Positions 1-64,000 of a stretch of DNA of 64,000 nt are shown here, piece by piece. The first letter of the stretch is position 1. Each line of letters starts with the position of its first letter. The stretch is from Cupriavidus sp. EM10 (GTDB lineage: Bacteria; Pseudomonadota; Gammaproteobacteria; Burkholderiales; Burkholderiaceae). The notes under the pieces were generated by a model, which was not told where the DNA came from, ran no database searches, and saw only the letters and a program-made list of their open reading frames with translations. The stretch covers positions 149,625 to 213,624 of the forward strand of contig NZ_CP076063.1 in assembly GCF_018729255.1 (NCBI RefSeq). The letters run 5' to 3'. A program made the position numbers and the translations under genes.

Positions 1-1
1 G

Positions 2-472
2 AGCTATGAGTTCACGCTCGTATCGTCTCCGCTCGGCGGCATTTTTTACCAAAAGGTCCGGTTCAAGGTTCCGACGTCGATCTCCGCCAAGGTGAAGGCG
101 CGCAACGACGCGCGTGGTGAAGCGCCGGACGAAGCCAAGGGTGCAGAAGCCGAAGGATCGCGCAATCCGGATGCGGTTGGCGTTTCTCCCGATCAACTGA
201 ATTTCGAGTATGCGATTTCGGGGAGCGCCAGTTTCAAGCCGGAAACTGCCTTTGACGATGGCAAGGCGCTCTGGTTGCGCCTGCCCAACGCAGCGCTGCA
301 GAACTGGCCGGTCGCTTTCATCAAGGACGGCAGCGATTTCGTGGTGGTCAATGCCATCCGCCGTGGCGGGTACCTCGTGGTGCAGCGACTGGCTGATACC
401 GTCGTGCTGCGCTCGGGCGACGATGAAGTGAAGATCGAGCGCGGCCGCCGCCGCATCCTGGGGCTGTTCTGA
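2..472 (+). CDS. virB9: VirB9/TrbG-family T4SS outer-membrane-complex protein (5' partial)
   Basis: C-terminal part of a VirB9 homologue; the reading frame is open to the left edge, so the start lies outside the window. The visible 156 residues contain the C-terminal beta-domain pattern of the family: FDDGKALWLRLP, then a hydrophobic P-VAFI stretch, VNAIRRGGYLVVQRL, and a basic RGRRRILGLF tail. VirB9 forms the outer-membrane core of a type IV secretion channel with VirB7 and VirB10. Its stop overlaps the virB10 start (TGATG), so the two are translationally coupled. The rest of the secretion operon would lie upstream. Family assignment is from recalled motifs. Confidence 0.82.
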   Translation, partial: SYEFTLVSSPLGGIFYQKVRFKVPTSISAKVKARNDARGEAPDEAKGAEAEGSRNPDAVGVSPDQLNFEYAISGSASFKPETAFDDGKALWLRLPNAALQNWPVAFIKDGSDFVVVNAIRRGGYLVVQRLADTVVLRSGDDEVKIERGRRRILGLF

Positions 473-1716
473 TGCGTGGCAAACAAAATGCGGACAACGT
501 CACCGACGTGACGGACGCGCAGGAACGGACCGTCAAGGGGAAGCTCCCGCGCAATGTCGTCCTCGCACTGGGTGGTGCGGCGGCACTGATGGTTGGCGCC
601 CTGGGCTATTACTTCCAGACCGTCTCGGACGAGCAGATCGACGCCAAGGCTCAGCAAGCGCGAGCCGATGAAATCAAGCAACGTGCCGGCAGCGCGGATA
701 CCGGGCAGAGCCTGGATGCGGTCATTCGTGCGCAGGCGGACAAGGCGCGTGAGGAATCCGAGAAACAGCGCAAACTGGCCATTGCGACGGATACCAAGGC
801 GCCCGTCATGACCGCCGGCGATCTCACTAGCGCGGCGAAAGCCACAGGCGCTGCGCCGGATGCGAAGAAGAATGCGGAAGATGACCTCTTCACGTCCTCA
901 GTATTCAAGAGCGGGACACGCAAGTCCCAGGTCGCACAGGTAAAGCAGCCGTCAGGCATGCCGGACGTGACGGATCCCGCGCAGATGCGTGCAATCCAGC
1001 AGGCTGTCGCGGCAAAGGCGGCCGCCGCGAATGCTGCGGGGGCGACCCCGGAGGGCGTTGCGCCGCAGGCATCCTCGTCGGATCGCCAGTTCCTGCGCGA
1101 CGCGGGAAGTCTGAACACGCTGCGAACCGGGTTCGACGGCAAGCTGCCGCGCTGCACGCTGAGCCGCGGCTTCGTGATTCCCGCCAACTTCGCCGGCGGC
1201 CTCAACTCGGACAAGCCGGGTGAGTTTCGTGCAACGGTATCGCAGGACGTCTACGACACCGTCAAGGGTACGTGCAAAATTATTCCGGCCGGCACCACGT
1301 TGGTTGGGATGTATAGCGCAGACATTGCTGTGGGCCAGGAACGCATCCTGACCGCTTTCGTGCGCATGCAACTGCCAAATGGGAAAACCGTTCCCCTGAT
1401 GGGCATGCAGGGTGCGGACCCGGACGGCACGGCTGGCAATACAGGCGACGTCAACAACCACTTCCTCAAGATCTTCGGCGGTGCGCTCGTGATCGGCGCC
1501 CTGTCGCTGCGTTTCAACGACAACCCGACAACTACCACGGTAGGACCCTCGGGTCTGGTGGCGTACGGCAATGCGGCCGGACAGGTAGCGACCCAGACGG
1601 CGCAGACGATTCTGAACCGCAACCAGAACATCCGCCCGACCATCACCACCGAGCCGGGGCAGAAGATGATGGTGCAGGTCAAGCACGATATCGTCCTGGA
1701 GCCGTATCGTGACTAA
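472..1716 (+). CDS. virB10: VirB10/TrbI-family T4SS protein
   Basis: 414-residue homologue of VirB10, the inner-to-outer membrane energy-sensing channel protein. Residues 1-25 are cytoplasmic, one membrane segment follows (about 27-46, VVLALGGAAALMVGALGYY), then a coiled/alanine-rich periplasmic linker, and the C-terminal TrbI beta-barrel domain from about residue 215 (RCTLSRGFVIPA...KIIPAGTTLVGMY...). The motif GTAGNTGDVNNHFLKIFGGAL fits the antenna region before the outer-membrane helix. Length and order are normal for the family. It overlaps virB9 at the start and the next gene by 8 bases at the end. Confidence 0.9.
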   Translation: MRGKQNADNVTDVTDAQERTVKGKLPRNVVLALGGAAALMVGALGYYFQTVSDEQIDAKAQQARADEIKQRAGSADTGQSLDAVIRAQADKAREESEKQRKLAIATDTKAPVMTAGDLTSAAKATGAAPDAKKNAEDDLFTSSVFKSGTRKSQVAQVKQPSGMPDVTDPAQMRAIQQAVAAKAAAANAAGATPEGVAPQASSSDRQFLRDAGSLNTLRTGFDGKLPRCTLSRGFVIPANFAGGLNSDKPGEFRATVSQDVYDTVKGTCKIIPAGTTLVGMYSADIAVGQERILTAFVRMQLPNGKTVPLMGMQGADPDGTAGNTGDVNNHFLKIFGGALVIGALSLRFNDNPTTTTVGPSGLVAYGNAAGQVATQTAQTILNRNQNIRPTITTEPGQKMMVQVKHDIVLEPYRD

Positions 1717-2506
1717 GCGGCTTGCGACGCTCCTGATTGCCGTTGCCGCATCGCTTGGCGCACAGGCTGCAACGATCGAGGCCGTCATCAGCCCCAACGC
1801 TATCGTCGTCAAGGCAGACGGGCAGGCACGCGTCCATATGCTGGATGGCAAGCCGGTCCTGTACTGCGGCCTTGACGCGTTCCTTGGCTGGTCCGCGCGG
1901 CTTCTCGGCGCGCAGATCGAGCCGGGTGCCGACGACGGACCTGTCGTGACGTTGGCTGGCAAGGCGACGCCCATTGCCCGACTGTTCACGCGAGAAGGCT
2001 GGCTGCGACCGGCCGTGCTAAACGATGCGGCGCAAGAAGCCCTGGCCGAGCGACGCGGCGGCTGGGCGTGCGCGCCGAAGACCGAGCCGTTTGCCCAGAT
2101 GGGCGTTCGCGTCGATCCCAAGATCACAGCCGGCATCGCCATGAACGAGTCGTCGTATCGCGGCCGTCCGTGGCCCTGGACGCTTAACGTGTCGGGTCGC
2201 GGCATGTTCTTCGCCACGCGCGAGGAAGCGTACGCGGCCGTCAATCGTCTGCTCGCGAATGACCGTTGCGACTTCGATGTGGGCTTGATGCAGGTGAATT
2301 GGTGCTACCACGGCAAGCGTTTTGCGTCGCCGTGGGAGGCGCTTGCCCCAGCGACCAACATCCGCGTTGCCGAAGACATTCTGGCAGAGAACCTTCAGCG
2401 CAGCGGTTCGGCCATGAAGGCTGTCGCCTGGTACCACAGCGCCAATCCCGAGCGCGGTGGGCCGTACTTTTCCCGCTTCATGAAACACGTCGCCCAATTC
2501 CAATGA
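1709..2506 (+). CDS. Secreted lytic transglycosylase-like protein
   Basis: 265 residues with a signal peptide (about 1-20, cut near AQA-AT). The C-terminal half is an SLT/lysozyme-like fold: candidate catalytic Glu147 in AGIAMNESSY, followed by the GLMQVN motif at 192-197 typical of VirB1-type peptidoglycan hydrolases. The N-terminal 120 residues are not recognised. It would open the cell wall for assembly of the secretion channel or pilus. It overlaps both neighbours, so it belongs to the same operon. A second, shorter transglycosylase is encoded about 1.2 kb downstream. Confidence 0.75.
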   Translation: MTKRLATLLIAVAASLGAQAATIEAVISPNAIVVKADGQARVHMLDGKPVLYCGLDAFLGWSARLLGAQIEPGADDGPVVTLAGKATPIARLFTREGWLRPAVLNDAAQEALAERRGGWACAPKTEPFAQMGVRVDPKITAGIAMNESSYRGRPWPWTLNVSGRGMFFATREEAYAAVNRLLANDRCDFDVGLMQVNWCYHGKRFASPWEALAPATNIRVAEDILAENLQRSGSAMKAVAWYHSANPERGGPYFSRFMKHVAQFQ

Positions 2507-3739
2507 TCAGGCCGCTCCTCTTCTCCGCTGTTGCGCTGGTCGCGGCGTGCGCTCACGCGGCCGACACTGATCCGCTCGACTTCGACTATCAGGTCGTCGC
2601 TCGCGCTGCGGATCGCCCCGCCATGGTATTCAACGACGGCCTTTCCACCTACATTCAACCCCGGCATGGGCAGCTTGTCCAGGCGGACGGCGCCATTCAG
2701 AACGGACCTTATTGGGTCATCGATGGCGTGCCCGATGTGCTGCGCTACACCGTGAACGGGCAGCCGGTGGTGGCTCGATGGAAGAGGGCAAACGGCTTTA
2801 CCTCGGAGCCGGCCAACCCTAGCGGGGATATGCCGCGGAGTCTTGCTTCCGTCTCCGGTCGTTTGGCCTTGATCGGTAACTATGCGGACCTTCCATTGGT
2901 ACGGGTCGGCCGCTCGTCACTGCCGCTTGCACAGATGGTGAAGTCCATCGCGCCCGCCGGATGGAGTGGCACGGCCCAGAAAGATATCCCGCTTACCGAC
3001 GACGTTTCGTTGGACGCAAAGGCGGGCGAGAACTGGGTGCAGGCGCTGGCGCGCGTGCTCGAACAGCGCAATCTCTATGCGGAGGTGGACTTCGTTCGCC
3101 GGAATATCTCGCTGCGTGCCACGCCGCCCAAAGCGTTCTCTGTAGAGCCGGGCCACGCTGCGCAGACGGCCGGCATGCTGCGTGTTGCCGCGCCAGTCGT
3201 GCCTGCGCCAGTGGCCGACGCGGCGCCTACCGCCACACCCCTGCCGGAGGGCCGACTCTGGCTTCGGCCTTCAATGCGCTGGCCATTCGCGATGCCAAAA
3301 ATGGTCGCATCGAGGTGCGCTTCGAATCCGAACCGAAGGACATGGAACTGCGCGATGGCTCGGGCGACAAGCTCCGCACACGATGGGATGACACCGAAAA
3401 GGTTCTGTCCTTCCCGACGGTCGACAACTTTACCGCCAGCGGTGGCGGCAAGCGCGTGGAGGTCGCGCGCGTGCCAGGCATCAACTTCCTGTTTCCGCGA
3501 GACAACGCCGCTGGCCTTGAACGCGTCTTCGAAAAGGATGGCGCGACCTATCTGAGCTTCGCCAAGTCAATGGCGAGCATCTCGGTGTTCGGGACAACCA
3601 CCAGGGCGGCGGGGAGCAGAAGGATCGCTACTTCAAGTTCGACGGGGTATCGGACCATCTGACCGTCATCGCAGACGGCAATGTCGTCCGTGTGGACCGC
3701 CTGCCGGAGGTCCGCTTCTACGAGCGCGCGGTCCAATGA
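2503..3739 (+). CDS. Exported VirB9/TrbG-like protein, two apparent frameshifts
   Basis: Begins MIRPLLFSAVALVAACAHA, a clear signal peptide, with the start overlapping the previous stop. The frame breaks near 3249 (a base lost in a G run) and near 3570 (a base lost in an A run); after both repairs it reads on to the stop, overlapping the next gene. The N-terminal part has VFNDGLSTYIQ and the last part RYFKFDGVSDHLTVIADGNVVRVDRL, both reminiscent of VirB9/TrbG beta domains, but I cannot place it in a named family with certainty. Position inside the virB/pil operon supports a periplasmic role in the pilus or channel. About 411 residues when repaired. Confidence 0.6.
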
Positions 3740-4161
3740 TTGCAATCCGTATCGGGCTACTGATAGCCGGCACCGCGCTCGCCGGTCTTGTGCAAGCCGA
3801 TTGCTTGGACGAGGCGGCGGCATTCCATCGCGTCAGTCCCGTGCTGGCGCGTGGCATTGCGCAGGTCGAGTCAGGGATGCGGTCGTGGGTAACCAACCGC
3901 AACACTAACGGCAGCGAGGACATCGGGCTGATGCAGATCAACTCGGCGCATTTGCCGCGGTTGGCGAAGTACGGCATCACGCGCCAGAGTCTGTTCGATC
4001 CCTGCACCAACGCCTACGTCGGCACGTGGATCCTCGCCGATTGCCTAAGCCGCTACGGAGATACCTGGACGGCAGTCGGTTGCTACAACGCCGGCTCGCC
4101 CGACAAGCGATTGCGCTACGCCAACCGTGTCTACCAGAAGCTGCAATCCACCAGCAAGTAA
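3736..4161 (+). CDS. PilT/IagB-type lytic transglycosylase
   Basis: 141-residue exported SLT-domain protein. Signal peptide 1-21 (ends LVQA-D), Glu45 in RGIAQVESGM is the likely catalytic acid, and EDIGLMQINS (61-70) is the conserved second motif. YNAGSP later in the chain is another family hallmark. In R64-type thin pilus operons the transglycosylase is called PilT (unrelated to the retraction ATPase PilT). It overlaps the preceding gene by 4 bases. Confidence 0.85.
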   Translation: MIAIRIGLLIAGTALAGLVQADCLDEAAAFHRVSPVLARGIAQVESGMRSWVTNRNTNGSEDIGLMQINSAHLPRLAKYGITRQSLFDPCTNAYVGTWILADCLSRYGDTWTAVGCYNAGSPDKRLRYANRVYQKLQSTSK

Positions 4162-4189
4162 CCCATTCGAATTCAAACGGAAATCAGCC

Positions 4190-4780
4190 ATGTACCAGTC
4201 TCGAATGCTCGCCCGGATCTCCCGGACCCTTTTGTCCGGTGCGGCCGCCTTTGCGGTATGCGCCCATGCGGCGGTGCCGGCCTCCGGCCCCTTTGGCGCA
4301 GAGCCGTTCGGCAACTTCGAGCCGACGAAGCCGCTCGCAGGCGGTGGGTGGCAGGTGCTGGCGGGCGAGCGCGCGAAGCCGACCACGGTGGCTGCGGTTT
4401 CACCGGCCGTGGCAAGTACACCGAGCGCCGCGCAGGTAGCCGTAACGCCGGTAGCCGTGACCCCAGCTCCGAGCACCGTGCCGCCCCTCAGCCCGTCGGC
4501 ACCGCTGGAGCGAAGCTGGAGCGTGTCTCCTGCTGACGCGAACTACCGCGTCCTCATTGAAAAGTGGGCCCGGGAGGCGGGGTGGACGGCGGCGCAGTGG
4601 GAAGTGGACCAGGACGTGCCCATCGAGGCGTCTGACGCTTTCTCGGGTGACTTCAAAACCGCCGTGCGGCGCGTGCTGTCCGCGACCGAGATGACCGACT
4701 ACAGCCTGAAGCCCTGCTTCTACTCGAACAACTATGTGCGTGTGGTGAAGCTCACCACGAAGTGCGACCCGTCCAAGTGA
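4190..4780 (+). CDS. pilL: PilL-like/TcpQ-domain pilus assembly protein
   Basis: 196 residues starting at MYQSRMLARISRTLL, chosen because a signal peptide (to about residue 28, ending CAHA-A) follows directly. The middle is a Pro/Ala/Val-rich linker. The C-terminal 80 residues (RSWSVSPADANYRVLIEKW onwards, with GDFKTAVRRVLSATEMTDY) resemble the TcpQ/PilL C-terminal domain that supports the secretin in type IVb pili. It sits immediately before the secretin gene. The name rests on the C-terminal pattern and position. Confidence 0.65.
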   Translation: MYQSRMLARISRTLLSGAAAFAVCAHAAVPASGPFGAEPFGNFEPTKPLAGGGWQVLAGERAKPTTVAAVSPAVASTPSAAQVAVTPVAVTPAPSTVPPLSPSAPLERSWSVSPADANYRVLIEKWAREAGWTAAQWEVDQDVPIEASDAFSGDFKTAVRRVLSATEMTDYSLKPCFYSNNYVRVVKLTTKCDPSK

Positions 4781-4788
4781 GGAAAGCA

Positions 4789-6582
4789 ATGATGTTGACC
4801 CGAATTCTTCGCCCGGCGACCGGCGCCGCGCTTGTCTGCTCCACGCTCGCAGGGTGTGTCTCTCCGTCGTTGCTCAAGGACGTGCGCCACGCGACCGACT
4901 CGACGACGGCGCAGTCCATGCAGACCACCGAGGACCTGTACGCCCGGATTCGCCGCGACCGGGCCGCAGTCGAAGCCGAACAGGATGTGGCGCGCCCCTA
5001 CCTCGCTGGCAAACGCGTCCCGGTTGCCCGCAACGTGACGCTCCCCGTCGCGTTGCGCGCCAATGTCGACACGCTCGTCATGTTCCCTGAGCGCTCGACA
5101 TCGCTCGCCGTGGTCGCACAGCGCATCCAGATGGCGACCAATATTCCGGTCAAGATCGAGTCGGATGTCTACCTGCCGCCGAGCCTCTTGCTGCCGCGCA
5201 GCCTGGGCCAGCAGGCCGCACAGCAGCTGCGTTCGACGCAAGGCCAGGGTGCAGTCAATCCCATCGCGCAGGGCCTGGGCCCGGCGCCGACCCTGAACGG
5301 CCCGCTGCCCGGCGCGCTGACCGCTGGCGGCGGCCTGTCCCCGGCTTCGCAAGCGACGCCGCTGCTCGATAACGCCCTGAACGTCGAGTTCAAGAACAGC
5401 GAGAAGATGCCGCTGGCCACCATGCTCGATACCGTTGCCACGCGCCTCGGTATCAACTGGGAATTCAACAGCGAGAAGGGCGTCATTCGCTTCTACCGGC
5501 TCGTAACGAAGACGTGGCAACTGCCGATGCAGGCCGGCACCAACTCGTTCACCACCGAGTTCAAGCAGTCCGCTCAAGGCTCGAGCTCAGGTAGCACCAG
5601 CGGCGGCCAGAGCAATCAGGTGGACGCTGTGGCCAAGTCCGAGATCAAGGATCAGGACGATCTGGCCGGTGTAAAGAAGAGCATCGAGCCGGCAATGACG
5701 CTGGTGGGTAACGCGGAACTCAACCCGGCGACCGGCCTGTTGACGCTGCGCGATACCAAGGAAGCGGTGGATGCCGCCGACGAGATCGTGCGTCGTCAGG
5801 TGGCGATCTACTCGCGCATGGTGACGCTCAAGTTCCAGATGATCGACCTGACCGTGTCCGACAACGGCGAGGCCGGTGTTGACTGGAATGTCGTACTGAC
5901 CAAGGCGTTGAACAACCTGCCCGGCTTCACGGCGACGGCGCTGTCGCCCGCCACGCTGGTCTCGTCGTCTGCCGGCAGCCTGGGGTTGAACCTGACATCG
6001 GGTGGCTTCAGTGGGACGCAGGCCATCGTCAGTGCGCTCAAGCAATACGGCACGGTGACGTCGAACCTGACGATTCCTGTCTCGATGCGCAATCGGCACG
6101 GTTTCCAGTACAACAACCGTCGTACGTTCTCGTACGTGTCCGGCACCACACCGGCGGCCTCGAGCGTGGGCGGCACGGGCGGCGTCCCCGGCATCACGAC
6201 ATCGACCGCCACGGTTGGCTTCAAGCTGGCCGTCTACGCCGACGCGACCTCGCGCGATGACGTGAACCTGACGATCGCGCTGGACCAGTCCAAGCAGGAT
6301 GGCCCGCTCGAAAAATTCACGTCCGGTTCTGGCGACAACCAGCAGTCGGTGCAGACCATCAATCTTGTCGGCAAAGGCATCCCCAAGCAGGATCTCATCG
6401 TGCGCAATGGGCAGACCGTTCTCATGACGGCGCTGGATCAGGATGACACGCAGAACACGCGCCGCACGCTCGGCGAGTCCTTGCCGATGATCCTGGGTGG
6501 ATCGCAGACGGTATCGAAGACCCGCACGTTCACCTTGCTGCTGGCAACCGTGATGGTGCAGGACCAGGGCGAGGCGAGGTAA
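4789..6582 (+). CDS. pilN: PilN-type type IVb pilus secretin (lipoprotein)
   Basis: 597 residues. The start at 4789 is preceded by GAGGA. A lipoprotein signal ends at LAGC with Cys23 as lipidation site. The N-terminal domain is followed by a Gly/Ser/Gln-rich region (about 255-275) and a C-terminal secretin domain (long beta region with GLNLTSGGFSGTQAIVSALK, RNRHGFQYNN, GKGIPKQDLIVRNGQTVLMTAL, ending in a VQDQGEA tail). It forms the outer-membrane pore through which the pilus exits. Same order as R64 (pilL-pilN-pilO-pilP-pilQ). Confidence 0.88.
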   Translation: MMLTRILRPATGAALVCSTLAGCVSPSLLKDVRHATDSTTAQSMQTTEDLYARIRRDRAAVEAEQDVARPYLAGKRVPVARNVTLPVALRANVDTLVMFPERSTSLAVVAQRIQMATNIPVKIESDVYLPPSLLLPRSLGQQAAQQLRSTQGQGAVNPIAQGLGPAPTLNGPLPGALTAGGGLSPASQATPLLDNALNVEFKNSEKMPLATMLDTVATRLGINWEFNSEKGVIRFYRLVTKTWQLPMQAGTNSFTTEFKQSAQGSSSGSTSGGQSNQVDAVAKSEIKDQDDLAGVKKSIEPAMTLVGNAELNPATGLLTLRDTKEAVDAADEIVRRQVAIYSRMVTLKFQMIDLTVSDNGEAGVDWNVVLTKALNNLPGFTATALSPATLVSSSAGSLGLNLTSGGFSGTQAIVSALKQYGTVTSNLTIPVSMRNRHGFQYNNRRTFSYVSGTTPAASSVGGTGGVPGITTSTATVGFKLAVYADATSRDDVNLTIALDQSKQDGPLEKFTSGSGDNQQSVQTINLVGKGIPKQDLIVRNGQTVLMTALDQDDTQNTRRTLGESLPMILGGSQTVSKTRTFTLLLATVMVQDQGEAR

Positions 6583-6585
6583 ATC

Positions 6586-7377
6586 ATGCGCGCACTTCGT
6601 CAATTCGTATCGGATCTGGTGAACCTGTATCAATGGAGCCTGCCGGTGGCTGTAGTGACCTGGCTTCCTTGGCTGCTGGCCGTCGCCATTCAACCTCGTG
6701 GGGACAGGATCGGGGTAGGGATCGTGATGGCGGTGGTCACGCTGTTCGGCCAAGGCTTGCTGGCTGCCTACAGCCTCTCACTGCGCGGTCGGATGATCGT
6801 ATCCGATGACAACTACTGGACAGTGCTGGTGGACGGTACCGCCCGCGGCGCCATTTCCGACGCCGAGTACGCCGCGATGCGCGAGCGTGCCGTGTTCTCG
6901 GTGAGTACCTATCTGCGACAGGCCGTCAATGTCGTAGGCGCTGGCGTGAACGTACTTCACTGGCTCATTCGCAATATTCCGGTGATCCTGTTCTGGATTG
7001 CGCTCGGCGGATTGTTGCTCGCACCGGAGGGTACTGTCGTGGCGATCAAGACCATTCTGATTGCGGCGCAGACGGACCCCGAGCGGCTTGCGGTTGCAAT
7101 CGTGCAGTTTCTGCTGCCCATGCTGATGTCATCGGCCGCACTCGGCATGCTATTTCTGTACCAGCAGTTCGGATGCCGCAATGAGTTCCGCGCAGCGTGG
7201 CAGGATGAAATGCGCCGGCGACTGGACCTGTTCCCGATTGGCGAGATCACCCTCACTCGCATCGAGAATCATCAGTCCGTCATTGCCGACGAGCGTCGTG
7301 CGTTCCGGACGTTTCTGCGCCAGCGATGCGGCGTGGCGGAAGCTGCCGCGAGCGCTGCAGAAGGGGCGGCACGATGA
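6586..7377 (+). CDS. Polytopic membrane protein of the pilus operon
   Basis: 263 residues, starting three bases after the pilN stop. Hydrophobic segments are visible at about 20-36, 45-62, 125-148 and 165-190; the C-terminal 70 residues are polar and basic. I do not recognise a family. Its end overlaps the pilO start (ATGATTG), so the products are probably made together. It may be an inner-membrane platform subunit specific to this pilus type; that is inference from position only. Confidence 0.7.
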   Translation: MRALRQFVSDLVNLYQWSLPVAVVTWLPWLLAVAIQPRGDRIGVGIVMAVVTLFGQGLLAAYSLSLRGRMIVSDDNYWTVLVDGTARGAISDAEYAAMRERAVFSVSTYLRQAVNVVGAGVNVLHWLIRNIPVILFWIALGGLLLAPEGTVVAIKTILIAAQTDPERLAVAIVQFLLPMLMSSAALGMLFLYQQFGCRNEFRAAWQDEMRRRLDLFPIGEITLTRIENHQSVIADERRAFRTFLRQRCGVAEAAASAAEGAAR

Positions 7378-8743
7378 TTGTCAATATCCATGGCAAGACG
7401 CTTGCTTTCGGGATGAACTGGCGGACGCTCACGGGCAATGCGCCGGCGCCGGACCTGGCCGCCAAGGTGGCAAAGGAGGTCAAGGCAGGGCGGATCTGGC
7501 ATGACGGCGCGGCGCTTCACATGGGTACCTCGCGCCCGAAGATGCACAGACCAAGATCAAGGACAAGATCTACTCGGCCGCCGTTGCCATTGCCCGCATC
7601 CCGGACCTGCTGCCGAACGTGTTGTTCGCGTATCGGCTGGAGAACGCAGGTGCGCACGTTGGGTATTTTGTCTGCGGCATCCTGAAGGGCCGCCCGCGCG
7701 TGGGCTTCGACCGCGTCATTGCGGATGAGGCCACGCTCTCGGAAGTGGTCAGGGACTTCGCGCAGAAGGCCGGAGGCTCGTTCCGACTGGCCGGCAATCT
7801 GCCGGAGCTGGCCCAACTGGTGACGGTGACAACGCCGCTGAGCTTTGTCGAGCTGCATCTCGACGCGATTGCCGCCGCCGCTGACTCTCATACGGCGCTG
7901 CGCAAGCCGAGTGCTGCGGCGACCAAGAAGCGGTTGGCGATGCTGGCGATTGTTGGGCTTCTTGCTGCCGTCGGCGGCAAGTACGGCATGGCCGAGTACC
8001 AGGCGTACCAGATTCGCAAGAATCCGCCACCGCCGCAGAAGAGCCCCGCGGAGCGGTATGCCGAGGACATCATGGCACGCTCAGTTGCGCCATCGGCCAA
8101 GGCGGCAGTCGCCATCCCGCAGTTTGCTCGTTGGTTTGCGGAGTCTGTACCGGTTGTCGTGGGTGGGTGGAAGCTCGCCACCATTACTTGCAAGACCGTC
8201 GTTTCCCCGATGGCGGAGTGCGAGGCGGTCTACAGCCTGGATGCGAGCAAGAGCGGAGGCGGCACGCGTGGTGCGACGAACACCACGTTTCTGGCCGATA
8301 TACCGGATGTCTTCGCCAATCCGCGGTTCGGGAAAGACGACAACGACGTGACGGTGACTGCGAAGGTGCCGTTCGGCCCGCCGACGCCGCTTGGCAAGCT
8401 ACTCGAATCACTGCCTACCAGCATGGCATTGCGCACTGACCTGGGTTCGACACTGCAGTTAATGCGGCCTGCGACCACGAAGGCAGTGCTCAACGAAATG
8501 GTGCCGTTCGGCGCGATCCCGCCAGAGGGACTGGGGTCGGTACCGGCGATCTACCGAATTGCCACCTGGGAGATCAACGGCCCGCTGCGCAATGCCGGCA
8601 TGGTCGGCGCTTTCCCACCGAACGTGTCCGTCAGTGAACTCACCCTCACCGTCAAGCTGGACGCCGACCCGTCCATCAACGACTCCAAATTCATGATCGA
8701 AGCCAAGGGCGACGCCTACGCGCGCGATGGAGCACACCAATGA
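7374..8743 (+). CDS. pilO: PilO (type IVb pilus inner-membrane protein), frameshifted
   Basis: Starts MIVNIHGKTLAFGMNW. The frame breaks near 7528 where one G seems missing (HMG then YLAPEDAQTKIKD); after that the ORF is continuous to the stop. The repaired protein is about 456 residues with one membrane segment (KKRLAMLAIVGLLAAVGGKY) and a periplasmic C-terminal half. Length, topology and position between the secretin and PilP match the PilO2 family of R64-like pili, which links the inner-membrane platform to the secretin. It overlaps both neighbours by 4 bases. Confidence 0.75.
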
Positions 8744-9392
8744 AACGAATCTCGACCGCACTTCTTGTTTCTCTTGCCGCCGGCGCTGCGCATGCGGATG
8801 GCGTGAAAACCATCACGCAACAACTGCTGGAGAAGGATGCGCAACTCGCCCTGCAGAAGCTCGATCAGGATCTCGCAAAGGGCAATCCCGCGCCGACATC
8901 GGTGGCCGCCGCGCCAGCGTCGTCGGAGCAACGCGCGCGGGACGAGGCACCGAAGACGATCGCACTCTACGGCGTGGATGGTCGCGCTGCGGGGCTGCCT
9001 TTGACCTTGCGCAGCTACGTGAAGTGGGGCGACCAGGTGTATGCGGCCAAGGTAGGCGGCTCGGTGCGCGGTTACAAGGTGGTCGCCATCTCCGAGGCGG
9101 GGACGAAACTATCGCGTGGCAAGCTGACTGTGAACGCGGCCCGGGTCGACGAGGATGCCGTGATTCTGGCAGGCGAGCAGTCGGGTGGTGAAGTCCGTGC
9201 GACGTCGAAACAAGCCGGGCCGCTTCCTGGCGGAACGCACCCCGGCGGCATGCCACCAGTTTCGGGTGCTCCCCCGGCTTTAAGCCGCTCCCGCCGGTGA
9301 CGCCTCCAATGCAGCCGAGTCCGTCATCTACGGGCGCCCCGGCGCAGGTCGGCTCGCTGGCTGCGCCCGCGGCGGCGCCGGTGAAAGGTTGA
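8740..9392 (+). CDS. pilP: PilP-like pilus biogenesis protein, 3' frameshift
   Basis: Signal peptide at 1-19 (MKRISTALLVSLAAGAAHA), a coiled stretch, then the globular domain ALYGVDGRAAGLPLTLRSY...VRGYKVVAISEAGTKL typical of type IVb PilP. As sequenced it stops at 9300 in a proline-rich tail. In the next frame the tail continues as GFKPLPPVTPPMQPS and ends at 9392, just ahead of pilQ, so I infer one base lost in the CCCCCGG run near 9275. The proline-rich tail is plausible for a periplasmic linker. Confidence 0.75.
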
Positions 9393-9400
9393 GACCGGTC

Positions 9401-11204
9401 ATGAAAATCTTTGGCAAGTCCAAGACCCTCATGCCGGCCTCGGGCGGTGGCATTACCGTGCTGTCGGGTACCGGCTCGGTGGTGCAGCCTTCGGTGACGG
9501 TTGAGCCGGTACTCGCCGCTGCCGACCCGCATGCATCGCCGACCACGGAGATCCGTACAACCGACGATCTGCCATCGTTCGTGCGAGTGATCTACGACGA
9601 GCTGGGCATGGCTCAATCCCTGCGGCACCAACTGTGTCCAGTGTTGGTTGAGGAGGGCGTCGCTGGTTCGCGCGGCAAGTTCGCACTCATTCTGCTGGCC
9701 GAGATGCAGCACTCGGACGTGACCGAGGAAATCCTTCGGCAGTCTCGTCTGCATTATGAAGCGGCCACGCCTTTCTTCTACACGGCCGCGCCGCAGGTCA
9801 TGACGGCGCTGTCCCGTGGCGTGGAGGGACGGGTACGGCGCGCGGCTACGGCCGTCCCGGGGCCCGCAACGCCAATGCGCTCTGGCAGACGTTCCTTGCG
9901 GCGGCTCAGTTCGCGCTCCGGGAGCAGGCGTCGGATATCCATTTCGAAGCCAAAGACAACAGCGAACTCTCGCAGATCCGCTTCGCCATTGATGGCCACC
10001 TGGTGTCGCCACCCGAATTCCAGATTCGCACGGGCGATCTGCTGGATATGCTCGGCCACGTCTGGCAGAAGGGCAAGGGCGGCTCGCAAGGTCTCTTCAG
10101 CCGCATCCTGCCTCAGCAGACGAGCGTGCGCGCGGAGGTCGAGAGCGTACCGCTGGTGTTTCGCTGGGCATCGATGCAAAGCGCCGATGGCCACCTGACC
10201 GTCATGCGGGTCAACCGGGAGAAGGCGGCGACGAACGATGTCGATTTCGTCAAGGACCTGGGATTCTTCCAGCAGCAGGCCGATGTCATCGACCGCTGCA
10301 CCATGCAGATGGGCGGGGGCGTTGTGTTGGTCGGTACCGTTGGGTCCGGCAAGACGACGACGGCCCATGCGGTGATGCAGCGTCTGCCGGGCTGGATGAA
10401 CAAGATGTCGATCGAAGACCCGGTAGAGCTGATGGCGCGCGGCACGCACCATTTCTCGGTGTCGCGGCATCTGGATGGCGCCAACCGGGAAGACGATCCG
10501 TTCATTGTGGCGAAACGTCAGTTGAAGCGGATGAACCCCACTTCGTCATGATCGGCGAGGTGCGTGACTTCGAATCGGCAGGTCTCTTCCGCGATGTGGC
10601 CGGCGCTGGCCTCCGGGCGCTGACGACGGTCCACGCACCCTCGGCGGTCGCCGCGACAGACCGTCTGGCTGACAGCGAGCTGCGCATTCCGCGCAGTGTG
10701 CTGGCCACGCCCGGCTTCGTGAATCTCTATGTCTACCAGGCCCTGTTGCCGAAGACTTGCGAGTGTGGCCACCACGGCGTTGAGGCCAAGGAGATTCTGG
10801 GGGCGGCGAAACTGCAGCAGATGGAAAGGCTCTTCCAGTTCAACGTGGACGGCATTCGGCTGCGCCGCCTGGAGGGCTGCGACAAGTGTCGCCGTGCCAA
10901 CCTGCCGGATCTGAACGGCATCCGTGGCCGGGTCATGGCCGCGGAGATGTTCGAGCCGGACGAACTCGACCTCATGTATATCCGCGATGCCCGCGCCATC
11001 GAGCTGCAGGCGCATCAGCGCGAAAAGCGGGAGACGGGCTTTGATATCCCGGACTGCACGGGCAAGTCGGTATTCGAAGTTGCCATGTACCACGTGTACG
11101 CCGGGACGGTTGACCCGCGCGAGGCCGAGCGCATCCTCTCGCTGGACGGCTACGAGCAACGCCTCAAACGCATGCTGAACCGCGTCAAAGGAGGTGCCGC
11201 ATGA
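9401..11204 (+). CDS. pilQ: PilQ-type pilus assembly ATPase (GspE/PilB family), frameshifted twice
   Basis: Starts MKIFGKSKTLMP. Coding continues through breaks near 9833 (G run) and 10537 (C run). Hallmarks of the secretion ATPase family: ASDIHFEA-type box (A-S-D-I-H-F-E-A after repair), Walker A GTVGSGKTTT, and GEVRD (Walker B region) followed by a metal-binding cluster CECGHHG...CDKC. It powers pilus polymerisation at the inner membrane. Repaired length about 600 residues, normal for PilQ of R64. The stop overlaps the pilR start (ATGATG). Confidence 0.85.
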
Positions 11205-12429
11205 TGTCCCGTATCAAGGCGCTGCTGCGCCCCGGAAACCTCTCAGCACGGGGGCTGCGCGTCTCCACGCCTCTGTAGGTCGCTTTCCCGACAAGCTCTG
11301 GCGTGCGCGCTTCGAGTTCGGTGCGAAGCGGGCCGACTACTACTACGACCTGGCCATGCGCATCGAGAAGATGCCGGGCGAGCCGATCTCCAATCACTTC
11401 GCCAAGGATGCCGCGCGGCGCGCCGGCGAGCCTCTTGGCATTCTGGCTGCGTTGTGGCTGGCGCGTACTGAAGGTCTGGATGGTGAAACGCAGGAGTCGC
11501 GTCTGGCTGAAATCCTGCGCGGAACTGTCCCGGATGAGGATCTTGCGATTCTGGCCGTAGCGGAGCAGGGTGGTGACCTAAAGCAAGGGCTGTTTAAGCT
11601 CGCAGAGAACCTGCGTGCCATGCACGACGCGAAGGCGAATATCGTGATCATGCTGGCCAGCCTGGGGCTCACGCTCATCATCCTTCACGTGTATGTCGGC
11701 GCCATGGCGTTCATCGTGGCGCCGATGCTGGATCGCAGCTTTGCCAGTTTGCTGCCGGTGGATGCCTACGGGCCCATTGCCAAGACCTTCCACTACGCGG
11801 CGCAGTTTCTCCGCAACTGGGGCTGGCTGGTGCTGGCCGGAGAGCTTGCACTGGGCTACTGGGTAGTCAAGGCGCTGAAGAACTACACCGGGAAGTACCG
11901 CCAGTGGCTCGATAACAAGGTCATCCTGTTCGACTTCTTCCGGCGCTTCCAGGGTGCGCAGTTCCTCTCGGCGCTGTCGGCGGTGACGCAGCGCTTTGGG
12001 GGCGATTCGAAGAATCTGTCACCCGCGTTGGATCTCATGCGGGAGCACGCCTACCCGTACCTGGCCCAGCACATCGAGCGCATCCAGATCGCGCTCGAAG
12101 ACAGTCCGAATGCCGGCGGGAAGATTTTCGACACAGGACTGTTCGACCGCGATACCTCGTTCCGTATTCAGGACATCGCTGAATACGAAGACGATCTGTC
12201 GAGGATGCTGGGCACTGTCTCCCACACCCTGCTGCAGACGGCGCCGCGCGAGCTGGAGCAACGCGCGTCGTCGTTCAATCGCAAGGCATCGATCCTGCTC
12301 ATCATCCTCATTACCAGTCTGGCCTTCATGCCGGCGTTCATGGCGCGCGAGCTGAAATCCAGCATGCAGACCAACAGCATTCGTACACATCAGAAAAGCA
12401 TCAACCCATCCGCCCTCCCATCCAACTGA
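11201..12429 (+). CDS. pilR: PilR-type inner-membrane platform protein (GspF family), frameshifted near start
   Basis: The start MMSRIKALLRPGNLSARG follows a strong AAAGGAGG. The frame breaks near 11250 in a run of G and continues as AARLHASVGRFPDKLW to the stop. Membrane segments are visible near ANIVIMLASLGLTLIILHVYVG, WGWLVLAGELALGYWVV and ILLIILITSLAFMPAF, the three-helix layout of GspF/PilC proteins. About 409 residues when repaired. It interacts with the ATPase and pilin in related systems. Confidence 0.82.
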
Positions 12430-12446
12430 CAAGGAACAACGAAAAC

Positions 12447-13082
12447 ATGGACAACCGCAACCTGCAAGACAACCGCGCGGCCGCCGATGAGACGGCCATC
12501 GATGCCACCGTTCCCCTTAACCAACTGAGCCGTGCCGAACAGTGGAAGCGCATTCGCAGTAATCCGCGGCTGCGCGGGCAACACGGGGGCATTCTCGACG
12601 AATACGGCTTCTACCTGCTGCTCGCCGCCCTGACCCTCGTTGCCATCCTGGTGCTGTTCTCGCACAACTCGGTGGACACGCAGGTCCAGCAGTTGACCAC
12701 CGAACTGAACAACGTTATGGGCAAGGTGAAGACGAACTACCGTGGCCAATACAGCAAGGTCTCCGTCACGTCGCTGATCGACAACGGTGTCTTCCGCGAT
12801 CTGACCACGATGACGGACACGGGCGGCACGATCTCGGTGCAACCCGGCGGCGGCACGCTGACGGTGGCGCCGGCACGTCTGCTGAGCAACAACGACAGTG
12901 TGCAGTACACGGTACCGAATCAGCCGGATGCCGCGTGCCCGGCGATTGTTGCGGCCTTCCAGAGCAGCGCCGGCCGGATCGTTGTGAACGGCACCACGAT
13001 CAAGGATGTCGGCGGATCGGTGGACCCGAGCAAGGTGAAGTGCTCCGGCGACAGCAACACCCTCAACCTGTTCATGTCCTGA
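12447..13082 (+). CDS. pilS: PilS-type major type IVb prepilin
   Basis: 211 residues. A long polar leader (about 46 residues) precedes a prepilin cleavage motif QHG-GILDEYGFYLL: cutting after the first Gly puts Glu at +5 of the mature chain, as in type IV pilins. The hydrophobic helix FYLLLAALTLVAILVLF follows and the C-terminal domain has two Cys (ACPAI and VKCSG) that could form the usual disulfide loop. A good SD (AAGGA) lies 13 bases upstream. No prepilin peptidase gene is in the window, so it must be elsewhere. Confidence 0.88.
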   Translation: MDNRNLQDNRAAADETAIDATVPLNQLSRAEQWKRIRSNPRLRGQHGGILDEYGFYLLLAALTLVAILVLFSHNSVDTQVQQLTTELNNVMGKVKTNYRGQYSKVSVTSLIDNGVFRDLTTMTDTGGTISVQPGGGTLTVAPARLLSNNDSVQYTVPNQPDAACPAIVAAFQSSAGRIVVNGTTIKDVGGSVDPSKVKCSGDSNTLNLFMS

Positions 13083-13106
13083 CGACAACGCTAGTCGAAT
13101 AGACAT

Positions 13107-13129
13107 GCCCGGCCAAATGGCCGGGCTTT
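13107..13129 (+). terminator. Hairpin between pilS and pilV
   Basis: GCCCGGCC-AAAT-GGCCGGGC followed by only TTT. Probably a partial terminator or RNA-stabilising hairpin that keeps pilS expression above pilV. Direct reading of the inverted repeat; role inferred. Confidence 0.6.
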
Positions 13130-13147
13130 GGCATAGGAGAGCGGATT

Positions 13148-14370
13148 ATGTTGTTGAGCAATTATTCGATGGGCCTGCTGGTGGGCAGCATCGCCTTGGT
13201 CGGGTCGGTAGCCTGGGCCTACGCGGATCAAGAGGAGAACCTCGCGATTGGCACGGGCAACTACATGTCCAACATCGCACAGGCGGCGAACACGTACACG
13301 TTCGAGGCTTTCACTGCGCTTGCGAAGAGTCCGACGGGATCGACCAACCTGACCGTGGGTGGCAAGACGATTGGCGTGGCCGATCCGTTGCACCCAACGG
13401 TGCAGGATTTCATCAACTTCGGGTTGCTGCCGATCGGGTATTCGGACATCAGCCCGCTCGGGCTGTCGTTCAAGATCGATCTCACGCCGACGAACTGTGC
13501 GGGCGATATCTCGGGCTGCTCGATCCCTGGGCTTGTTTATTCGACGGCGGGTTATCGCGACGCTTTCGGGCGGATTCGTACGGATTTGATGGGCGCTGCG
13601 GTGGTCAAGGCGGGGCAGGACGCCGGCGTGACTTTTGCAGAAACGCCGGCGACCATCACAGGGATGGCCGCAACATGGCAGGCACCCAATCCCGTGGTGG
13701 GGCAGCCGGTGGGCGTCCTAGCGATGCGCGTGGGATCGAGCTCGTTGCTCGCGCAGTCCATGAACCAGTTCTACAAGCGCGACGGCTCCCTGAACTTGAC
13801 AGGTCCGATGGACGCTAACAACCAGGCCATGAATCGGGTTGGAAATTTCCAGTCGAATGGTTCCGTATCGGCAGCTGGGAACGTGGCAGCAAGCGGTAAC
13901 GTTACGGGTAACATGGTGGCAGGCAACGGCCTTCAGTCCTACGGAAACGCATCAGTGGCGGGTACGCTCGGCGCGGCACAGATCAATACCAGCAATGCCC
14001 TTGTGTACGGCAATCAAAGCACTTTGGGCAACCAAACCGTGGGAGGGGCTATCACGGCTCAGAACATCATCTATCTGGCCTCGACAGCTTACGCAGGATG
14101 GGGATGTGCGGGGACAGCCATTACGACGCAGCCGGACGGCCAAGTGCTGTCGTGTCAGGCTGGTCAATGGAAGGTGGTGGGCGGAGTTAGCCAAGGGCAG
14201 ATTGTCGGAACGTTCTCTTCACAACGGCCAGGCGGGGGTTTCACTGACATTGGCTTTTGCTACACGTGGCCTGGTGGTGACGGGCGAGAGAATGCTGCTG
14301 GCGGGAAGGTATGCCCTGATGGCACTTTGGGCTTTGTTGGGGTACCTACAATACTTCGGGAGGGAGTTAA
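13148..14370 (+). CDS. pilV: PilV-type minor pilin/adhesin, 3' frameshift
   Basis: N-terminus MLLSNYSMGLLVGSIALVG is a short hydrophobic helix as in PilV. A long low-complexity Gly/Asn/Ala region (about 215-305, many AAGNV/ASGNV/TLGNQ units) leads to a C-terminal domain with conserved Trp/Cys (GWGCAGTA, LSCQAGQWK, IGFCYTWPGG). Repair of one T near 14331 gives the ending GFCWGTYNTSGGS and a stop at 14370, right before a terminator; without it the ORF runs through the terminator, which is unlikely. PilV forms the pilus tip in R64 and selects recipients. No inverted segments or recombinase of a shufflon are seen next to it. Confidence 0.78.
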
Positions 14371-14372
14371 AA

Positions 14373-14398
14373 AAGCCGGCGAAAGCCGGCTTTTTTTC
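14373..14398. terminator. Intrinsic terminator of the pil operon (bidirectional)
   Basis: AAGCCGGC-GAAA-GCCGGCTT followed by T5; an A run precedes the stem, so it can also end the convergent lipoprotein transcript. Confidence 0.9.
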
Positions 14399-14421
14399 TA
14401 CTACGCAGCGACAGCAAGAGG

Positions 14422-15519
14422 TCAGCCCACGTACTTGTTCCGGTTATTAGCCGGGATCTTGGCCTGCACGGTGTCCACGACGGACTTGTAGCCGTTGCAC
14501 GCTGTGGCATCCAGATAGTCGGACTGACCTTGAGCAAGCGGATACCGCTGATAGAACGTAGTGTGATCGCCGCTATCGCATGCGGTTACCGCGTTCATCG
14601 CCATGACCAGGGCGAGCACGTCGTTTGCCGGTTGCGCCAGCGAAATGTCGGCCAATGTGACAGGCTGCGTTTCGTTAAACGTACTGCCTACCCATGCGCC
14701 GACCGTGATCGGCTGGCCATTGGCGTCGAGCTGCGAGGGTACGCCCGTGATGCTGCTTGCGCTCAGCAGGCGCAGCGTCACGCGGGACGGCAGATCGTGC
14801 CGGACGCCGTAGTATTCGATGGCCGTCAGCACGTCCTGATAGGTGTGCAGCGTATCCTGCGCTGAGCCAGGCACGATCGAAAGATAATTGATGCCGCCGC
14901 GAGTGCGATCCGTCGAGGCAATCACGTTATTGCCCGAGAAGAGCTGCAAGACCGCGGAAGACGCGGTTGTGTACGCCTCGGCCAACGCTTTGCCCCCCTT
15001 TGAAACCAAGTAGGTGATGCGCTTCGATGCTGTGTCCGATACCGGCGTGATGACGAAATTCGTCAGATCGGTCGTCACATACGGCGCAACCAATTCCAGC
15101 GTGTCGAGTTTTTGGGTGGAGTTGTCAACCTCCGAGGAGAACGTACCACCCGTTGCGATCAGGCGGATCATGCCAGAAGGCGCCTGCGTCAGGCTCATTC
15201 TAAACGCGCCGGATGCGTCAGTGACGGCCGAGCCGATGGCATTACCGTTCGAGGCGTCCGCGTTAAGGACATAGGCCGTCACCGTGGCACCGGCCGTGGG
15301 ACCCTTCACCACGGACCCGGTAATCTGGTTGGTCATCGCGCCCGTGGCCGGCTTGCCGGTGTACGGATCGTTTGCAGTAGGGGTGGTCGTGGGCGGCGTG
15401 CTTCCGCCGCCGTTGCTACCGCCGTTGCTAGTACCGTCGCCACCACCGCCACCACAGGCAGCAAGTGCCAGCAGTGCAGCAGCAGAAACGATGGAGAGTG
15501 CGAACTTGGTCTTTTGCAT
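14422..15519 (-). CDS. Predicted surface/periplasmic lipoprotein
   Basis: 365 residues beginning MQKTKFALSIVSAAALLALAAC: lipoprotein signal with Cys22, then a Gly/Ser/Thr/Pro spacer (about 23-60). The segment ITGSVVKGPTAGATVTAYVLN...AVTDASGAFRMSL (68-115) looks like a carboxypeptidase-regulatory-like beta sandwich. The remaining 250 residues are not recognised; they include ACDSGDH and TACNGYK cysteines. Convergent with pilV and sharing its terminator. It may be an outer-membrane exclusion or surface protein, but there is no direct evidence for this. Confidence 0.8.
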   Translation of the reverse strand: MQKTKFALSIVSAAALLALAACGGGGGDGTSNGGSNGGGSTPPTTTPTANDPYTGKPATGAMTNQITGSVVKGPTAGATVTAYVLNADASNGNAIGSAVTDASGAFRMSLTQAPSGMIRLIATGGTFSSEVDNSTQKLDTLELVAPYVTTDLTNFVITPVSDTASKRITYLVSKGGKALAEAYTTASSAVLQLFSGNNVIASTDRTRGGINYLSIVPGSAQDTLHTYQDVLTAIEYYGVRHDLPSRVTLRLLSASSITGVPSQLDANGQPITVGAWVGSTFNETQPVTLADISLAQPANDVLALVMAMNAVTACDSGDHTTFYQRYPLAQGQSDYLDATACNGYKSVVDTVQAKIPANNRNKYVG

Positions 15520-15616
15520 TTTCTTCTTCCTCTGTTTTCAGGATCGACCGCGATTCAAACTGAACCGCTTAATTCAATCCTACGGGCTTAATCCGCAAGT
15601 CAAGCCCGCTAAAAAA

Positions 15617-15814
15617 TCAACGGCCGCGATTGTTAAGGGCAGCCTGAATCTTCTTGTCGGTTTTGTACTGGCTCAGCGCGTAGGTCGACCAGATCGCAGC
15701 CGGAATCCAGCCGATGATCGTGAGTTGCAGGATCAGGCAGATAATCCCCGCAAACGGACGTCCAATCGTAAAGAACTGGAACCACGGTAGCAGGATCGCG
15801 AGCAGCAGGCGCAT
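15617..15814 (-). CDS. YqaE/Pmp3-family small membrane protein
   Basis: 65 residues with two hydrophobic helices (LLLAILLPWFQFFTIG and IICLILQLTIIGWIPAAIWS). The patterns LLAILLPW and LTIIGWIPA match the YqaE/Pmp3 (UPF0057) proteolipids, usually linked to membrane stress. Length is a little above the usual 52-55 because of a C-terminal KTDKKIQAALNNRGR tail. Confidence 0.75.
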   Translation of the reverse strand: MRLLLAILLPWFQFFTIGRPFAGIICLILQLTIIGWIPAAIWSTYALSQYKTDKKIQAALNNRGR

Positions 15815-15913
15815 TTGTCAATGTCAAAAGTGGCAAGGACCGCAAGAATACAAGATTGCGGACCGTCCTGGTATCGACAGCTCCGTTGCTAGTCTGAACC
15901 CCCAATAAGTGGG

Positions 15914-16246
15914 TTATCGTGAGCGGTACAGCGTCGTCCCGCAGTGGTTGCAAATGTGGTACTGCCGGACCTTAATGAAAGCTTGCTCGCGCCACACGCG
16001 GATACTGCGCGACCCACAGCGATTGCAAGACATACCGCCGGCCGCATTCCCGGGATTGGCCTTGGCGTACTGTTCGACGCTGGGCGGGCCCGGACGGGTG
16101 AGGACGTAGGCGATAAGTCCGAAGTACGAGAAGACGAAGCATGTAATGGTCCAACCGAACTTCGATCGGTCATCCCTCTGGGACCACCGGAAAGCCAGGT
16201 AGGTTGGGATGATAGTGACAGCAAGCACAGCAAAATAGCCGTTCAA
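15914..16246 (-). CDS. Membrane protein with zinc ribbon
   Basis: 110 residues: two membrane helices (about 3-18 and 28-48) followed by a soluble C-terminal part with CNRCG...CNHCG, a typical four-cysteine zinc ribbon. No named family recognised. The gene lies 42 bases downstream of the FlhC-like gene on the same strand, so co-transcription is likely. Confidence 0.65.
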   Translation of the reverse strand: MNGYFAVLAVTIIPTYLAFRWSQRDDRSKFGWTITCFVFSYFGLIAYVLTRPGPPSVEQYAKANPGNAAGGMSCNRCGSRSIRVWREQAFIKVRQYHICNHCGTTLYRSR

Positions 16247-16288
16247 GGTTCAACTCCAGTGTGGCACCCGGACGAGCGCCGTGTTTCG

Positions 16289-17466
16289 CTACTTGCGGCG
16301 ACGGTTGCCACCGCGGGTGGCCGTGAGGGTTCCGTTGCAGCAAGGGCATGTGAACGAGTGGAGAAGTTCGATCTTGTCCGATGAGTTGGATGCCAGATAA
16401 GGCGTGCCGCATTTACGGCACGGCCAGACCGCGAGCTCCTCGCTCATGGCCATTGATCGAGCTAGGTGCATGGAACGCTCAGGCGGCACCTTGCAATCGT
16501 CGGCAAAGAACGTTCTGTTGATGTCGATGGCGGCGACGAAGCTCTCGGGCGTCGACACGTCACGCGCGATGGCCGAGCGAAACAGCCACATCTGGAAGGT
16601 CGATTGCACGCGGCGGGGCGGGGTCTCGATGAACCAAGTCAAGGACGAAGGTGGCTGGCCAGACGGCGACGATCGGCCATGGATCCTGCGGTACGCGTCG
16701 CGGGCGACCTCGAGACTGGTATTGAAGAGCGAAGACACGCTCTTGGCACGGCACCCGAAGTAGAGGAATGCTTCGAAGAGGGCATCGCGCACGAAATTCT
16801 CGAGACGGAATTTTCCCCACGGCTCCGAATGCGGCAGCTTGTCCGTGCGCATCGGCGACGACTCCATCAGGAAGTGCGCAATGAGTTCGCGCGTCAGCCT
16901 TCCCGCGTGGGTCTCCAACCAGAACATCTCGTCAGCGAAACGCCAGTGGAACAGCGGAACCAGGCGCTCGGATATGGCGACATCCATTTCGTGCTGTGGT
17001 ACCGAGCGGAGATAGGCGGCGAGTTCGTTGGAGATGCCGACCAGCGGGGCGGCCAGCACCGACATGTTCAACATGTCATAGAGCGCTGTGATGTAGGACC
17101 GATTGGTGTGTTCGAGGGCGAGCCGCTCGACGATTGAGAGATCCGCCGGCAAGGACGCCTGCAACCGTTCCATGGTAATCGTCGGGATCCCTCCCTCGAT
17201 GAAGGACCGCCAGTCCGCGACGGAGGAGAGCGCAGGTGCGAAAGCAAGGAACGGGGTGCAGAAGACCTTATTGGAGTGTGTCTGATCGCTACGCAACGAG
17301 AACAGATCGCTATGGGTAACGCGGAAGACGCGTTCCAACTCCGGGCGCACGGCCACGGCGTTTACAACGTAGTTGCTGATGCGAAGATTAGCCGAGAGGG
17401 CGCGATCCTGGACCCAGCTTGGCAAAATGAACTGCTCGAAGATCGAACGCGAGGGTTCGTTTGCAT
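16289..17466 (-). CDS. FlhC-like transcriptional activator with long N-terminal extension
   Basis: The ATG at 17466 is four bases after GGAG; one lost C in the following C run restores MQTNPSRSIFEQFILPSWV and the long frame (about 392 residues). The C-terminal 150 residues resemble FlhC: ARDAYRRIHGRSSPSGQPP then SLTWFI (FlhC: RLIKLYKELRGSPPPKG...TDWF), and a four-cysteine zinc site C-R-K-C ... C-P-C-C. FlhC proteins are about 190 residues; here an extra 230 residues precede. FlhCD-like pairs (SetCD, AcaCD) switch on conjugation in SXT and IncC elements, so a transfer activator is the natural guess. No FlhD-like partner is visible. It follows the coiled-coil gene by one base. Confidence 0.65.
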
Positions 17467-17467
17467 G

Positions 17468-18646
17468 TCAGGCTCCAGTGAGGCCAATCAGTTCGTTATG
17501 GAAGGACTCAACCCGACGGCGCAGCGACAGCAATGCCGCGCCGTGTTCCTTCTTCTTGATGGAGTTGATCGTCGCGCGGAGCTTACTCAGTGCGTCGTCT
17601 AAGTCGGCGCACAGGCCATCGATGCGAAGTGCTGTGCTGCGGGAATCTGCCGCCTGGGACTCGTGAGCTTGAATCTGGACGTTGATGTCACCAAGGTGTT
17701 GCTGGGCCTCGCGCAATTGCGCCTTGGCCTCATCAAGTTGCCGGTTGGCCTCGATTACCGCCTCTGCAACGTCCTTGTACTCCGGCGGCACCACTTCGAC
17801 CCGGACCTCCCTGACAACCTCTCGGATCTTCGATTCAGCGAGTGTCTTCTGCAGTGCGGTTTTCTCGGTGGTCAGTCGCTGCACGAGAACCTGCAGCGAC
17901 TCGACGGTATTCGCCTGTGAATTCAACGCTGCCGTGGAGCGGTCCAGTTGCTCCTTCTGCGCGAGCTTCTGCGCGTCGGAAACGTTTGCCTGTTCTCGCA
18001 TGGCACGCATCTGTGCTTCGAGGTCACGCTGGCGCTCGAGGCTCTCGTTCAACTGGTCTTCGGCCGCCTGGAGCGTAGCCATGACGCTGTTCAGCTCCTG
18101 GTGTGTTTTGCGCGACCATTCGATGTACGGGATGATGTCCTTGCGCGAGTACGTTTCATCGGCCTTACGTGCATCAATGAATCGCTGGATCTCCTCTTCC
18201 GTAATGTCAGCGCGCTTCAGGATGGTCAGTTCGCCGAGGTTCAGAAAGGTGATGGCGTCTGCGTTGTCGGAGAAGTGGTGAAACGCCTGGAGATACTTGA
18301 TAGCCGAACCTCGAGAGATGCGCAGCGCCTTGGCGGCGAAGGAATACAGCAAGGCATCTGCCTCGCTCTGCGCGCGCTCTCCAGCCCCGAAGCGCTTCTG
18401 GACTGAGGTCAAGATCGCGTGATAGATTTGGAACATGCGCGAGCCGATGGCGGTGTGCTCGCTCAGGATGCGTCGGCGAGAGAGTTCGATCTCTTGCGCC
18501 GCCTGAACGATCCGGCCTATTGCCGCATTGTCGACGTACTGGCCCAGCTGGTGAACGGCCAATTCGCGTAACGAGTTCGATGCGCTCGGATTAACGATAT
18601 CGAATCGCGGCTTCTCGTCTTTGTCTTCGTTTCCTTTGTTATCCAT
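17468..18646 (-). CDS. Coiled-coil protein with N-terminal helical DNA-binding-like region
   Basis: 392 residues. The first 165 residues are helical and include ALRISRGSAIKYLQAFHHF, which looks like a helix-turn-helix. Residues about 170-390 are a long heptad-rich coiled coil (MATLQAAEDQLNESLERQRDLEAQM and on). KfrA-type plasmid proteins share this plan (DNA-binding head, long coiled coil) but I cannot assign it to that family. The stop lies one base before the FlhC-like ATG, so the two are one operon. Confidence 0.65.
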   Translation of the reverse strand: MDNKGNEDKDEKPRFDIVNPSASNSLRELAVHQLGQYVDNAAIGRIVQAAQEIELSRRRILSEHTAIGSRMFQIYHAILTSVQKRFGAGERAQSEADALLYSFAAKALRISRGSAIKYLQAFHHFSDNADAITFLNLGELTILKRADITEEEIQRFIDARKADETYSRKDIIPYIEWSRKTHQELNSVMATLQAAEDQLNESLERQRDLEAQMRAMREQANVSDAQKLAQKEQLDRSTAALNSQANTVESLQVLVQRLTTEKTALQKTLAESKIREVVREVRVEVVPPEYKDVAEAVIEANRQLDEAKAQLREAQQHLGDINVQIQAHESQAADSRSTALRIDGLCADLDDALSKLRATINSIKKKEHGAALLSLRRRVESFHNELIGLTGA

Positions 18647-18964
18647 TGTTGCCCCGTCATGAAAGGAGAGTGATGCGGACCCGTATGCGCCGCACCTCCT
18701 TCAACCTACCACTCGAAAAACAATGTCAAGTGAGACGAGAAACAGATGCAGCGAGCAGGCTGAAGCTTATGACGTTATCGAGTACTCGTGAGGACCGAAA
18801 GCGAGGCAAAACCATATCGCTTTCAACGTCCAAGCTCGAATCAGCGGTGCTTCAGTGCTTCTTTTAACGACTTGGGCTGAGGCATTTTAAGGTTAGTGCC
18901 ACTTCAGTGGGGACTGCCTGTCTATACAGGTTGCGTGATAACGACCCGCTAAAAGGGCGAAGAA

Positions 18965-18980
18965 AAGGAACATGTTCCTT
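18965..18980 (+). repeat. Palindrome family copy 1
   Basis: Perfect 16-bp palindrome AAGGAACATGTTCCTT followed by TCAAAAAGGGCGAAAG. The same core and 3' flank recur on the other strand near 29.2 and 57.9 kb. It lies in the 690-base non-coding region upstream of the coiled-coil/FlhC operon. Confidence 0.85.
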
Positions 18981-19089
18981 TCAAAAAGGGCGAAAGCTCC
19001 GTTCCCGGACATCTGATTCGCGGTCAAAGCTGCTATACAGGCGAGCCTTGCCAGGCCTCTTATTCGGGTGTAGAGTTATCTCACCTTCA

Positions 19090-19130
19090 GCGTCACAGAC
19101 GCATCGATATCGCGGTGGCTACCCAGCCTC
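19090..19130 (+). ncRNA. ATCGAC-type leader element, copy 1
   Basis: GCGTC-ACA-GACGC-ATCGAT followed by a second hairpin GGCT-ACCC-AGCC. Same layout as the leader elements found before ParB, DUF932 and others. It sits 240 bases before the next gene, and a second variant lies nearer to that gene. The 18647-19332 interval otherwise shows no credible gene. Confidence 0.65.
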
Positions 19131-19203
19131 CATGTTGCGCCGGAAACATCGCGCCACGTACCGCCAAATTCCCCTGATTTTCCGCCGCACATAGATAGCG
19201 CCT

Positions 19204-19230
19204 TTAAGACATGCATTGCATGCCTTAAGC
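19204..19230. promoter_or_regulatory. Operator-like inverted repeat
   Basis: TTAAG-A-CATGCA facing TGCATG-C-CTTAA: 11 of 12 positions pair across the centre. AT-richer than its surroundings and ahead of the next gene; could be a repressor site. Inference from symmetry only. Confidence 0.4.
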
Positions 19231-19261
19231 GCGTTGTGATGCGCGCTTCCATGGATTCCTT

Positions 19262-19331
19262 GCTCGTCCGAGCATCGAAGAATCGCCTGGCATCCGCCAG
19301 GAAATCCCTTTTAACGTTTCTCGAGAGAAAC
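19262..19331 (+). promoter_or_regulatory. Structured leader of the 19333 gene
   Basis: Three hairpins in a row: GCTC-GTCC-GAGC then ATCGAA; CCTGGC-ATCC-GCCAGG; and GTTTCTC-GA-GAGAAAC ending one base before the start codon, with the purine-rich ribosome-binding sequence inside its 3' arm. The first stem differs from the common GCGTC form yet keeps pairing. Confidence 0.6.
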
Positions 19332-19332
19332 C

Positions 19333-19641
19333 ATGGAATCCTTTGCCAACAACCTCATCAAGCGCCCGCTCAAGCTTCTCGCATGGTCCTTGGCCCTGTT
19401 TGCAGCTTCGCAGTCGTTCATCGTTGCAATGTTTGTCTCTGCTGTTCTGTTCTTTTACCTGAAGGAGAAGGCGGTCCAGTGGAGCAAGGTCGTACCGGCA
19501 GCGCCGAAGGTATCGACGCCGGACACTCCGGCAGAACGTAAGGCTACCCCGGTTCAACCGGCGCAACCGCCCGAGACGCAGTACGAACGCTCGGCAGTGG
19601 TTACGCCTATCCGTCGCACCGGAACGCATGACCGTTCCTAA
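19333..19641 (+). CDS. Small membrane protein, unknown
   Basis: 102 residues: a short basic N-terminus, two adjoining hydrophobic segments (about 15-42), then KEKAVQWSKVV and a Pro/Thr/Ala-rich cytoplasmic or periplasmic tail. No family recognised. It carries its own structured leader with the ribosome-binding site paired in a hairpin next to the ATG. Confidence 0.65.
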   Translation: MESFANNLIKRPLKLLAWSLALFAASQSFIVAMFVSAVLFFYLKEKAVQWSKVVPAAPKVSTPDTPAERKATPVQPAQPPETQYERSAVVTPIRRTGTHDRS

Positions 19642-19648
19642 CTTCTAG

Positions 19649-19736
19649 CCGCCCAATTCTGGGCGGCCTCATTCCACCTGTCGCGGGTATTCGATACCCG
19701 CCGACAGGTGGGTCTTCGGATACTCGTCCGGAGACC
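19649..19736 (+). promoter_or_regulatory. Hairpin leader of the 19740 gene
   Basis: GCCGCCC-AATTCT-GGGCGGC, then a long imperfect hairpin with arms CCACCTGTCG and CCGACAGGTGG, then GGTCT...AGACC whose 3' arm holds the GGAG Shine-Dalgarno three bases before the ATG. Confidence 0.6.
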
Positions 19737-19739
19737 ATC

Positions 19740-20171
19740 ATGGAAACAACGGCAGTAGGGTGGCAGCTGGACTTCTTCGGTGAAGCGGCCGCTATCGTTG
19801 TGCCTCCTCCGAAAGTCGATCCGCTGCCCGACCCCTCGCTTTGGAGCGAATCGGTTCGGGAGCAGATGATCGACGCGCTTATCAGCTTGGCTTGTGACAG
19901 CCGTCGCGGCGACAACATGCCAGAGTCACTAGTCGATTGTGCTGATCTCTTACGTGACCGGATCCGCAACAAGTCTTCACTGGACCTGGAGGACTACTCC
20001 ATGACCCTCGGCTGGATCTTCGGTTACTGGGACGGTGCACTGCCCTATACCTACGTCTGTGCAGTGTGCGGCGTGAGTCCCGAGGTGCTACAGGACGTCA
20101 TCCTTAACCATGCTCGCCTGAAAGCCGACCTCGATGAGGTGCGCCGACAGTGCTGCGGGTCTCTTCTCTGA
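19740..20171 (+). CDS. Unknown protein
   Basis: 143 residues, acidic, with no membrane segment. The C-terminal part has two cysteines in YVCAVCGVSPEVLQ that look like half of a metal site, and two more near the end (RRQCCG). No family recognised. GGAG lies eight bases before the ATG, inside a hairpin. Followed after seven bases by the next gene. Confidence 0.6.
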   Translation: METTAVGWQLDFFGEAAAIVVPPPKVDPLPDPSLWSESVREQMIDALISLACDSRRGDNMPESLVDCADLLRDRIRNKSSLDLEDYSMTLGWIFGYWDGALPYTYVCAVCGVSPEVLQDVILNHARLKADLDEVRRQCCGSLL

Positions 20172-20178
20172 TTTCCCC

Positions 20179-20961
20179 ATGTCACTCTTCAATCTTCTCA
20201 AGCAAGCGGCCATTTCTTTGCTTGGCCACAAGAACCCTACACCACCCAGCGCGAAAGTTCATGTGGGGACCGGCGCAGACAATGAATTTCAGATTCACAT
20301 TGGCGGCGTGCCCCATCTCTTTCGGGACGAGGGCGATCGCGTGGTGCATTTCAGGGCCGTATTCGACCGGACGATCCAACACACGTCGTTCGGTGACAAG
20401 TTGTTGCCCGAAGTGATGCCGCGATGGAGCAAGGTCGGCGTGCACGACGCAGATGGCGACACCCTGCAGTCCGTTGCGGAGAGAGTCGTGCGTGACGCAA
20501 AGCTGAGCGCGTCAGTGTCGCAGCAGGAGGATTCCAAAGCGGAGGTTGCTCGGCAGCATTCCACTGGCGTTCAAAAGGCTGGTCAGCTAGATGATCGTGC
20601 GGTGCATCGTCGCCAGACTTCTGCATCTGACGCTTCGTCGTCGACGTACACCGTCGGCACGCTGCTCGAATGGGGAGAAATGGAGTTCCCCAATCGAAAG
20701 CCTGGCGGCAAACGCACCTACACATCGTTTGCACTGAAACTCGATACGGGCGCTGGCGTGAAGACGCTGCAAGGCGAGGGCCTGAAGGATGTCCTGGCTG
20801 ATGCCCGTTGCAAGGTGGGCGAGCGCGTCGGCGTCAAACGCCTCTATAAAGAGAAAGTTCCTGCATTCGACCAAACGACGGGACAGCCCCTTCGTGACCG
20901 AACAACGGGCGAGCAAAAGCTCTGGGACCGCTGGGTCTGGTCGATCAATCGCATTCATTGA
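20179..20961 (+). CDS. Unknown protein with a relaxase-tail-like C-terminal domain
   Basis: 260 residues starting [16 protein letters not shown]; an upstream in-frame ATG exists but overlaps the previous gene. Residues about 155-250 ([14 protein letters not shown]...[24 protein letters not shown]...[10 protein letters not shown]) resemble a small beta domain found at the C-terminus of plasmid relaxases and similar transfer proteins. The N-terminal half is unrecognised. It lies directly upstream of ssb. Link to DNA transfer is inference. Confidence 0.55.
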
Positions 20962-20972
20962 CAAGGAAGCAT

Positions 20973-21541
20973 ATGGCATCCGTTAACAAAGTAATCCTCG
21001 TGGGCAACCTCGGTGCCGATCCCGAAACCCGTTATCTGCCGAGCGGTGACGCGGTCACCAATATCCGCATCGCTACAACCGATCGGTACAAGGACAAACA
21101 GTCCAATGAGTTCAAGGAAGCGACCGAATGGCATCGGATTGCATTCTTCGGCAAGCTGGCGGAGATCGCCGGCCAGTATCTGAGGAAGGGCTCGTCCGTC
21201 TACATCGAGGGCGTATCCGTACTCGCAAATGGCAGGACCAGTCCGGCCAGGATAAGTACAGCACCGAGATCGTTGCCGACCAGATGCAGATGCTGGGCGG
21301 TCGCCAAAACGGCCAATCTGCTGATGATGACGCGAGCGATGGCGCTGGACGCCGCGCTAGCGAAGACCAGTCGCATGGTCAACGTCAGCAGCGTTCGACG
21401 AGCGGCGGTGCCAGCACACGCAATGCGCAACAAGGCGGCTATGGCGGTGGCGGAGCGCAGCGTGATGGATTCGACGGGTTCGACGACGACATCCCGTTCG
21501 TGCGCCCTCTGGCGCTCGACGGAATTCCCTTCCGACGCTAA
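20973..21541 (+). CDS. ssb: Single-stranded DNA-binding protein, frameshifted
   Basis: Starts [20 protein letters not shown], the classical SSB opening. The OB fold continues to VYIEG; one C is missing near 21210 and the next frame reads [32 protein letters not shown], as in SSB. A Gln/Gly-rich linker leads to DDDIPF, the partner-binding tip, but nine more residues follow ([13 protein letters not shown]), which is unusual since SSB normally ends at IPF. Plasmid SSBs coat transferred single strands. About 189 residues repaired. Confidence 0.85.
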
Positions 21542-21611
21542 GGCGCATCGATCGAAGGGCGGCCTAGCGTCCCATTGACTTCTAGGTCACACTGCGTTGT
21601 ACATCTTTTCC

Positions 21612-21640
21612 CTACTTCTGCCGGAATCCGGCAGAAGTAG
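21612..21640 (+). terminator. Strong hairpin after ssb
   Basis: CTACTTCTGCCGG-AAT-CCGGCAGAAGTAG, a 13-bp perfect stem without a T run. Either a weak terminator, an mRNA-protecting hairpin or part of the following leader. Confidence 0.6.
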
Positions 21641-21759
21641 CGGCATCTCTCCTGTCTGCGCGGCGCTCGCCGCCATCCACCAACTTCCAATCACGCATGA
21701 CGCCATGCTGAAAAGACCTTCTGGCTAAGCCGGGATGTCTTTTGAGCAAGCGTTTCTTC

Positions 21760-21797
21760 GCCTGTTACAGGCATCGACCCACCACTCCACCAGGAGT
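21760..21797 (+). promoter_or_regulatory. ATCGAC-type leader of the primase gene
   Basis: GCCTG-TTA-CAGGC-ATCGAC, a fully compensated variant of the common GCGTC/GACGC element with the same 3-base loop and ATCGAC tail. It is followed by ACTCC-ACCA-GGAGT, in which the GGAG ribosome-binding site of the primase gene is paired. Confidence 0.6.
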
Positions 21798-21803
21798 CAT
21801 CCC

Positions 21804-22871
21804 ATGCAAGATATCAGTGTGATTGTGAAGAGCTGGAAGGCAGAGCAGTGGGACGCCCTCATTGCTCAGTATCTGCCAGCCGGCATCCTCACGGATGCCT
21901 TCTGGCGTGGTCGGCCTGGTCCCTGCCCGATATGCGGAGGCAAGGACCGGTTTTCCTACACCAGAAACCGCGGCCGCGGCGACTGGGTATGTCGCAAGTG
22001 CAATGACGGTAGTCCTGCTGGTGGTGACGGCCTGGAGTTGATCCGTCGATACACCAACATGTCTTACTCGGAGCTGAAGCGTCGGCTCAATGGACAGTGC
22101 AGCGAGCCGCTTCCACCAGTCGCGGCGCGGGTGCCGGCACGCGAAGTTGTGCCGCCAAGTGAGCTGATGCGTCGCGTCATGAAGCAAATCAGCAATTCAA
22201 AGCCGGTTCAACCCGGCGATGCAGTCATGCGCTACCTCGCTGCAAGGGTGCCGGGCCTACGTGCCCCTATCCCTCAGTCGCTACGTATCGCCGCGCAGGA
22301 CTATTGGCACGAGCGAAAGGTGGTCGGGAAGTTTCCGACCATTGTGGCCGAATACCGCCTGGCCGACGGCAGGCTCGCCACTGTGCATCGTACGTCGTTG
22401 CATCCGGACAAGCCGGAGAAAGCGATGGTTGTGTCGGAGGACGGCGAGATCCTGCCTAGCAAGCGCAACTACACGGGAGCGCTGCCGCTCGATGGTGGTG
22501 CTGTCCGCTTGATGTCGCCGCGCCATGGCGAGATCGGCGTGGCCGAAGGCATCGAGAATGCCTATGCCGCCTACATGCTGTTTCGTGTGCCGACCTGGTC
22601 GTGCCTCAACCGAGTGCTGATGAGCAAGTTCGTGGTACCGAACGACCTTGGGATTCACACGGTGCACATCTTCGCTGACTTTGACAAGGTCGATGCGAAG
22701 ACTGGGAAATCGCCAGGCATGGCCGACGCGCTCACGCTGCAAAAGCGCCTTCGGCGTGAAGGCTTCAACGTTGTGCTGCATCGACCGAAGGTTCGGGGCA
22801 GCGATTTTTGCGACGAATGGCGCACGGTCTATCAGTTGCGCGAGATCTCGCAGCAGGCGGTCGCCGCCTAG
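21804..22871 (+). CDS. Plasmid/phage primase with zinc ribbon and toprim domain
   Basis: 355 residues. N-terminal zinc ribbon CPICGGKDRF...WVCRKC (about 48-75) as in P4-alpha and DnaG-type primases. The C-terminal half is a toprim fold: IGVAEGIENAYAAY (Glu in the EG motif) and IFADFDKVDAKTGKSPG (DxD) are the metal sites. No helicase domain follows, so it is a stand-alone primase-type protein, probably for second-strand synthesis after transfer or for replication. The start is chosen for the GGAG just upstream. Confidence 0.82.
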   Translation: MQDISVIVKSWKAEQWDALIAQYLPAGILTDAFWRGRPGPCPICGGKDRFSYTRNRGRGDWVCRKCNDGSPAGGDGLELIRRYTNMSYSELKRRLNGQCSEPLPPVAARVPAREVVPPSELMRRVMKQISNSKPVQPGDAVMRYLAARVPGLRAPIPQSLRIAAQDYWHERKVVGKFPTIVAEYRLADGRLATVHRTSLHPDKPEKAMVVSEDGEILPSKRNYTGALPLDGGAVRLMSPRHGEIGVAEGIENAYAAYMLFRVPTWSCLNRVLMSKFVVPNDLGIHTVHIFADFDKVDAKTGKSPGMADALTLQKRLRREGFNVVLHRPKVRGSDFCDEWRTVYQLREISQQAVAA

Positions 22872-22909
22872 TTTTCTTCCGCCGCATACGCGGCAAGCCT
22901 TAATTTCTG

Positions 22910-22931
22910 CCCTGTGGGTTCGCCCACAGGG
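22910..22931 (+). promoter_or_regulatory. Leader hairpin of the 22968 gene
   Basis: CCCTGTGGG-TTCG-CCCACAGGG, a stable tetraloop hairpin 37 bases before the small gene. Confidence 0.55.
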
Positions 22932-22967
22932 GCGGATTCCCTTGTGGCAGTCTCAACGGAGAATGCA

Positions 22968-23180
22968 ATGCCACAGAAAGGATTTACGATGATCGTGAAC
23001 AAGCTGCACATCCAAGCCATGCGGAGCACTGCAACCCAGGATGTCCAAGCGTGGAAGTCAGAGGCACAGTTCTTCCACGTCTACAGGAAGGACGCAAGCA
23101 ACAGCTTCACCCTGGTCGAAAGCAATCTTTCGTATGAATCGGCGGTGGATTTCTGCCTTGCCCCTGGCACGCTTCACTGA
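22968..23180 (+). CDS. Small unknown protein
   Basis: 70 residues (MPQKGFTMIVNKLHIQAM...). Soluble, no motif recognised; QFFHVYRKDASNSFTLVES looks like a small beta domain. An alternative start eight codons later is possible. Followed by a strong terminator. Confidence 0.55.
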   Translation: MPQKGFTMIVNKLHIQAMRSTATQDVQAWKSEAQFFHVYRKDASNSFTLVESNLSYESAVDFCLAPGTLH

Positions 23181-23200
23181 TGTGAGCCCAAACCTTAAAC

Positions 23201-23238
23201 AAAAAGCCCAGCGATCATATCGCTGGGCTTTTTTTTGT
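23201..23238. terminator. Bidirectional terminator
   Basis: A5, then AGCCCAGCGAT-CAT-ATCGCTGGGCT and T8. It ends the primase region and the convergent minus-strand segregation operon. Confidence 0.92.
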
Positions 23239-23258
23239 TTGTGGCGTGCGGACTTGGC

Positions 23259-23390
23259 CTACGCTTTCTTGCGTGCCTTGGCACCTCGGTAGACTGCCAC
23301 GACAGCTTCCACCACGCAGTAGCAGATCACGGTGGCGAAGACGAATCGATTAATGTCATGGTTGGTCGAGAGGAAGTCGAAAAATTTCAT
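23259..23390 (-). CDS. Tiny membrane protein
   Basis: 43 residues, MKFFDFLSTNHDINRF then one hydrophobic helix (VFATVICYCVVEAVVAVY) and a basic end RGAKARKKA. GGAGAGA lies seven bases upstream of the ATG. No function assigned. Last gene of the minus-strand operon with the segregation genes. Confidence 0.55.
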   Translation of the reverse strand: MKFFDFLSTNHDINRFVFATVICYCVVEAVVAVYRGAKARKKA

Positions 23391-23452
23391 GTGGATCTCT
23401 CCGTCAGGTTTTCTGTAGCTTGCCACATAACTGTTGGTGGTCAAGCCCTGGG

Positions 23453-23872
23453 CTAGTACCGGGCCATAGCGTCATTGAGCGCTCCAATGTCGATGCCGGC
23501 CAAGGGGTCGATGAGGTCGCTATCATTCCCCTCCATCGCGTCTTGCATTGGTCCTGTCGCTGCAGGAGGCGCAGCTACCGTCGGCACTGATAGCGGTGCC
23601 TCGTTGTGTGGTCGAGGCTCGGCACCTCGCATTATCGGCTCCTGAGTTATGGGAGCAGGCGTCCGCGCTGGCGTGGAATCTAAGCCTCCTGCCGGTGAAC
23701 CTGACACTGGTGGCCAGACCACGGCCTCTTGCCCGCCGGCCCGTCCTGACTGGAGTCCCCGCAATGCCAACATGCGCAGCATGAAGGACCGCTCTCGTGG
23801 ATCTGAGAACTGACGCAGGTAAGCGAGCAAATCTGGCTCGACCAGCGTCACGGTCATTTGAACCTTATCCAT
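23453..23872 (-). CDS. Probable ParR/StbB-like partner of the actin-like segregation protein
   Basis: 139 residues starting ten bases after the actin-like gene. The N-terminus (MDKVQMTVTLVEPDLLAYLRQF...RSFMLRMLALRGLQ) has the strand-helix-helix look of a ribbon-helix-helix DNA binder; the rest is Pro/Ala-rich with an acidic C-terminus. In parMRC systems the small second gene encodes the adaptor that binds the centromere upstream. Position and N-terminal pattern support this; there is no sequence proof. Confidence 0.5.
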   Translation of the reverse strand: MDKVQMTVTLVEPDLLAYLRQFSDPRERSFMLRMLALRGLQSGRAGGQEAVVWPPVSGSPAGGLDSTPARTPAPITQEPIMRGAEPRPHNEAPLSVPTVAAPPAATGPMQDAMEGNDSDLIDPLAGIDIGALNDAMARY

Positions 23873-23881
23873 GGCCTTACC

Positions 23882-24902
23882 TTACGCGGCTCGGCTTGCC
23901 TGCCGAGTGGCGGCACCGATCGTGTAGAAGCCGCGCACGTTCGCGAAACAGGGGGAGTCCATCATGTGGATGGGGTTCAGCGGAAACGCAGCGCGAATGG
24001 CAGGTGCATAGAGCTGCGCGCCGCCGCCGGTCAGGATGATGGCACGCAAGTCGTCGGTTCGGCCGACGCGCGTCTGGATTTCCTTTACGGGCTGATTTGT
24101 GAGCGCCATCGCTTCAGACAGATACGGTCCCATATCCAGATCCTCCCCAAAATACACGAGCGGCTTGGATTCCCGAATGGCCTGGTCGATGCGCTCGATG
24201 CCGGCATCCGGTTGGTTGCGGTCCGCGGAGATCAGGCTTGCGACCTGCTGATAGATGCGCGCTGCGCCGCCTGGAACGCCACCGCTGCGCGTGTCGTCGA
24301 CCGTGTAGCCGCGCGCCACAACCCAGTCGGTCGTGAAGTAGCCGACGTCGATCACCAGGTACGCGTTTTCCGGATCGTAGTTCTTGCCGCGTTGCTGGAT
24401 GTAGTTGATCAGCGTGCCCAGCGGCTGGGGCAAGGGAAGCACGCTGCCGATATGGATTTCCCCCAACCGAAGTCATGGATTCCCGCGAAGCGGTCCTTCA
24501 GGTGCGCAGCGTATTTCTGCGTGTTGTGAACGGGAAGGCCCAGCACAAGGCGCTCCACGTCGCGCGCGCCAGCGTAGTGCAGCGCGCCGGCGAGGAGAGC
24601 GGCGTAGCCCGGAGTCGTCGCGAAGTCTTCCGAAAGTGCGCGGCCGGTGTGATGCGCGCCACTGATCGATACGCCGGGACCCACCTCGTACCGCGCACCA
24701 TCAACTTCGACGCTGAGGACATTGCGGCCTTTGAATACCCCCCACCGAAGGAGTTCAGGGAACTGTTCGCTGCGAGCGGTGCGAGCGACGGGAACATATT
24801 CGTCGCGATCTCGGCGCCCATTGCCCAAGCGGCTTTCGTATTGCCGTAGCCAACGTCGATGGCGATGGTCGGGTGCTTGATAAGTTCGTTCTGTTGTTTC
24901 AT
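23882..24902 (-). CDS. Actin-like plasmid segregation protein, PRTRC protein D/StbA/ParM type, frameshifted twice
   Basis: Starts MKQQNELIKHPTIAIDVGYGNTKAAWAMG: DVGYGNTK is the actin-fold phosphate-1 motif. Two lost G (near 24742 and 24464) are needed; between them lies NVLSVEVDGARYEVGPGV and LVLGLPVHNTQKYA, and after the second YLVIDVGYFTTDWV (phosphate 2) and AIILTGGGAQLYAPAI (adenosine motif). Repaired length about 340, normal for PRTRC protein D and ParM-like proteins, which form filaments that push plasmid copies apart. It is encoded about 20 kb from the PRTRC cassette. Confidence 0.78.
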
Positions 24903-24974
24903 GTCAGCGACCTTTCAGATGGATTGAGTTTGTTTCGGTCGATGCTCCATCGGGAGAGAGTCTGCGTCCTGGTC

Positions 24975-25115
24975 CGAGCAAGTGCCACCAAGTGGCACTT
25001 GGTGGCACCATGTCCTATCTAGTGCCACCATGTCCGAGGACTTTGATGGCACATGGTGGCACTTGATTTGACCAAGTCCCACCTGCTCCGACGTGGACCG
25101 ACTCCGTGGCACATC
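24975..25115 (-). repeat. Centromere-like repeat array (parC/stb type)
   Basis: Upstream of the actin-like gene there are at least seven copies of GTGCCA or its complement TGGCAC, most as GTGCCACC(A), within 140 bases, in both orientations (for example AGTGCCACCA, AGTGGCACTT, GGTGGCACCA, AGTGCCACCATGTCC, ATGGCAC, GGTGGCACTT, CGTGGCACAT). This is where parMRC and stb systems keep their centromere and promoter. Possible ATCGAC-like leader just downstream (24938-24957, minus strand). Confidence 0.7.
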
Positions 25116-25229
25116 GCTATCACCCACTCTACCGTTGAAAAATCGAAGTCAAGCGCCGAAAGCTGATCGATTTTGCGTGTGATACGTTGCCAGCGATTCG
25201 TTCCGTGGTTTATGCTTGGCGCACCTACC

Positions 25230-25349
25230 GCGTCCCCGACGCATCGACTCCGCCGCCATCGGGCGGCACAAAACTGCCTTCGATCCTTCCTCACGGAGGG
25301 GTACTGCAGGGCTCACTGTTCATGCCGGAAATTGCACCGGCTTTTTTTT
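25230..25349 (+). ncRNA. ATCGAC-type element ending in an intrinsic terminator
   Basis: GCGTC-CCC-GACGC-ATCGAC, a second hairpin CCGCC-GCCATC-GGGCGG, and at 25324-25349 the terminator GCCGG...CCGGC followed by T8. Unlike the other copies there is no gene start behind it, so transcription would yield a free RNA of roughly 120 bases. It is the only copy ended by a terminator. Confidence 0.6.
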
Positions 25350-26031
25350 CAATCAAATCAAGTGGACCGTGTCGGATAGTGAGGACACCGGACCCCGCGA
25401 TACCAAGCCGATTGGCGGTCTGTTTGTGAAAATAGACCGTAGTGCGGACAATTCCGAAGCCGGACACCGGACAGGTGCTCTGTGGAAATTCCGCGTATGC
25501 CCGACACCCTTACAGCCGCGTGGCTGGGTGCGGATCACGAAGCCCGACACACTGCGGCGGGGATGATCTGACTTTGGGGTGGGGAGCTGCTTTGCGTGCC
25601 GAATGACGGCGAACGCAGGCTTCTGAGCAAATATCGATCCGGGGGCGCCACCGGTACCAGAACGGCGCAACAGGTAATCACCCATCACGGCAAAGGCCGC
25701 AGGCGTGTGGACGCAATCCACGCGAAGGCAGGCTCGCATCCAGAGATGCACCGGATAGGGTGGCCGCGTAAGCGGCGCGTGAGGCGAGAGCCTTGCGTGT
25801 TCGCGAAGCGGACGGTCACGACGCATTGCTTCCATGCTCAGGGCCGATCGGTTTGGCATCGCTAAAGGACCGGAAGAGTGGTTGTAGGACCGGCAGGGTG
25901 GGCCGGCAAGCTGGGGGTGGTACCCGGTGCACCAAGCGGGCAGGGCCAATTCGGGGTTGGCGCCGCCGAGAATTGGGTTGCGCAGATTTGCGCGGCCGGC
26001 GGTATGCGCTTAGCGCGAATCGGAATCCTTC
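25350..26031. other. Gene-poor stretch before the integrase
   Basis: I see no credible gene in these 680 bases. The first part contains short repeated words such as GGACACCGGA and CCGGACACCGGACA. It could hold the recombinase promoter or attachment site, but no core site can be defined from one copy. Confidence 0.4.
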
Positions 26032-27185
26032 ATGCTGAAGACAATTAACCTTCGACCGATCCTGGACCAGTACAACCTCCCCGAGCGTTTCAAGGCCGAG
26101 TTTGCGGTGTTGGCGAGCGAGCACCTCCACCTACCGCATAGCGGCACGCGAGTCAGCGGCCGGTCGCTCTCGCAAATGTCTCAACGCCAGAGGGCGCAGG
26201 CGCTTCTTGCGATGATGGTGGAGTTACGGCGCATCGGTGGCATGGCGGTGACGTCGCCGTATGCAATCCGGCAGAAGCACGTTCGCTGGCTTGTCCGCTA
26301 CTGGGTAGAAGATCGCAAGCTGAATGTCGGCACTGTAGAGTTGCGGCTGACGCATCTGCGCGCCTTCATGTCGTGGATGGGCAAGGCCAACATGGTGGGG
26401 CGGATCGACGACTACACGGCGCGCCCGGAGGGTTACGTTCGCGGCTACGTCGCCAAAGAAGATCGGTCCTGGGAAGGCAAGGGGATCGATGCTCTGGCGA
26501 AGATTGCCGAGATTGAGGTGACGGATCGGCACGTCGCGCTGCAGCTGAAACTTGAGGCCGGATTTGGATTGCGTGCGAAGGAAAGCTGGCGGCTGCGTCC
26601 TGCTCTGGACATCCTTCCATCGGGCATGCTGCATGTCCACGATGGCACCAAGGGCGGCCGGCCGAGACGCGTGCCTATCGAATTCGACTGGCAGTACGAC
26701 CTGCTAGGGCAGGCCGCGCGCTTGGCGCAAGCGACCAATCCTGGGAGGGAGTCGCTCATCCCGGCGACCTATACGCAGAAGCAATGGCGCCGGCGTTTCT
26801 ATACGGTGTTGGAGAAGCATGGTGTCACCAAGAATGGCGCTGGCGTGACGGCACACGGGCTTCGCCACCAATATCTGCAGCAGATGTACCAGCGTCACAG
26901 CGGGCAGCCCGCTGCCGTCAAGGGCGGGGCAAGGTTGAGGACGCGGCTGCGCACCACGAGGCCATGCGAAAGGTGGTGGAGGCCGCAGGCCATAGCCGCG
27001 CGACAAAGGCCAACGCGTACTTGTCGACGTATGCAACGCAGCGCGCCCAGGACAGGCCCGAACCCACGGTCGCAGAGATCGAGGCGGCAATTGCGCAAGC
27101 CGACGGTAACAAAGCCGCTGCGGCGAAGGCATTGGGCATTTCGCGCGCCAAGCTGTATCGCGTATTGTCGAAGCGGGACACGTAA
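26032..27185 (+). CDS. Tyrosine recombinase/integrase with C-terminal Fis-like helix-turn-helix, frameshifted
   Basis: Catalytic set visible: Arg181 (GFGLRAKESW), Lys207, HGLRH at 275-279, then after repair of one lost G near 26926 the His of AAGHSRATKANAY and Tyr of YLSTY. An N-terminal SAM-like core-binding region (about 60-125) precedes. After the catalytic Tyr about 40 residues follow (EIEAAIAQADGNKAAAAKALGI...LYRVL) that look like a Fis-type helix-turn-helix, an uncommon addition. Repaired length about 384. It may integrate the element, resolve dimers or invert DNA. Confidence 0.78.
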
Positions 27186-27296
27186 TGGCCGATATTGTGG
27201 GTGGTGGCAAAAAGTGTGAGCATGCTCACCCTATTTCCGCAGTAACACGACATATTTGTAGCGTGTTTCTCAGTCTGCCAGAGGCTTAGATGACCC

Positions 27297-27967
27297 ATGT
27301 ATGTAGACAAACTCTACTCTGACGATGCGCTTCGCCGCATCCTAGCCAATGGCGTCGCGGCAAACTCAACCGCCGAATGGCCCTGGCTTCCCATTTCCTC
27401 CCCGGCGTGGCCGTCGGCTCGCCGGCGAGGCCTGCGCACTAGTTGGGGTGGCATTCTGCTTTATACCTTCGATGAGTTGGAGGTTTCCGAGGTCGGTATC
27501 GAAGGGTACATCGTGGACAACCCTTTCTTCGACTTCGGTGAGATCTGGGGTGACGGCGTTGCGGTTGGCGCCTATCTGAGTGACCTGGTATCGATGCACT
27601 TCGCACTGTCAGCCAGGCGGCGGTTGAGCGGGGCCGGGTGGCAGCTCGAGGATCACGATACTGAGGCGGGAACGATTTTCCGCATTTCGTCCGCCATGCC
27701 GTCGGAGAAGGGCGATGTGTTGGGAAAGGCGTTGGGTGTAGCGCTTAAGCAGGCCGACGTCGCGCATCTTAGTCTCGCATGCCAGGGGCGCGCTTACCTC
27801 GGTGGTTTGAAGGACTTTGCGGAGCTGCCTGCGCGGCCGATAGGGGAGAGGCGGGCTCCAGCGCCGAAAGTTCATGAAATTGGTGGGTCTTTCAAGGCAG
27901 GCGATGTAGTCGGGGCGTGCTTGAATACCCTGGCACATTCAACTCGAAAGGAGATCTACCCTCATGA
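27297..27967 (+). CDS. Unknown protein upstream of the HU-like gene
   Basis: The ORF starts MYVDKLYSDDALRRILANGV and reads protein-like (FDELEVSEVGIEGYIVDNPFFDFGEIWGDGVAV...LGKALGVALKQADVAHLSLACQGRAYL) until about 27,900, but then would run into the HU gene in another frame. One lost base would bring the frame to a stop at 27965-27967 overlapping the HU start (ATGA). The exact end is therefore uncertain. No family recognised. Confidence 0.45.
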
Positions 27968-28257
27968 CGAAATCCGAACTGGTCGACGCCGTTGCGCGCA
28001 GTGTCGACGGCCTCACGAAGACCAAGGCCGAGCACGTCCTCAATGCAACGCTCGATGCCATCGTCGAGGCGGTAGGCCGCGGCGAAACCCTGAGCCTGAT
28101 CGGCTTCGGTACCTTCAGCAAAGGCGAGCGTGGCGAACGCATGGCGCGCAATCCGCGCACCGGCGAGGAGATCCGGGTCGAGGCAGCCAAGACCGTGAAG
28201 TTCAAGGCGGGCCAGCGATTCAAGGACGCGGTCAACGGGGGCGCCGGTGGCCGGTGA
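27964..28257 (+). CDS. HU/IHF-family DNA-binding protein
   Basis: 97 residues: MTKSELVDAVARSVDGLTKTKAEHVLNATLDAIVEAV then the conserved SLIGFGTFSKGER and the arm region MARNPRTGEEIRVEAAKTVKFKAGQRFKDAVN. Full-length histone-like protein with the intact ARNP-TG arm. Plasmid HU-like proteins help recombination and nucleoid organisation. AAGGAG lies nine bases upstream. Confidence 0.92.
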   Translation: MTKSELVDAVARSVDGLTKTKAEHVLNATLDAIVEAVGRGETLSLIGFGTFSKGERGERMARNPRTGEEIRVEAAKTVKFKAGQRFKDAVNGGAGGR

Positions 28258-28261
28258 CGCG

Positions 28262-29179
28262 ATGCATGCGGCCTCCCCACAATACGTGCCGGTCGCGGAG
28301 CTGCTCGCCGGCACCGCGGAGATCCCGCAACGCCTCGATGCGGCGACGATCCGATATCGCGGCGTCACTTGCCATGTCTATGGCGTGCTCCATGGTCTGA
28401 CGGGCGGCACCAATCGCCAGTACAAAGCTCTGGTCGAAGACGCGATCGAGAATGCCCCGGGAGAGCTTGTCTTTGGCGAGACGAAGTTCGCGAAGCTGTA
28501 CCGGGGCATCCAGGTCGAGATGGACGACTGGACAGAGATCCCACTGCGCGATGCATTCCGGATGCAGTTCAAAGCCGCTCTCACGCCGATGCGCATGTTT
28601 ATGGTGGCCGCCGGCATGCGGCGCGAGCGGCGGACGATGGCGGACCGCTTCGGAGCGAACGGGTTTCGTCGTCTCCAGGACATCGGTGGCTCTGCCGCCT
28701 TCCATGCGCTCTCGCCCGACGAGCGGCGCAGGATTGCCGGCTTTCCGGAGCCCTACGCCTATCTCGTGGAGAATTGCCGGCGGCGGGCGGGCGTGGGTGA
28801 TCGCTGCGGGCCTGTGTTTCCGGATCCTGATTGGCGCTGGCTTGCGATGATCGAGCCTGAGCTCAACATCCCGTTGCGAAGCGTCTTCATGCTGGAGTTC
28901 GCAGTGGAACGGGCGAGGGTGTTGGGGGGCAGTGAGATATCGATGTTCGTGGGCGAGATTCACAACTCCGACATGGTGTGGCTGGCGGGCTTCGACGAGT
29001 CCGCGGTGGACCCGAAGGTACGGGACATGGTGGACAATGTCCGCTGGCGCGCTATCGAGCTTGCGCGCGCGCCGCGGCGCCCTTCCCGGCTCCGCTTCGT
29101 TCTGGCTTCGCTGGCGGGGGCATCCATCCCGCTATCGTTGTACTTCGGCCTCGGAACGTGGCTTTGGGCACGAGGCTGA
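28262..29179 (+). CDS. Unknown protein with C-terminal membrane anchor
   Basis: 305 residues from the ATG five bases after the HU stop (a GTG five codons upstream is also possible). The chain is soluble until a C-terminal hydrophobic segment (FVLASLAGASIPLSLYFGLGTWLW). CHVYGVLHGLTGG near the N-terminus and SMFVGEIHNSDMVW near 240 recall TraB-type hydrolase motifs (a His near the start and a second GxxH), but the match is weak. Followed by a terminator. Confidence 0.5.
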   Translation: MHAASPQYVPVAELLAGTAEIPQRLDAATIRYRGVTCHVYGVLHGLTGGTNRQYKALVEDAIENAPGELVFGETKFAKLYRGIQVEMDDWTEIPLRDAFRMQFKAALTPMRMFMVAAGMRRERRTMADRFGANGFRRLQDIGGSAAFHALSPDERRRIAGFPEPYAYLVENCRRRAGVGDRCGPVFPDPDWRWLAMIEPELNIPLRSVFMLEFAVERARVLGGSEISMFVGEIHNSDMVWLAGFDESAVDPKVRDMVDNVRWRAIELARAPRRPSRLRFVLASLAGASIPLSLYFGLGTWLWARG

Positions 29180-29204
29180 CTGTAAATCGGCCAGTATGAA
29201 AGCG

Positions 29205-29240
29205 AAAGGCGCGTCAAAAGGCGCGCCTTTCGTCTTTTTT
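29205..29240 (+). terminator. Intrinsic terminator
   Basis: AAAGGCGCG-TCAAAAGG-CGCGCCTTT, CGTC, T6. Ends the HU operon. Confidence 0.88.
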
Positions 29241-29242
29241 GA

Positions 29243-29258
29243 AAGGAACATGTTCCTT
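29243..29258 (-). repeat. Palindrome family copy 2
   Basis: AAGGAACATGTTCCTT; on the minus strand it continues TCAAAAAAGACGAAAGG, matching the flank of copies 1 and 3. It lies just after the stop of the minus-strand nuclease gene. Confidence 0.85.
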
Positions 29259-29269
29259 CCGGCGGGATG

Positions 29270-30160
29270 CTACCGCGCGTAGGCCAGCATGAGCGTGGCC
29301 AGCGCACCGGCGTGCTGAACCAGCCCACCGAGGGATTCAGCCGCATCCCCTGCTTTGTCGTTTCCAACAAGCCAGGCAAATGCGACACGGCGAGCCGCCT
29401 TCTCCCCCGGATGGGGTGTCGGCGGCGGTAGATCCAATGCGACGCCTCGCTTTGTCGGCGCCAGAGCGGGGAACGGATCGATGCCGGTGAAGTGCGACAG
29501 TTCGCTAATGCTGATGACGCTGTAGGCTTGCGTCGCATCGTTACGGACGACGTAGGCCGCAGCGCCGACGCCCGGCACATAGATTGCCTTCCACAAATAG
29601 TCCGGGATGCGCACGCGGCCGTTCAGCATTCGGGCGGCATTGGTGAATGCCGGACCGGTCACGACATGGATGGCGCCATACTGACGCGCGAGCTTGCGCG
29701 TCGATGTCTCGATATGGCTCCAGGTCCTCCGGTTCGACGTGCTGTTCTGAGGCACGACGTTGGCGAGGCTGAAGCTTTCGGCCTGAGACGCCTTGTCTCC
29801 GAAATCACCGCTCGGGGCAAGGTGGCCACGGTCGTATCCAGATCGTACGAAGTCTCGCAGCTGCGCACGCTCGCCAGCCGGCAAGCGATCTTCTTCATAG
29901 AAATCACTGTCGCGCGGCAATGTGCGGGCCGCATCCGCCGCGGCGGCGGTCAGGTGTTCGGCGGACCAAAGGGCCGTGCGGGTCTGCGGCGAGTAGAGGA
30001 CTGCGTACGCGCGGTAGCAGAGCAGCTTGGTGTTGGCGGCAGGACGGCTGGCCGCCGGCTTGCCGGCCTCGAGGATGTTTCCGCATTGCGCGGCGTCCTT
30101 GGCGGAGGCGGCTGCCGCGGTGACGGCGAGGAGAAGGGCGACGGTAAGTTGACGGATCAT
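29270..30160 (-). CDS. Exported DNA/RNA non-specific endonuclease (EndA/NucA type)
   Basis: 296 residues starting at MIRQLTVALLLAVTAAAASA (signal peptide to about 20); a longer ORF reading 19 codons upstream lacks a signal. The catalytic DRGH box is intact in SGYDRGHLAPSGDF and the metal-binding Asn stretch follows (ANVVPQNSTSNRRTW). Such periplasmic nucleases are carried by several conjugative plasmids (for example nuc of pKM101). It is the last gene of the long minus-strand operon. Confidence 0.82.
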   Translation of the reverse strand: MIRQLTVALLLAVTAAAASAKDAAQCGNILEAGKPAASRPAANTKLLCYRAYAVLYSPQTRTALWSAEHLTAAAADAARTLPRDSDFYEEDRLPAGERAQLRDFVRSGYDRGHLAPSGDFGDKASQAESFSLANVVPQNSTSNRRTWSHIETSTRKLARQYGAIHVVTGPAFTNAARMLNGRVRIPDYLWKAIYVPGVGAAAYVVRNDATQAYSVISISELSHFTGIDPFPALAPTKRGVALDLPPPTPHPGEKAARRVAFAWLVGNDKAGDAAESLGGLVQHAGALATLMLAYAR

Positions 30161-30213
30161 TGCTGGGAGGGCGTCATTGAACACGCTCCCAGCTTGCCCT
30201 TTCTGGGCCAAAG

Positions 30214-30804
30214 TCAAGGCTGCCAGTGATCGGGGAGGCCATCGATAGCCTTACCAATGAACTCGTGCAGATCCAGAAGCGGCCAGTCCTTGTCGGCGAG
30301 GGATTCTTCGGCGATCTCCGCGCACAGTGCCGGCACATGATCGAAGCGGATCATCGGTGCGCCATCGATATAGATGATCTTCGCGCGCTTCAACAGTTTC
30401 TGGTATCTCGCCGCCTGGGAGATCACGGTCTCCGGTGGATCTACGTGCTTGAACTCGTACCCTGGCTGGGCAAGCGCCGCGGCCATGGCGGCAAACTTGG
30501 GTCCGACCGTCTCCCAGTCGGAGGTCGTTGCCGCCAGCAGATTCAGGAAGTAGGGGATGTCCGATGCGGTGAGCGCGCGCCGCGACATCATTGAGACCGC
30601 GTTCTGGTCGGCTGGGCGGTGCTCGACGCGGCTATTCCAGATCGCGCTGAGCGTCGTGAACGCGGTGTCCTTGTCCGCAGAGTCCAGGCGAACAGGAGGC
30701 GTAGAAATGCCGCATTCTTCACATACGATAACTGCCTGGAGCCGGCCAGAGATGTAGGTCGGGGCGCCGTCGCAGTGGGCGCATTGGAGGAGGCCGCTGG
30801 GCAT
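30214..30804 (-). CDS. Lar-like zinc-ribbon protein with extra C-terminal domain
   Basis: 196 residues. The first 60 match the Lar restriction-alleviation pattern: LQCAHCDGAPTY...VIVCEECGISTPPV...TAFTTLSAIWNSRV (two CxxC pairs, then a W-N-R motif). Lar of Rac prophage moderates type I restriction. The remaining 130 residues, helical with FKHVDPPETVISQAARYQKLLKRAKIIYIDG, are unrecognised. Sits in an operon with a DNA methyltransferase, which suits an anti-restriction role. Confidence 0.65.
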   Translation of the reverse strand: MPSGLLQCAHCDGAPTYISGRLQAVIVCEECGISTPPVRLDSADKDTAFTTLSAIWNSRVEHRPADQNAVSMMSRRALTASDIPYFLNLLAATTSDWETVGPKFAAMAAALAQPGYEFKHVDPPETVISQAARYQKLLKRAKIIYIDGAPMIRFDHVPALCAEIAEESLADKDWPLLDLHEFIGKAIDGLPDHWQP

Positions 30805-30898
30805 GGGGAGAATCAGGATCGGGAAATGCCGGCATTATGCCTGCCCGCATCCTGTGCCCAACGGTCGGGCGCGACGGACTGTGCGAAAGGCGGCCGGG

Positions 30899-31144
30899 CT
30901 AAGGGACGTCGGTCGCCAGATAGTCCGCCGTCGTATTCAGGAGTTCCTGCAGCGCGGTGTCCTCGAAGCCCTGCAGGATTTCGGCATGGTCGCGCAGCGC
31001 GGCGCCAATCTGCCAGAATTCATTAAGCCAGTGGCCAGGCGGACCCATGGGGCCGCCCAGCTGCCCGGTGGCGATGGCACCGCGGATGGCAAGGACGGTT
31101 TCGGGTTCGGGGTATTCGCGTTCGTTGTCGTCGTGCTGCGTCAT
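30899..31144 (-). CDS. Small acidic unknown protein
   Basis: 81 residues (MTQHDDNEREYPEPETVLAIRGAI...). The start overlaps the methyltransferase stop (ATGA), so translation is coupled. No motif recognised. Confidence 0.55.
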   Translation of the reverse strand: MTQHDDNEREYPEPETVLAIRGAIATGQLGGPMGPPGHWLNEFWQIGAALRDHAEILQGFEDTALQELLNTTADYLATDVP

Positions 31145-32390
31145 TGTCGTTTGGGTTGAGTGGCCCATTGCATGGCCGGGTGCATCTGAAAGCCGTCGAA
31201 CTGGCGGAACAGTTCGGCGGCACCGCGCGCGTATTGCAGGATCCATTCCGTTGCGATCCAGCGCCGACCTAACCTCTCGGCGGCCAGGCCGGTGCGAATC
31301 GTCCCGCCAAATGGATCAACCACAAGGTCGCCTGGCTGGGACAGGAACCGCGTGAAGAAGTCGGGGATGTCGGTAGGCTGCATGGCGCCGTGGGTCGGCA
31401 AGCCGAGTGCCTGGGCGGCACGGCGATAGGCGCGAGTGTCCGAGCAGCTGTGGCCGCGCTCGATGACGTTCCGAGGCAGCCGCCCGGCCGTCTGGTTGCC
31501 GAAGGCGCTCTGCCGAATGCGATAGGCGCCATCTCCGTACACAGCGTTGCGCTGCTCCCGCCGGCGGCGATCAGTCGCTGGTGCCGTTCGGTGTGGGCTT
31601 GGAGAATCTGGCGGTTATCGGCCCGCACGCAGGCGGGATCGTTTGTGAACCAGAGCACGGGCTCGTAAGCCGATGTGAGCTGGACATGTTCCACGCAGGC
31701 CCATCGCGTGGGCCCTGGCGGCTTGCTGTAGTTCACCCAGGGCACCCGGCCCATCAGCGACAGGCCGAGCCGGTCGTGCAATGCCAGCGTCAGGCGCTCG
31801 ATATAGAGAGAGCGGGCCGGACTGCGCGGCTCGAAGATGTCGTTCGACACGTTGAGGACGATGCTACCGCCGGGCACCAGCCCTGCAACGATGGGTTCGA
31901 GCGCCTCGCACAGGAAATCGACGTATTGCGCCTCGGCGGGATTGCCATAGGCGCGCGCCTGGCGCAGCGGGTAGGGTGGCGACGTGACGCACAGCGCAAT
32001 CGGCTCGCCGAGGCCACGAAACACGTCTTCGTGGCGCGCCCACACGGCCATGCCGAGCGTGGTGCTGAAGGCGACCAGCCGCACGCCGTCAGCGGCGCGA
32101 TCCAGCTCCTTCGTTACCGGCTGCGTCAGCTTCCAGAAGCCGGCGCGGTCGGCCACCCGCTCCACGATGCCCATGGATTTCAATGTCTGTTGGTGCCAGC
32201 GAACAGCGCGCTTGAACGGGCTGTGCAGTGCGCCCGCGGCGCCGACCGGGATTCTGGCGGAAGCTTTGTCGGCGCCGATGCCGGCCGCAGTCGCGACTGC
32301 TTCGTACAGATGCGCGGTGGCGATGCCTTCGGGGGGCGCCTCGGCGAACGCCGCCGCGACGTGGCCAAACAGGCTCAGTCGATCCATCAC
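31141..32390 (-). CDS. Site-specific DNA methyltransferase (TSPPY type), frameshifted
   Basis: Residues 1-90 form a winged-helix-like region; the catalytic motif is TSPPY (VTSPPYPL), commonly found in N4-cytosine and some N6-adenine enzymes. One lost base near 31544 is needed to reach the C-terminal part with the SAM-binding end motif DPFGGTIRTGLAAERLGRRWIATEW. Order is catalytic motif first, SAM motif last (beta type). About 415 residues. No cognate nuclease is beside it, so it is an orphan methylase that could mask plasmid DNA from restriction. Confidence 0.75.
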
Positions 32391-33508
32391 TTCGCTCCCC
32401 GCGCCAGTGCGCGTCCGCAGGCAGCGCCGACGTCGAGCGACGTCACCGGGAAGGCGTCATGGACCACCCCGTCCAGCAGCCGGCCGGAGGCCTTCTTCCC
32501 GACAGCGTGCATCACGGTCACTGGAAAGCTCCCTGCGTCGCGTGCGCGCATGAAATCTTCCCCGCACTCGAGCGGCACGCCGTGCCTGTCGAGGCAGGTC
32601 CCGCCCGCGACCCATGTCTGCGCTTTGCTCACCCATTGCTGGAACGACGCGAACTCGCGGAATGTCGGTCTCCCCGTAGATCCGTCCACGACTGCCGTGT
32701 GCCAGTGCCCCCATTGCTTGAAGAGGTAGGGCACGCCGGCCGTCGCGCATTGGTCGCGCAGGGACCGCGCCCATGCCGGGTGCATCGGCCGGGCGCCGGC
32801 GGCGCTCTCACCTCCCACGATGATCCAGTCGAGGGCGCCCGGCTCGTAGTCGTTGCCGGACGTGTGCAACAGTTCGCCGGTCGCAGAGGAGAAAACGTCG
32901 ACATGGCCGAGCAGCGGCTCCATCGAAAGGAACCGCGTCTTTGCCGGCGTGCGCAGCAGCTTGGGGATATCGCGATCCGCTTCGGCCTGGTTCACGACCG
33001 TTGCACCGAGCCAGATATCGGCGGGCGCATTGCCGGCGATCCAAGTCGCCAGCCAAGGTACGAGCGGATTCTCTGCACAATCGTCGCGCAGCATCAGCGT
33101 GTTGAACGCCTCGCCGAGCCGCTTCGTAGCGTTACCGATGCGCTTGGTCAGCACGAGTTTGTCCAGGTGCGGCGTCTGGCGCCAAACATCAAGCACGTCG
33201 ATAAGCCATTCGATAGGGACGGCGGTATCGAACACGTCGGCCAGGCTTGCGCAGAAGACGCGCTGGCGGCGGCCGTGGACCGCAGCGAACGCGGCGTGAG
33301 CAGCGTTCCACCGAAACATTTTTCGCCAGTTGGCTGCGGAGGTGCGGCGGCGCGGCGCCCCTGGTCCCCAGTTCGGGGCAACGCCCCCGCCAAACCGTTG
33401 GTTGCGGGTTTCGGCATAGCAATGGTCGCAGCCTGGGCCTACCTTCTGGCAGCCTTCCCACGGGTTCCAGGTGTGGTCGGTCCACTCGATCTTCGTGTTT
33501 TCGCTCAT
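32387..33508 (-). CDS. Phage Gp37/Gp68-like (DUF5131) protein
   Basis: 373 residues opening with MSENTKIEWTDHTWNPWEGCQKVGPGCDHCYAET, the diagnostic start of this family (TxxTWNPxxGC...CxxCYA). Further landmarks are VFCASLADVFD, LTKRIGN, WLGATVVNQ and IIVGGESAAGARPMHPAW. The cysteine trio resembles radical-SAM enzymes, but the reaction is unknown. Carried by phages and plasmids. The stop overlaps the methyltransferase start. Confidence 0.82.
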   Translation of the reverse strand: MSENTKIEWTDHTWNPWEGCQKVGPGCDHCYAETRNQRFGGGVAPNWGPGAPRRRTSAANWRKMFRWNAAHAAFAAVHGRRQRVFCASLADVFDTAVPIEWLIDVLDVWRQTPHLDKLVLTKRIGNATKRLGEAFNTLMLRDDCAENPLVPWLATWIAGNAPADIWLGATVVNQAEADRDIPKLLRTPAKTRFLSMEPLLGHVDVFSSATGELLHTSGNDYEPGALDWIIVGGESAAGARPMHPAWARSLRDQCATAGVPYLFKQWGHWHTAVVDGSTGRPTFREFASFQQWVSKAQTWVAGGTCLDRHGVPLECGEDFMRARDAGSFPVTVMHAVGKKASGRLLDGVVHDAFPVTSLDVGAACGRALARGAK

Positions 33509-33536
33509 GACTGTGCGTCCTCAAACATGTCGATCG

Positions 33537-33821
33537 TCAGGGGTCGCGCTCGGGCGCCTCGGTCGCAGGCGGTTGCGCTGCCTTGCATTTGATGCAGGTA
33601 GGGGGCACGGCGCCATACGGTAGCCAGCCACTCCGGCGCTTCATGCGCTTGGCCGTATGGCGCGGCTTGTGTCCGCATAGCGCAAGGCCTGTGGCGAGGT
33701 CCACCAAATGCACTAGGTAGCCGCCTTTGGCTCGTGCGGCGATGGGCCGGCGGCCGATACTGACAAGCGACGGCGACTCGGCTTCAGAGGGTATGTTTTC
33801 TCGTACGGTATGTTTTTCCAT
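33537..33821 (-). CDS. Small unknown protein with CxxC
   Basis: 94 residues, basic, with LALCGHKPRHTAKRMKRR and TCIKCKAAQ that could make a small zinc site (C-G-H ... C-I-K-C). Located 28 bases before the Gp37/Gp68-like gene. Confidence 0.5.
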   Translation of the reverse strand: MEKHTVRENIPSEAESPSLVSIGRRPIAARAKGGYLVHLVDLATGLALCGHKPRHTAKRMKRRSGWLPYGAVPPTCIKCKAAQPPATEAPERDP

Positions 33822-33884
33822 ATGGTCTGGCTGCGTATGGAGGCGCGGGGTGTTGGGTGCAACGCGCCGGGTTACCTCATCAGC

Positions 33885-34253
33885 CTATCGAGGCGGCAAC
33901 GAAGTCAAGACTTGCGGCGTAATGCCGTAACGGTCGGCAGCAGCGCGGAGTTGCTCGGCGTCGATGCGACCTACGGTGATTGCCGTTAGCACCTCGCGGG
34001 CGAAACCGTGGAAAGCCTGCAGTTCGTTGCCGATGATTTCGCCGACGAAGAGGTAGAGCCCATCTGGCATCCTGCGTACGAGCGTTGTCTCCCGCGACAT
34101 GCGCAGCAGCAACGATTCGGCCACATAGGGGCCAATCTGCAGATGCCGCTGCAGCAGCGCTACCGAGGCGGCGCGAAAGCGCTGGACCAGATCCAACGCA
34201 CGGGCGTATTCCCGGTCAACCAGCGCTGCCGATGCGATATCAGGCGCCGTCAT
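33885..34253 (-). CDS. FtsK-gamma-like winged-helix protein
   Basis: 122 residues from MTAPDIASAALVDREYARALDLV. The segment YARALDLVQRFRAASVALLQRHLQIGPYVAESLLLRM follows the FtsK gamma-domain pattern (A-x-x-x-V ... S-x-x-x-LQR-x-x-x-IGY). In FtsK this domain reads KOPS-like sequences; stand-alone copies on plasmids are less studied. It overlaps the DUF1173 gene by 14 bases. Confidence 0.65.
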   Translation of the reverse strand: MTAPDIASAALVDREYARALDLVQRFRAASVALLQRHLQIGPYVAESLLLRMSRETTLVRRMPDGLYLFVGEIIGNELQAFHGFAREVLTAITVGRIDAEQLRAAADRYGITPQVLTSLPPR

Positions 34254-35465
34254 TGCTTCGGTTCGCGGTTGGCAGACGGACGCTGGCGGCCGGACCGGCC
34301 TTGACGTCCCACTCGAGCAACGGGATGCCGGAGGCAAGGTAATGTGCTCGCTTCTCGGCAATTCGGGCGTCATAGTCTGCATTGCCGGACATGCCGAGGA
34401 CCTCGATGACCACCTCCGGAGCTACATCGGTCAAGATGAAGTCCGGGTGAGCGGCAGCCCGGCCGATATGGCGCAGCGGCTTGCGAAACGCCCGACGCCC
34501 GGCGATCAGGTAATCGGCCATGGCGATTTCATGCGACGAGTCACACGGCACGAAATGGCTGTTGGTCAGCATCGCCGCGACGTCGGCCACCCGCAGATAG
34601 CCGCCCTTGGACATCTCTACCAGTAGGATTGCAACGCAGCGCTGGTCGTCTCTGCCCACGGCGGACAAGGCGCTGCCAAACGAACTCTGCAGGCGCGCAT
34701 AAAGGTCCGCATTGAGGAAATAGCGTTGCCGGCTCTGTCGCAATACGAGTTTGCCGCCGTACTGTGAGGGTTCGTGGGATTCAAGCTGGCCGATGACGAT
34801 GCCACGCGGGTTGCCGGCGGCCGTGGGGGTGAGCCGGGCCTGCCAAGCGTCGAACTCGGCAAGGATTTCCGCTTTGCGACTGGGATCCCATCGCTGAACG
34901 ATGTGGAGCAAACCGTCGGCAGACGTGCCGTTGATCCGGCATCCCGCAAGTTCGGCGGTCAGTTGTGACCAGCAAGCAGTCCAACCGCGATAGCCGGTTC
35001 CGGGCCACACGTTCAGCCCGGCCTGCTCCCAGGCATACTCAAGGAACGCCAGCAGCCCGGCGGAGCGCCGCTGGGGCTTGCTGCTTTGGCCCTGCGCAGA
35101 CCGCTGGACGGTCGCCGCTGGCGTACGCGTGCTGACGCTCAGCGCTACCCGAGCCGGATGTCATGATGGCCGTCCTTGAGCCGGAAGGCATCGAGGTTAT
35201 CGGTCGGCCCCGACTTGGCCAGCGTCTGCCGGTTGAACGGGCAGGCCGCCGCGTGTTGGTGCGCCTGTTCTGGCCATCGGGCAAGCAGAAAAATGTCCCG
35301 GTGGCGGCGGATCACGAGCTTCGGCCTGGGCCGTTGCGTGCCGCACCCGCATTCAGCAAAGCCTTGGATTTTCTTGGCGCGCTCGAGGTGGCGCGCGTAG
35401 CGGCCAGGGTCGTCCAGTACATCGTCCAGTGGGAACTCGTTCCCGCCAATCCGCACGGTGATCAT
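34240..35465 (-). CDS. DUF1173-type protein, frameshifted
   Basis: Starts MITVRIGGNEFPLDDVLDDPGRYARHLERA; CGCGTQRPRPKLVIRRHRDIFLLARWPEQAHQHAAACPF is a Cys/His cluster typical of DUF1173. One lost G near 35155 links DIRLG to VALSVSTRTPAATVQR and then the long frame to the end. The C-terminal part has HPDFILTD...VVIEVLGM...YDARIAEKRAHYL, which resembles a restriction-endonuclease-like (PD-D/E-xK) core. About 408 residues. Function unknown; it is common on plasmids and integrative elements. Confidence 0.7.
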
Positions 35466-35476
35466 AGGTTTCCTCT

Positions 35477-36937
35477 CTAGACGCCGGCTTCACGGAACAT
35501 CGTGTACAGGTCGCGGCGGATCTCGCTTACATCCAGTACGTGCTTGGCGCGCGTCATGGCGACGTAGAGCAGCCGCATTTCTTCGGGCGCCATGGTCAGC
35601 TTCCCGTCGTCGCCATTCTTGAATTTGAAATCCCCGGCTAGTTGCACCCGATCCCACTCGAGGCCCTTGGCACGGTGGATAGTCGAGACGATGTAGTCGG
35701 CTTCGGCTTCGCGCGAGACGCGGGTGAGGATCAGCCGCAGGTAGTCCACGCCTTCGTTGTCGATCAGCGTGACCAGCGGTTTGAGATCGCGGCCAGCGAA
35801 AGACTCTGCGTATTCCTGCACCTCCTCCCACGTCTCGAAGAGGGCAAGCGTGGCCGGATACCCGATGCGCTGGCCGCGCATGAGCTGCTCGGCCCCGTCT
35901 GCAAAGGCCCGCAGTTCGTCGACGTTGGCGCGCACCGCGACGCGATCGCCGCGGCCGATACCTTGGGCGAGGTGAGTCAGGACCGTAGCGTTTTTTCGGC
36001 ACAGGACCGCGTCGAACCGTTCTTGCCCGAGGGCGGACTCGTGCAGGATGCGGGAAGCGACTCCGTCCTGGCCGCGCACGGGCGTGTCTTCGTCCATCAG
36101 CGCGAGGACACGACTGGCCAACTGTGCGATCGCAGGCCCGAATCGGAACGACTCGGTCAGGGCGCATTCCGGCGCGCGGATATGGTCCATGGCATTCACC
36201 GCGCCGCGCCATTCGTAGATCTGCTGGTAGGGATCACCGACGTAAATGACCTGGCACTGCTGGGCGCGCAGCACAGAGAGCATCAAGCCGTCGGCGTCCT
36301 GCGCTTCATCGAACAGGATGAAGTCGGCGCCGATGCGGGGCCTGCTGAGTTGCCAGAGTTTTACGTACGTATCGTGACCGATTGCCGAAGGCGCGGCCGG
36401 ATCGAGGTATTCCGACCAGAGACGTTTCACCGAAGGCAGGAGGGCTTCGCGCAGGTGCTCGGCTTCCTCGTCCTTCACGATCGCGTCGACCGGGATGTGC
36501 CATGCCAGCGGCTCGGCCTGGGCCGACCGGCAAAAGCGGGCTGCCCCGTCCATCACCATGCGTGCGACCTTGCTCGGGCTCAGCTCCAGATCCTTGCCGA
36601 TCGTCGTCGGCAGGCGCAGCTTGCCGAAGCCGTAGCGCAGCGCCAGTTGGTGGGGCGGCTCGACGGGATTGCGCAGCTTGCGGGTGATCTCCGGGCGTGT
36701 GCCGCTATATGCAAGGGAGTGCACGGTGCGGCAGCGCGTGTTCTGCGGAAACTTGCGGGCCGCCTCGTTGGCGATCTCCTTGTTGAATGCGAGGTAGAGG
36801 CCGCGCGCGCGGCCGCGGGCTTCTGCGGCCATGCGCAACGTCGATGTCTTGCCAGCGCCGGCGTAGGCTTTGACCTTGACGGGGCCACCGCCGCGGACCG
36901 TTTCCACAACCTGTTCCTGCTCAGTGGTCGGCGTCAT
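35477..36937 (-). CDS. UvrD/Rep-like superfamily 1 DNA helicase
   Basis: 486 residues from MTPTTEQEQVVETV. Motifs: Q motif near the start, Walker A AYAGAGKTSTL, motif II FDEAQDADG, motif III GDPYQQIYEWRG, motif V/VI STIHRAKGLEWD and LLYVAMTRAKHVL. Shorter than UvrD (about 720), lacking some accessory subdomains. The ATG overlaps the previous stop. It may act with the DUF1173 protein just downstream. Confidence 0.85.
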   Translation of the reverse strand: MTPTTEQEQVVETVRGGGPVKVKAYAGAGKTSTLRMAAEARGRARGLYLAFNKEIANEAARKFPQNTRCRTVHSLAYSGTRPEITRKLRNPVEPPHQLALRYGFGKLRLPTTIGKDLELSPSKVARMVMDGAARFCRSAQAEPLAWHIPVDAIVKDEEAEHLREALLPSVKRLWSEYLDPAAPSAIGHDTYVKLWQLSRPRIGADFILFDEAQDADGLMLSVLRAQQCQVIYVGDPYQQIYEWRGAVNAMDHIRAPECALTESFRFGPAIAQLASRVLALMDEDTPVRGQDGVASRILHESALGQERFDAVLCRKNATVLTHLAQGIGRGDRVAVRANVDELRAFADGAEQLMRGQRIGYPATLALFETWEEVQEYAESFAGRDLKPLVTLIDNEGVDYLRLILTRVSREAEADYIVSTIHRAKGLEWDRVQLAGDFKFKNGDDGKLTMAPEEMRLLYVAMTRAKHVLDVSEIRRDLYTMFREAGV

Positions 36938-37383
36938 GCCATCTCCAAAGCGACTTGCTCGGGCATGTTCGCGAGGACGCGGCGCCGCACTTCCAGCGTG
37001 CGGGCGCGAAGCACCTCGTCGCGTCGTGCGGCCTCGCCACTGATGTTGTCTACGATGTAAGCGAAATAGAACGCGGTGGTGGGGCCTGTCCATGCCAGCC
37101 ACTTGGCGCGGACTTCGGCTCGCTGCTCTGCGGTCAGAGAGAAGTAGACCGCGCGTTTCTGCCGCCAGACACGGGCCTGGAGGTCACGCGTGGACGCTTC
37201 GAGCCGGTCCGAACGTCGCTGCCGGCGCGCCAACTCGTCATCAGCAGAATGCTGCTCGGCGGCGACATGCTCGGCGAAGAGCGGGTACCGCTCGCGCTCA
37301 CGCTGCTGTTTGCGAGCGAAGGCGGCTTGGCGGCGGGTATTGAAGTTGATGGGGGAGTGGCGTCCGAATCGGGTGAATCGCAT
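36934..37383 (-). CDS. Unknown basic helical protein, first gene of the long operon
   Basis: 149 residues from MRFTRFGRHSPINFN; an ORF extends ten codons further upstream. Very rich in Arg/Gln/Glu in the middle (KQQRERERYPLFAEHV, RRQRRSDRLEASTRDLQARVWRQKRAVYF). No family recognised. Its end overlaps the helicase start (ATGA). Confidence 0.55.
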   Translation of the reverse strand: MRFTRFGRHSPINFNTRRQAAFARKQQRERERYPLFAEHVAAEQHSADDELARRQRRSDRLEASTRDLQARVWRQKRAVYFSLTAEQRAEVRAKWLAWTGPTTAFYFAYIVDNISGEAARRDEVLRARTLEVRRRVLANMPEQVALEMA

Positions 37384-37540
37384 GGCGGCTAAGGTAAATG
37401 GGTCTAGGACCAAGATACCGGGGCCACATCGAAGTCAAGGCCGCCGGCGGGCGAAGTTCGCCGCCAAACATTTTCAAGGTAGAGAAGCGGGCGTAGGCCG
37501 CGAAAGGGATAGAATTTCGTGCGCCTTTTACCGAAAACCC

Positions 37541-38063
37541 ATGTCCCAAGTCACTACATCGATGGCCCGCGAGGTGTCGCTCGGCAACCGCCCGAAGAAC
37601 GAGCCGCAGTTCATTGCCCCAGGCGAGCCGCAATATGGCGAGATTGCGCGGTTGGACGCGTTTATCTTCAAGCGCTACCTGGACCGCGTGTTCTGGCATC
37701 CGCGGCCCGACGTTCTGCGGTTTGAGGTTCGGGCGAACCCCTCTCCGTAGGGAGCATCTATGACGTCGTTGCAATCGTGGGAAGGGCGAAGGCGAGGTTT
37801 GGTTCGCGGAAGATGCCGTCCCGACGCGGTGGGACTACGTCGCCATTACAGAGAGTACCGACGGGCTTGGGCGCCTGCAGCGGGAAAAAGCCAAAGCTGA
37901 CGGCCGGCTTCCCGAAGACTATGTGCCTTTCGTCGGGGACGGTCCCGTGCAGGACTATTCCAATCTGGAGAACCCAGAAGAGGTCGAGCAACGTCGCTGG
38001 GCCGTGGTGAATCGCCTCCGTGAGGCAAATCGTCTCGCCCGGCACGCCGCAGGGAAGCGGTAG
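37541..38063 (+). CDS. Unknown protein, two apparent frameshifts
   Basis: MSQVTTSMAREVSLGNRPKNEPQF opens the frame. Restoring one C near 37740 and one G near 37780 joins three open segments into one protein: ...RFEVRANPLSVGSIYDVV, then AIVGKGEGEVWFAEDAVPTRWDYVAITESTDGLGRLQREKAKADG and an ending NRLREANRLARHAAGKR. Codon quality is uniform over the joined segments. About 174 residues. No family recognised. Divergent from the minus-strand operon across a 157-base gap that must hold both promoters. Confidence 0.55.
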
Positions 38064-38117
38064 GCGTCGTGGTGTTGTAGGTTGTCGGAAGGCGAGGTAA
38101 GATTCGTCCGATTCTCC

Positions 38118-38225
38118 GCGCTACTGCGCATCGACACCTGCCGGCGTACCGGCCATCTGCTTTTCTTCCACCCATTGGGGCTTTTGTCCCCATTGGGGCA
38201 TGGCTCCATCTTCCGTATCGGAGCC
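38118..38225 (+). promoter_or_regulatory. ATCGAC-type composite leader
   Basis: GCGC-TACT-GCGC-ATCGAC (variant first stem), GCCGG-CGTA-CCGGC, a CCCATTGGGG/CCCCATTGGGG region, and GGCTCC...GGAGCC whose 3' arm contains the ribosome-binding GGAG and ends three bases before the ATG. Confidence 0.6.
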
Positions 38226-38228
38226 ACC

Positions 38229-38432
38229 ATGTCCATTACCCACGCTCGTTCCACCTCCTTCGCTCTTGTTGCGCTGGTGGTCATTCTGTTCGTTGCGCTG
38301 TTCTTCATCGTTACGACACCGCAGCTTGCTCTTCTGTATGTCCAACTGAGCGCCTTGGCGCCAATGGCCCTTTTGGTCGTTGTGCTTTGGACGCTCAGCA
38401 ATTTTGAACATCTCTTGGGCCGCCCGGCCTGA
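38229..38432 (+). CDS. Small two-helix membrane protein
   Basis: 67 residues: MSITHARSTS then two hydrophobic segments (FALVALVVILFVALFFIV and LSALAPMALLVVVLWTL). No family recognised. Preceded by the composite leader with paired Shine-Dalgarno. Confidence 0.6.
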   Translation: MSITHARSTSFALVALVVILFVALFFIVTTPQLALLYVQLSALAPMALLVVVLWTLSNFEHLLGRPA

Positions 38433-38545
38433 GAATTGGTCGAAACGACCGCATAGTCGCGCTCACCCTTTGGGTGAGTGCGGCCCATCACTACCCTCCG
38501 GGAGACGACCCGGTTAGGGTACCGCTCCCGGCTTCAGACGAAGCT

Positions 38546-39028
38546 ATGTTTCCCAAAACCATCGACATTGAGGTTGGCCCTGTGCCGGCCGAGGAATCCT
38601 GTGCTCAGGTTGGTCGCGACGACTACGAAGAGCGCTCGCGGCGCGAATGCGCCGTGTACATTCGCCAGTTGCAAAGAATCTTCCAGCATCCCAATCCGGC
38701 AGTCCTGAAGTTCGTGCGACGCGGCTTTCCCCATGAGTTGGGGCGCTATCACGAGGTAGTCGCAGTCATGACTGCAGAAGGCGCGGACTTGTTCGACGAG
38801 ACCAAGTTGCCGCTCGCGTGGGATCACGTTGCGCGTGCCGAACTGACCTGGCTGCGGTTGCAATATCAGTGGCGTGAGACGGTACTCGCACGACCGACAG
38901 CGCTGGCACTCGTGCCAGACATCTTTCATCAACGCGACATCCCGGATTTTCCGGATCATCCTGCAGCCATGTGGTGGGCAATGGGCTTCATGCCCATGCC
39001 GGCGGGCCGTGCGATCGCAGTTCACTAG
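38546..39028 (+). CDS. Unknown soluble protein
   Basis: 160 residues from MFPKTIDIEVGPVPAEE; the open frame extends 24 codons upstream but that part lies over leader hairpins (CTCACCC-TTT-GGGTGAG and GCTTC-AGAC-GAAGC next to the ATG). Contains RRECAVYIRQLQRIFQHPNPAVLKFVRRGF and MWWAMGFMPMPAGRAI. No family recognised. Confidence 0.55.
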   Translation: MFPKTIDIEVGPVPAEESCAQVGRDDYEERSRRECAVYIRQLQRIFQHPNPAVLKFVRRGFPHELGRYHEVVAVMTAEGADLFDETKLPLAWDHVARAELTWLRLQYQWRETVLARPTALALVPDIFHQRDIPDFPDHPAAMWWAMGFMPMPAGRAIAVH

Positions 39029-39039
39029 GAGCGCATGCC

Positions 39040-39192
39040 ATGAACGCTATCCAAAAGTGCACCGTCATCGCCCACCTTTCCGGTGGCACGGTACCGTACA
39101 TCGAGAGTGACGGCCACGTGAACGTCGTGATCGTCGACCACGACATCGAAGGTGTCGGGTCAGGGTCCGCCTGGAGGCGACAGCCGATGTGA
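39040..39192 (+). CDS. Small unknown protein
   Basis: 50 residues, MNAIQKCTVIAHLSGGTVPYIESDGHVNVVIVDHDIEG..., preceded by AGGAG. Short but with a good start signal and even codon quality. Confidence 0.45.
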   Translation: MNAIQKCTVIAHLSGGTVPYIESDGHVNVVIVDHDIEGVGSGSAWRRQPM

Positions 39193-39228
39193 GTCGTCAG
39201 TCTGCTCAACGCTGGCTGGATTTGGCCA

Positions 39229-39320
39229 TGTGATTCCCGTAGCGCGGACCCTGCGCTACTTCCCTTCCTTCCCTCGGAGACCTCCCGAGCGGGGGTCTCC
39301 CTATTCATTTGAGAGACCCC
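39229..39320 (+). promoter_or_regulatory. Switch-like leader with alternative pairing
   Basis: GTAGCGC...GCGCTAC hairpin, then GGAGACC (39276-39282) can pair with GGTCTCC (39294-39300), or GGGGTCTC (39292-39299) can pair with GAGACCCC (39313-39320) that abuts the ATG and covers the ribosome-binding region. The two pairings exclude each other. The first hairpin with the preceding TGATTCC resembles the leader near 44330. Confidence 0.6.
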
Positions 39321-40112
39321 ATGTACAACCAAATCATCGAGAGATTCACCGCCGCCCAGCAGGCGGCACGTCAGGCCTATCAGGATGCCGCCGACTTCGA
39401 GCGTGACATGCTCGCCGGCACCGGCACTGAAGAACCGTTCTTCGCCGTTGGCGTCCGGTCGACGTACCGGCAAGAGAACGAACTGGAGAAGTTCTGCCAA
39501 TCTTTGGCCGGTAACGTCGTCAGTCGGGCTCGCAAGGAGTTTGCGCCCCCGGGCGCGCGGCTCGACATCGACAATAGCGCCGAGTACGAGCGTGCAGGCC
39601 TGGATATCCATCAAGCCCTGAAGAAGGGAGAAATCCCCGACCTCGACAAGCTCTGGGCTTCGCTCACCGCCTATTACAAGGGCGATGGCGGCGCGGCAAC
39701 GGCTTACCGTCAGGCCGCATCGCGGATCGTGCGCAACTTTGGCTTGCATCGCAATGCTGAGGTAAAGCGTACGGCCGCCGGCGTGGTGTTGAAGAAGACG
39801 GTCTATACCGAGGCGTCCTACAGGTCGAGCCGGCGCAGGGTGGGCTATCACAGCACCCAGCCGACGGCGGATTGTCTGATGGGTCTCGCCACTTTCGCGG
39901 GCAAAGCTGGCAATGCATTGCTGGCCAAGCAGCTGGGGGGCATCAACCTATACGAGCTGGAGTACGTCTCGCGCGAGAAGATCGCAATGCCAGGACTCGA
40001 CATCACCTTGTTCAACGACAAGTGGGAGTTCAAGTTCTGCAACGAACTGGCAGAGGCGCTGATGCTCTTCATTGGCGAGTACGGCCAGGAGGCCATGCAG
40101 GAGCGGCGCTGA
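39321..40112 (+). CDS. Unknown protein, tandem paralogue 1
   Basis: 263 residues, MYNQIIERFTAAQQAARQAYQDAADFERDM... The next gene encodes a paralogue: both begin MYN, share a PD-LD-W/Y region (EIPDLDKLWASLTAYY versus ETPDLDRYWCVLTQRY), AYRQ-A, and PGLD-NGYWELRF-type ends. DUF4942-like proteins in plasmids often have this size, but I cannot confirm it. The stop overlaps the next start (TGATG). Confidence 0.6.
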   Translation: MYNQIIERFTAAQQAARQAYQDAADFERDMLAGTGTEEPFFAVGVRSTYRQENELEKFCQSLAGNVVSRARKEFAPPGARLDIDNSAEYERAGLDIHQALKKGEIPDLDKLWASLTAYYKGDGGAATAYRQAASRIVRNFGLHRNAEVKRTAAGVVLKKTVYTEASYRSSRRRVGYHSTQPTADCLMGLATFAGKAGNALLAKQLGGINLYELEYVSREKIAMPGLDITLFNDKWEFKFCNELAEALMLFIGEYGQEAMQERR

Positions 40113-40879
40113 TGTACAACTCGCTTGTCGAGGCGTTCCGTGCGGCGCAGGCGGCCTCGGCTGGAGCGTTTGCGCGGGTCAGCGTGTTGGCGTCGCAGGT
40201 CGGCGCGGATTCTGCGATTGTGCCGTTGCCTGTTGACCACGCTGGCGAATATCGTCGCTTCCTACGGCGCCTTGTAGCAAGCCTGATCGATCGGGCGGGC
40301 AACGAGTTTGGCATTGCAGGCGCTCCGGTCAGCATTGACGAGACGCGTATCCCGGTGAACGGCTACCCAAACATCTGGGAGGCCCTTCGTGCCGGAGAGA
40401 CGCCGGATTTGGACCGGTACTGGTGCGTGCTGACGCAACGGTACGAGCATCGCGGCCGCGCGCTGGCGTACCGTCAGGTCGCACAGACGCTGGCCGCAGC
40501 GCTAGAGTTGGACGCGCCGAACGCGGTGCGCCGCTTTGCCACGGTCGTGCGCCTGCGCCTCAATGCGTCGTCCGAGCCGTCTGCCGCACGCCCGTTGCGG
40601 CGAGTAACGGCAGACGCGCATGGCGAAGTGCGGGCGGCCTTGTTGGCGCTGGCGGCCTTTGCGCAGGACGCCGGCGAGCCGGCGTTGGCCGGCTGCCTGC
40701 GCCAGTTCGATCACGGCGAACCGTTTGCGCCCCAACAGCGGCGGACGTTCCCGGGTCTCGATGTCGTGCAATACAACGGGTACTGGGAGCTGCGGTTCAC
40801 TCTTTCGCTTGGCGAGCGCCTCCTGGCGTTCGTCGCCCAGCACCTATCCGAGCCAGCATCCGAGTCAATCTCGGCGTAA
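40112..40879 (+). CDS. Unknown protein, tandem paralogue 2
   Basis: 255 residues, MYNSLVEAFRAAQAASAGAFARV... Paralogue of the preceding gene with the same conserved blocks, including YRQVAQTLAAALELDAPNAVRRF aligned with YRQAASRIVRNFGLHRNAEVKR and a C-terminal FPGLDVVQYNGYWELRFTLSLGERLLAF. Start is coupled to the previous stop. Function unknown. Confidence 0.6.
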   Translation: MYNSLVEAFRAAQAASAGAFARVSVLASQVGADSAIVPLPVDHAGEYRRFLRRLVASLIDRAGNEFGIAGAPVSIDETRIPVNGYPNIWEALRAGETPDLDRYWCVLTQRYEHRGRALAYRQVAQTLAAALELDAPNAVRRFATVVRLRLNASSEPSAARPLRRVTADAHGEVRAALLALAAFAQDAGEPALAGCLRQFDHGEPFAPQQRRTFPGLDVVQYNGYWELRFTLSLGERLLAFVAQHLSEPASESISA

Positions 40880-40900
40880 GCAGCCTGGCGCCTTTCCTTT

Positions 40901-40927
40901 GCCCCGTTTCAACGGGGCATTTTCTTT
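40901..40927 (+). terminator. Hairpin before the methylase-helicase gene
   Basis: GCCCCGTT-TC-AACGGGGC followed by ATTTTCTTTTC: a probable weak terminator or leader hairpin 20 bases before the next start. Confidence 0.6.
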
Positions 40928-40939
40928 TCTGGAATCCCT

Positions 40940-43900
40940 ATGACTTATTGGTACGAGCCCTTGCGGGCCATCGTTAGCCTCGGCTCGCAAGCCGACAAGA
41001 TCGCTCACATGGGCGAGCTGCACGCTGCGCGGGAGAAGCATTTGTCGCAGTTCTTCACCCCCGACGCCATTGCGCGGCTCATGTGGGGCGTCGTCGAGAC
41101 CTGGCGCCCCGGCCGGAAGATATCGGTTCTGGACAATTCGGTCGGCTCGGCCCGGCTGATGCAGTATGCCGATCCGGCGCAGCACAGCCTGTATGGTGTT
41201 GACGTGCACGAGCCGGTGATCGCGGCAGTCCAGCAGTGCATCGAGGCCGCCGGCTTCGAAGGCAGCTTCCGCATGGCGGGCATGGAGGAAATCCATCCCC
41301 GGCGATTTGACGTCGCCATCATTAATCCGCCGTTCTCGATCCATCTGGAATCGCCGCATCTGCAGCCGCTCGGTTGCACGACCTGGGGAAGATTCGGGCC
41401 CAACAGCAGCGCTCTGAGCCACGAGTATGCGTTGGCTCAGGCGCTGGAGGCGGCACAGCTCGTTGTGGCGCTCTTGCCCACAAGCTTTGTTGACCGTTTC
41501 GTCAACGTTCTGGATCACCGGGACGCGCACATTACTGCCGCCCGCCGCGTGGTCGGCATCTTCGACCTGCCGGCATCGGCCTTCCGGGAGGAAGGCGCGA
41601 CGGTGCACACCTCCATTGCGGTCTTTGGCCGCTATCGGATGGGCCGAGTTGTGCGGCAGTCGCACAGCGATTTGACCATTCCCTTGCCCGCGCTGGACCT
41701 GAATCTCGATGATCGAATCTTCGGAGAGGCACGACTAGGGCACCAGACGCTGGATGACGCGGGCCCTGCCATTACGCGCCCCGTGACCTCGCAGAAACGG
41801 GTACGCATTGCCCATGATGGCCGCCGGATTGTCCTGGGATTTGAGTGCGGCTTCGTCGAAGCAATGGTGCTGAACCGTGTCCTCGATTGCAGGATCCGGC
41901 CGTTGGATGGCCAGCGCCTGCCGCAAGGCATGCACTACGCCGGCAGCGGCCGCCTCGATCTCGAGGCCTATCTGGTGCAGGACGACCCGATGGCGGCGCT
42001 GGATGGCTTGCTGCGGCTGATTCGCGGCGCCGGCGGCGTACCGCAACTGGCCCCGGGGTTCCTCGAGCATTTCCGCAAGCGGGTACGGCGCAGCGCGCGC
42101 CAGGCTACGCCGCTGCGGCACACGGTCTGGACGACGGGTGTGAATGCAGCGGAAGCGATCTTCGGCCTGGCCCTCAAAAGCCATGTGGCGGATGCGGCAA
42201 AGTGGGGCAGCCCCGTGATCAAGGCCGGCGAGACCGTGGCGTTTGCGCGGCAGCCGGACGGCCGCTACGCCTACCACGCCGGCGGCAGTCAGTTCGTGCT
42301 AACGCTGGACGAGCTGATGGGGCGTTTTGCCGTCAGCAGATCAGAGCAGACCTGGGAAACCGTGCACGAAGGCTTGTCGGTGAAGTATCCGCAGCAAGCC
42401 CTGGCGCTGCGTCGCCGAATGCAGGCGCTGGGTATCGACCGCTGGCTAAACTGGGAATTTCAACAAAGTGACCTGGTGGAGCTGCTCCAGAAGCCCTGTG
42501 GTGCTGTGGCGGCGTGGGAACAGGGTTGCGGCAAATCGCGGCTCGCGGCGGGCTTGATCCTGCTGTCAGGGGTCAAGCACGGCCTGATCGTGGTCGAGTC
42601 GCGGCTGGTCCCGGAAATGCGTGCCGAACTGGCGCAGATCCTGCCGCCGCAGTCGGTGCATGTCATCGACTCGCCGGAAGCACTCGGGAAGCTGGGGCAG
42701 ATCAATCTCATCGCTTACGAGCGCTTGCGCATGCCGGTGTGTCGGGAAGCTTCCCGGCGCGTCACATATGCCCACAAGCTTCGGCGCAGGATTGGCCTTT
42801 TGGTGGCCGACGAGGGCGAGCGACTGTCCAACCCGACCAGCGACCAGAGCCGCGCGCTCTGGCAGCTGTCGGCGCGGCGGCGGTTCGTCCTGACGGGTAG
42901 CCCGATTGCGAACTATCCCCGTGACGTCTTCGGCCTGATTGCCTTTACGGGCGGCGACGGCACGGCGGCTCAGCCCTACGGTTATCGCCGCGGGTACCTG
43001 GATTGCCAATGGCTGGCGACCGCGCAGCACGCTCAACGCGGCGTGGACCGCTTCCGCGATGACTTCGTCGTGCTGGAATGGGTGACATGGGAATTCGCGG
43101 AGAGCCTGCAGGACGGCGCCAAGCGGGAAGTGCCAAAGATCGGCAATCTGCCGCTTTACCGCCAGATGCTGGCGCCGCACATCAAGCGGCGGCTAGTCTG
43201 CGAGCCCGACGTGGCCCGGTACATCCAGATCGATCCGCCGGCAGTCGAGGTGGTAGAGACGGATTGGGATCCGAGTCATCTGTCGCTGTACCTGCGCACG
43301 GCCGACGAGTTTGCGGAATGGTATCGGGATATTCGTCGTGCCGACGGACGCTCGAACAATCTGATTGCAATCCTCGCCCGCATCCGCGCCGTGCACTTCG
43401 CGGCCAACTACCCGCAGCATGGGGTGGAGGGCGTTGGGGCGCTGGGGCAGTTGACCAGCAAACAGCGTGCGGTGATTGAGCGAATGGAAGCCATCGCGGG
43501 TGAAGGTAAGCAGGCCATCCTGTTTGCCGAGAACCCGGGGGTGATCGACCTGATCGCCGGCCAACTGCAGGCGCGCGGCGTGGAGACTGTGCCGTTCCAC
43601 GGCGGCATTCCGATTGCGAAGCGCGTGGCCGACAAGGACAGGCGGTTCGTGAACGGGTCGGCCACCGGCCTGCTCTGCACCAAAGGGTCGGGCAGGGCAG
43701 GGTACAACCTGCCGAACGCTGACTATGTCCTCTTCTACGACCGTTCGTGGACGTGGCGCATCGAGTATCAGGCGATGCGGCGCGCGCTGCGTTGGAACCG
43801 GAGAGGGCAATTGAAGGTCGTGTATTTCCACCTGCCGGGGAGCATCGATGTCTACCAGGACCAAATGGTGGCGCACAAACGCGACGCCATGGAAGCCGGC

Positions 43901-44041
43901 TTGGACTGGGCGACCCCAGAGCTCGAAGACGAGGCGTTCCTGCACATGGACACGCTTCTCGATGCCTTTGTCGAGGACCTGGCGGCGCTACATGGCCGCA
44001 AGACCGGCGATCAACGACAACTGCTCAAGGAGGCAGCATGA
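40940..44041 (+). CDS. DNA methylase-SNF2-like helicase fusion (DarB-like anti-restriction candidate)
   Basis: 1033 residues. N-terminal adenine-methylase domain: HLSQFFTPDAIARLM (35-49), SAM-binding VLDNSVGSARL (63-73), catalytic NPPF at 129-132. C-terminal superfamily 2 helicase: Walker A GCGKS (529-533), DEGE (624-627), LTGSP (651-655), then the second RecA lobe with ILFAENPG, TVPFHGGI, STGLLC-type TGLLCTKGSGRAGYNLPNADYVLFYD and RALRWNRRGQ. No nuclease motif is seen. Methylase-then-helicase order without nuclease recalls DarB of phage P1 (much longer), which protects injected DNA from type I restriction. It lies in a transfer element, so a protective role is reasonable inference. Confidence 0.8.
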   Translation: MTYWYEPLRAIVSLGSQADKIAHMGELHAAREKHLSQFFTPDAIARLMWGVVETWRPGRKISVLDNSVGSARLMQYADPAQHSLYGVDVHEPVIAAVQQCIEAAGFEGSFRMAGMEEIHPRRFDVAIINPPFSIHLESPHLQPLGCTTWGRFGPNSSALSHEYALAQALEAAQLVVALLPTSFVDRFVNVLDHRDAHITAARRVVGIFDLPASAFREEGATVHTSIAVFGRYRMGRVVRQSHSDLTIPLPALDLNLDDRIFGEARLGHQTLDDAGPAITRPVTSQKRVRIAHDGRRIVLGFECGFVEAMVLNRVLDCRIRPLDGQRLPQGMHYAGSGRLDLEAYLVQDDPMAALDGLLRLIRGAGGVPQLAPGFLEHFRKRVRRSARQATPLRHTVWTTGVNAAEAIFGLALKSHVADAAKWGSPVIKAGETVAFARQPDGRYAYHAGGSQFVLTLDELMGRFAVSRSEQTWETVHEGLSVKYPQQALALRRRMQALGIDRWLNWEFQQSDLVELLQKPCGAVAAWEQGCGKSRLAAGLILLSGVKHGLIVVESRLVPEMRAELAQILPPQSVHVIDSPEALGKLGQINLIAYERLRMPVCREASRRVTYAHKLRRRIGLLVADEGERLSNPTSDQSRALWQLSARRRFVLTGSPIANYPRDVFGLIAFTGGDGTAAQPYGYRRGYLDCQWLATAQHAQRGVDRFRDDFVVLEWVTWEFAESLQDGAKREVPKIGNLPLYRQMLAPHIKRRLVCEPDVARYIQIDPPAVEVVETDWDPSHLSLYLRTADEFAEWYRDIRRADGRSNNLIAILARIRAVHFAANYPQHGVEGVGALGQLTSKQRAVIERMEAIAGEGKQAILFAENPGVIDLIAGQLQARGVETVPFHGGIPIAKRVADKDRRFVNGSATGLLCTKGSGRAGYNLPNADYVLFYDRSWTWRIEYQAMRRALRWNRRGQLKVVYFHLPGSIDVYQDQMVAHKRDAMEAGLDWATPELEDEAFLHMDTLLDAFVEDLAALHGRKTGDQRQLLKEAA

Positions 44042-44289
44042 AAGCCAATGAATGCACCGTGACGTTGGGAGATGGGCTGGCAACGATCAAGCGGCGCGGT
44101 ACGCGCGGCACCAGCGTTGCTAAGATCCTCGGCACCGTAGAAGCGGACGGCATTGAGGTCTTCTGTCTGGATCGTCTCGTTCACGGGATTTTTGAGACAG
44201 AGATGGACGGTTGGCAAGTCAGCGGGGCGGTTACCACCTTGCTAGCCCGGGCTACCGGACCATTTCCAGCCAAAAGCGAGCGAAATTGA
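44038..44289 (+). CDS. Small unknown protein coupled to the methylase-helicase
   Basis: 83 residues (MKANECTVTLGDGLATIKRRGTRGTSVAKIL...). The start overlaps the previous stop (ATGA) with AAGGAGG just upstream. Beta-rich pattern, no family recognised. Confidence 0.6.
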   Translation: MKANECTVTLGDGLATIKRRGTRGTSVAKILGTVEADGIEVFCLDRLVHGIFETEMDGWQVSGAVTTLLARATGPFPAKSERN

Positions 44290-44328
44290 CGAGCTTTCAG
44301 GGTCATCCGACCTAGCATTCCCCATATG

Positions 44329-44410
44329 ATGATTCCTGTAGCGCGACCCCGCTACAGGCTCTCTCAGATGGACCCGTTCCTACCCGCCCCACTGTTGTGG
44401 GGGCTTTTTT
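44329..44410 (+). terminator. Hairpin plus intrinsic terminator
   Basis: CCTGTAGCG...CGCTACAGG, then at 44386-44410 GCCCCAC-TGTT-GTGGGGGC and T6. The first hairpin with its TGATTCC prefix resembles the leader near 39230. Confidence 0.75.
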
Positions 44411-44461
44411 GCCCAAAGATTGGGGGATAGTTGTTCGGGGCAACACGAAAGGAGAAAAGAT

Positions 44462-44824
44462 ATGGCGTTTGACGCCACAAGCATTGAATACGCCTTTGCC
44501 AAGCTGCTCGGCAACGAAATCGGAGCTAGAGGGACCGTCTTTGACGCGGATATCTTCAGGGCCGGTCGGGAAAAAGACTTGGCCAGAGTCTTGGGCAAGG
44601 CCGCTGACGCTCTGGAGGCCCGCGTTAATCGGCTCTCATTTCCTGAACCCGCCACGCTGGCTGGCGGCAGCAAAGCAAGAATCGATGTCGCAGTTGCCAG
44701 ACTGAGGCGCATTGCCGGTGTGCTTTCAACTTCGACAAATGTGGCGGCAGTTGGGTACTCCTGGGAGGTGATTGGTTGCCTGGTGTCCACGATTGCTGCG
44801 CTTCTTGAAGAATTGGAGCGGTAG
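44462..44824 (+). CDS. Small unknown protein upstream of the PRTRC cassette
   Basis: 120 residues, MAFDATSIEYAFAKLLGNEIGARGTVFDADIF..., alpha-helical. GGAG is 9 bases before the ATG. No motif recognised. It lies between the methylase-helicase unit and the PRTRC leader. Confidence 0.55.
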   Translation: MAFDATSIEYAFAKLLGNEIGARGTVFDADIFRAGREKDLARVLGKAADALEARVNRLSFPEPATLAGGSKARIDVAVARLRRIAGVLSTSTNVAAVGYSWEVIGCLVSTIAALLEELER

Positions 44825-44884
44825 GCCGGTTCTTCGTCGGTATTGCAGGGAGGGCAGTTATGCGCTATCCTCGCCGCACCCACC

Positions 44885-45031
44885 GCGTCCTAGACGCATC
44901 GATCCCGCACCTCCGGGTGCCAGCTTTTTGCAGTACGGTGGCCGCCAGCATAGCCTGGTAGTCCATCCTTCCATCCCACCGGGAACCACGTTCCCGGTGC
45001 GGCAACGGGTTCCCCATTTCCGCGAGAACCC
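44885..45031 (+). promoter_or_regulatory. ATCGAC-type composite leader of the PRTRC operon
   Basis: GCGTC-CTA-GACGC-ATCGAT, then GCACC-TCCG-GGTGC, then CACCGGGAA-CCACG-TTCCCGGTG, and finally GGGTTC...GAACCC ending three bases before the parB ATG, with the purine-rich GAGAA of the ribosome-binding region at its 3' arm. Four consecutive hairpins in 150 bases. Confidence 0.65.
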
Positions 45032-45034
45032 ACA

Positions 45035-46708
45035 ATGCAAAATCCCACTGTCGTTATTGGCAAGATCCGTCCTGGCTGCAACCCGCGCAAGTATTTCGAC
45101 CCTGCGGAGATGGCTGAACTGACCGAATCCATTCGCGTGGACGGTGTCATCCAGCCGATCCTCATCCGTCCCGTCGAGGACGAAGAGCACGGTCATGAGT
45201 ACGAGGTAGTTGCCGGTGAACGCCGCTACCGCGCTGCGCTTGCGGCCCACGGCGACGGGTACGAGATGCCCGTCAACATTAAGGTCCTGACGGACGCCGA
45301 AGCTCGCCGCTACGCGCTCATCGAAAACGTGCAGCGCGCCGACATGGCGCCGTCGGAGGAGGCCGCGTCCGCGGCTGAAATCGTTGGTCAGCTGAAAGGC
45401 GACCGCGACGAAGCGGCCCGCCAGCTTGGGTGGTCACGCTCCACACTCGACAAGCGCCTGGCACTGATGAACTGCAGCGAATCCGTTCTGGAAGCGCTCA
45501 ACACCCGTACCATCCAGCTCGGCCACGCCGAACTGCTGGCCACGCTCGCCAAGGACAAGCAGGACAAGCTCCTGCCGGTCATCGTGAGCGAGAAGAAGCC
45601 CGTCGCCGAGTTGAGGAAAACGATCGAGGCGGCTGCGTGCAGCCTCGAGGCCGCCATCTTCGACAAGACCGAATGCGCGGCCTGTCCGCACAATTCGTCG
45701 TTGCAGACGGAGATGTTCGGCGAGGCGATCGCCACCGGGAACTGTACCAACCGCGCGTGCTACGACGGCAAGCTCACCAGCAAGCTCGAAGGCATTGCCT
45801 ACGGGCTCAAGGACGAGTATCCGATCGTGCGGATTATCCGCTCGGGTGACAACCACACCCGGATCCAGTTAAAGGTCGAAGGCCCGACGGGCGTCGGCGA
45901 AGAACAGGCGAAAGCTTGCCACGCGTGCCAGAATTTCGGCGCCGCCGTGAGCGGCCTCCCCGATTCCATGGGGAAGGTCTACGGCGGCCAGTGTTTCGAC
46001 ACGGTGTGCAACCAGCAGAAGGTCGCGGCCCGCATCAAGGCCGAGAAGGAAGCGGCCACGCCCACCACAGCCAAACCGGCTGCGGGCGGCAAAGCAGCAC
46101 CTGCGAAGAAGGGCGATTCGTCGGCTTCGGCTGCGGAGAAGCCGGTGACTGCGATCAGCGAATCCGACAAGGTCAAGACCTATCGTACTTCGCTGTGGCG
46201 CAAGGCACTGCGCAAGGAAGTCGCGCAGAACCCTGACCAGGCGAACGCCTACCTGCTGGCAGTTGCCCTGAACGGGCTGGCACGCAACATCGCCGGCGAC
46301 GTGATGGGCAAGTTCTTCGAGAAGCTGACCGAGCAGAAGTCGTCCTCGACGCTGCAGGGTTGCCTCACGGCTATCCACGCGTTGGATGACCAGAGGCGAC
46401 AGCAGCTGACGATCGGCCTCACCGTTGCGGCAATCGACGGCGTGGAGGTGAGCAACCTCCGCGAACTCTGCCGGCATCACAAGCTCGACCTGCGGCCGCA
46501 CTGGAACCTCCAGAATGCGCAGGATTTTCTTGAAATGCTCACCAAGTCGGAGATGAAGGTTCTCGCCGACGAAATGGGCATCCGCAAGGCGCTGGGCGAC
46601 CAGTTCGCCAAGCTCTTCAACAAGCCCAAGCCGGAAGTCATTGCCGGCCTGTTGGCGGTGAAGAACTTCGACTACAGCGGCAAGGTGCCGAAGGTCCTGC
46701 ACTACTAG
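45035..46708 (+). CDS. PRTRC system ParB-family protein
   Basis: 557 residues. ParB N-terminal domain: IRPGCNPRKYFDPAEMAELTESI and the GERRYRAA box (53-60 region), then a helix-turn-helix (DEAARQLGWSRSTLDKRLALM). After it come cysteine clusters CAACPHNSS, GNCTNRACYDGK and CHACQNFG, as in PRTRC ParB, possibly zinc-binding. A Lys/Ala linker leads to a C-terminal helical domain. First gene of the cassette ParB-E-C-F-B-A-ThiF. ParB-type proteins bind DNA and use CTP as clamps in partition; role within PRTRC is not established. Confidence 0.9.
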   Translation: MQNPTVVIGKIRPGCNPRKYFDPAEMAELTESIRVDGVIQPILIRPVEDEEHGHEYEVVAGERRYRAALAAHGDGYEMPVNIKVLTDAEARRYALIENVQRADMAPSEEAASAAEIVGQLKGDRDEAARQLGWSRSTLDKRLALMNCSESVLEALNTRTIQLGHAELLATLAKDKQDKLLPVIVSEKKPVAELRKTIEAAACSLEAAIFDKTECAACPHNSSLQTEMFGEAIATGNCTNRACYDGKLTSKLEGIAYGLKDEYPIVRIIRSGDNHTRIQLKVEGPTGVGEEQAKACHACQNFGAAVSGLPDSMGKVYGGQCFDTVCNQQKVAARIKAEKEAATPTTAKPAAGGKAAPAKKGDSSASAAEKPVTAISESDKVKTYRTSLWRKALRKEVAQNPDQANAYLLAVALNGLARNIAGDVMGKFFEKLTEQKSSSTLQGCLTAIHALDDQRRQQLTIGLTVAAIDGVEVSNLRELCRHHKLDLRPHWNLQNAQDFLEMLTKSEMKVLADEMGIRKALGDQFAKLFNKPKPEVIAGLLAVKNFDYSGKVPKVLHY

Positions 46709-46777
46709 TTGTTCACCCATCCAGAGGGCGCCCCAGGTGCCTTCTGTCTTTTTCTGACTCCCCATTCCATTTCACCT

Positions 46778-47227
46778 ATGTTCACTGAACTTGCACCCCT
46801 CGTGCGTGCGGCCGACAAGGTCGTCCTCACACTGACCATGACCGGCGACGCGATGACCGTAGTCGTCATGCCCGTCATCAAGAATGCCGCTGATGCGGCG
46901 CTGACCACGCCGCTGTCGCTCACCGCGACGCCGACGGAACTGGATGCCGAATTCGCCGCGACCGTCACGGGCGTGACGGATGCGCACCGGTCCCTCGCCG
47001 AACAGGCCGAAGCCACGAAGTCCATTCTGGATGCCGCGAAGTCGACCCAGTCTTCCAAGGCAACGAAAGCGCTGGCCAAGGCGGCGACGCCTTCGGGCGG
47101 TGCTGCGGATGATGGCGACGACGATGCCGAAGAGGGTGGATCGACGGCGGCCGATGCGAAGGTGGAGGCGAAAGCCGACACCGCCGCACCGGCCAACACC
47201 GGTACCGACCTCGCCTCGCTGCTGTAA
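46778..47227 (+). CDS. PRTRC system protein E
   Basis: 149 residues, MFTELAPLVRAADKVVLTLTMTGDAMTVVVMPVIK... An N-terminal beta-helix domain is followed by an Ala/Asp/Glu-rich disordered tail ending TDLASLL. Second gene of the cassette, and its start and size match protein E as known from PRTRC loci. A hairpin (AGAGGGC...GTGCCTTCT) lies between parB and this gene. Role unknown. Confidence 0.8.
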   Translation: MFTELAPLVRAADKVVLTLTMTGDAMTVVVMPVIKNAADAALTTPLSLTATPTELDAEFAATVTGVTDAHRSLAEQAEATKSILDAAKSTQSSKATKALAKAATPSGGAADDGDDDAEEGGSTAADAKVEAKADTAAPANTGTDLASLL

Positions 47228-47238
47228 GGAGAACCACC

Positions 47239-47469
47239 ATGGCACTCGAAGTCACCAAGCTCACGCGCGTGTTCTCCTACAACGGCATGACGCTGCCGGA
47301 TGTGAGTCCGCAGTTCTCGCCCGATCAGGTGCGCGACGTCTATTCCGCCCAGTATCCCGAGCTGACCACCGCCGCGGTGGATGGACCGGAGGTAAAGGAC
47401 GGTGTTGCTCGCTTCACGTTCGTGCGCGCCGCTGGCGCCAAGGGCGCGGCATGCGCAAATCTGACCTGA
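47239..47469 (+). CDS. PRTRC system protein C (ubiquitin-like candidate)
   Basis: 76 residues. The pattern LTRVFSYNGMTLPDVSPQFSPDQVRDVYSAQYPELTTAAVDGPEV is the protein C signature, a small beta-grasp-like fold. After FVRAAGAKG69 seven residues remain (AACANLT). Family members often end at or soon after the G of this (T/A)KG motif, so the tail may be removed to expose a C-terminal glycine, as in ubiquitin-like modifiers. With E1-, E2- and JAMM-like genes in the same operon, a modifier role is a reasoned inference. Confidence 0.85.
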   Translation: MALEVTKLTRVFSYNGMTLPDVSPQFSPDQVRDVYSAQYPELTTAAVDGPEVKDGVARFTFVRAAGAKGAACANLT

Positions 47470-47509
47470 TGAAGGCACTGGCCGCTGGCCAGTTCCCCAC
47501 AACCACGGA

Positions 47510-47533
47510 GCCGCCCGAAAGGGCGGTTTTTTT
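47510..47533 (+). terminator. Intra-operon terminator/attenuator
   Basis: CCGCCC-GAAA-GGGCGG and T7 between proteins C and F. It would give more of ParB, E and C than of F, B, A and ThiF. Confidence 0.85.
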
Positions 47534-47554
47534 ACATTCTGAGGAGACTCAACA

Positions 47555-48688
47555 ATGCTGTTCGACCCTCGGTCGTTTGTTCCAGCGGTCGATGCAGGAC
47601 AACCCGGATGGACGCCTGCGCGACAGCATCCCGTTGCCCAACGTCGACCTGCCCATGATTTTCTGACGCTCCCCGCCATCCCGGCGGGACTTCCCTCGAC
47701 GGCGCGACTCAGCTTCGGTGACGAGATCGATCTGAAGGATCTGGTCTTGGCACAGTTTCGCGCTGGTGTACTCGACGCCGAGCATGTAACCAGTCCGTCC
47801 AGCGCGGGAGATGCATTCGCCCAGGCCTTCCACGGCTGGCTTGCACCGCGCATGCCGGCCACCAAGGTGCTGAGCTTCGACTTCACTCTTATCGACCACC
47901 AGGCGGTAGAGACAGAGATCGCCGATTTTGGCTTCGATATGCAGGAGACCTCGGCCCTCTATCTTGGCATTCGCCTCGAAGAGGAAACGGTCTATACCGT
48001 CACAGAGGCGCGCGCGGCGGCATTGCGTGAATTGCATCCTTCGTTGGTCTTCATGACGTTCCACCTGATCCGTGCAGCTGCTTCCAAGTCGCTGCACCTC
48101 AGAACGCCGGACGATTTGCTGGATATGTTCGCGCGATGGCATTGGGACTTTGAACCGCTGACCGACGACGAGGATGCTCGCGAGCACCTCAAGGAGCGCT
48201 TCGGCGCTGACGATGCGGACATCAACCGGTATCTGCCTTCGGTCGTCCGCCCGGTGCTGGCCCCCGACGAAACGTTGCCGAAGTGGCAGTGGGCGCAGAA
48301 GGACAGGAAGCTGTCCCTCCTGAGCCGCCGCAAGCTGCGTGAGTTGGCGCGCGCGGCTGCGAACGACTGGCGCGGTAGCCTATGCGGCGCACTTGCGGAT
48401 CTCGACTTGGCGCTCAGCCAGATGGGCAACACGACTCTGCTACAGAACGCGCAATGGGCAGAGCCAGCCTATTCGGCTGCAACCCTCGCGTATGAACACA
48501 CCGACTACGTTGGTGAAGTACTTGATGACCACTTCGAGTGTGCCAACAACGGCGGCTACGCGACGTATTTCCAGTGCTTTATCCCCCTTGCTGCGAAGCA
48601 AGCGGCTATCAAGCGGCAATACGCCGCGCTACACGACACGCTCAAGCTGATCGCCGTACTGGATCGTGTGCTTGAGCATTTCAACTGA
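47555..48688 (+). CDS. PRTRC system protein F
   Basis: 377 residues from MLFDPRSF, after GAGGAGA. The long frame is open, but between about 47580 and 47655 another frame has far better codon quality (third positions almost all G/C) and reads FQRSMQDNPDGRLRDSIPLPNVDLP, then HDFLTLPAIPAG returns to the long frame. This suggests small indels at the 5' end, so the first 35 residues are uncertain. The remainder (LSFGDEIDLKDLVLAQF...LAYEHTDYVGEVLDDHFECANNGGY) is soluble; NNGGYATYFQCFIPLAAKQ is conserved-looking. Role unknown. Confidence 0.8.
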   Translation: MLFDPRSFVPAVDAGQPGWTPARQHPVAQRRPAHDFLTLPAIPAGLPSTARLSFGDEIDLKDLVLAQFRAGVLDAEHVTSPSSAGDAFAQAFHGWLAPRMPATKVLSFDFTLIDHQAVETEIADFGFDMQETSALYLGIRLEEETVYTVTEARAAALRELHPSLVFMTFHLIRAAASKSLHLRTPDDLLDMFARWHWDFEPLTDDEDAREHLKERFGADDADINRYLPSVVRPVLAPDETLPKWQWAQKDRKLSLLSRRKLRELARAAANDWRGSLCGALADLDLALSQMGNTTLLQNAQWAEPAYSAATLAYEHTDYVGEVLDDHFECANNGGYATYFQCFIPLAAKQAAIKRQYAALHDTLKLIAVLDRVLEHFN

Positions 48689-48700
48689 AGAGGAGGCCGT

Positions 48701-49417
48701 ATGGCCAGTATCCTGACCGCGTCGCGGTCCCAAGACGTGGCCCTGCAAGGGGCGATTTTGCTTTATGGGCAGGGGCCGGGGCAGTTTTCCTACGCCACCG
48801 CGCATCGCATTGAAACCGACGCGTCCTCGCGTCCGGTGATCGGTGCGGGTGTGCCGCTCAATCGCATGGCGCTTATCCACGCCGTCCGCGAGGTTGCGCA
48901 GCATGCGCTGCCGAAGGGAGAGTTCCTCACCCCGAACGTGCTGTCGATCAGCACGAGTGCCATCACATGGTGGTGCCCGCCGGCGATGCGACGTGTTTTC
49001 TTTTCTTGCAAGGAGCTGGGCAAGCGCAGCGCGATCGTGCCGCATCCGGGCCTTGTATTCCAGGCGTCTCAGGCGGGCTTTGCAGTCTTTGCGCTGCAGG
49101 GCGCCGAACGCCCTGTTCCAGACACTCCGTTGTTCGAGCCACCGTACTTCAACACCTGGGACCACGGAAAGATCTGCATCGGCTCGGCACATGTGCCGAA
49201 GCAAATCGATGCAGCGTCGATCGACGGCTGGGAGAGCGGTTTTTTTGACTCGGCCTTCACCCATCCCAATCACGGCGGCAAACGTCTCACCTACGAAAAA
49301 GGGGAGTACGCCTTTTGGAAGGACATGCTCGATGGTCGGTTCACCGACTACCCGACGCAGGTCCTCGTTCCCATGAAAAGCACGCTGGCTGATCTGATCG
49401 CCGGCAAACTGGAGTAA
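48701..49417 (+). CDS. PRTRC system protein B (E2-like candidate)
   Basis: 238 residues. The C-terminal half has FEPPYFNTWDHGKICIGSAHVP with Cys159: the order aromatic-N-x-x-x-x-G-x-I-C-x-G resembles the active-site strand of ubiquitin-conjugating (E2) enzymes (HPN...G-x-V/I-C-L). A preceding beta region (SISTSAITWWCPPAMRRVFFSC and VPHPGLVFQA, with a Pro-rich turn) fits an E2/UBC core. Then FFDSAFTHPNHGGKRL. The assignment as protein B is by cassette position; E2-like chemistry is inferred from the Cys motif. Confidence 0.82.
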   Translation: MASILTASRSQDVALQGAILLYGQGPGQFSYATAHRIETDASSRPVIGAGVPLNRMALIHAVREVAQHALPKGEFLTPNVLSISTSAITWWCPPAMRRVFFSCKELGKRSAIVPHPGLVFQASQAGFAVFALQGAERPVPDTPLFEPPYFNTWDHGKICIGSAHVPKQIDAASIDGWESGFFDSAFTHPNHGGKRLTYEKGEYAFWKDMLDGRFTDYPTQVLVPMKSTLADLIAGKLE

Positions 49418-49421
49418 TCCC

Positions 49422-50063
49422 ATGCATCCTGCAGACACGGCCCTGCAAGGGTCATTTCCATCCGTCATGGTGCCGCGCTTTGGGCAGCTTGCGGCGATGG
49501 ACCGGCCCGGTGAACGCTTGCTTATCGCATCGAACGGTGTTTTCCTCGAGATCGCCCGACCCTGGATTCGCGTGGTGCGCCGGCTAGGCGTCTTCAGCCA
49601 TCGCACTGCCATCCCCTATGGCGAGGTGGAAGAAACGACCGATCTGCGTTGCGGCCGCGTGCCTGCCGCGCTGATCGGTGAGTTTGCTGCCATGGCACGG
49701 GCTGCGCACCCGAAGGAAACCGGTGCCTGGATCGTCTGGAATGCCGCTAGCGCGGCGTTCCGGCTGATCCCGGTCGGCATCCTTGAGCACAGCGGCGGGC
49801 ACCTGAAGTACGAGCGCCCTAAGCTGGCCGGTGACGACGTGCTGGTGGTTGACTGCCACTCGCATGGCAGCCATCCCGCATTTTTTTCTGACACCGACGA
49901 CGAAGATGACCGCCACGACGTGAAGTTTGCGTTCGTGATCGGCAATTGCGCGGCGCATGCACCATCGATGGCGCTGCGGTTCTGTGCCAAGGGAATCTTC
50001 GAGAAGGTGGAGCGGGTGCCTGCAGAGTGGTACGCAGCTGCTCGCGAGGAGGTGCTGGCATGA
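49422..50063 (+). CDS. PRTRC system protein A (JAMM/JAB isopeptidase fold)
   Basis: 213 residues. The JAMM metal motif is complete: His146-Ser-His148, seven residues, Ser156, two residues, Asp159 (CHSHGSHPAFFSDTDD). An upstream Glu (ETGAWIVW, 99) could be the catalytic acid. JAMM enzymes cut isopeptide or C-terminal extensions of ubiquitin-like proteins. Starts four bases after protein B stop and overlaps ThiF at its end, so B, A and ThiF are translated together. Confidence 0.88.
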   Translation: MHPADTALQGSFPSVMVPRFGQLAAMDRPGERLLIASNGVFLEIARPWIRVVRRLGVFSHRTAIPYGEVEETTDLRCGRVPAALIGEFAAMARAAHPKETGAWIVWNAASAAFRLIPVGILEHSGGHLKYERPKLAGDDVLVVDCHSHGSHPAFFSDTDDEDDRHDVKFAFVIGNCAAHAPSMALRFCAKGIFEKVERVPAEWYAAAREEVLA

Positions 50064-50860
50064 CCTTCGAGCATCGAATCCCCGCGGCCATGACCACGCA
50101 CGCCTGGAAGGTTGCGGTAGTCGGTGCCGGTGGCACCGGCAGCGCGCTGTTGCCGAATCTTGCACGGTTGCATCACGCCATGCTGGAGCTCGGGCACCCC
50201 GGAGGTATCGACTGCACGGTCTACGATGACGACACCGTCAGCGAGACCAACGTCGGTCGGCAGGGGTTCTATCCCGTGGATGTCGGCCAGCACAAGGCCA
50301 CACTGATCGTGAACCGGCTGAACAACCTGATGGGCACTCGCTGGGAAGCGCGGACCCGCAGGATAGGCAGCGGCGACCGATTGGTGTGTGACCTGGTGAT
50401 CGGCTGCGTTGATACGCGGGCTGCACGCAAGGGAATCCTCGGTGCGATGCAACGCGGTACGGGTGGCTACTATCTCGACTGCGGCAATGAGTCGGACAGT
50501 GGCCAGGTGATCCTGGGTCAGGTACGCGGCAAAGCGGCGGTGCGGCTTCCGCATGTAGGGGATCTGTTTCCGGAGCTACTGGACCCGAAAGGGGACAAGG
50601 CCGACACGGCGCCGTCCTGCTCAATGGCCGACGCATTGCAAAAGCAGTCGCTGGTCATCAATCAGGCGATCGCGGTGCAGGCCTACAACTTGTTGTGGAC
50701 GTTGTTCCGAACCGGGACGCTGCAGTACCACGGCGCCTTCGTCAATCTCACGTCAGGGCGCACGAGTGCGCTGCCGATCGACCCGGCGGCATGGGAGCGC
50801 TTCAGCTACAAGCCTGGCGCATCCAAGGCTAAGGCTAACCGCAAGCCCCAATCCGTTTGA
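50060..50860 (+). CDS. PRTRC system ThiF-family (E1-like) protein
   Basis: 266 residues. Nucleotide-binding VVGAGGTGSALLPNLARL (Gly22, 24, 25, 27), acidic YDDDTVSETNVGRQGF (the D-x-x-x-x-x-N-x-x-RQ element of adenylating enzymes), IGCVDTRAARK, and Cys187 in TAPSCSMADA as possible catalytic thiol. ThiF/E1 proteins adenylate the C-terminal glycine of a small beta-grasp protein and pass it on as a thioester. Last gene of the cassette; followed by a strong terminator. Confidence 0.9.
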   Translation: MTFEHRIPAAMTTHAWKVAVVGAGGTGSALLPNLARLHHAMLELGHPGGIDCTVYDDDTVSETNVGRQGFYPVDVGQHKATLIVNRLNNLMGTRWEARTRRIGSGDRLVCDLVIGCVDTRAARKGILGAMQRGTGGYYLDCGNESDSGQVILGQVRGKAAVRLPHVGDLFPELLDPKGDKADTAPSCSMADALQKQSLVINQAIAVQAYNLLWTLFRTGTLQYHGAFVNLTSGRTSALPIDPAAWERFSYKPGASKAKANRKPQSV

Positions 50861-50862
50861 AC

Positions 50863-50892
50863 AGCCACTCCCATTGCGGGAGTGGCTTTTTT
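50863..50892 (+). terminator. Terminator of the PRTRC operon
   Basis: AGCCACTCCC-ATTGC-GGGAGTGGCT followed by T5. Confidence 0.92.
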
Positions 50893-50949
50893 CTTTGGAG
50901 CGCTCGTTGCGGGATGTCATGCCTGGCTGCTACTATGGCGCCACACCTC

Positions 50950-51050
50950 GCGCCGCTGGCGCATCGACACGTGGCACTCGCCACACAATGTTTTTCAACC
51001 CGTTGGGGCACTTGCCCTGGCGGAGTGCTCCAACTTCCTCGGAGCACTCC
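50950..51050 (+). promoter_or_regulatory. ATCGAC-type composite leader of the DUF3085 gene
   Basis: GCGCC-GCT-GGCGC-ATCGAC: the fourth and fifth stem pairs differ from the common GCGTC/GACGC form but still pair. Then GTGGC-ACTC-GCCAC, and a perfect 10-bp hairpin GGAGTGCTCC...GGAGCACTCC ending one base before the ATG, with the GGAG ribosome-binding site in its 3' arm. Confidence 0.68.
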
Positions 51051-51051
51051 A

Positions 51052-51390
51052 ATGCCTCAAATCACTCTCTCCCGTACGCAAGTCGCAACGCTCGTCGCCT
51101 TCTGTGACGCAGCAGGCTCGGACCAGTTCTTCATCGCGAAGGACCACGGCGCGTATGTTGGCTATAGCACGGGCCCGACGCCGGACAAGCAGTGCCTGTT
51201 CTATTTCAAGGGCTGCAATCCTGCGAAGGACGCAGATTTCTACGAGAACGCGCAACGGGGTTTCGGCGGCGATGACTTCGGTGAGCATCTGCGGTTGGTC
51301 GACCTGCGCAAGGCGCTGGAGGACCCGGCCACACAGAGAGTTCGCATCACGGTCACGTCCCGGTCTATCAACTTGGAGGCCTTTCGCTGA
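51052..51390 (+). CDS. DUF3085-type protein
   Basis: 112 residues, MPQITLSRTQVATLVAFCDAAGSDQFFIAKDHGAYVGYSTG..., with CLFYFKGCNPAKDADFYENAQRGFGGDDFGEHLRL. This matches my recollection of DUF3085, a family of plasmid and ICE proteins of unknown function. It carries one of the clearest start-codon hairpins in the window. Confidence 0.7.
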   Translation: MPQITLSRTQVATLVAFCDAAGSDQFFIAKDHGAYVGYSTGPTPDKQCLFYFKGCNPAKDADFYENAQRGFGGDDFGEHLRLVDLRKALEDPATQRVRITVTSRSINLEAFR

Positions 51391-51435
51391 AGGTTGCCGA
51401 CGGTCGAAGTCGCTGTTAATATTTCTGCACCTACC

Positions 51436-51545
51436 GCGTCTCAGACGCATCGACACTTCCGGTTGTATAGCCGGACAGCTTTTTCTTCTCCCACCTACGG
51501 GCCACCCTGCCCGTAGGCATGTTGGCCCTATTTTCATTGAGGCCA
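51436..51545 (+). promoter_or_regulatory. ATCGAC-type composite leader
   Basis: GCGTC-TCA-GACGC-ATCGAC, TCCGG...CCGGA, CCTACGGGC-CACCCT-GCCCGTAGG, then TGGCC...GGCCA ending two bases before the ATG with GAGG of the ribosome-binding site at the 3' arm. Confidence 0.68.
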
Positions 51546-51547
51546 TC

Positions 51548-52021
51548 ATGTTCAAGCGTATCGTTTCGCTTTTCCTTTGCTCGGTCATGTTCACCGGCTG
51601 CGCAGTCCAGCAGACGTCTCCGAATGCTTATCGCAGTTCGGAAGCTATGCGCACCGGCTCCGTGGAAATCGTCACTGTCGTCCGTGTCCGCCAGGTCACG
51701 ATCGTCGACAGTGATGGCTACACGTCTGCCAATAGCGGCGTCCCCGGTATCGTTGGGGCGGTCGTGGGTGGTCTGCTCGGCGCCCGCGTGATTGGCGGCG
51801 GCAATGGTCGTTACATTGCCGGTGCCATGTCTGGCACGGTGTCGGCGGTTGCCGCGCAAGCTGTGGCCAGCCACATGAACCGTCGCACAGGCTTGGAAGT
51901 CATTGTCCGCAAGGAGAATGGCAGTCAGGTCGCCGTCACGCAGGATGCCGACCAGCAGTTTGTCACGGGGCAGCAGCTCTACCTTGTGGCATCTGGTGCC
52001 GGCTACCGTCTGACGCGTTAA
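51548..52021 (+). CDS. Glycine-zipper outer-membrane lipoprotein (SlyB/Pcp-like)
   Basis: 157 residues: lipoprotein signal MFKRIVSLFLCSVMFTGC with Cys18, then VRVRQVTIVDSD and a glycine-zipper region GVPGIVGAVVGGLLGARVIGGGNG, followed by a small beta domain (GLEVIVRKENGSQVAVTQDADQQF...GQQLYLV). This order is that of the SlyB/YcfJ-like 17-kDa surface antigen family. It may stabilise the envelope around the transfer machinery or act in exclusion; not shown by sequence. Confidence 0.78.
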   Translation: MFKRIVSLFLCSVMFTGCAVQQTSPNAYRSSEAMRTGSVEIVTVVRVRQVTIVDSDGYTSANSGVPGIVGAVVGGLLGARVIGGGNGRYIAGAMSGTVSAVAAQAVASHMNRRTGLEVIVRKENGSQVAVTQDADQQFVTGQQLYLVASGAGYRLTR

Positions 52022-52140
52022 GCGAGCTCCAGCCGGAGCTCCATCTCGTTCCATCCCGTGCGGCTTGCCGCGCGGGCTAACCCATTGCAAGCCCGAGAGG
52101 GCTTGCCAAAGCCTCAGGCTTCGGCAAGTCGCTTTCACCC

Positions 52141-52242
52141 GCGTCTTCGACGCATCGACCATGTCCGGCATCGCCGGACTACCAACCCAGCTGGGACAAC
52201 CGTCCCGTTGGGGAAGGATGTCCCGTCCTTATCCAGGATATC
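52141..52242 (+). promoter_or_regulatory. ATCGAC-type composite leader
   Basis: GCGTC-TTC-GACGC-ATCGAC, TCCGG-CATCG-CCGGA, GGGAC...GTCCC, then GGAT...ATCC next to the start codon. Upstream another hairpin GCAAGCCC-GAGA-GGGCTTGC separates it from the previous gene. Confidence 0.65.
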
Positions 52243-52243
52243 C

Positions 52244-52626
52244 ATGAAAATCCCCAAATCCTTTACCCGTCGGCATCCGTCGACCAACACCGCGGCATGC
52301 CAGGCGATCCGTCGTGATGCTTGCCGCGTTTTGCGCCGCGTCGCCGGAGACATGGCGTTGCGCCCGCGTGATTTCACGATCAGGGAGCATCGTCAGCGTC
52401 GCCGCGAGGTCGACGTGTTCGCGCTGCACACCGATTCGTTGCTCGTCGAGATCAAGCATCCCGCCGGCGCCGAAGGCGGTGTGCTGATGTCGTATCGGAC
52501 TTGTCGCAACCGTGACGATTTGACCGGCGGCCGTGAAACGCTGTCGCCGTCGAATCGTTGGCCAGCGACCAGGGCTACGCAAACCTCGTCGCCACGCTTC
52601 GCGTGGTGGCCGGGCGTCGTGGTTGA
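52244..52626 (+). CDS. Unknown protein, frameshifted
   Basis: MKIPKSFTRRHPSTNTAACQAIRRDACRVL... DFTIREHRQRRREVDVFALHTDSLLVEIKHP. One lost A near 52543 is inferred: the next frame continues NAVAVESLASDQGYANLVATLRVVAGRRG and stops just before the next gene, with much better codon quality than the unrepaired end. About 127 residues. HTDSLLVEIKHP looks like a nuclease-fold strand but is not enough to classify it. Confidence 0.55.
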
Positions 52627-52638
52627 AAGGAGTACGCC

Positions 52639-53109
52639 ATGAGTCGACTGATTAAGGTCACGTTCAACTCCACTTCCGGAGAAGAAACCACGGCGTTTGC
52701 CACGCTGCATACGGATGACACTGTCGAGCTTCCCAAGCGGATGGCGGCACGTGTCACAGCTGCGGTCGATGCCGGCGAGGGCTATGCGCTCGTGGCCCAT
52801 CAACGGGGCAGTTCCGTTCCGCTGGTGCACATGGTGGACGCTGTCTATCGGCTCGACACCGAGCATGCCACCGGCGACGGTTGGCTCAGTCGGCTGGCCG
52901 GCGCCCTTACCAACCCAACCAAGGATCAGATGCAGGCATATGGTCGCTATTACCATACGCTGTCCGCGGCCTGCTCCGTTGGCTTCGCTGGATACGTTGC
53001 CGGCGTGCAATCGATCAATGCCACAGTCGTGATTAACGCGGCGTGCCTACTCCTCGGTGCTGCTGTACTATTTGCGCTAGGAGCAGTCTTGGCGAAAGGA
53101 GAAAAGTGA
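52639..53109 (+). CDS. Unknown protein with C-terminal membrane helices
   Basis: 156 residues. N-terminal soluble part (MSRLIKVTFNSTSGEETTAFATLHTDDTVELPKRM), then two hydrophobic stretches (about 110-128 and 130-152, ending ALGAVLAKGEK). Preceded by AAAGGAG. The stop overlaps the next start (TGATG). Confidence 0.6.
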   Translation: MSRLIKVTFNSTSGEETTAFATLHTDDTVELPKRMAARVTAAVDAGEGYALVAHQRGSSVPLVHMVDAVYRLDTEHATGDGWLSRLAGALTNPTKDQMQAYGRYYHTLSAACSVGFAGYVAGVQSINATVVINAACLLLGAAVLFALGAVLAKGEK

Positions 53110-53222
53110 TGTTTGGACCATTTGTTCTTGGTTTTGCCTTGTGTTTGGCCGCCTTCGGCATGTGGGTTCAACGCAATGCCGATCGCCAGCGCATGCTCGA
53201 AGACCTCGACCGCAACGGCTGA
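53109..53222 (+). CDS. 37-residue single-helix membrane peptide
   Basis: MFGPFVLGFALCLAAFGMW then VQRNADRQRMLEDLDRNG. Translationally coupled to the preceding membrane gene (TGATG), with AAAGGAG upstream. One membrane helix and a short charged tail; no family assigned. A hairpin GAGCCGA-TTCG-TCGGCTC follows. Confidence 0.5.
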   Translation: MFGPFVLGFALCLAAFGMWVQRNADRQRMLEDLDRNG

Positions 53223-53264
53223 GGCAATCCCTTCTCAGGAGCCGATTCGTCGGCTCACCGCTTG

Positions 53265-53290
53265 AACGCACCTCTCGGGGTGCGTTTTTT
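53265..53290 (+). terminator. Intrinsic terminator
   Basis: AACGCACC-TCTCGG-GGTGCGTT and continuing T run. Confidence 0.88.
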
Positions 53291-53352
53291 CGTTTTCCCT
53301 CCCACACGGGCGTCGTCCCGTCGGGGCGTCTCCCCACTAAAGGAGTATCCCG

Positions 53353-53745
53353 ATGAGCCGTACCGTCTATGGCGCAGGCCTGGCCAGCTATCCCGCAGGC
53401 GTCCTGCTTCGTGCCAGTGTCTATTCCACCAACCTACGCCCAGCCTTCTCACTGGTTTGCGCCGATGACGAAATGCCCTACGGCGTGCTGTCGGTGAACC
53501 TGCCCGATGCCAATCTGGCCGACGACGAGTTCCTCGTTACGGGCGATTGGAATCTGCCGACCGATCTCAAGGCTGCCTTGCTTGAGACCGGTAAGTTCAC
53601 GCAAACCGGCCGTTGGAACCAGGTCGGTTTTGACCAGGGTGAAGTCTGGCGCATCGTCGATGCGGCAATCCTTGCGGAGGTCGCGGCGGCACGCGTCGTG
53701 GCCAGTCGCAGCAGATCCGATCGGCGCACCGCTGCCGTTGCCTGA
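53353..53745 (+). CDS. Unknown protein, paralogue pair member 1
   Basis: 130 residues, MSRTVYGAGLASYPAGVLLRASVYSTNLRPAFSLVCADDEM... Shares a layout with the next gene: VNLPDANLADDEFLVTGDWNLPTDLKAALLETGKFTQTGR...GEVWRIVDAAI versus SNVPSETLADNEVIVCLWRLPMSTVVALLDSDCFQAIRT...GVVWRITSTDL. Function unknown. AAAGGAG lies ten bases upstream. Confidence 0.6.
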   Translation: MSRTVYGAGLASYPAGVLLRASVYSTNLRPAFSLVCADDEMPYGVLSVNLPDANLADDEFLVTGDWNLPTDLKAALLETGKFTQTGRWNQVGFDQGEVWRIVDAAILAEVAAARVVASRSRSDRRTAAVA

Positions 53746-53802
53746 CCCCTTCCTCAACCCTTGCGGGCCCATCCCGCAAGGCGGTGGGCCTGGGAGACCC
53801 GT

Positions 53803-54156
53803 ATGCCCATCACCATCGACGAGGCCGGCCTGGCCGGATCGCCTGGTCCATTGCGGATCGCAGTCGAACTCTATGCCGTCAACGACCGCGCTGCACTGTC
53901 TCTGGTCGAAACGAAGACCGGCGATCTCTACGAGACTTTCACGAGCAACGTCCCGAGCGAAACGCTTGCGGACAATGAGGTGATCGTCTGCCTGTGGCGC
54001 TTGCCTATGTCCACCGTGGTCGCGCTGCTCGATTCGGATTGCTTTCAAGCGATTCGAACGCTTGCCGTAGGCACCGCCCGGGGCGTCGTCTGGCGCATCA
54101 CTTCTACAGACCTTCTGCAGGCAATCCACGACGCGAAAGCGTCGGTGCCTGCATAG
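53803..54156 (+). CDS. Unknown protein, paralogue pair member 2
   Basis: 117 residues, MPITIDEAGLAGSPGPLRIAVELYAVNDRAALSLVETKTGD... Paralogue of the preceding gene. Its leader has CCTTGCGGG-CCCAT-CCCGCAAGG and a ribosome-binding GGGAGA between GGG and CCC just before the ATG. Confidence 0.6.
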   Translation: MPITIDEAGLAGSPGPLRIAVELYAVNDRAALSLVETKTGDLYETFTSNVPSETLADNEVIVCLWRLPMSTVVALLDSDCFQAIRTLAVGTARGVVWRITSTDLLQAIHDAKASVPA

Positions 54157-54173
54157 ACCTCTCTCTTTTAACC

Positions 54174-54215
54174 CTTTCGGGGCATGTCCCGAAGGGGCAT
54201 GCTCCGTCCTGGAGC
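54174..54215 (+). promoter_or_regulatory. Leader hairpins of the 54221 gene
   Basis: CCTTTCGGG...CCCGAAGG, then GCTCC-GTCCT-GGAGC with the ribosome-binding GGAG in the 3' arm five bases before the ATG. Confidence 0.6.
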
Positions 54216-54220
54216 TCCCC

Positions 54221-55770
54221 ATGTACGTGATTCATATCGGCCAACGCGCCGAGCATCGCACCACGCTCGCTGGCGTGCTGCAGTACCTGAACGAAGATCG
54301 CGACGGCAAGGCGGCGCCGCGCGTCGAAGATATCGCGTTGCGCCACGTCGAACGCGGTGCAATTCCTGTGGTTCGACTGGCCGGCGGAAAGTTTGCCGTG
54401 CGACCCGTTGGCACTCGGCGGGCCATCCTTTCGATGATCCTCGACGAGGTGGATCGCTTTATCGTTCGTGTCGGCGGAAAGATCCTGCGCCCGCACGAGA
54501 TGAGCCGCGCCGCCTGGGGCGCCGTGGTGGCCGCGGGCCGCTTGGCGTATTTCCCCGAACAGGCTATCGACATGTCTCAGGACGATGCAGGTCCGCTGTT
54601 CCAGACGGCAGATCTGTTTGAGGATCGGGGTGCGTTCGATATCGCCGGCTTCGTTTGCGGCGAATTTGTCCGCCGCTTCGGCTATGGCACGAATGGCCCC
54701 TGTACCACCCAGCCGCGAGTCCCAACTGCCGGCATGAGGTACATGTCGCCTACGCGCTGATGCGCGGAGAGAAGGTGCGGGATTGCATCATCAATACCTA
54801 CCGCGACAATCCGCACCATGCGCGGTCCGAGCCCTGGATGCAGCCATTGATCGAAGTGCCGGCCCTGCGGGGAGCCCTGTCGCCCAGCGTGCTGCAAGCG
54901 CTCTGCCAGGTCATGCGCGGGGAGAAGCTGGAGATCACGCCGCACAACGCTCCCAGACTGCTCGCTGCAGTGCGTAACGTGCCGAGTGACGGTGGCTACG
55001 TGGCTGTCGATGACGCTCTTTTCGCGGCCGGAATTGTTCCGCCGCGGACGATGCCCACGCCCAAGCCCCTCGAAGGTGAGAATGCACGGCCAGCCACCAA
55101 ACTGGCGGCGCGAATCCACGGTCTGATAAGCGAGCGGCAGTATCAGGAAGCCATGAAAAAGGCGACTCAGGAGCGCGAAGGGCAGAAGATCAGCCAGCGC
55201 GAGTTTAATCGCCAGACCAAGGCGGCCGCAATCTACCGGGCCGGTTATGGATTCGATTGGGCCAACAGGGTGGCGGTCGCTGTCATGGAACGCAATGTTG
55301 CGGCGGTATTGCATATCTTCGACGGTCCCAAGGACTGGAACACTGACTCCAAGCGCGCTCTGCGTGACGAACTCGGTGTCGATGTCCTGCAATGCAGTGC
55401 GGCAGAGCGCCGGCGTCGGCTTTTCGAGCTATGTGGTTTCTCAGTAGCCGAGCAAGCGCAATGGGAAGCGCACGAAGCCATCGACAAAGCGCGCAAGCGT
55501 GCTGAACGTTCGATGGCCGATGCAATATCGTTGGCGGAAAGCACGACTTACAGGCTCGAGACCGGTCAGCAAATGAACGGACGCGAGTACGTCGACTTTT
55601 GCATCGAGGCCGGCTTTACCCAGCTCGTCGACGAGCGTCGGGGGAACGTCACGCGCTACCGTATCTATGATCCGGTAAAGCGCATGTCGCGGCCCTTGCG
55701 TGCAAAGGACGGCACGCTCGACTATGCGCGGGCGCGCCTTGCGCAAATCGCCCCCGAGGTGACTGCTTGA
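54221..55770 (+). CDS. Large unknown plasmid protein, frameshifted
   Basis: Starts MYVIHIGQRAEHRTTLAGVLQYL. The first frame is open to about 54735 (FGYGTNGPCTTQPRVPTAG); restoring one base there gives HEVHVAYALMRGEKVRDCIINTYRDNPHH and continues to 55770. About 516 residues, soluble, no membrane segment. A Lys/Arg/Gln-rich stretch (ISERQYQEAMKKATQEREGQKISQREFNRQTK) precedes the C-terminal domain with FCIEAGFTQLVDERRGNVTRYRIYDP. No family recognised. Confidence 0.6.
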
Positions 55771-55777
55771 TTGTTTG

Positions 55778-55801
55778 CCCCCAGCCGAATCCGGCTGGGG
55801 G
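55778..55801 (+). terminator. Strong hairpin after the 54221 gene
   Basis: CCCCCAGCCG-AATC-CGGCTGGGGG, ten perfect pairs but followed by GATATTC instead of a T run. Probably a terminator of lower efficiency or a 3'-end protector. Confidence 0.6.
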
Positions 55802-55930
55802 ATATTCTCGATTCGGCTATCAAAATCCGTAGTTTTCGCAGGCTCGGATCAAGATTCTTGCGATAGGCTTTCCCGTACCACCAGAGCTTTGTTTGCAGTG
55901 AATACGTTCAGTCCAAACAAAGTTTTACCC

Positions 55931-56059
55931 GCGTCTCCGACGCATCGACTCTACGCCGGCACCGCCGGCCATCTCTTTAAACCGCCCACAGGGAGCATTC
56001 CCTGCCGGGACGGCTCCGTGGGCATCTTCCCGATCCCCATGCAATCCACCTTGCTGTAG
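55931..56059 (+). promoter_or_regulatory. ATCGAC-type composite leader with a tiny ORF, upstream of DUF932
   Basis: GCGTC-TCC-GACGC-ATCGAC, GCCGG-CACC-GCCGGC, then GCCCAC...GTGGGC enclosing CAGGGAGCATTCCCTG. It leads to a six-codon ORF (ATG at 56039, MQSTLL), and the DUF932 gene starts 160 bases further on. The interval 55771-56218 otherwise shows no gene. Confidence 0.62.
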
Positions 56060-56218
56060 CCACACGGCGCGTTGTCATTTGTCGCCGTAGGCGGTTCATG
56101 GCGAGCGTCGCATCCCCGACCGCGCACAAGCACGGTCTCCATTTCTTTCTCCCTTCATTTCCACCTTCGAGCGTCAGCACAGCCTGTCGCTCGCATTCCC
56201 ATTTTTAGGAGCAATCTT

Positions 56219-57193
56219 ATGTCCCATCTGGTTCAAACCATGGCGTACGCCGGCGCAACCCCCTGGCACGGTCTGGGCAACCGCCTGGCGGAGCATCAGC
56301 CCCTCGAAGTCTGGGCCGAAGCCGCCGGCATGAACTGGCGCATTGAGGAGACCAACGTTATGTACCGCGTTGGTTCCCATGACCTGGATCCCATCCAGTC
56401 GTTTCCCGAGCAGAAGGTCCTGTACCGCTCGGACAACGGCAAGCCGCTGTCGACGGTATCTCAGCGGTACCAGGTTGTTCAGCCTGCGGAGATCCTGGAG
56501 TTCTATCGAGACCTCGTGCAGGTGGGCGGCTATCAGCTCGAGACTGCAGGCGTGTTGAAAGAGGGTCGCAAGCTCTGGGCGCTCGCCCGTACGGGACAGT
56601 CAGCGCTCCTCAAGGGTGGTGACGAGGTCCGTGGCTACCTGCTGCTGGCCACGGCCTGCGATGGCACGCTGGCGACCACGGCGCAGTTCACCTCGGTCCG
56701 CGTGGTTTGCAACAACACGCTGCAGATCGCGTTGGGTCGCAATCGTGGCGCCGTCAAGGTGCCGCATCGTAGCCAGTTCGATCCGCGTGCGGTGAAAGAA
56801 GAGCTCGGCATTGCCATTTCGTCGTGGGATGGTTTCATGGCCAACATGCACAGCCTCGCAGACCGTAAGGTCAGCAAGGCTGAGTCCGAACGGTTCTTCC
56901 AGCGCCTCTTTACCTATTCCTCGGCGAGGGATGGTGTAGATGCGCCTGCAAGGATGAACGAGCGTGGCCTGAAAGCCGTGCTGAGTCTTTTCGACGGGGC
57001 CGGCCGCGGCGCTGCGCTGGAGTCTGCATCGGGCACTGCTTGGGGCTTGGTGAACAGCGTCACCGAGTACGTCGACCACCAGCAGCGAGCCCGCTCGCCG
57101 GGTAATCGGCTGGACTCTGCATGGTTCGGCGCGGGCGCATTTCTCAAGCAGCGCGCCTGGGACGCAGCCCTCGAACTCGCGGAGATTGCATAA
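56219..57193 (+). CDS. DUF932 (phage/plasmid-like protein, TIGR03299 type)
   Basis: 324 residues with the family start SHLVQTMAYAGATPWHGLGNRL and later blocks ATACDGTLATTAQFTSVRVVCNNTL and GTAWGLVNSVTEYVDHQQRAR. DUF932 proteins are common in phages, plasmids and ICEs; function unknown, possibly DNA-associated. AGGAG lies ten bases upstream of the ATG and is not visibly paired. Confidence 0.88.
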   Translation: MSHLVQTMAYAGATPWHGLGNRLAEHQPLEVWAEAAGMNWRIEETNVMYRVGSHDLDPIQSFPEQKVLYRSDNGKPLSTVSQRYQVVQPAEILEFYRDLVQVGGYQLETAGVLKEGRKLWALARTGQSALLKGGDEVRGYLLLATACDGTLATTAQFTSVRVVCNNTLQIALGRNRGAVKVPHRSQFDPRAVKEELGIAISSWDGFMANMHSLADRKVSKAESERFFQRLFTYSSARDGVDAPARMNERGLKAVLSLFDGAGRGAALESASGTAWGLVNSVTEYVDHQQRARSPGNRLDSAWFGAGAFLKQRAWDAALELAEIA

Positions 57194-57278
57194 GCAACTT
57201 CGAGCGTCTCTTCTATCCGCCCTCAAGCGAGCCGCTCCGTTGCCGTTGTTTGGTAATGGAGTGGTCGTTTCAGGTCTT

Positions 57279-57308
57279 AAAGCCCCGGCACAGCCCGGGG
57301 CTTTTTTC
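57279..57308 (+). terminator. Intrinsic terminator after DUF932
   Basis: AAGCCCCGG-CACAG-CCCGGGGCTT continuing into T6. Confidence 0.9.
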
Positions 57309-57322
57309 TTTTGCTCGTTGCC

Positions 57323-57832
57323 ATGTTCCACATTGATTTCTATTCACGTTATCCGCGATGGCTGTTTCGCGGAGGCGATGCCGCAATCGCCGGGCTACGG
57401 GGCGAGTACGTTTGCCGTAGCACGGCAGGGAACAGGGTGCAGCGAGTACAGGACCGACTCATGCACCAAACCATTGAACTATCCAGCCTGCAGAAGGAGC
57501 GGTTCACCGGGCTATATACCTCTTGGCTCGTCCAGACCCGCGATCGCCTGACTACCCTCAGTTACGATACGTGGATGGACTTGCGATACCAACAGAATCG
57601 GGGCGCGTCAGCTAGTTTCAGTCAAGGCGCCGTTGTCTTCGATCTGATACATGGGGTGCTTTACGAAGTCAGAGGCAAGGATCGGCTCCGACGGATTTTC
57701 CGCATACAGTTGGATGGCGATTTTCCCTACCTGTCCTTCAGGGATCCCGCCAATGCCATCGATTTCCCCTGGATCACGTTCCCAGGTGTGTTCACGCAAG
57801 CGGAGCTGATGACGCTGCGGCGTGTCTATTAA
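57323..57832 (+). CDS. Unknown protein
   Basis: 169 residues if started at MFHIDFYSRYPRWLF; no clear ribosome-binding site, so a later start is possible (for example MHQTIELSSLQKERF). Contains LIHGVLYEVRGKDRLRRIFRIQLDGDFPYLSF and ITFPGVFTQAELMTLRRVY. No family recognised. Confidence 0.5.
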   Translation: MFHIDFYSRYPRWLFRGGDAAIAGLRGEYVCRSTAGNRVQRVQDRLMHQTIELSSLQKERFTGLYTSWLVQTRDRLTTLSYDTWMDLRYQQNRGASASFSQGAVVFDLIHGVLYEVRGKDRLRRIFRIQLDGDFPYLSFRDPANAIDFPWITFPGVFTQAELMTLRRVY

Positions 57833-57839
57833 ACAAGAA

Positions 57840-57870
57840 GGCCCGGCAACTGACGTTGCCGGGCCTTTTG
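57840..57870 (+). terminator. Intrinsic terminator
   Basis: GGCCCGGCAAC-TGAC-GTTGCCGGGCC followed by TTTTG. Confidence 0.88.
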
Positions 57871-57914
57871 TCTTTGAAAGAGTGGTCTCAGACGGTCGCT
57901 TTCGCGTTTTTTGA

Positions 57915-57930
57915 AAGGAACATGTTCCTT
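57915..57930 (-). repeat. Palindrome family copy 3
   Basis: AAGGAACATGTTCCTT; on the minus strand followed by TCAAAAAACGCGAAAG. It lies two bases after the repaired stop of the bactofilin gene. Confidence 0.85.
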
Positions 57931-57932
57931 CC

Positions 57933-58351
57933 TTACGCCGCAGTACCGGGGACCTCCGGGTCATCGATGTGGATAGCGGGCGCATCCTCCTTTTGGGGGG
58001 CGCCACGTAGCCCACAGCGGGCACCCGAGTGATGGAGCTGCCTTCAAGCGTCACGTTTTCGCCCAGCCGGATGGTCCCGGCGTAGAAGATGCGGCCGATC
58101 ACGCGGCCGTTGATCTTGAGGGAGACCCGACTCTTGACGTCACCTTCTACGGTGCCGTCGATGATGATGTGTTCGCCTTCCACGTCGCCATGGACGACCC
58201 CGCCACGACCGATATGCAACAGGCCGTGGCTGGCCCTGACGTTGCCGGTAACGAGGGCGAGGCAGGTGAAGCCGTCCTCCGAAACGAGATCGCCGTGAAT
58301 GCTCATGCCGGCGCGCAGGACGCTGAAAGTTGGAGTACTTGGCATCGTCAT
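57933..58351 (-). CDS. Bactofilin-family (polymer-forming) protein, 3' frameshift
   Basis: Starts MTMPSTPTFSVLRAGMSIHGDLVSEDGF. The repeated beta-helix pattern is clear: VTGNVRASHGLLHIGRGGVVHGDVEGEHIIIDGTVEGDVKS...INGRVIGRIFYAGTIRLGENVTLEG. One lost A near 57995 moves the end into KKEDAPAIHIDDPEVPGTAA and a stop at 57933, just before the palindrome; unrepaired, the ORF runs across palindrome and terminator. About 140 residues. Bactofilins form membrane-linked filaments. The element may use it to localise envelope machinery (inference). Confidence 0.78.
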
Positions 58352-58362
58352 GGGACGCTCTC

Positions 58363-59001
58363 TTAGAACAGTTTGATTTCGCGGTTGGGGGCGCCTTGCG
58401 GCGATACGGCAGGACGGGCGATCTGCGCGGGTGCGACGGGCGCCGCGGCTTTCGCCGGCGCGGAGACCGCCGCTGCAGGCGCTGCAGGCGCGGGGGCTGG
58501 CTTCGGGGCGGGCGCAGTCGGTTTGACAGGTTCCTGCGAAGGCAGGGTGATTCTCGGGGTGTCAGCTGCTGCCGCTAGTGGCGCCGCGCCAGATGCCGGC
58601 GTTGGGCTTGTGACATTGTTCGCATCGCCGCGCACGGGCCATTCGTGCGAATGCGGTTCGGGCTCTGTCTGGGAAGCCGCAGACGGCCTTGCTTCCGACG
58701 CGGTGACGGCTGCGGAGGGCCCGTCCGAGCTATGGGTACGGGCGTCGCGCTTGCCCATGGAACTGCCAATGAGGAACATTGCGGCGGCGCCCACGATGAA
58801 GACGGCTGCCCACAACGCACGCGAAGGCACGGACAAGTTTCCACCTGCGGGGGCCGATGCTTCCTTACCAAAGCCGCCACTATTATCGTTGCCAAGCCAC
58901 AACGGCGGCGTCGACGAACGTGCCGGTGAGGGCGAGATGTCGATGGTCAGGGCGGGTTGGGCGTACTGAGCATGCAGCTGCTCGATCTCACGCATGTCCA
59001 T
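58363..59001 (-). CDS. Single-pass membrane protein with Ala/Pro-rich tail
   Basis: 212 residues. About 60 cytoplasmic residues, one helix (ALWAAVFIVGAAAMFLIGSSMG), then a long Ala/Pro/Lys-rich periplasmic region ending GAPNREIKLF. The topology resembles conjugation or pilus accessory proteins but there is no recognised domain. Its start overlaps the AcaB-like gene and the bactofilin gene follows after 11 bases: one three-gene operon. Confidence 0.6.
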   Translation of the reverse strand: MDMREIEQLHAQYAQPALTIDISPSPARSSTPPLWLGNDNSGGFGKEASAPAGGNLSVPSRALWAAVFIVGAAAMFLIGSSMGKRDARTHSSDGPSAAVTASEARPSAASQTEPEPHSHEWPVRGDANNVTSPTPASGAAPLAAAADTPRITLPSQEPVKPTAPAPKPAPAPAAPAAAVSAPAKAAAPVAPAQIARPAVSPQGAPNREIKLF

Positions 59002-59554
59002 GGTTCTGGCTCCGGGAAGAGTTGAGGAGGGTGCCGTCCGGAGCGAACTTGTCGGTGTCCGGGATGCAGAGTTGCTGGATGGCCTTGATTCGCTTGGCGG
59101 CCACTGCCGTTGTGTTCTCCCGCGCGTCAGCCGGGATGGATTCGCAGTTCAGGCCGTAGAGGGTTTCCGCGAAGAGCCTGTCGTATTGCATCAGCAGGCG
59201 GAGAAGCCGACCGGCAAACGAATGCGACACCTGCACTTCCCGCGACTCGTAAAACAGCGGGATCTCGACCTGATCCTTGTTTCCGATCCACTCCAAGGCT
59301 TTGGCGTACCACGCTTCCGCGTCTCGGAATGCCTCGTCAAGTGCCTTGACCTTACCGCCGCGCGCGACGACAAATTTGGACGAGCAAAAGTAAAAATGCG
59401 CGTCCAGGAAGTCCCGAGCGAACTTTGAGCAGTACTCGTGGTTGGTTGCGGATGCCGTTGCCGGTGTCAGTCGGCTGAGGCGTTCCTCACTGTTCAGGCG
59501 CTCGATGGGCCTGAGCCCGGTAGCGGGCTTCTTGGGTGGATCCTGTTCGGCCAT
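58988..59554 (-). CDS. DUF1845/AcaB-like protein
   Basis: 188 residues, MAEQDPPKKPATGLRPIERLN... The central part EYCSKFARDFLDAHFYFCSSKFVVARGG...ALEWIGNKDQVEIPLFYESREVQVSHSFAGRLLRLLMQYDRLF resembles the DUF1845 family, to which the IncC regulator AcaB belongs. If so, together with the FlhC-like protein this element would carry relatives of two IncC transfer regulators. The match is from memory of the family pattern and needs a profile search. Confidence 0.5.
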   Translation of the reverse strand: MAEQDPPKKPATGLRPIERLNSEERLSRLTPATASATNHEYCSKFARDFLDAHFYFCSSKFVVARGGKVKALDEAFRDAEAWYAKALEWIGNKDQVEIPLFYESREVQVSHSFAGRLLRLLMQYDRLFAETLYGLNCESIPADARENTTAVAAKRIKAIQQLCIPDTDKFAPDGTLLNSSRSQNHGHA

Positions 59555-60202
59555 TTGTCCATGTTTTCGGATGCTCTCTCACTCGGAATTGTCGGACAAG
59601 AACGGACACCACATGACTTCGAAAGCTACGCGAAATAGCCGAGCATTCGTCAGTTTTGAAAGAAAGTCCTGTGCCACAATGCTTTCACACCTAGCGTCAT
59701 CGACGCATCGACTCTGACTCCTGGCGAGTCCATCTCTTTGTTCAAGTCGTGCATTTGCGCACGCGCCGACTGGTTGGCTACCAGTGTGGATATCTCTTGT
59801 GCTAAGTGTTTTCGCCGAACACTTCCCCTCATCAGCTCGTAATACGCGTTCTCGCTGTGCCTCTTCATGAGCGCACGCTGGACACCGTTCGAGCCTGGGA
59901 CCATGTGGAGCTCTCTCAAAGGCCCCTCCTAGGCAGAACGGCAGACGTCGAGCCGATCCGTGAACCTGCGGCCGAACCTGTGGGTTCGCGAAAAGGGTTG
60001 TTGTGCAGCGTGACCATGCTGCACGAGGGCGACTTTACGTCCTCAACATTGAGCCGCGCGCACTAGTGCGCCGCTCCCCGAGTGCCACGCCCCCGGAAGG
60101 GGCGTGGCAGTTCGGGTTCCTGACATCAAAGCTCGCTGCCGGCGCAAACCGGGGCGGGCTTTTTTGTTTCTGGTGAGAGACCTCGATCTTCAGGAGAAGC
60201 TC
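59555..60202 (+). other. Gene-poor region with ATCGAC-type element, hairpins and a terminator
   Basis: At 59694: GCGTC-ATC-GACGC-ATCGAC followed by GACTC-CTGGC-GAGTC. A GTG-started frame (59806-60066) reads fairly protein-like (VLAVPLHERTLDTVRAWDHVELSQRPLLGRT...) and may be a broken gene for this leader, but I do not call it. At 60084 GCCACGCCCC...GGGGCGTGGC forms a strong hairpin, and 60129-60166 is a CG-rich stem with T6 (intrinsic terminator). Confidence 0.5.
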
Positions 60203-60511
60203 ATGCACCAGAACGCCGAGATTTCCGCCGCGATCGCGGCAACGCTGAATTTGCGCCGTCCCGAGTACAGGGACATGCCGCAGGCTTGGCGATCCCTTTG
60301 TGAGGCGGCATATGTCGCCAGTCTTCCGGAAGTCGCACAGAACGACTTTCTTAATCGCGTAACGACCCAGCGCGGGGCCGACACAGCCCTGCGCCTTCGG
60401 GAGCATGCTGCGTCCATCCGGGCCAACGTCGTTCGTTTCCTCGACAGGAGAAAGAACGCATGCATGCACCCATCACCTACAGCGAGCCCGGCGGACGCCG
60501 AAGCCTGCTAG
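60203..60511 (+). CDS. Small helical unknown protein
   Basis: 102 residues, MHQNAEISAAIAATLNLRRPEYRDM...FLNRVTTQRGADTALRLREHAASIRANVVRFLDRRKN. AGGAG lies nine bases upstream. Its last 50 bases overlap the next ORF if that starts at 60460. Confidence 0.55.
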   Translation: MHQNAEISAAIAATLNLRRPEYRDMPQAWRSLCEAAYVASLPEVAQNDFLNRVTTQRGADTALRLREHAASIRANVVRFLDRRKNACMHPSPTASPADAEAC

Positions 60512-61775
60512 AAGAGCGGCCCATGCGGCCGCCCATCATTGGCAAGATCCGACCCGGCATCAAGGTCCTCACCAAAGCTGCGCGCGACAGGCTCGAAGCA
60601 GTGAAGATCCACGATGCTGGTCTCGCGCGGGGCGACAGCTTCGAGCGCATCGAAGGCGATATCACGCGGGCGACAGGCATCAAGACGCCGCTCGTGCCGA
60701 AAAACGTTCCCTGGTTCACCTGCCGTGCCTCTGACTTCGCCAACCCGGCGTTGGCCGAAGACATCGTCCAACGCTACGGCGAAGATCGCAACGACGGCAA
60801 CGGACATCGCCTCTGGCGTTTTCCCGTGGTCTTCGCGTTCGACGACTGGCTGAGCAACATGCCTAACCAGCTCGTTGCATGGACGAAGAGCGGCAGGCAG
60901 TACTTTTCGGAATACGGCCGTGACGGCAGGCGCTACTGCAAGATGTACGCACCTCCGGTGCGTGATGAGCGCGCCAATCGCGCCAAGCGCACCTGGGGCG
61001 GTCGCACCGTCATCCTGAGGCAGGACAATGATATTCAGGATGGATTGTGCGATCCGCAGGAATGTCCCCAGTACCAAGGCGGTCACTGCAACCTGTCGGC
61101 GAGCTTCTTCTTCGCGATTCCGCATATCTCCGGACTCGGGCTCATCGAGATGCCCACCACCTCGATCTACGTCCTGCAAAAAGCCCACGCGGCTATGCAG
61201 ACCGTGGCGATGGCGCGGGGGCGGCTAGTAGGCGCCAAATTTGGATGTCCAAGCAAGAGCTTGAGATCAGCCGCATCGATGACACCGGCAAGGCGGTGCG
61301 GCAGATGCAGTGGCTGATCACGCTCGACGCCGAAATCGATATCGCAGCATTGCTTGATGGCTCGGATCGGCGCCCGCCTGCATTGGAGATGGCAGAACAG
61401 GCCGTCTCCATGCTGGAAGGGGACAGAGAGGTTCCACCCGACCACGGCTCGGCCGATGACGGCACCATTGAGGCGCCGCAGACTGGTACGTCGGAAAGCG
61501 GCGTAGTTCAATCTGCGGGTTCGATGCCCCCATCCGATACGGCGGGTACTGAGGACCTGGAGAGCGAATACCACGATCTCGTGAAGCGCCTTGGGCTGAA
61601 TAGCGAGGACGGCGCCCGCCAGCTGAAAGCTTATGCAGCGGCGACCTTCGGGCGCGGCTGGTCCAAGCGGGAACAGGATGTGCGGGGGTTCTTGGCTCAA
61701 CTTCGCACTGCGCTGGCCAATCCCGCTGCCTTCCGTGAACAGGTGGCGGCTATCGCCGCTGACACCGCAACATAA
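60460..61775 (+). CDS. Recombination-directionality-factor-like / hydrolase or metal-binding protein, frameshifted
   Basis: Starts MHAPITYSEPGGRRSLLEERPMRPPIIGKIRPGIKVL (MRPP at 60523 is an alternative). Blocks TPLVPKNVPWFTCRASDFANP, YGEDRNDGNGHRLWRFPVVF, SEYGRDGRRYCKMY and the cysteine site CDPQECPQYQGGHCNL match proteins annotated as hydrolase or metal-binding protein, related to phage recombination directionality factors. One lost T near 61245 links GAKF to WMSKQELEISRIDDTGKAVRQMQWL. About 438 residues. It could control the direction of the recombinase at 26 kb (inference). Confidence 0.65.
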
Positions 61776-61803
61776 CTATCGCCAGCCTTGTGCCGGCAGT
61801 TGA

Positions 61804-61830
61804 GGGAAGCCCATCGGCTTCCCTTTCTTC
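61804..61830 (+). terminator. Terminator-like hairpin
   Basis: GGGAAGCC-CATC-GGCTTCCC followed by TTTCTTCTTTC. Confidence 0.7.
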
Positions 61831-61871
61831 TTTCTTGCCGCATGCCGGCACATTTCCTTGGAGGTTCCACA

Positions 61872-63322
61872 ATGTTCGACGATGGCGAAAGCCTGTTGGC
61901 TGCGCATTTCTCTGATTTGCACTACTCCCCTGGTCATTTGGCCGAGGCGGATCGTTGCTTTGGCTTTGCGGTGGAGGACGCGATCGCAAATCGTTGCCGG
62001 GTTGCCGTGGTGTCGGGCGACTCGACCGATCACCGACTCGATGCCCACACGCCGGCGTTATCCGCGCTGGCACGGCGGATCTACCAGTTGTCGGCCCACA
62101 TGCCGGTCATCATGCTGCAGGGTACGTTCAGTCATGAACCTCCCGGCACGCTGGATCTGTTCCGACTGATCGGCGCAAGCTTCCCGGTATACGTTGCAGA
62201 CCGGATTCACCAAGTCGCTCTTGTGGGCGGGGCATTCATTCCGAGCGATGGCGCGATCTTCAGCCATGCGGAAATGGACAAGCTGCTGACCCAGCAAGGG
62301 CTACCAGACGTCGTCTTCACCTGCGTACCCACGGTCAACAAGGCGGTGCTGGCGGCCGCGGCCGGGTGGCGAACGCCGCGACGGCGGTTGGCGACCACCT
62401 GGCTGATTATCTGGCTGCCGCGGGCACTGTGAATCGTCAATGGCGCTCACACGGCGTCCGTACGATCGGCATTTCGCACGGCACCGTCAACGGTTGCCAG
62501 ACGGAGCACGGCGTGCCGATGGCCGGACTCGACCACGAGTTCACCATCGGGGCACTGTTCGAGGCCCACTGCGACGCGTTCATGCTTGGCCACATTCACC
62601 GTGCCCAGCAGTGGGAACGTGAGGGCAGGGTGGTGGCCTATCCCGGGTCTATCGGACGGTTCCACTACGGCGAAATCGGCGCGAAAGGCTATCTTCAGTG
62701 GCAGGTATCTCCGGGGGAGGCAGTGGCTATCCCGGTGAAGACACCCGCGAGCGAGACCGTCTGCATCGACTTCGACGGGCCGCCTGACATGGCAAAGCTT
62801 GCCGAGATGGCCGCCGACGCAGCGCACAAGTTCGTGCGGGTGCGGTGGACGGTCAACGAGGAGCATCGCCAGCTCGTCGATCGCGAAGCCATCGAGGCGC
62901 TTTTTGTCGGGAGTGCCGAGGTCAAGCTGGAAGCGCGTGTCCTGCCGGCTGTTCGCAGCCGCGCTGAAGGCATCAGCCGGGCCGCCACTTTGTCCGCGAA
63001 GCTGGGACGTTGGTGCGAACTGACCGGTGTCGATGCAAATCCGTTGCTGGACAGTCTGTCGATGCTCCAAAACCTCGATGCGCAGGCGATAGCCGATCAG
63101 GTGCTGGCTGGCCTTGATGAAATGTCCATGCCCGTTACGCAGAATGTTGGCGCCGTAGAAGCTGTTGCGCCGCCGTTCGTTGCGAAGCTGATGGACATGG
63201 AGCTCGAGGAACCGAGCGCCGCACCCAAGGCATTCCCGGCCGCGGCGGTAGCGGAGCCAGTAGCGCCCACTGCCACTGCGTCAGCGCCGATGAACTGGCT
63301 GACCGACGATCTTTTTGCGTAG
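61872..63322 (+). CDS. SbcD/Mre11-like metallophosphoesterase, frameshifted
   Basis: MFDDGESLLAAHFSDLHYSPG gives the D-x-H motif, VVSGDSTDHR the GD-x-x-D motif, QGTFSHE stands where GNHE is usual, and GHIHR is the last metal motif. One lost G near 62365 joins AAAG to VANAATAVGDHLADYLAAAGTV. About 483 residues: catalytic domain (about 1-300), capping domain, Ala/Pro-rich tail ending NWLTDDLFA. No SbcC-like partner is seen in the window. Probably a DNA end-processing nuclease. Confidence 0.75.
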
Positions 63323-63397
63323 TAATACGCCAATCCCTAGAACATGCGAAAGCCATGTTCCGACAGCCCGCGAGGCTGTCGAAATCTGGTTTTAGCC

Positions 63398-63495
63398 GCG
63401 TCTCTGACGCATCGACCCCGCAGTATCCATTTCTTTTCTACTACCCAGACGGGTGCTTCCCGTCCGGGGCGCACTCCGTCATATCCCTGGAGTGC
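63398..63495 (+). promoter_or_regulatory. ATCGAC-type composite leader
   Basis: GCGTC-TCT-GACGC-ATCGAC, then GACGGG-TGCTT-CCCGTC, then GCACTCC...GGAGTGC (seven perfect pairs) holding the GGAG ribosome-binding site three bases before the ATG. An upstream hairpin CGACAGCC...GGCTGTCG separates it from the previous gene. Confidence 0.68.
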
Positions 63496-63498
63496 AAG

Positions 63499-64000
63499 AT
63501 GATTCTTTACCACGCAGGCCCCGAGTGGCTTTTGTCGAGGAAACATTTATCAACCGCTCGGACATGGCCAAGCGCCTCTGCGAGCAGCACGGCTTTACGC
63601 CGTGCACGATGTATGAGCCGTTCGGCCCCGGCCGCGGCGCCGTGATCGCCAAGCGCGACCACATGCTGGTGATGGCCTTGGGTGAGGCGGGTGGCAACAC
63701 CTTCTTCGCCGTAGCCCCGTCCAAGGAACTGCAGGACTTGATCTGGTCGTTCTCCAACGGCCTGGCATCACAGTGGAGCGAGCTGGAACTGCGCGCCCTC
63801 ACTGGCGAGCAGGATTGGGACGCCGTGATGAAGCTTGCTGGCAAACAGTTTTCCGCTGCGCGACGCTCCGTCGAGCGGGCTATCGCCGCCAAGCCGGAGC
63901 AGGACGTGCCAACGCTATCCGAACTTCCGACCTGGGACGAGGATGCAATGGAGGTGCCTTCGGACTATCTCCATTCCTTCAACGGCTCGGAGGTGTCCGA
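63499..64000 (+). CDS. Unknown protein, frameshifted, 3' partial
   Basis: MILYHAGPEWL, then one lost T near 63538 leads to FVEETFINRSDMAKRLCEQHGFTPCTMYEPFGPGRGAVIAKRDHMLVMALGEAGGNTFFAVAPSKELQDLIWSF and on to the right edge. Soluble; no family recognised. At least 167 residues. Preceded by the composite leader. Confidence 0.6.

Follow-up and report, generated by a model that had tools for sequence, protein, structure and literature searches.

A PRTRC cassette from Cupriavidus that probably equips a mobile replicon for ubiquitin-like conjugation, with modifier tails confined to cassettes that hold a JAMM gene

For the operon type closest to the locus described here, Iyer et al. 2006 (Table 1, row 6d) predicted a pathway of E1, E2, ubiquitin-like modifier (Ubl) and JAMM protease, and the accessible part of that paper includes both processing and removal of the modifier by the JAB protein. 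Type 6d comprises a small Ub-like protein whose C-terminal glycine is highly conserved, a JAB protein that bears an alpha+beta domain at its N terminus, an E1-like protein, an E2-like protein with a catalytic cysteine and a histidine downstream of it, and an alpha-helical protein; neither ‘ParB’ nor ‘partition’ appears in the accessible text. Most current work on bacterial Ubl pathways concerns defence. Bil (BilABCD) and type II CBASS (Cap2/Cap3) follow the same logic of E1, E2, Ubl or tag, and JAMM, and the available portions of the sources describe two Ubl domains in BilA and the regulators CapK and CapS in Bub operons, a ubiquitination-like bacterial pathway that we liken to the present one by description only. 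No experimental study of the PRTRC pathway was found in the literature searched, which excluded preprints and most subscription papers, and the accessible parts of the VarioGold phage paper (which cites BgVeeders33) and of the ParB-fold survey PMC12704722 contain no occurrence of ThiF, ubiquitin or PRTRC.

The window, that is, the whole 64,000-nucleotide stretch analysed, holds a canonical PRTRC cassette at positions 45035–50860, in the order ParB, E, C, F, B, A, ThiF, on a contig of 213,624 bases, a putative plasmid that bears TrbI, primase-like and ParM-like genes. As the first-pass annotation had described, the seven genes lie on one strand (forward) with overlaps or short gaps (69, 11, 85, 12, 4 and −4 nt from the likely starts). 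Its assignment to PRTRC held in a profile search, in which all seven proteins exceed the curated NCBIfam cut-offs (score/cut-off in bits: ParB, TIGR03734, 759.9/278.6; E, TIGR03741, 104.1/38.0; C, TIGR03738, 117.3/46.0; F, TIGR03742, 211.6/58.4; B, TIGR03737, 290.2/131.5; A, TIGR03735, 240.6/101.8; ThiF, TIGR03736, 348.9/144.8). Each frame was opened at its earliest start codon, which gives some proteins surplus N-terminal residues; the window ThiF entered the analysis with 304 aa. The proposed E1, E2 and JAB relationships were likewise recovered with Pfam, where C is Prok_Ub (97.9 bits), B Prok-E2_D (196 bits), A DUF2016 (103.8 bits) plus Prok-JAB (73.4 bits) and ThiF ThiF (56.4 bits), names that are not independent of the 2006 prediction. 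Relative to the PRTRC system (TIGR03734–TIGR03742) the locus is alike in all seven proteins and in a D-like gene elsewhere in the window, and differs in that this ParM/MreB-like protein D (23909–24863, reverse strand) falls into three stretches in different frames, with TIGR03739 scores of 200.8, 94.8 and 32.8 bits that all fall short of the cut-off of 214.8; one stretch matches Pfam MreB-like_C and ParM. The mechanism proposed for type 6d is the one proposed here, and every component named in the accessible description has a counterpart: a C-terminal glycine in C, the two-domain A, ThiF, the catalytic Cys159 of B and the alpha-helical F; the downstream histidine is present in the window (His188) and is not absolute more widely. 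In contrast to Bil and type II CBASS, the cassette has a single-domain Ubl, separate E1 and E2 proteins, and ParB, E and F as partners.

Conservation was followed with a second pipeline of 277 loci including the window, of which 39 without ThiF or without C were dropped (among them that of a Deinococcus plasmid, L040); the remaining 238 were reduced to 168 non-redundant cassettes by removing near-identical ThiF, and profiles were built and searched on one set of loci. The anatomy of the pathway parts is conserved. All motifs pointed out earlier (GxGGxG, D and NxxRQ in ThiF, the cysteine of B, the JAMM of A and the glycine of C) are present and kept among relatives, with no loss of cysteine or glycine across homologues: the C glycine, E2 cysteine and E1 cysteine occur in 168/168 cassettes, and catalytic residues and the C glycine are retained across phyla. 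In ThiF (50060–50860), GxGGxG, D, NxxRQ and K are retained in 167–168 of 168 cassettes and the candidate catalytic Cys187 in all of them. Protein B (48701–49417) has Asn151-x7-Cys159, a GxIC motif and His188; the cysteine is found in 169/169 sequences (146/147 with one gap in an earlier alignment) and the E2-type asparagine at Cys−8 in 167/169, while a histidine stands at the His188 column in 103/169 and anywhere within 45 residues after the cysteine in 156/169. The predicted models tentatively show the folds anticipated for B and C, UBC-like for B (pLDDT 89.6, with a VIA list headed by E2 folds) and ubiquitin-like for C, with uniform lists and with low Z for both. Foldseek with B gave no match below 0.001, and sequence searches for solved structures (C and B, single and profile; A; ThiF) gave nothing beyond chance level at the limits used.

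The conserved GAKG of protein C (47239–47469) has Gly69 as its last residue, and seven more residues, AACANLT, form a tail behind it. Across the 72 rows of alignment A4, Gly69 is the only position without variation, and the glycine is kept in 168/168 cassettes, counted at the profile end or the protein end. Protein A (49422–50063) couples its N-terminal DUF2016 to a JAMM metalloprotease domain whose Glu99, His146, Ser156 and Asp159 are found in 90/90 sequences and His148 in 89/90. A tail past the C glycine occurs in 64 of the 90 cassettes with A versus none of the 78 without it, ‘A-less’ meaning that no A match lies within 9 kb of ThiF and not that A is absent from the cell. Tail calls were adjusted where the profile ended early, by rule for C ending in [KN]G and by hand for L240, L070 and L042; L070, whose C ends AGQLG, was scored untailed and would otherwise be the single A-less tailed case. 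Because tails are restricted to cassettes with A, and because likelihood tests point to dependence on two trees (p = 2.7e-6 for ThiF, from a short search without bootstraps, and 1.1e-4 for B, from FastTree, with some rates of the full dependent model at their bounds), A very probably matures a pro-form of C. This rule, the A-less cassettes and the phage-borne cassettes are what is new relative to the accessible part of Iyer et al. 2006. The tail rule gives the 2006 prediction a sharp test, as it requires that A cleave C behind Gly69 and that the C of A-less cassettes function with no A at all.

The rule could instead be a by-product of shared ancestry, with A and the tails simply marking the same lineages, which we consider highly improbable. 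Many tailed cassettes are indeed close kin, such as a short-tailed Burkholderiaceae clade, pair tests over supported branches had too few pairs, and a smaller-set simulation gave 5/80; against this stand the dependence tests, 0/2259 in the simulations, and repeated change, with at least 10 changes in A and at least 19 in the tail on the ThiF tree, and 8 and 19 on the B tree. The same proteins might also serve sulfur transfer, with C as a ThiS/MoaD-like thiocarboxylate carrier charged by ThiF and trimmed by A, and B acting in sulfur transfer or as a scaffold. QbsD/QbsE are a known case in which a JAMM protein trims the tail of a carrier. ThiF also matches ThiF/MoeB models, and a sulfur-related reductase gene lies near one Photobacterium cassette (L050, described below). 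Such sulfur operons are treated in the accessible part of Iyer et al. 2006. However, an E2-like B with its invariant cysteine and near-invariant asparagine accompanies C and ThiF in almost every cassette counted, and no sulfur-metabolism Pfam match was found in the window frames and ten neighbour representatives, which cover part of the neighbours. We find this reading improbable.

Anti-phage defence, in which plasmids would carry the cassette as kin of the immune operons CBASS, Bil or Bub, seems very unlikely to us. The available portions of the sources describe Bil as E1, E2, Ubl and JAMM and type II CBASS as ubiquitin-like conjugation, and one P. nitroreducens cassette (L043) has defence genes beside it; of the six proteins queried with PADLOC models, ThiF gave weak E1-E2 matches (best E 3e-5), whereas C, F, B, A and ParB gave none at E 0.01, and some phages themselves bear the cassette, near ParB, DnaB or terminase genes.

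We return to the E1/E2/Ubl/JAMM chain put forward in the first-pass annotation, which is the best reading for activation, conjugation and processing and is not new, dating from 2006 (Iyer et al. 2006). In our assessment the cassette probably serves a mobile replicon as a pathway of ubiquitin-like conjugation, with A maturing C. C would be made with a tail that A cleaves after Gly69, a step for which the co-evolution of A and tails speaks strongly. Going by the protein families and conserved residues, ThiF would adenylate Gly69 and accept C on Cys187, and B would take C on Cys159 and join it to a target lysine. Deconjugation, in which A might also strip C from its target, is a guess, as is the identity of the target; most likely the targets are among the proteins by which the element maintains its own DNA, be it ParB where present, E or parts of the replisome. 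If conjugation is real, ubiquitin-type tagging would be part of DNA maintenance in many plasmids and some phages, a role outside defence.

The first-pass annotation had attached the pathway to a ParB, which does not extend to a general link. The window ParB (45035–46708, 557 aa; Pfam ParB_N and HTH_ParB) has GERRxxA and ENxxR motifs, which we take to be the CTP-type motifs, and two CxxC...CxxxxC cysteine clusters, retained in 54/64 and 42–47/64 strong upstream ParBs. No ParB was found within 9 kb at 86/168 cassettes, 71 of which offer 3 kb or more of sequence upstream of C; since ParB is not constant, it is unlikely to be an obligate target, and we rejected it as a general rule. Protein E (46778–47227; open frame 46709–47227) likely starts at the ATG at 46778 rather than at 46709, because its relatives begin MF.EL, and has an acidic tail ending DLASLL. 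It was rejected as a universal partner: no E match was found in 53/168 cassettes, 45 of them with A, a count in which a diverged E may escape the profile. A motif of the form [SDGNTEA][LM]F, judged against what we take to be the sliding-clamp binding consensus, occurs in the second half of E in 21/40 cassettes with A (shuffle mean 2.2) and 39/68 A-less cassettes (shuffle mean 9.9). As a clamp-binding motif it lacks specific support, because DnaN-linked E proteins are not enriched for a motif of this kind (14/19 versus 59/96 of the others, p = 0.44). Protein F (47555–48688), an alpha-helical protein, matches alpha-hel2 (163.2 bits).

Terminator-like hairpins lie between ParB and E (46722–46746), between C and F (47507–47533, with a T run) and 3' of ThiF (50863–50896), all on the forward strand. 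A like hairpin follows C in 31/168 cassettes, the window among them, compared with 1/115 for E, 2/168 for B and 7/840 in shuffles, and may raise the amounts of modifier, E and ParB above those of the enzymes. Beta-clamp genes directly adjoin the cassette, co-directionally, at 11/168 loci. From these neighbours, and from the position of ParB, E and C upstream of the attenuator-like hairpin in some cassettes, one could picture a dedicated, reversible Ubl switch by which plasmids and phages act on their own replication and partition apparatus, with C placed on ParB, E or an element-encoded sliding clamp at the hand-over from replication to segregation, a picture we hold to be rather unlikely. The analogy is with eukaryotes, which modify their sliding clamp, PCNA.

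The PRTRC cassette is not rare. With the window ThiF, tblastn matched 376 of 72,556 plasmid records, 177 with at least 80% coverage, and PRTRC_B occurs in 48/299 genomes sampled from the host family and 5/398 sampled from the host phylum, its own genome counted in both. A viral scan with the window ThiF alone confirmed no relative and PHROGs held no family for the window E, C, F, B, A or ThiF at E 1e-4; scanning with alignments found many relatives. DnaB genes are recurrent neighbours, and we assign the cassette to replicon maintenance because some phages carry it and beta-clamp and DnaB genes recur beside it. Among individual neighbourhoods, a gene annotated as phosphoadenosine phosphosulfate reductase family lies about 0.5 kb past ThiF in the Photobacterium plasmid cassette, and genes annotated as Shedu and Abi come after the P. 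nitroreducens plasmid cassette.

The cassette in the window (45035-50860) belongs to a known type and is canonical in form. As proposed in the first-pass annotation, ParB, E, C, F, B, A and ThiF follow one another in that order on the + strand. Taking 46778 as the start of E, the intervals between them are 69, 11, 85, 12, 4 and -4 nt, and all seven proteins pass the curated PRTRC cut-off. Pfam assigns ParB to ParB_N + HTH_ParB, C to Prok_Ub, F to alpha-hel2, B to Prok-E2_D, A to DUF2016 + Prok-JAB and ThiF to ThiF, names that carry over a 2006 prediction. In Iyer et al. 2006 (PMC1779556), operon type 6d comprises a small ubiquitin-like protein whose C-terminal Gly is conserved, a JAB protein extended by an N-terminal domain, E1-like and alpha-helical proteins, and a Cys-bearing E2-like protein, and for operons with E2 homologs the JAB domain is predicted to process the ubiquitin-like protein and strip it from targets. 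These parts correspond to C, A, ThiF, B and F of our cassette; hence, the activation, conjugation and deconjugation chain suggested by the annotation is an already published prediction. ‘ParB’ does not appear in that paper's text. The ubiquitin-like pathway is a long-standing prediction, and the literature searched, which covered few subscription papers and no preprints, yielded no experimental work on it. This analysis adds evidence for JAMM maturation, the forms lacking A or ParB, and the carriage by phages.

We collected relatives from plasmids (12 regions), IMG/VR and GTDB contigs, locating genes with profiles built in this analysis. From 277 loci, the removal of 39 without recognised ThiF or C, and then of near-identical ThiF, left 168 cassettes, a set defined by C, B and ThiF. 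Many C proteins run past the conserved motif-end Gly (Gly69 in the window): among 120 listed close relatives, 109 extend past the GAKG-type motif, 10 stop exactly at it and 1 is an incomplete entry. Such tails, of 1 to 122 residues, are found in 64 of the 90 cassettes that have A no more than 9 kb away and in 0 of the 78 that lack it there. The latter include cassettes of Pseudomonas, Vibrionaceae, Aeromonas, Bacteroidota and many viral contigs, and their C ends in KG (71), NG (4), LG (2) or HG (1). In three viral examples (L267, L270 and L287) C ends exactly at PKG, RKG and PKG, respectively, while 26 of 34 A-bearing cassettes listed from the same IMG/VR scans have tails of >20 residues.

Kinship was accounted for with Markov models on the ThiF tree, where a tail-gain rate dependent on A gives a better fit (2dlnL = 22.05, p 2.7e-6), as does the full dependent model (36.4, 4 df, p 2.4e-7). 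In none of 2259 simulations that produced about as many tailed rows did every A-less row stay tail-less (mean 34.7 tailed), and the B tree, with an isolated phage included, also gives an A-tail dependence (p 1.1e-4). In a smaller first set the likelihood p was 3.8e-5 but simulation gave 5/80, and sign tests restricted to well-supported branches had too few pairs. The simplest reading of these sequence patterns is that A would be the maturation protease of C. Only in L136 has A lost a JAMM His, and the C of that cassette does not require cleavage. Where A accompanies a tail-less C (26 cassettes), A would have to do another job, plausibly deconjugation. Several C tails (L258, L102, L169 and others) reach 50-122 residues, far beyond the length of a simple propeptide, and might be domains in their own right.

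Loss of the Cys and Gly across homologues, which the annotation had named as the result that would speak against the pathway, was not seen (Cys in all 168-169, Gly in all 168). The Gly of C stands at the motif end, or at the protein end where the profile stopped short, in 168/168 cassettes, ThiF Cys187 is Cys in 168/168 with nucleotide-site residues kept in 167-168, and in A the JAMM residues Glu99, His146, Ser156 and Asp159 are each conserved in 90/90 and His148 in 89/90. For B, counted over the 168 cassettes and one phage, Cys159 is Cys in 169/169 and Asn151 is Asn in 167/169, at Cys-8, which we take to be the position of the eukaryotic HPN Asn. The His downstream of the Cys (His188), termed absolutely conserved by Iyer et al. 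(PMC1779556), is in contrast His in just 103/169.

Terminator-like hairpins lie 3' of ParB (46722-46746), C (47507-47533) and ThiF in the window, where a scan of 44300-51000 found 12 hairpins against 5.9 expected from shuffles. Across the relatives, a hairpin follows C in 31/168 cassettes (27 of the 31 with A) and ThiF in 27/168, compared with 1/115 for E, 2/168 for B and 7/840 in shuffles. The hairpin after C could allow the modifier to be made in excess over its enzymes.

Phage carriage is seen in a deposited genome, Burkholderia phage BgVeeders33 (OK665841.1), with E-C-F-B-A-ThiF at 8180-12666 (L315), a long C tail after GTKG and a ThiF annotated merely as a dinucleotide-utilizing enzyme; none of the seven proteins tested from it matched ParB. 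On the IMG/VR contig L276, ParB-C-B-A-ThiF is followed downstream by terminase, portal and major head genes, and L059 carries terminase and amidoligase genes. Of four IMG/VR contigs whose genes were compared with PHROGs, three (L276, L302 and L059) showed head or packaging genes, and IMG/VR contigs need not all be phages. Among 50,697 phage records, only 3 matched a Pseudomonas ThiF (E 0.001) and 9 matched the L276 ThiF (E 1e-5); these matches concern ThiF only, the rest of the cassette having been sought in BgVeeders33 alone. No PHROGs family was found for the six non-ParB cassette proteins. A cluster of neighbours of ~691 aa recurs near the cassette in L053, L059, L063, L069, L072, L079, L093, L104 and L107, and an L059 gene of that length matches the PHROGs amidoligase family with 661 bits.

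Partner genes vary, with A in 90/168 cassettes, E in 115/168 and ParB within 9 kb in 82/168 (71 of them upstream on the same strand), and a frame of >200 aa fills the F slot between C and B in 98 of a 117-cassette subset. The 64 strong upstream ParB proteins conserve CTP-site residues and, in 54/64 and 42-47/64, the cysteine clusters. A gene for the beta clamp of DNA polymerase III (one representative matches Pfam DNA_pol3_beta) occurs in 19/168 loci, always on the same strand, directly after ThiF twice and directly 5' of E nine times (L080, L068, L055, L071, L076, L070, L048, L066 and L234; gap -10 to 120 nt); none was found in the window. DnaB helicase, identified by Pfam on one representative, is present in 18 of a 117-locus set, in 17 downstream of ThiF. 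Given this ParB, beta-clamp and DnaB context, our guess is that the targets lie within the element's DNA maintenance. Against so tidy a story, the A-less cassette of a Photobacterium plasmid (L050) adjoins a phosphoadenosine phosphosulfate reductase family gene (10199-12586), and that of a P. nitroreducens plasmid (L043) adjoins annotated Shedu and Abi genes (10016-14427). The Opitutus contig L149 apparently holds two cassette-like sets, in the order BTTAECBBT.

The window closes a 213,624-base contig, being its final 64 kb, in a genome of four contigs, and among the matches listed its C and B have their closest named relatives in Cupriavidus. Its surroundings fit a transmissible element, given the nearby TrbI, pilus and secretion genes, primase-like and integrase-like genes, and an upstream 1033-aa methylase-like + SNF2-helicase protein (40940-44041, + strand). 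The L041 and L049 cassettes likewise have annotated SNF2-related genes nearby. PRTRC protein D (ParM-like) is matched on the - strand at 23909-24863 in three stretches in different frames, which might reflect gene decay or errors in the sequence. A DUF5131 protein adjoining a DNA methylase (31269-33508, - strand) has hits to two candidate defence models of PADLOC (E 4e-48 and 8e-47).
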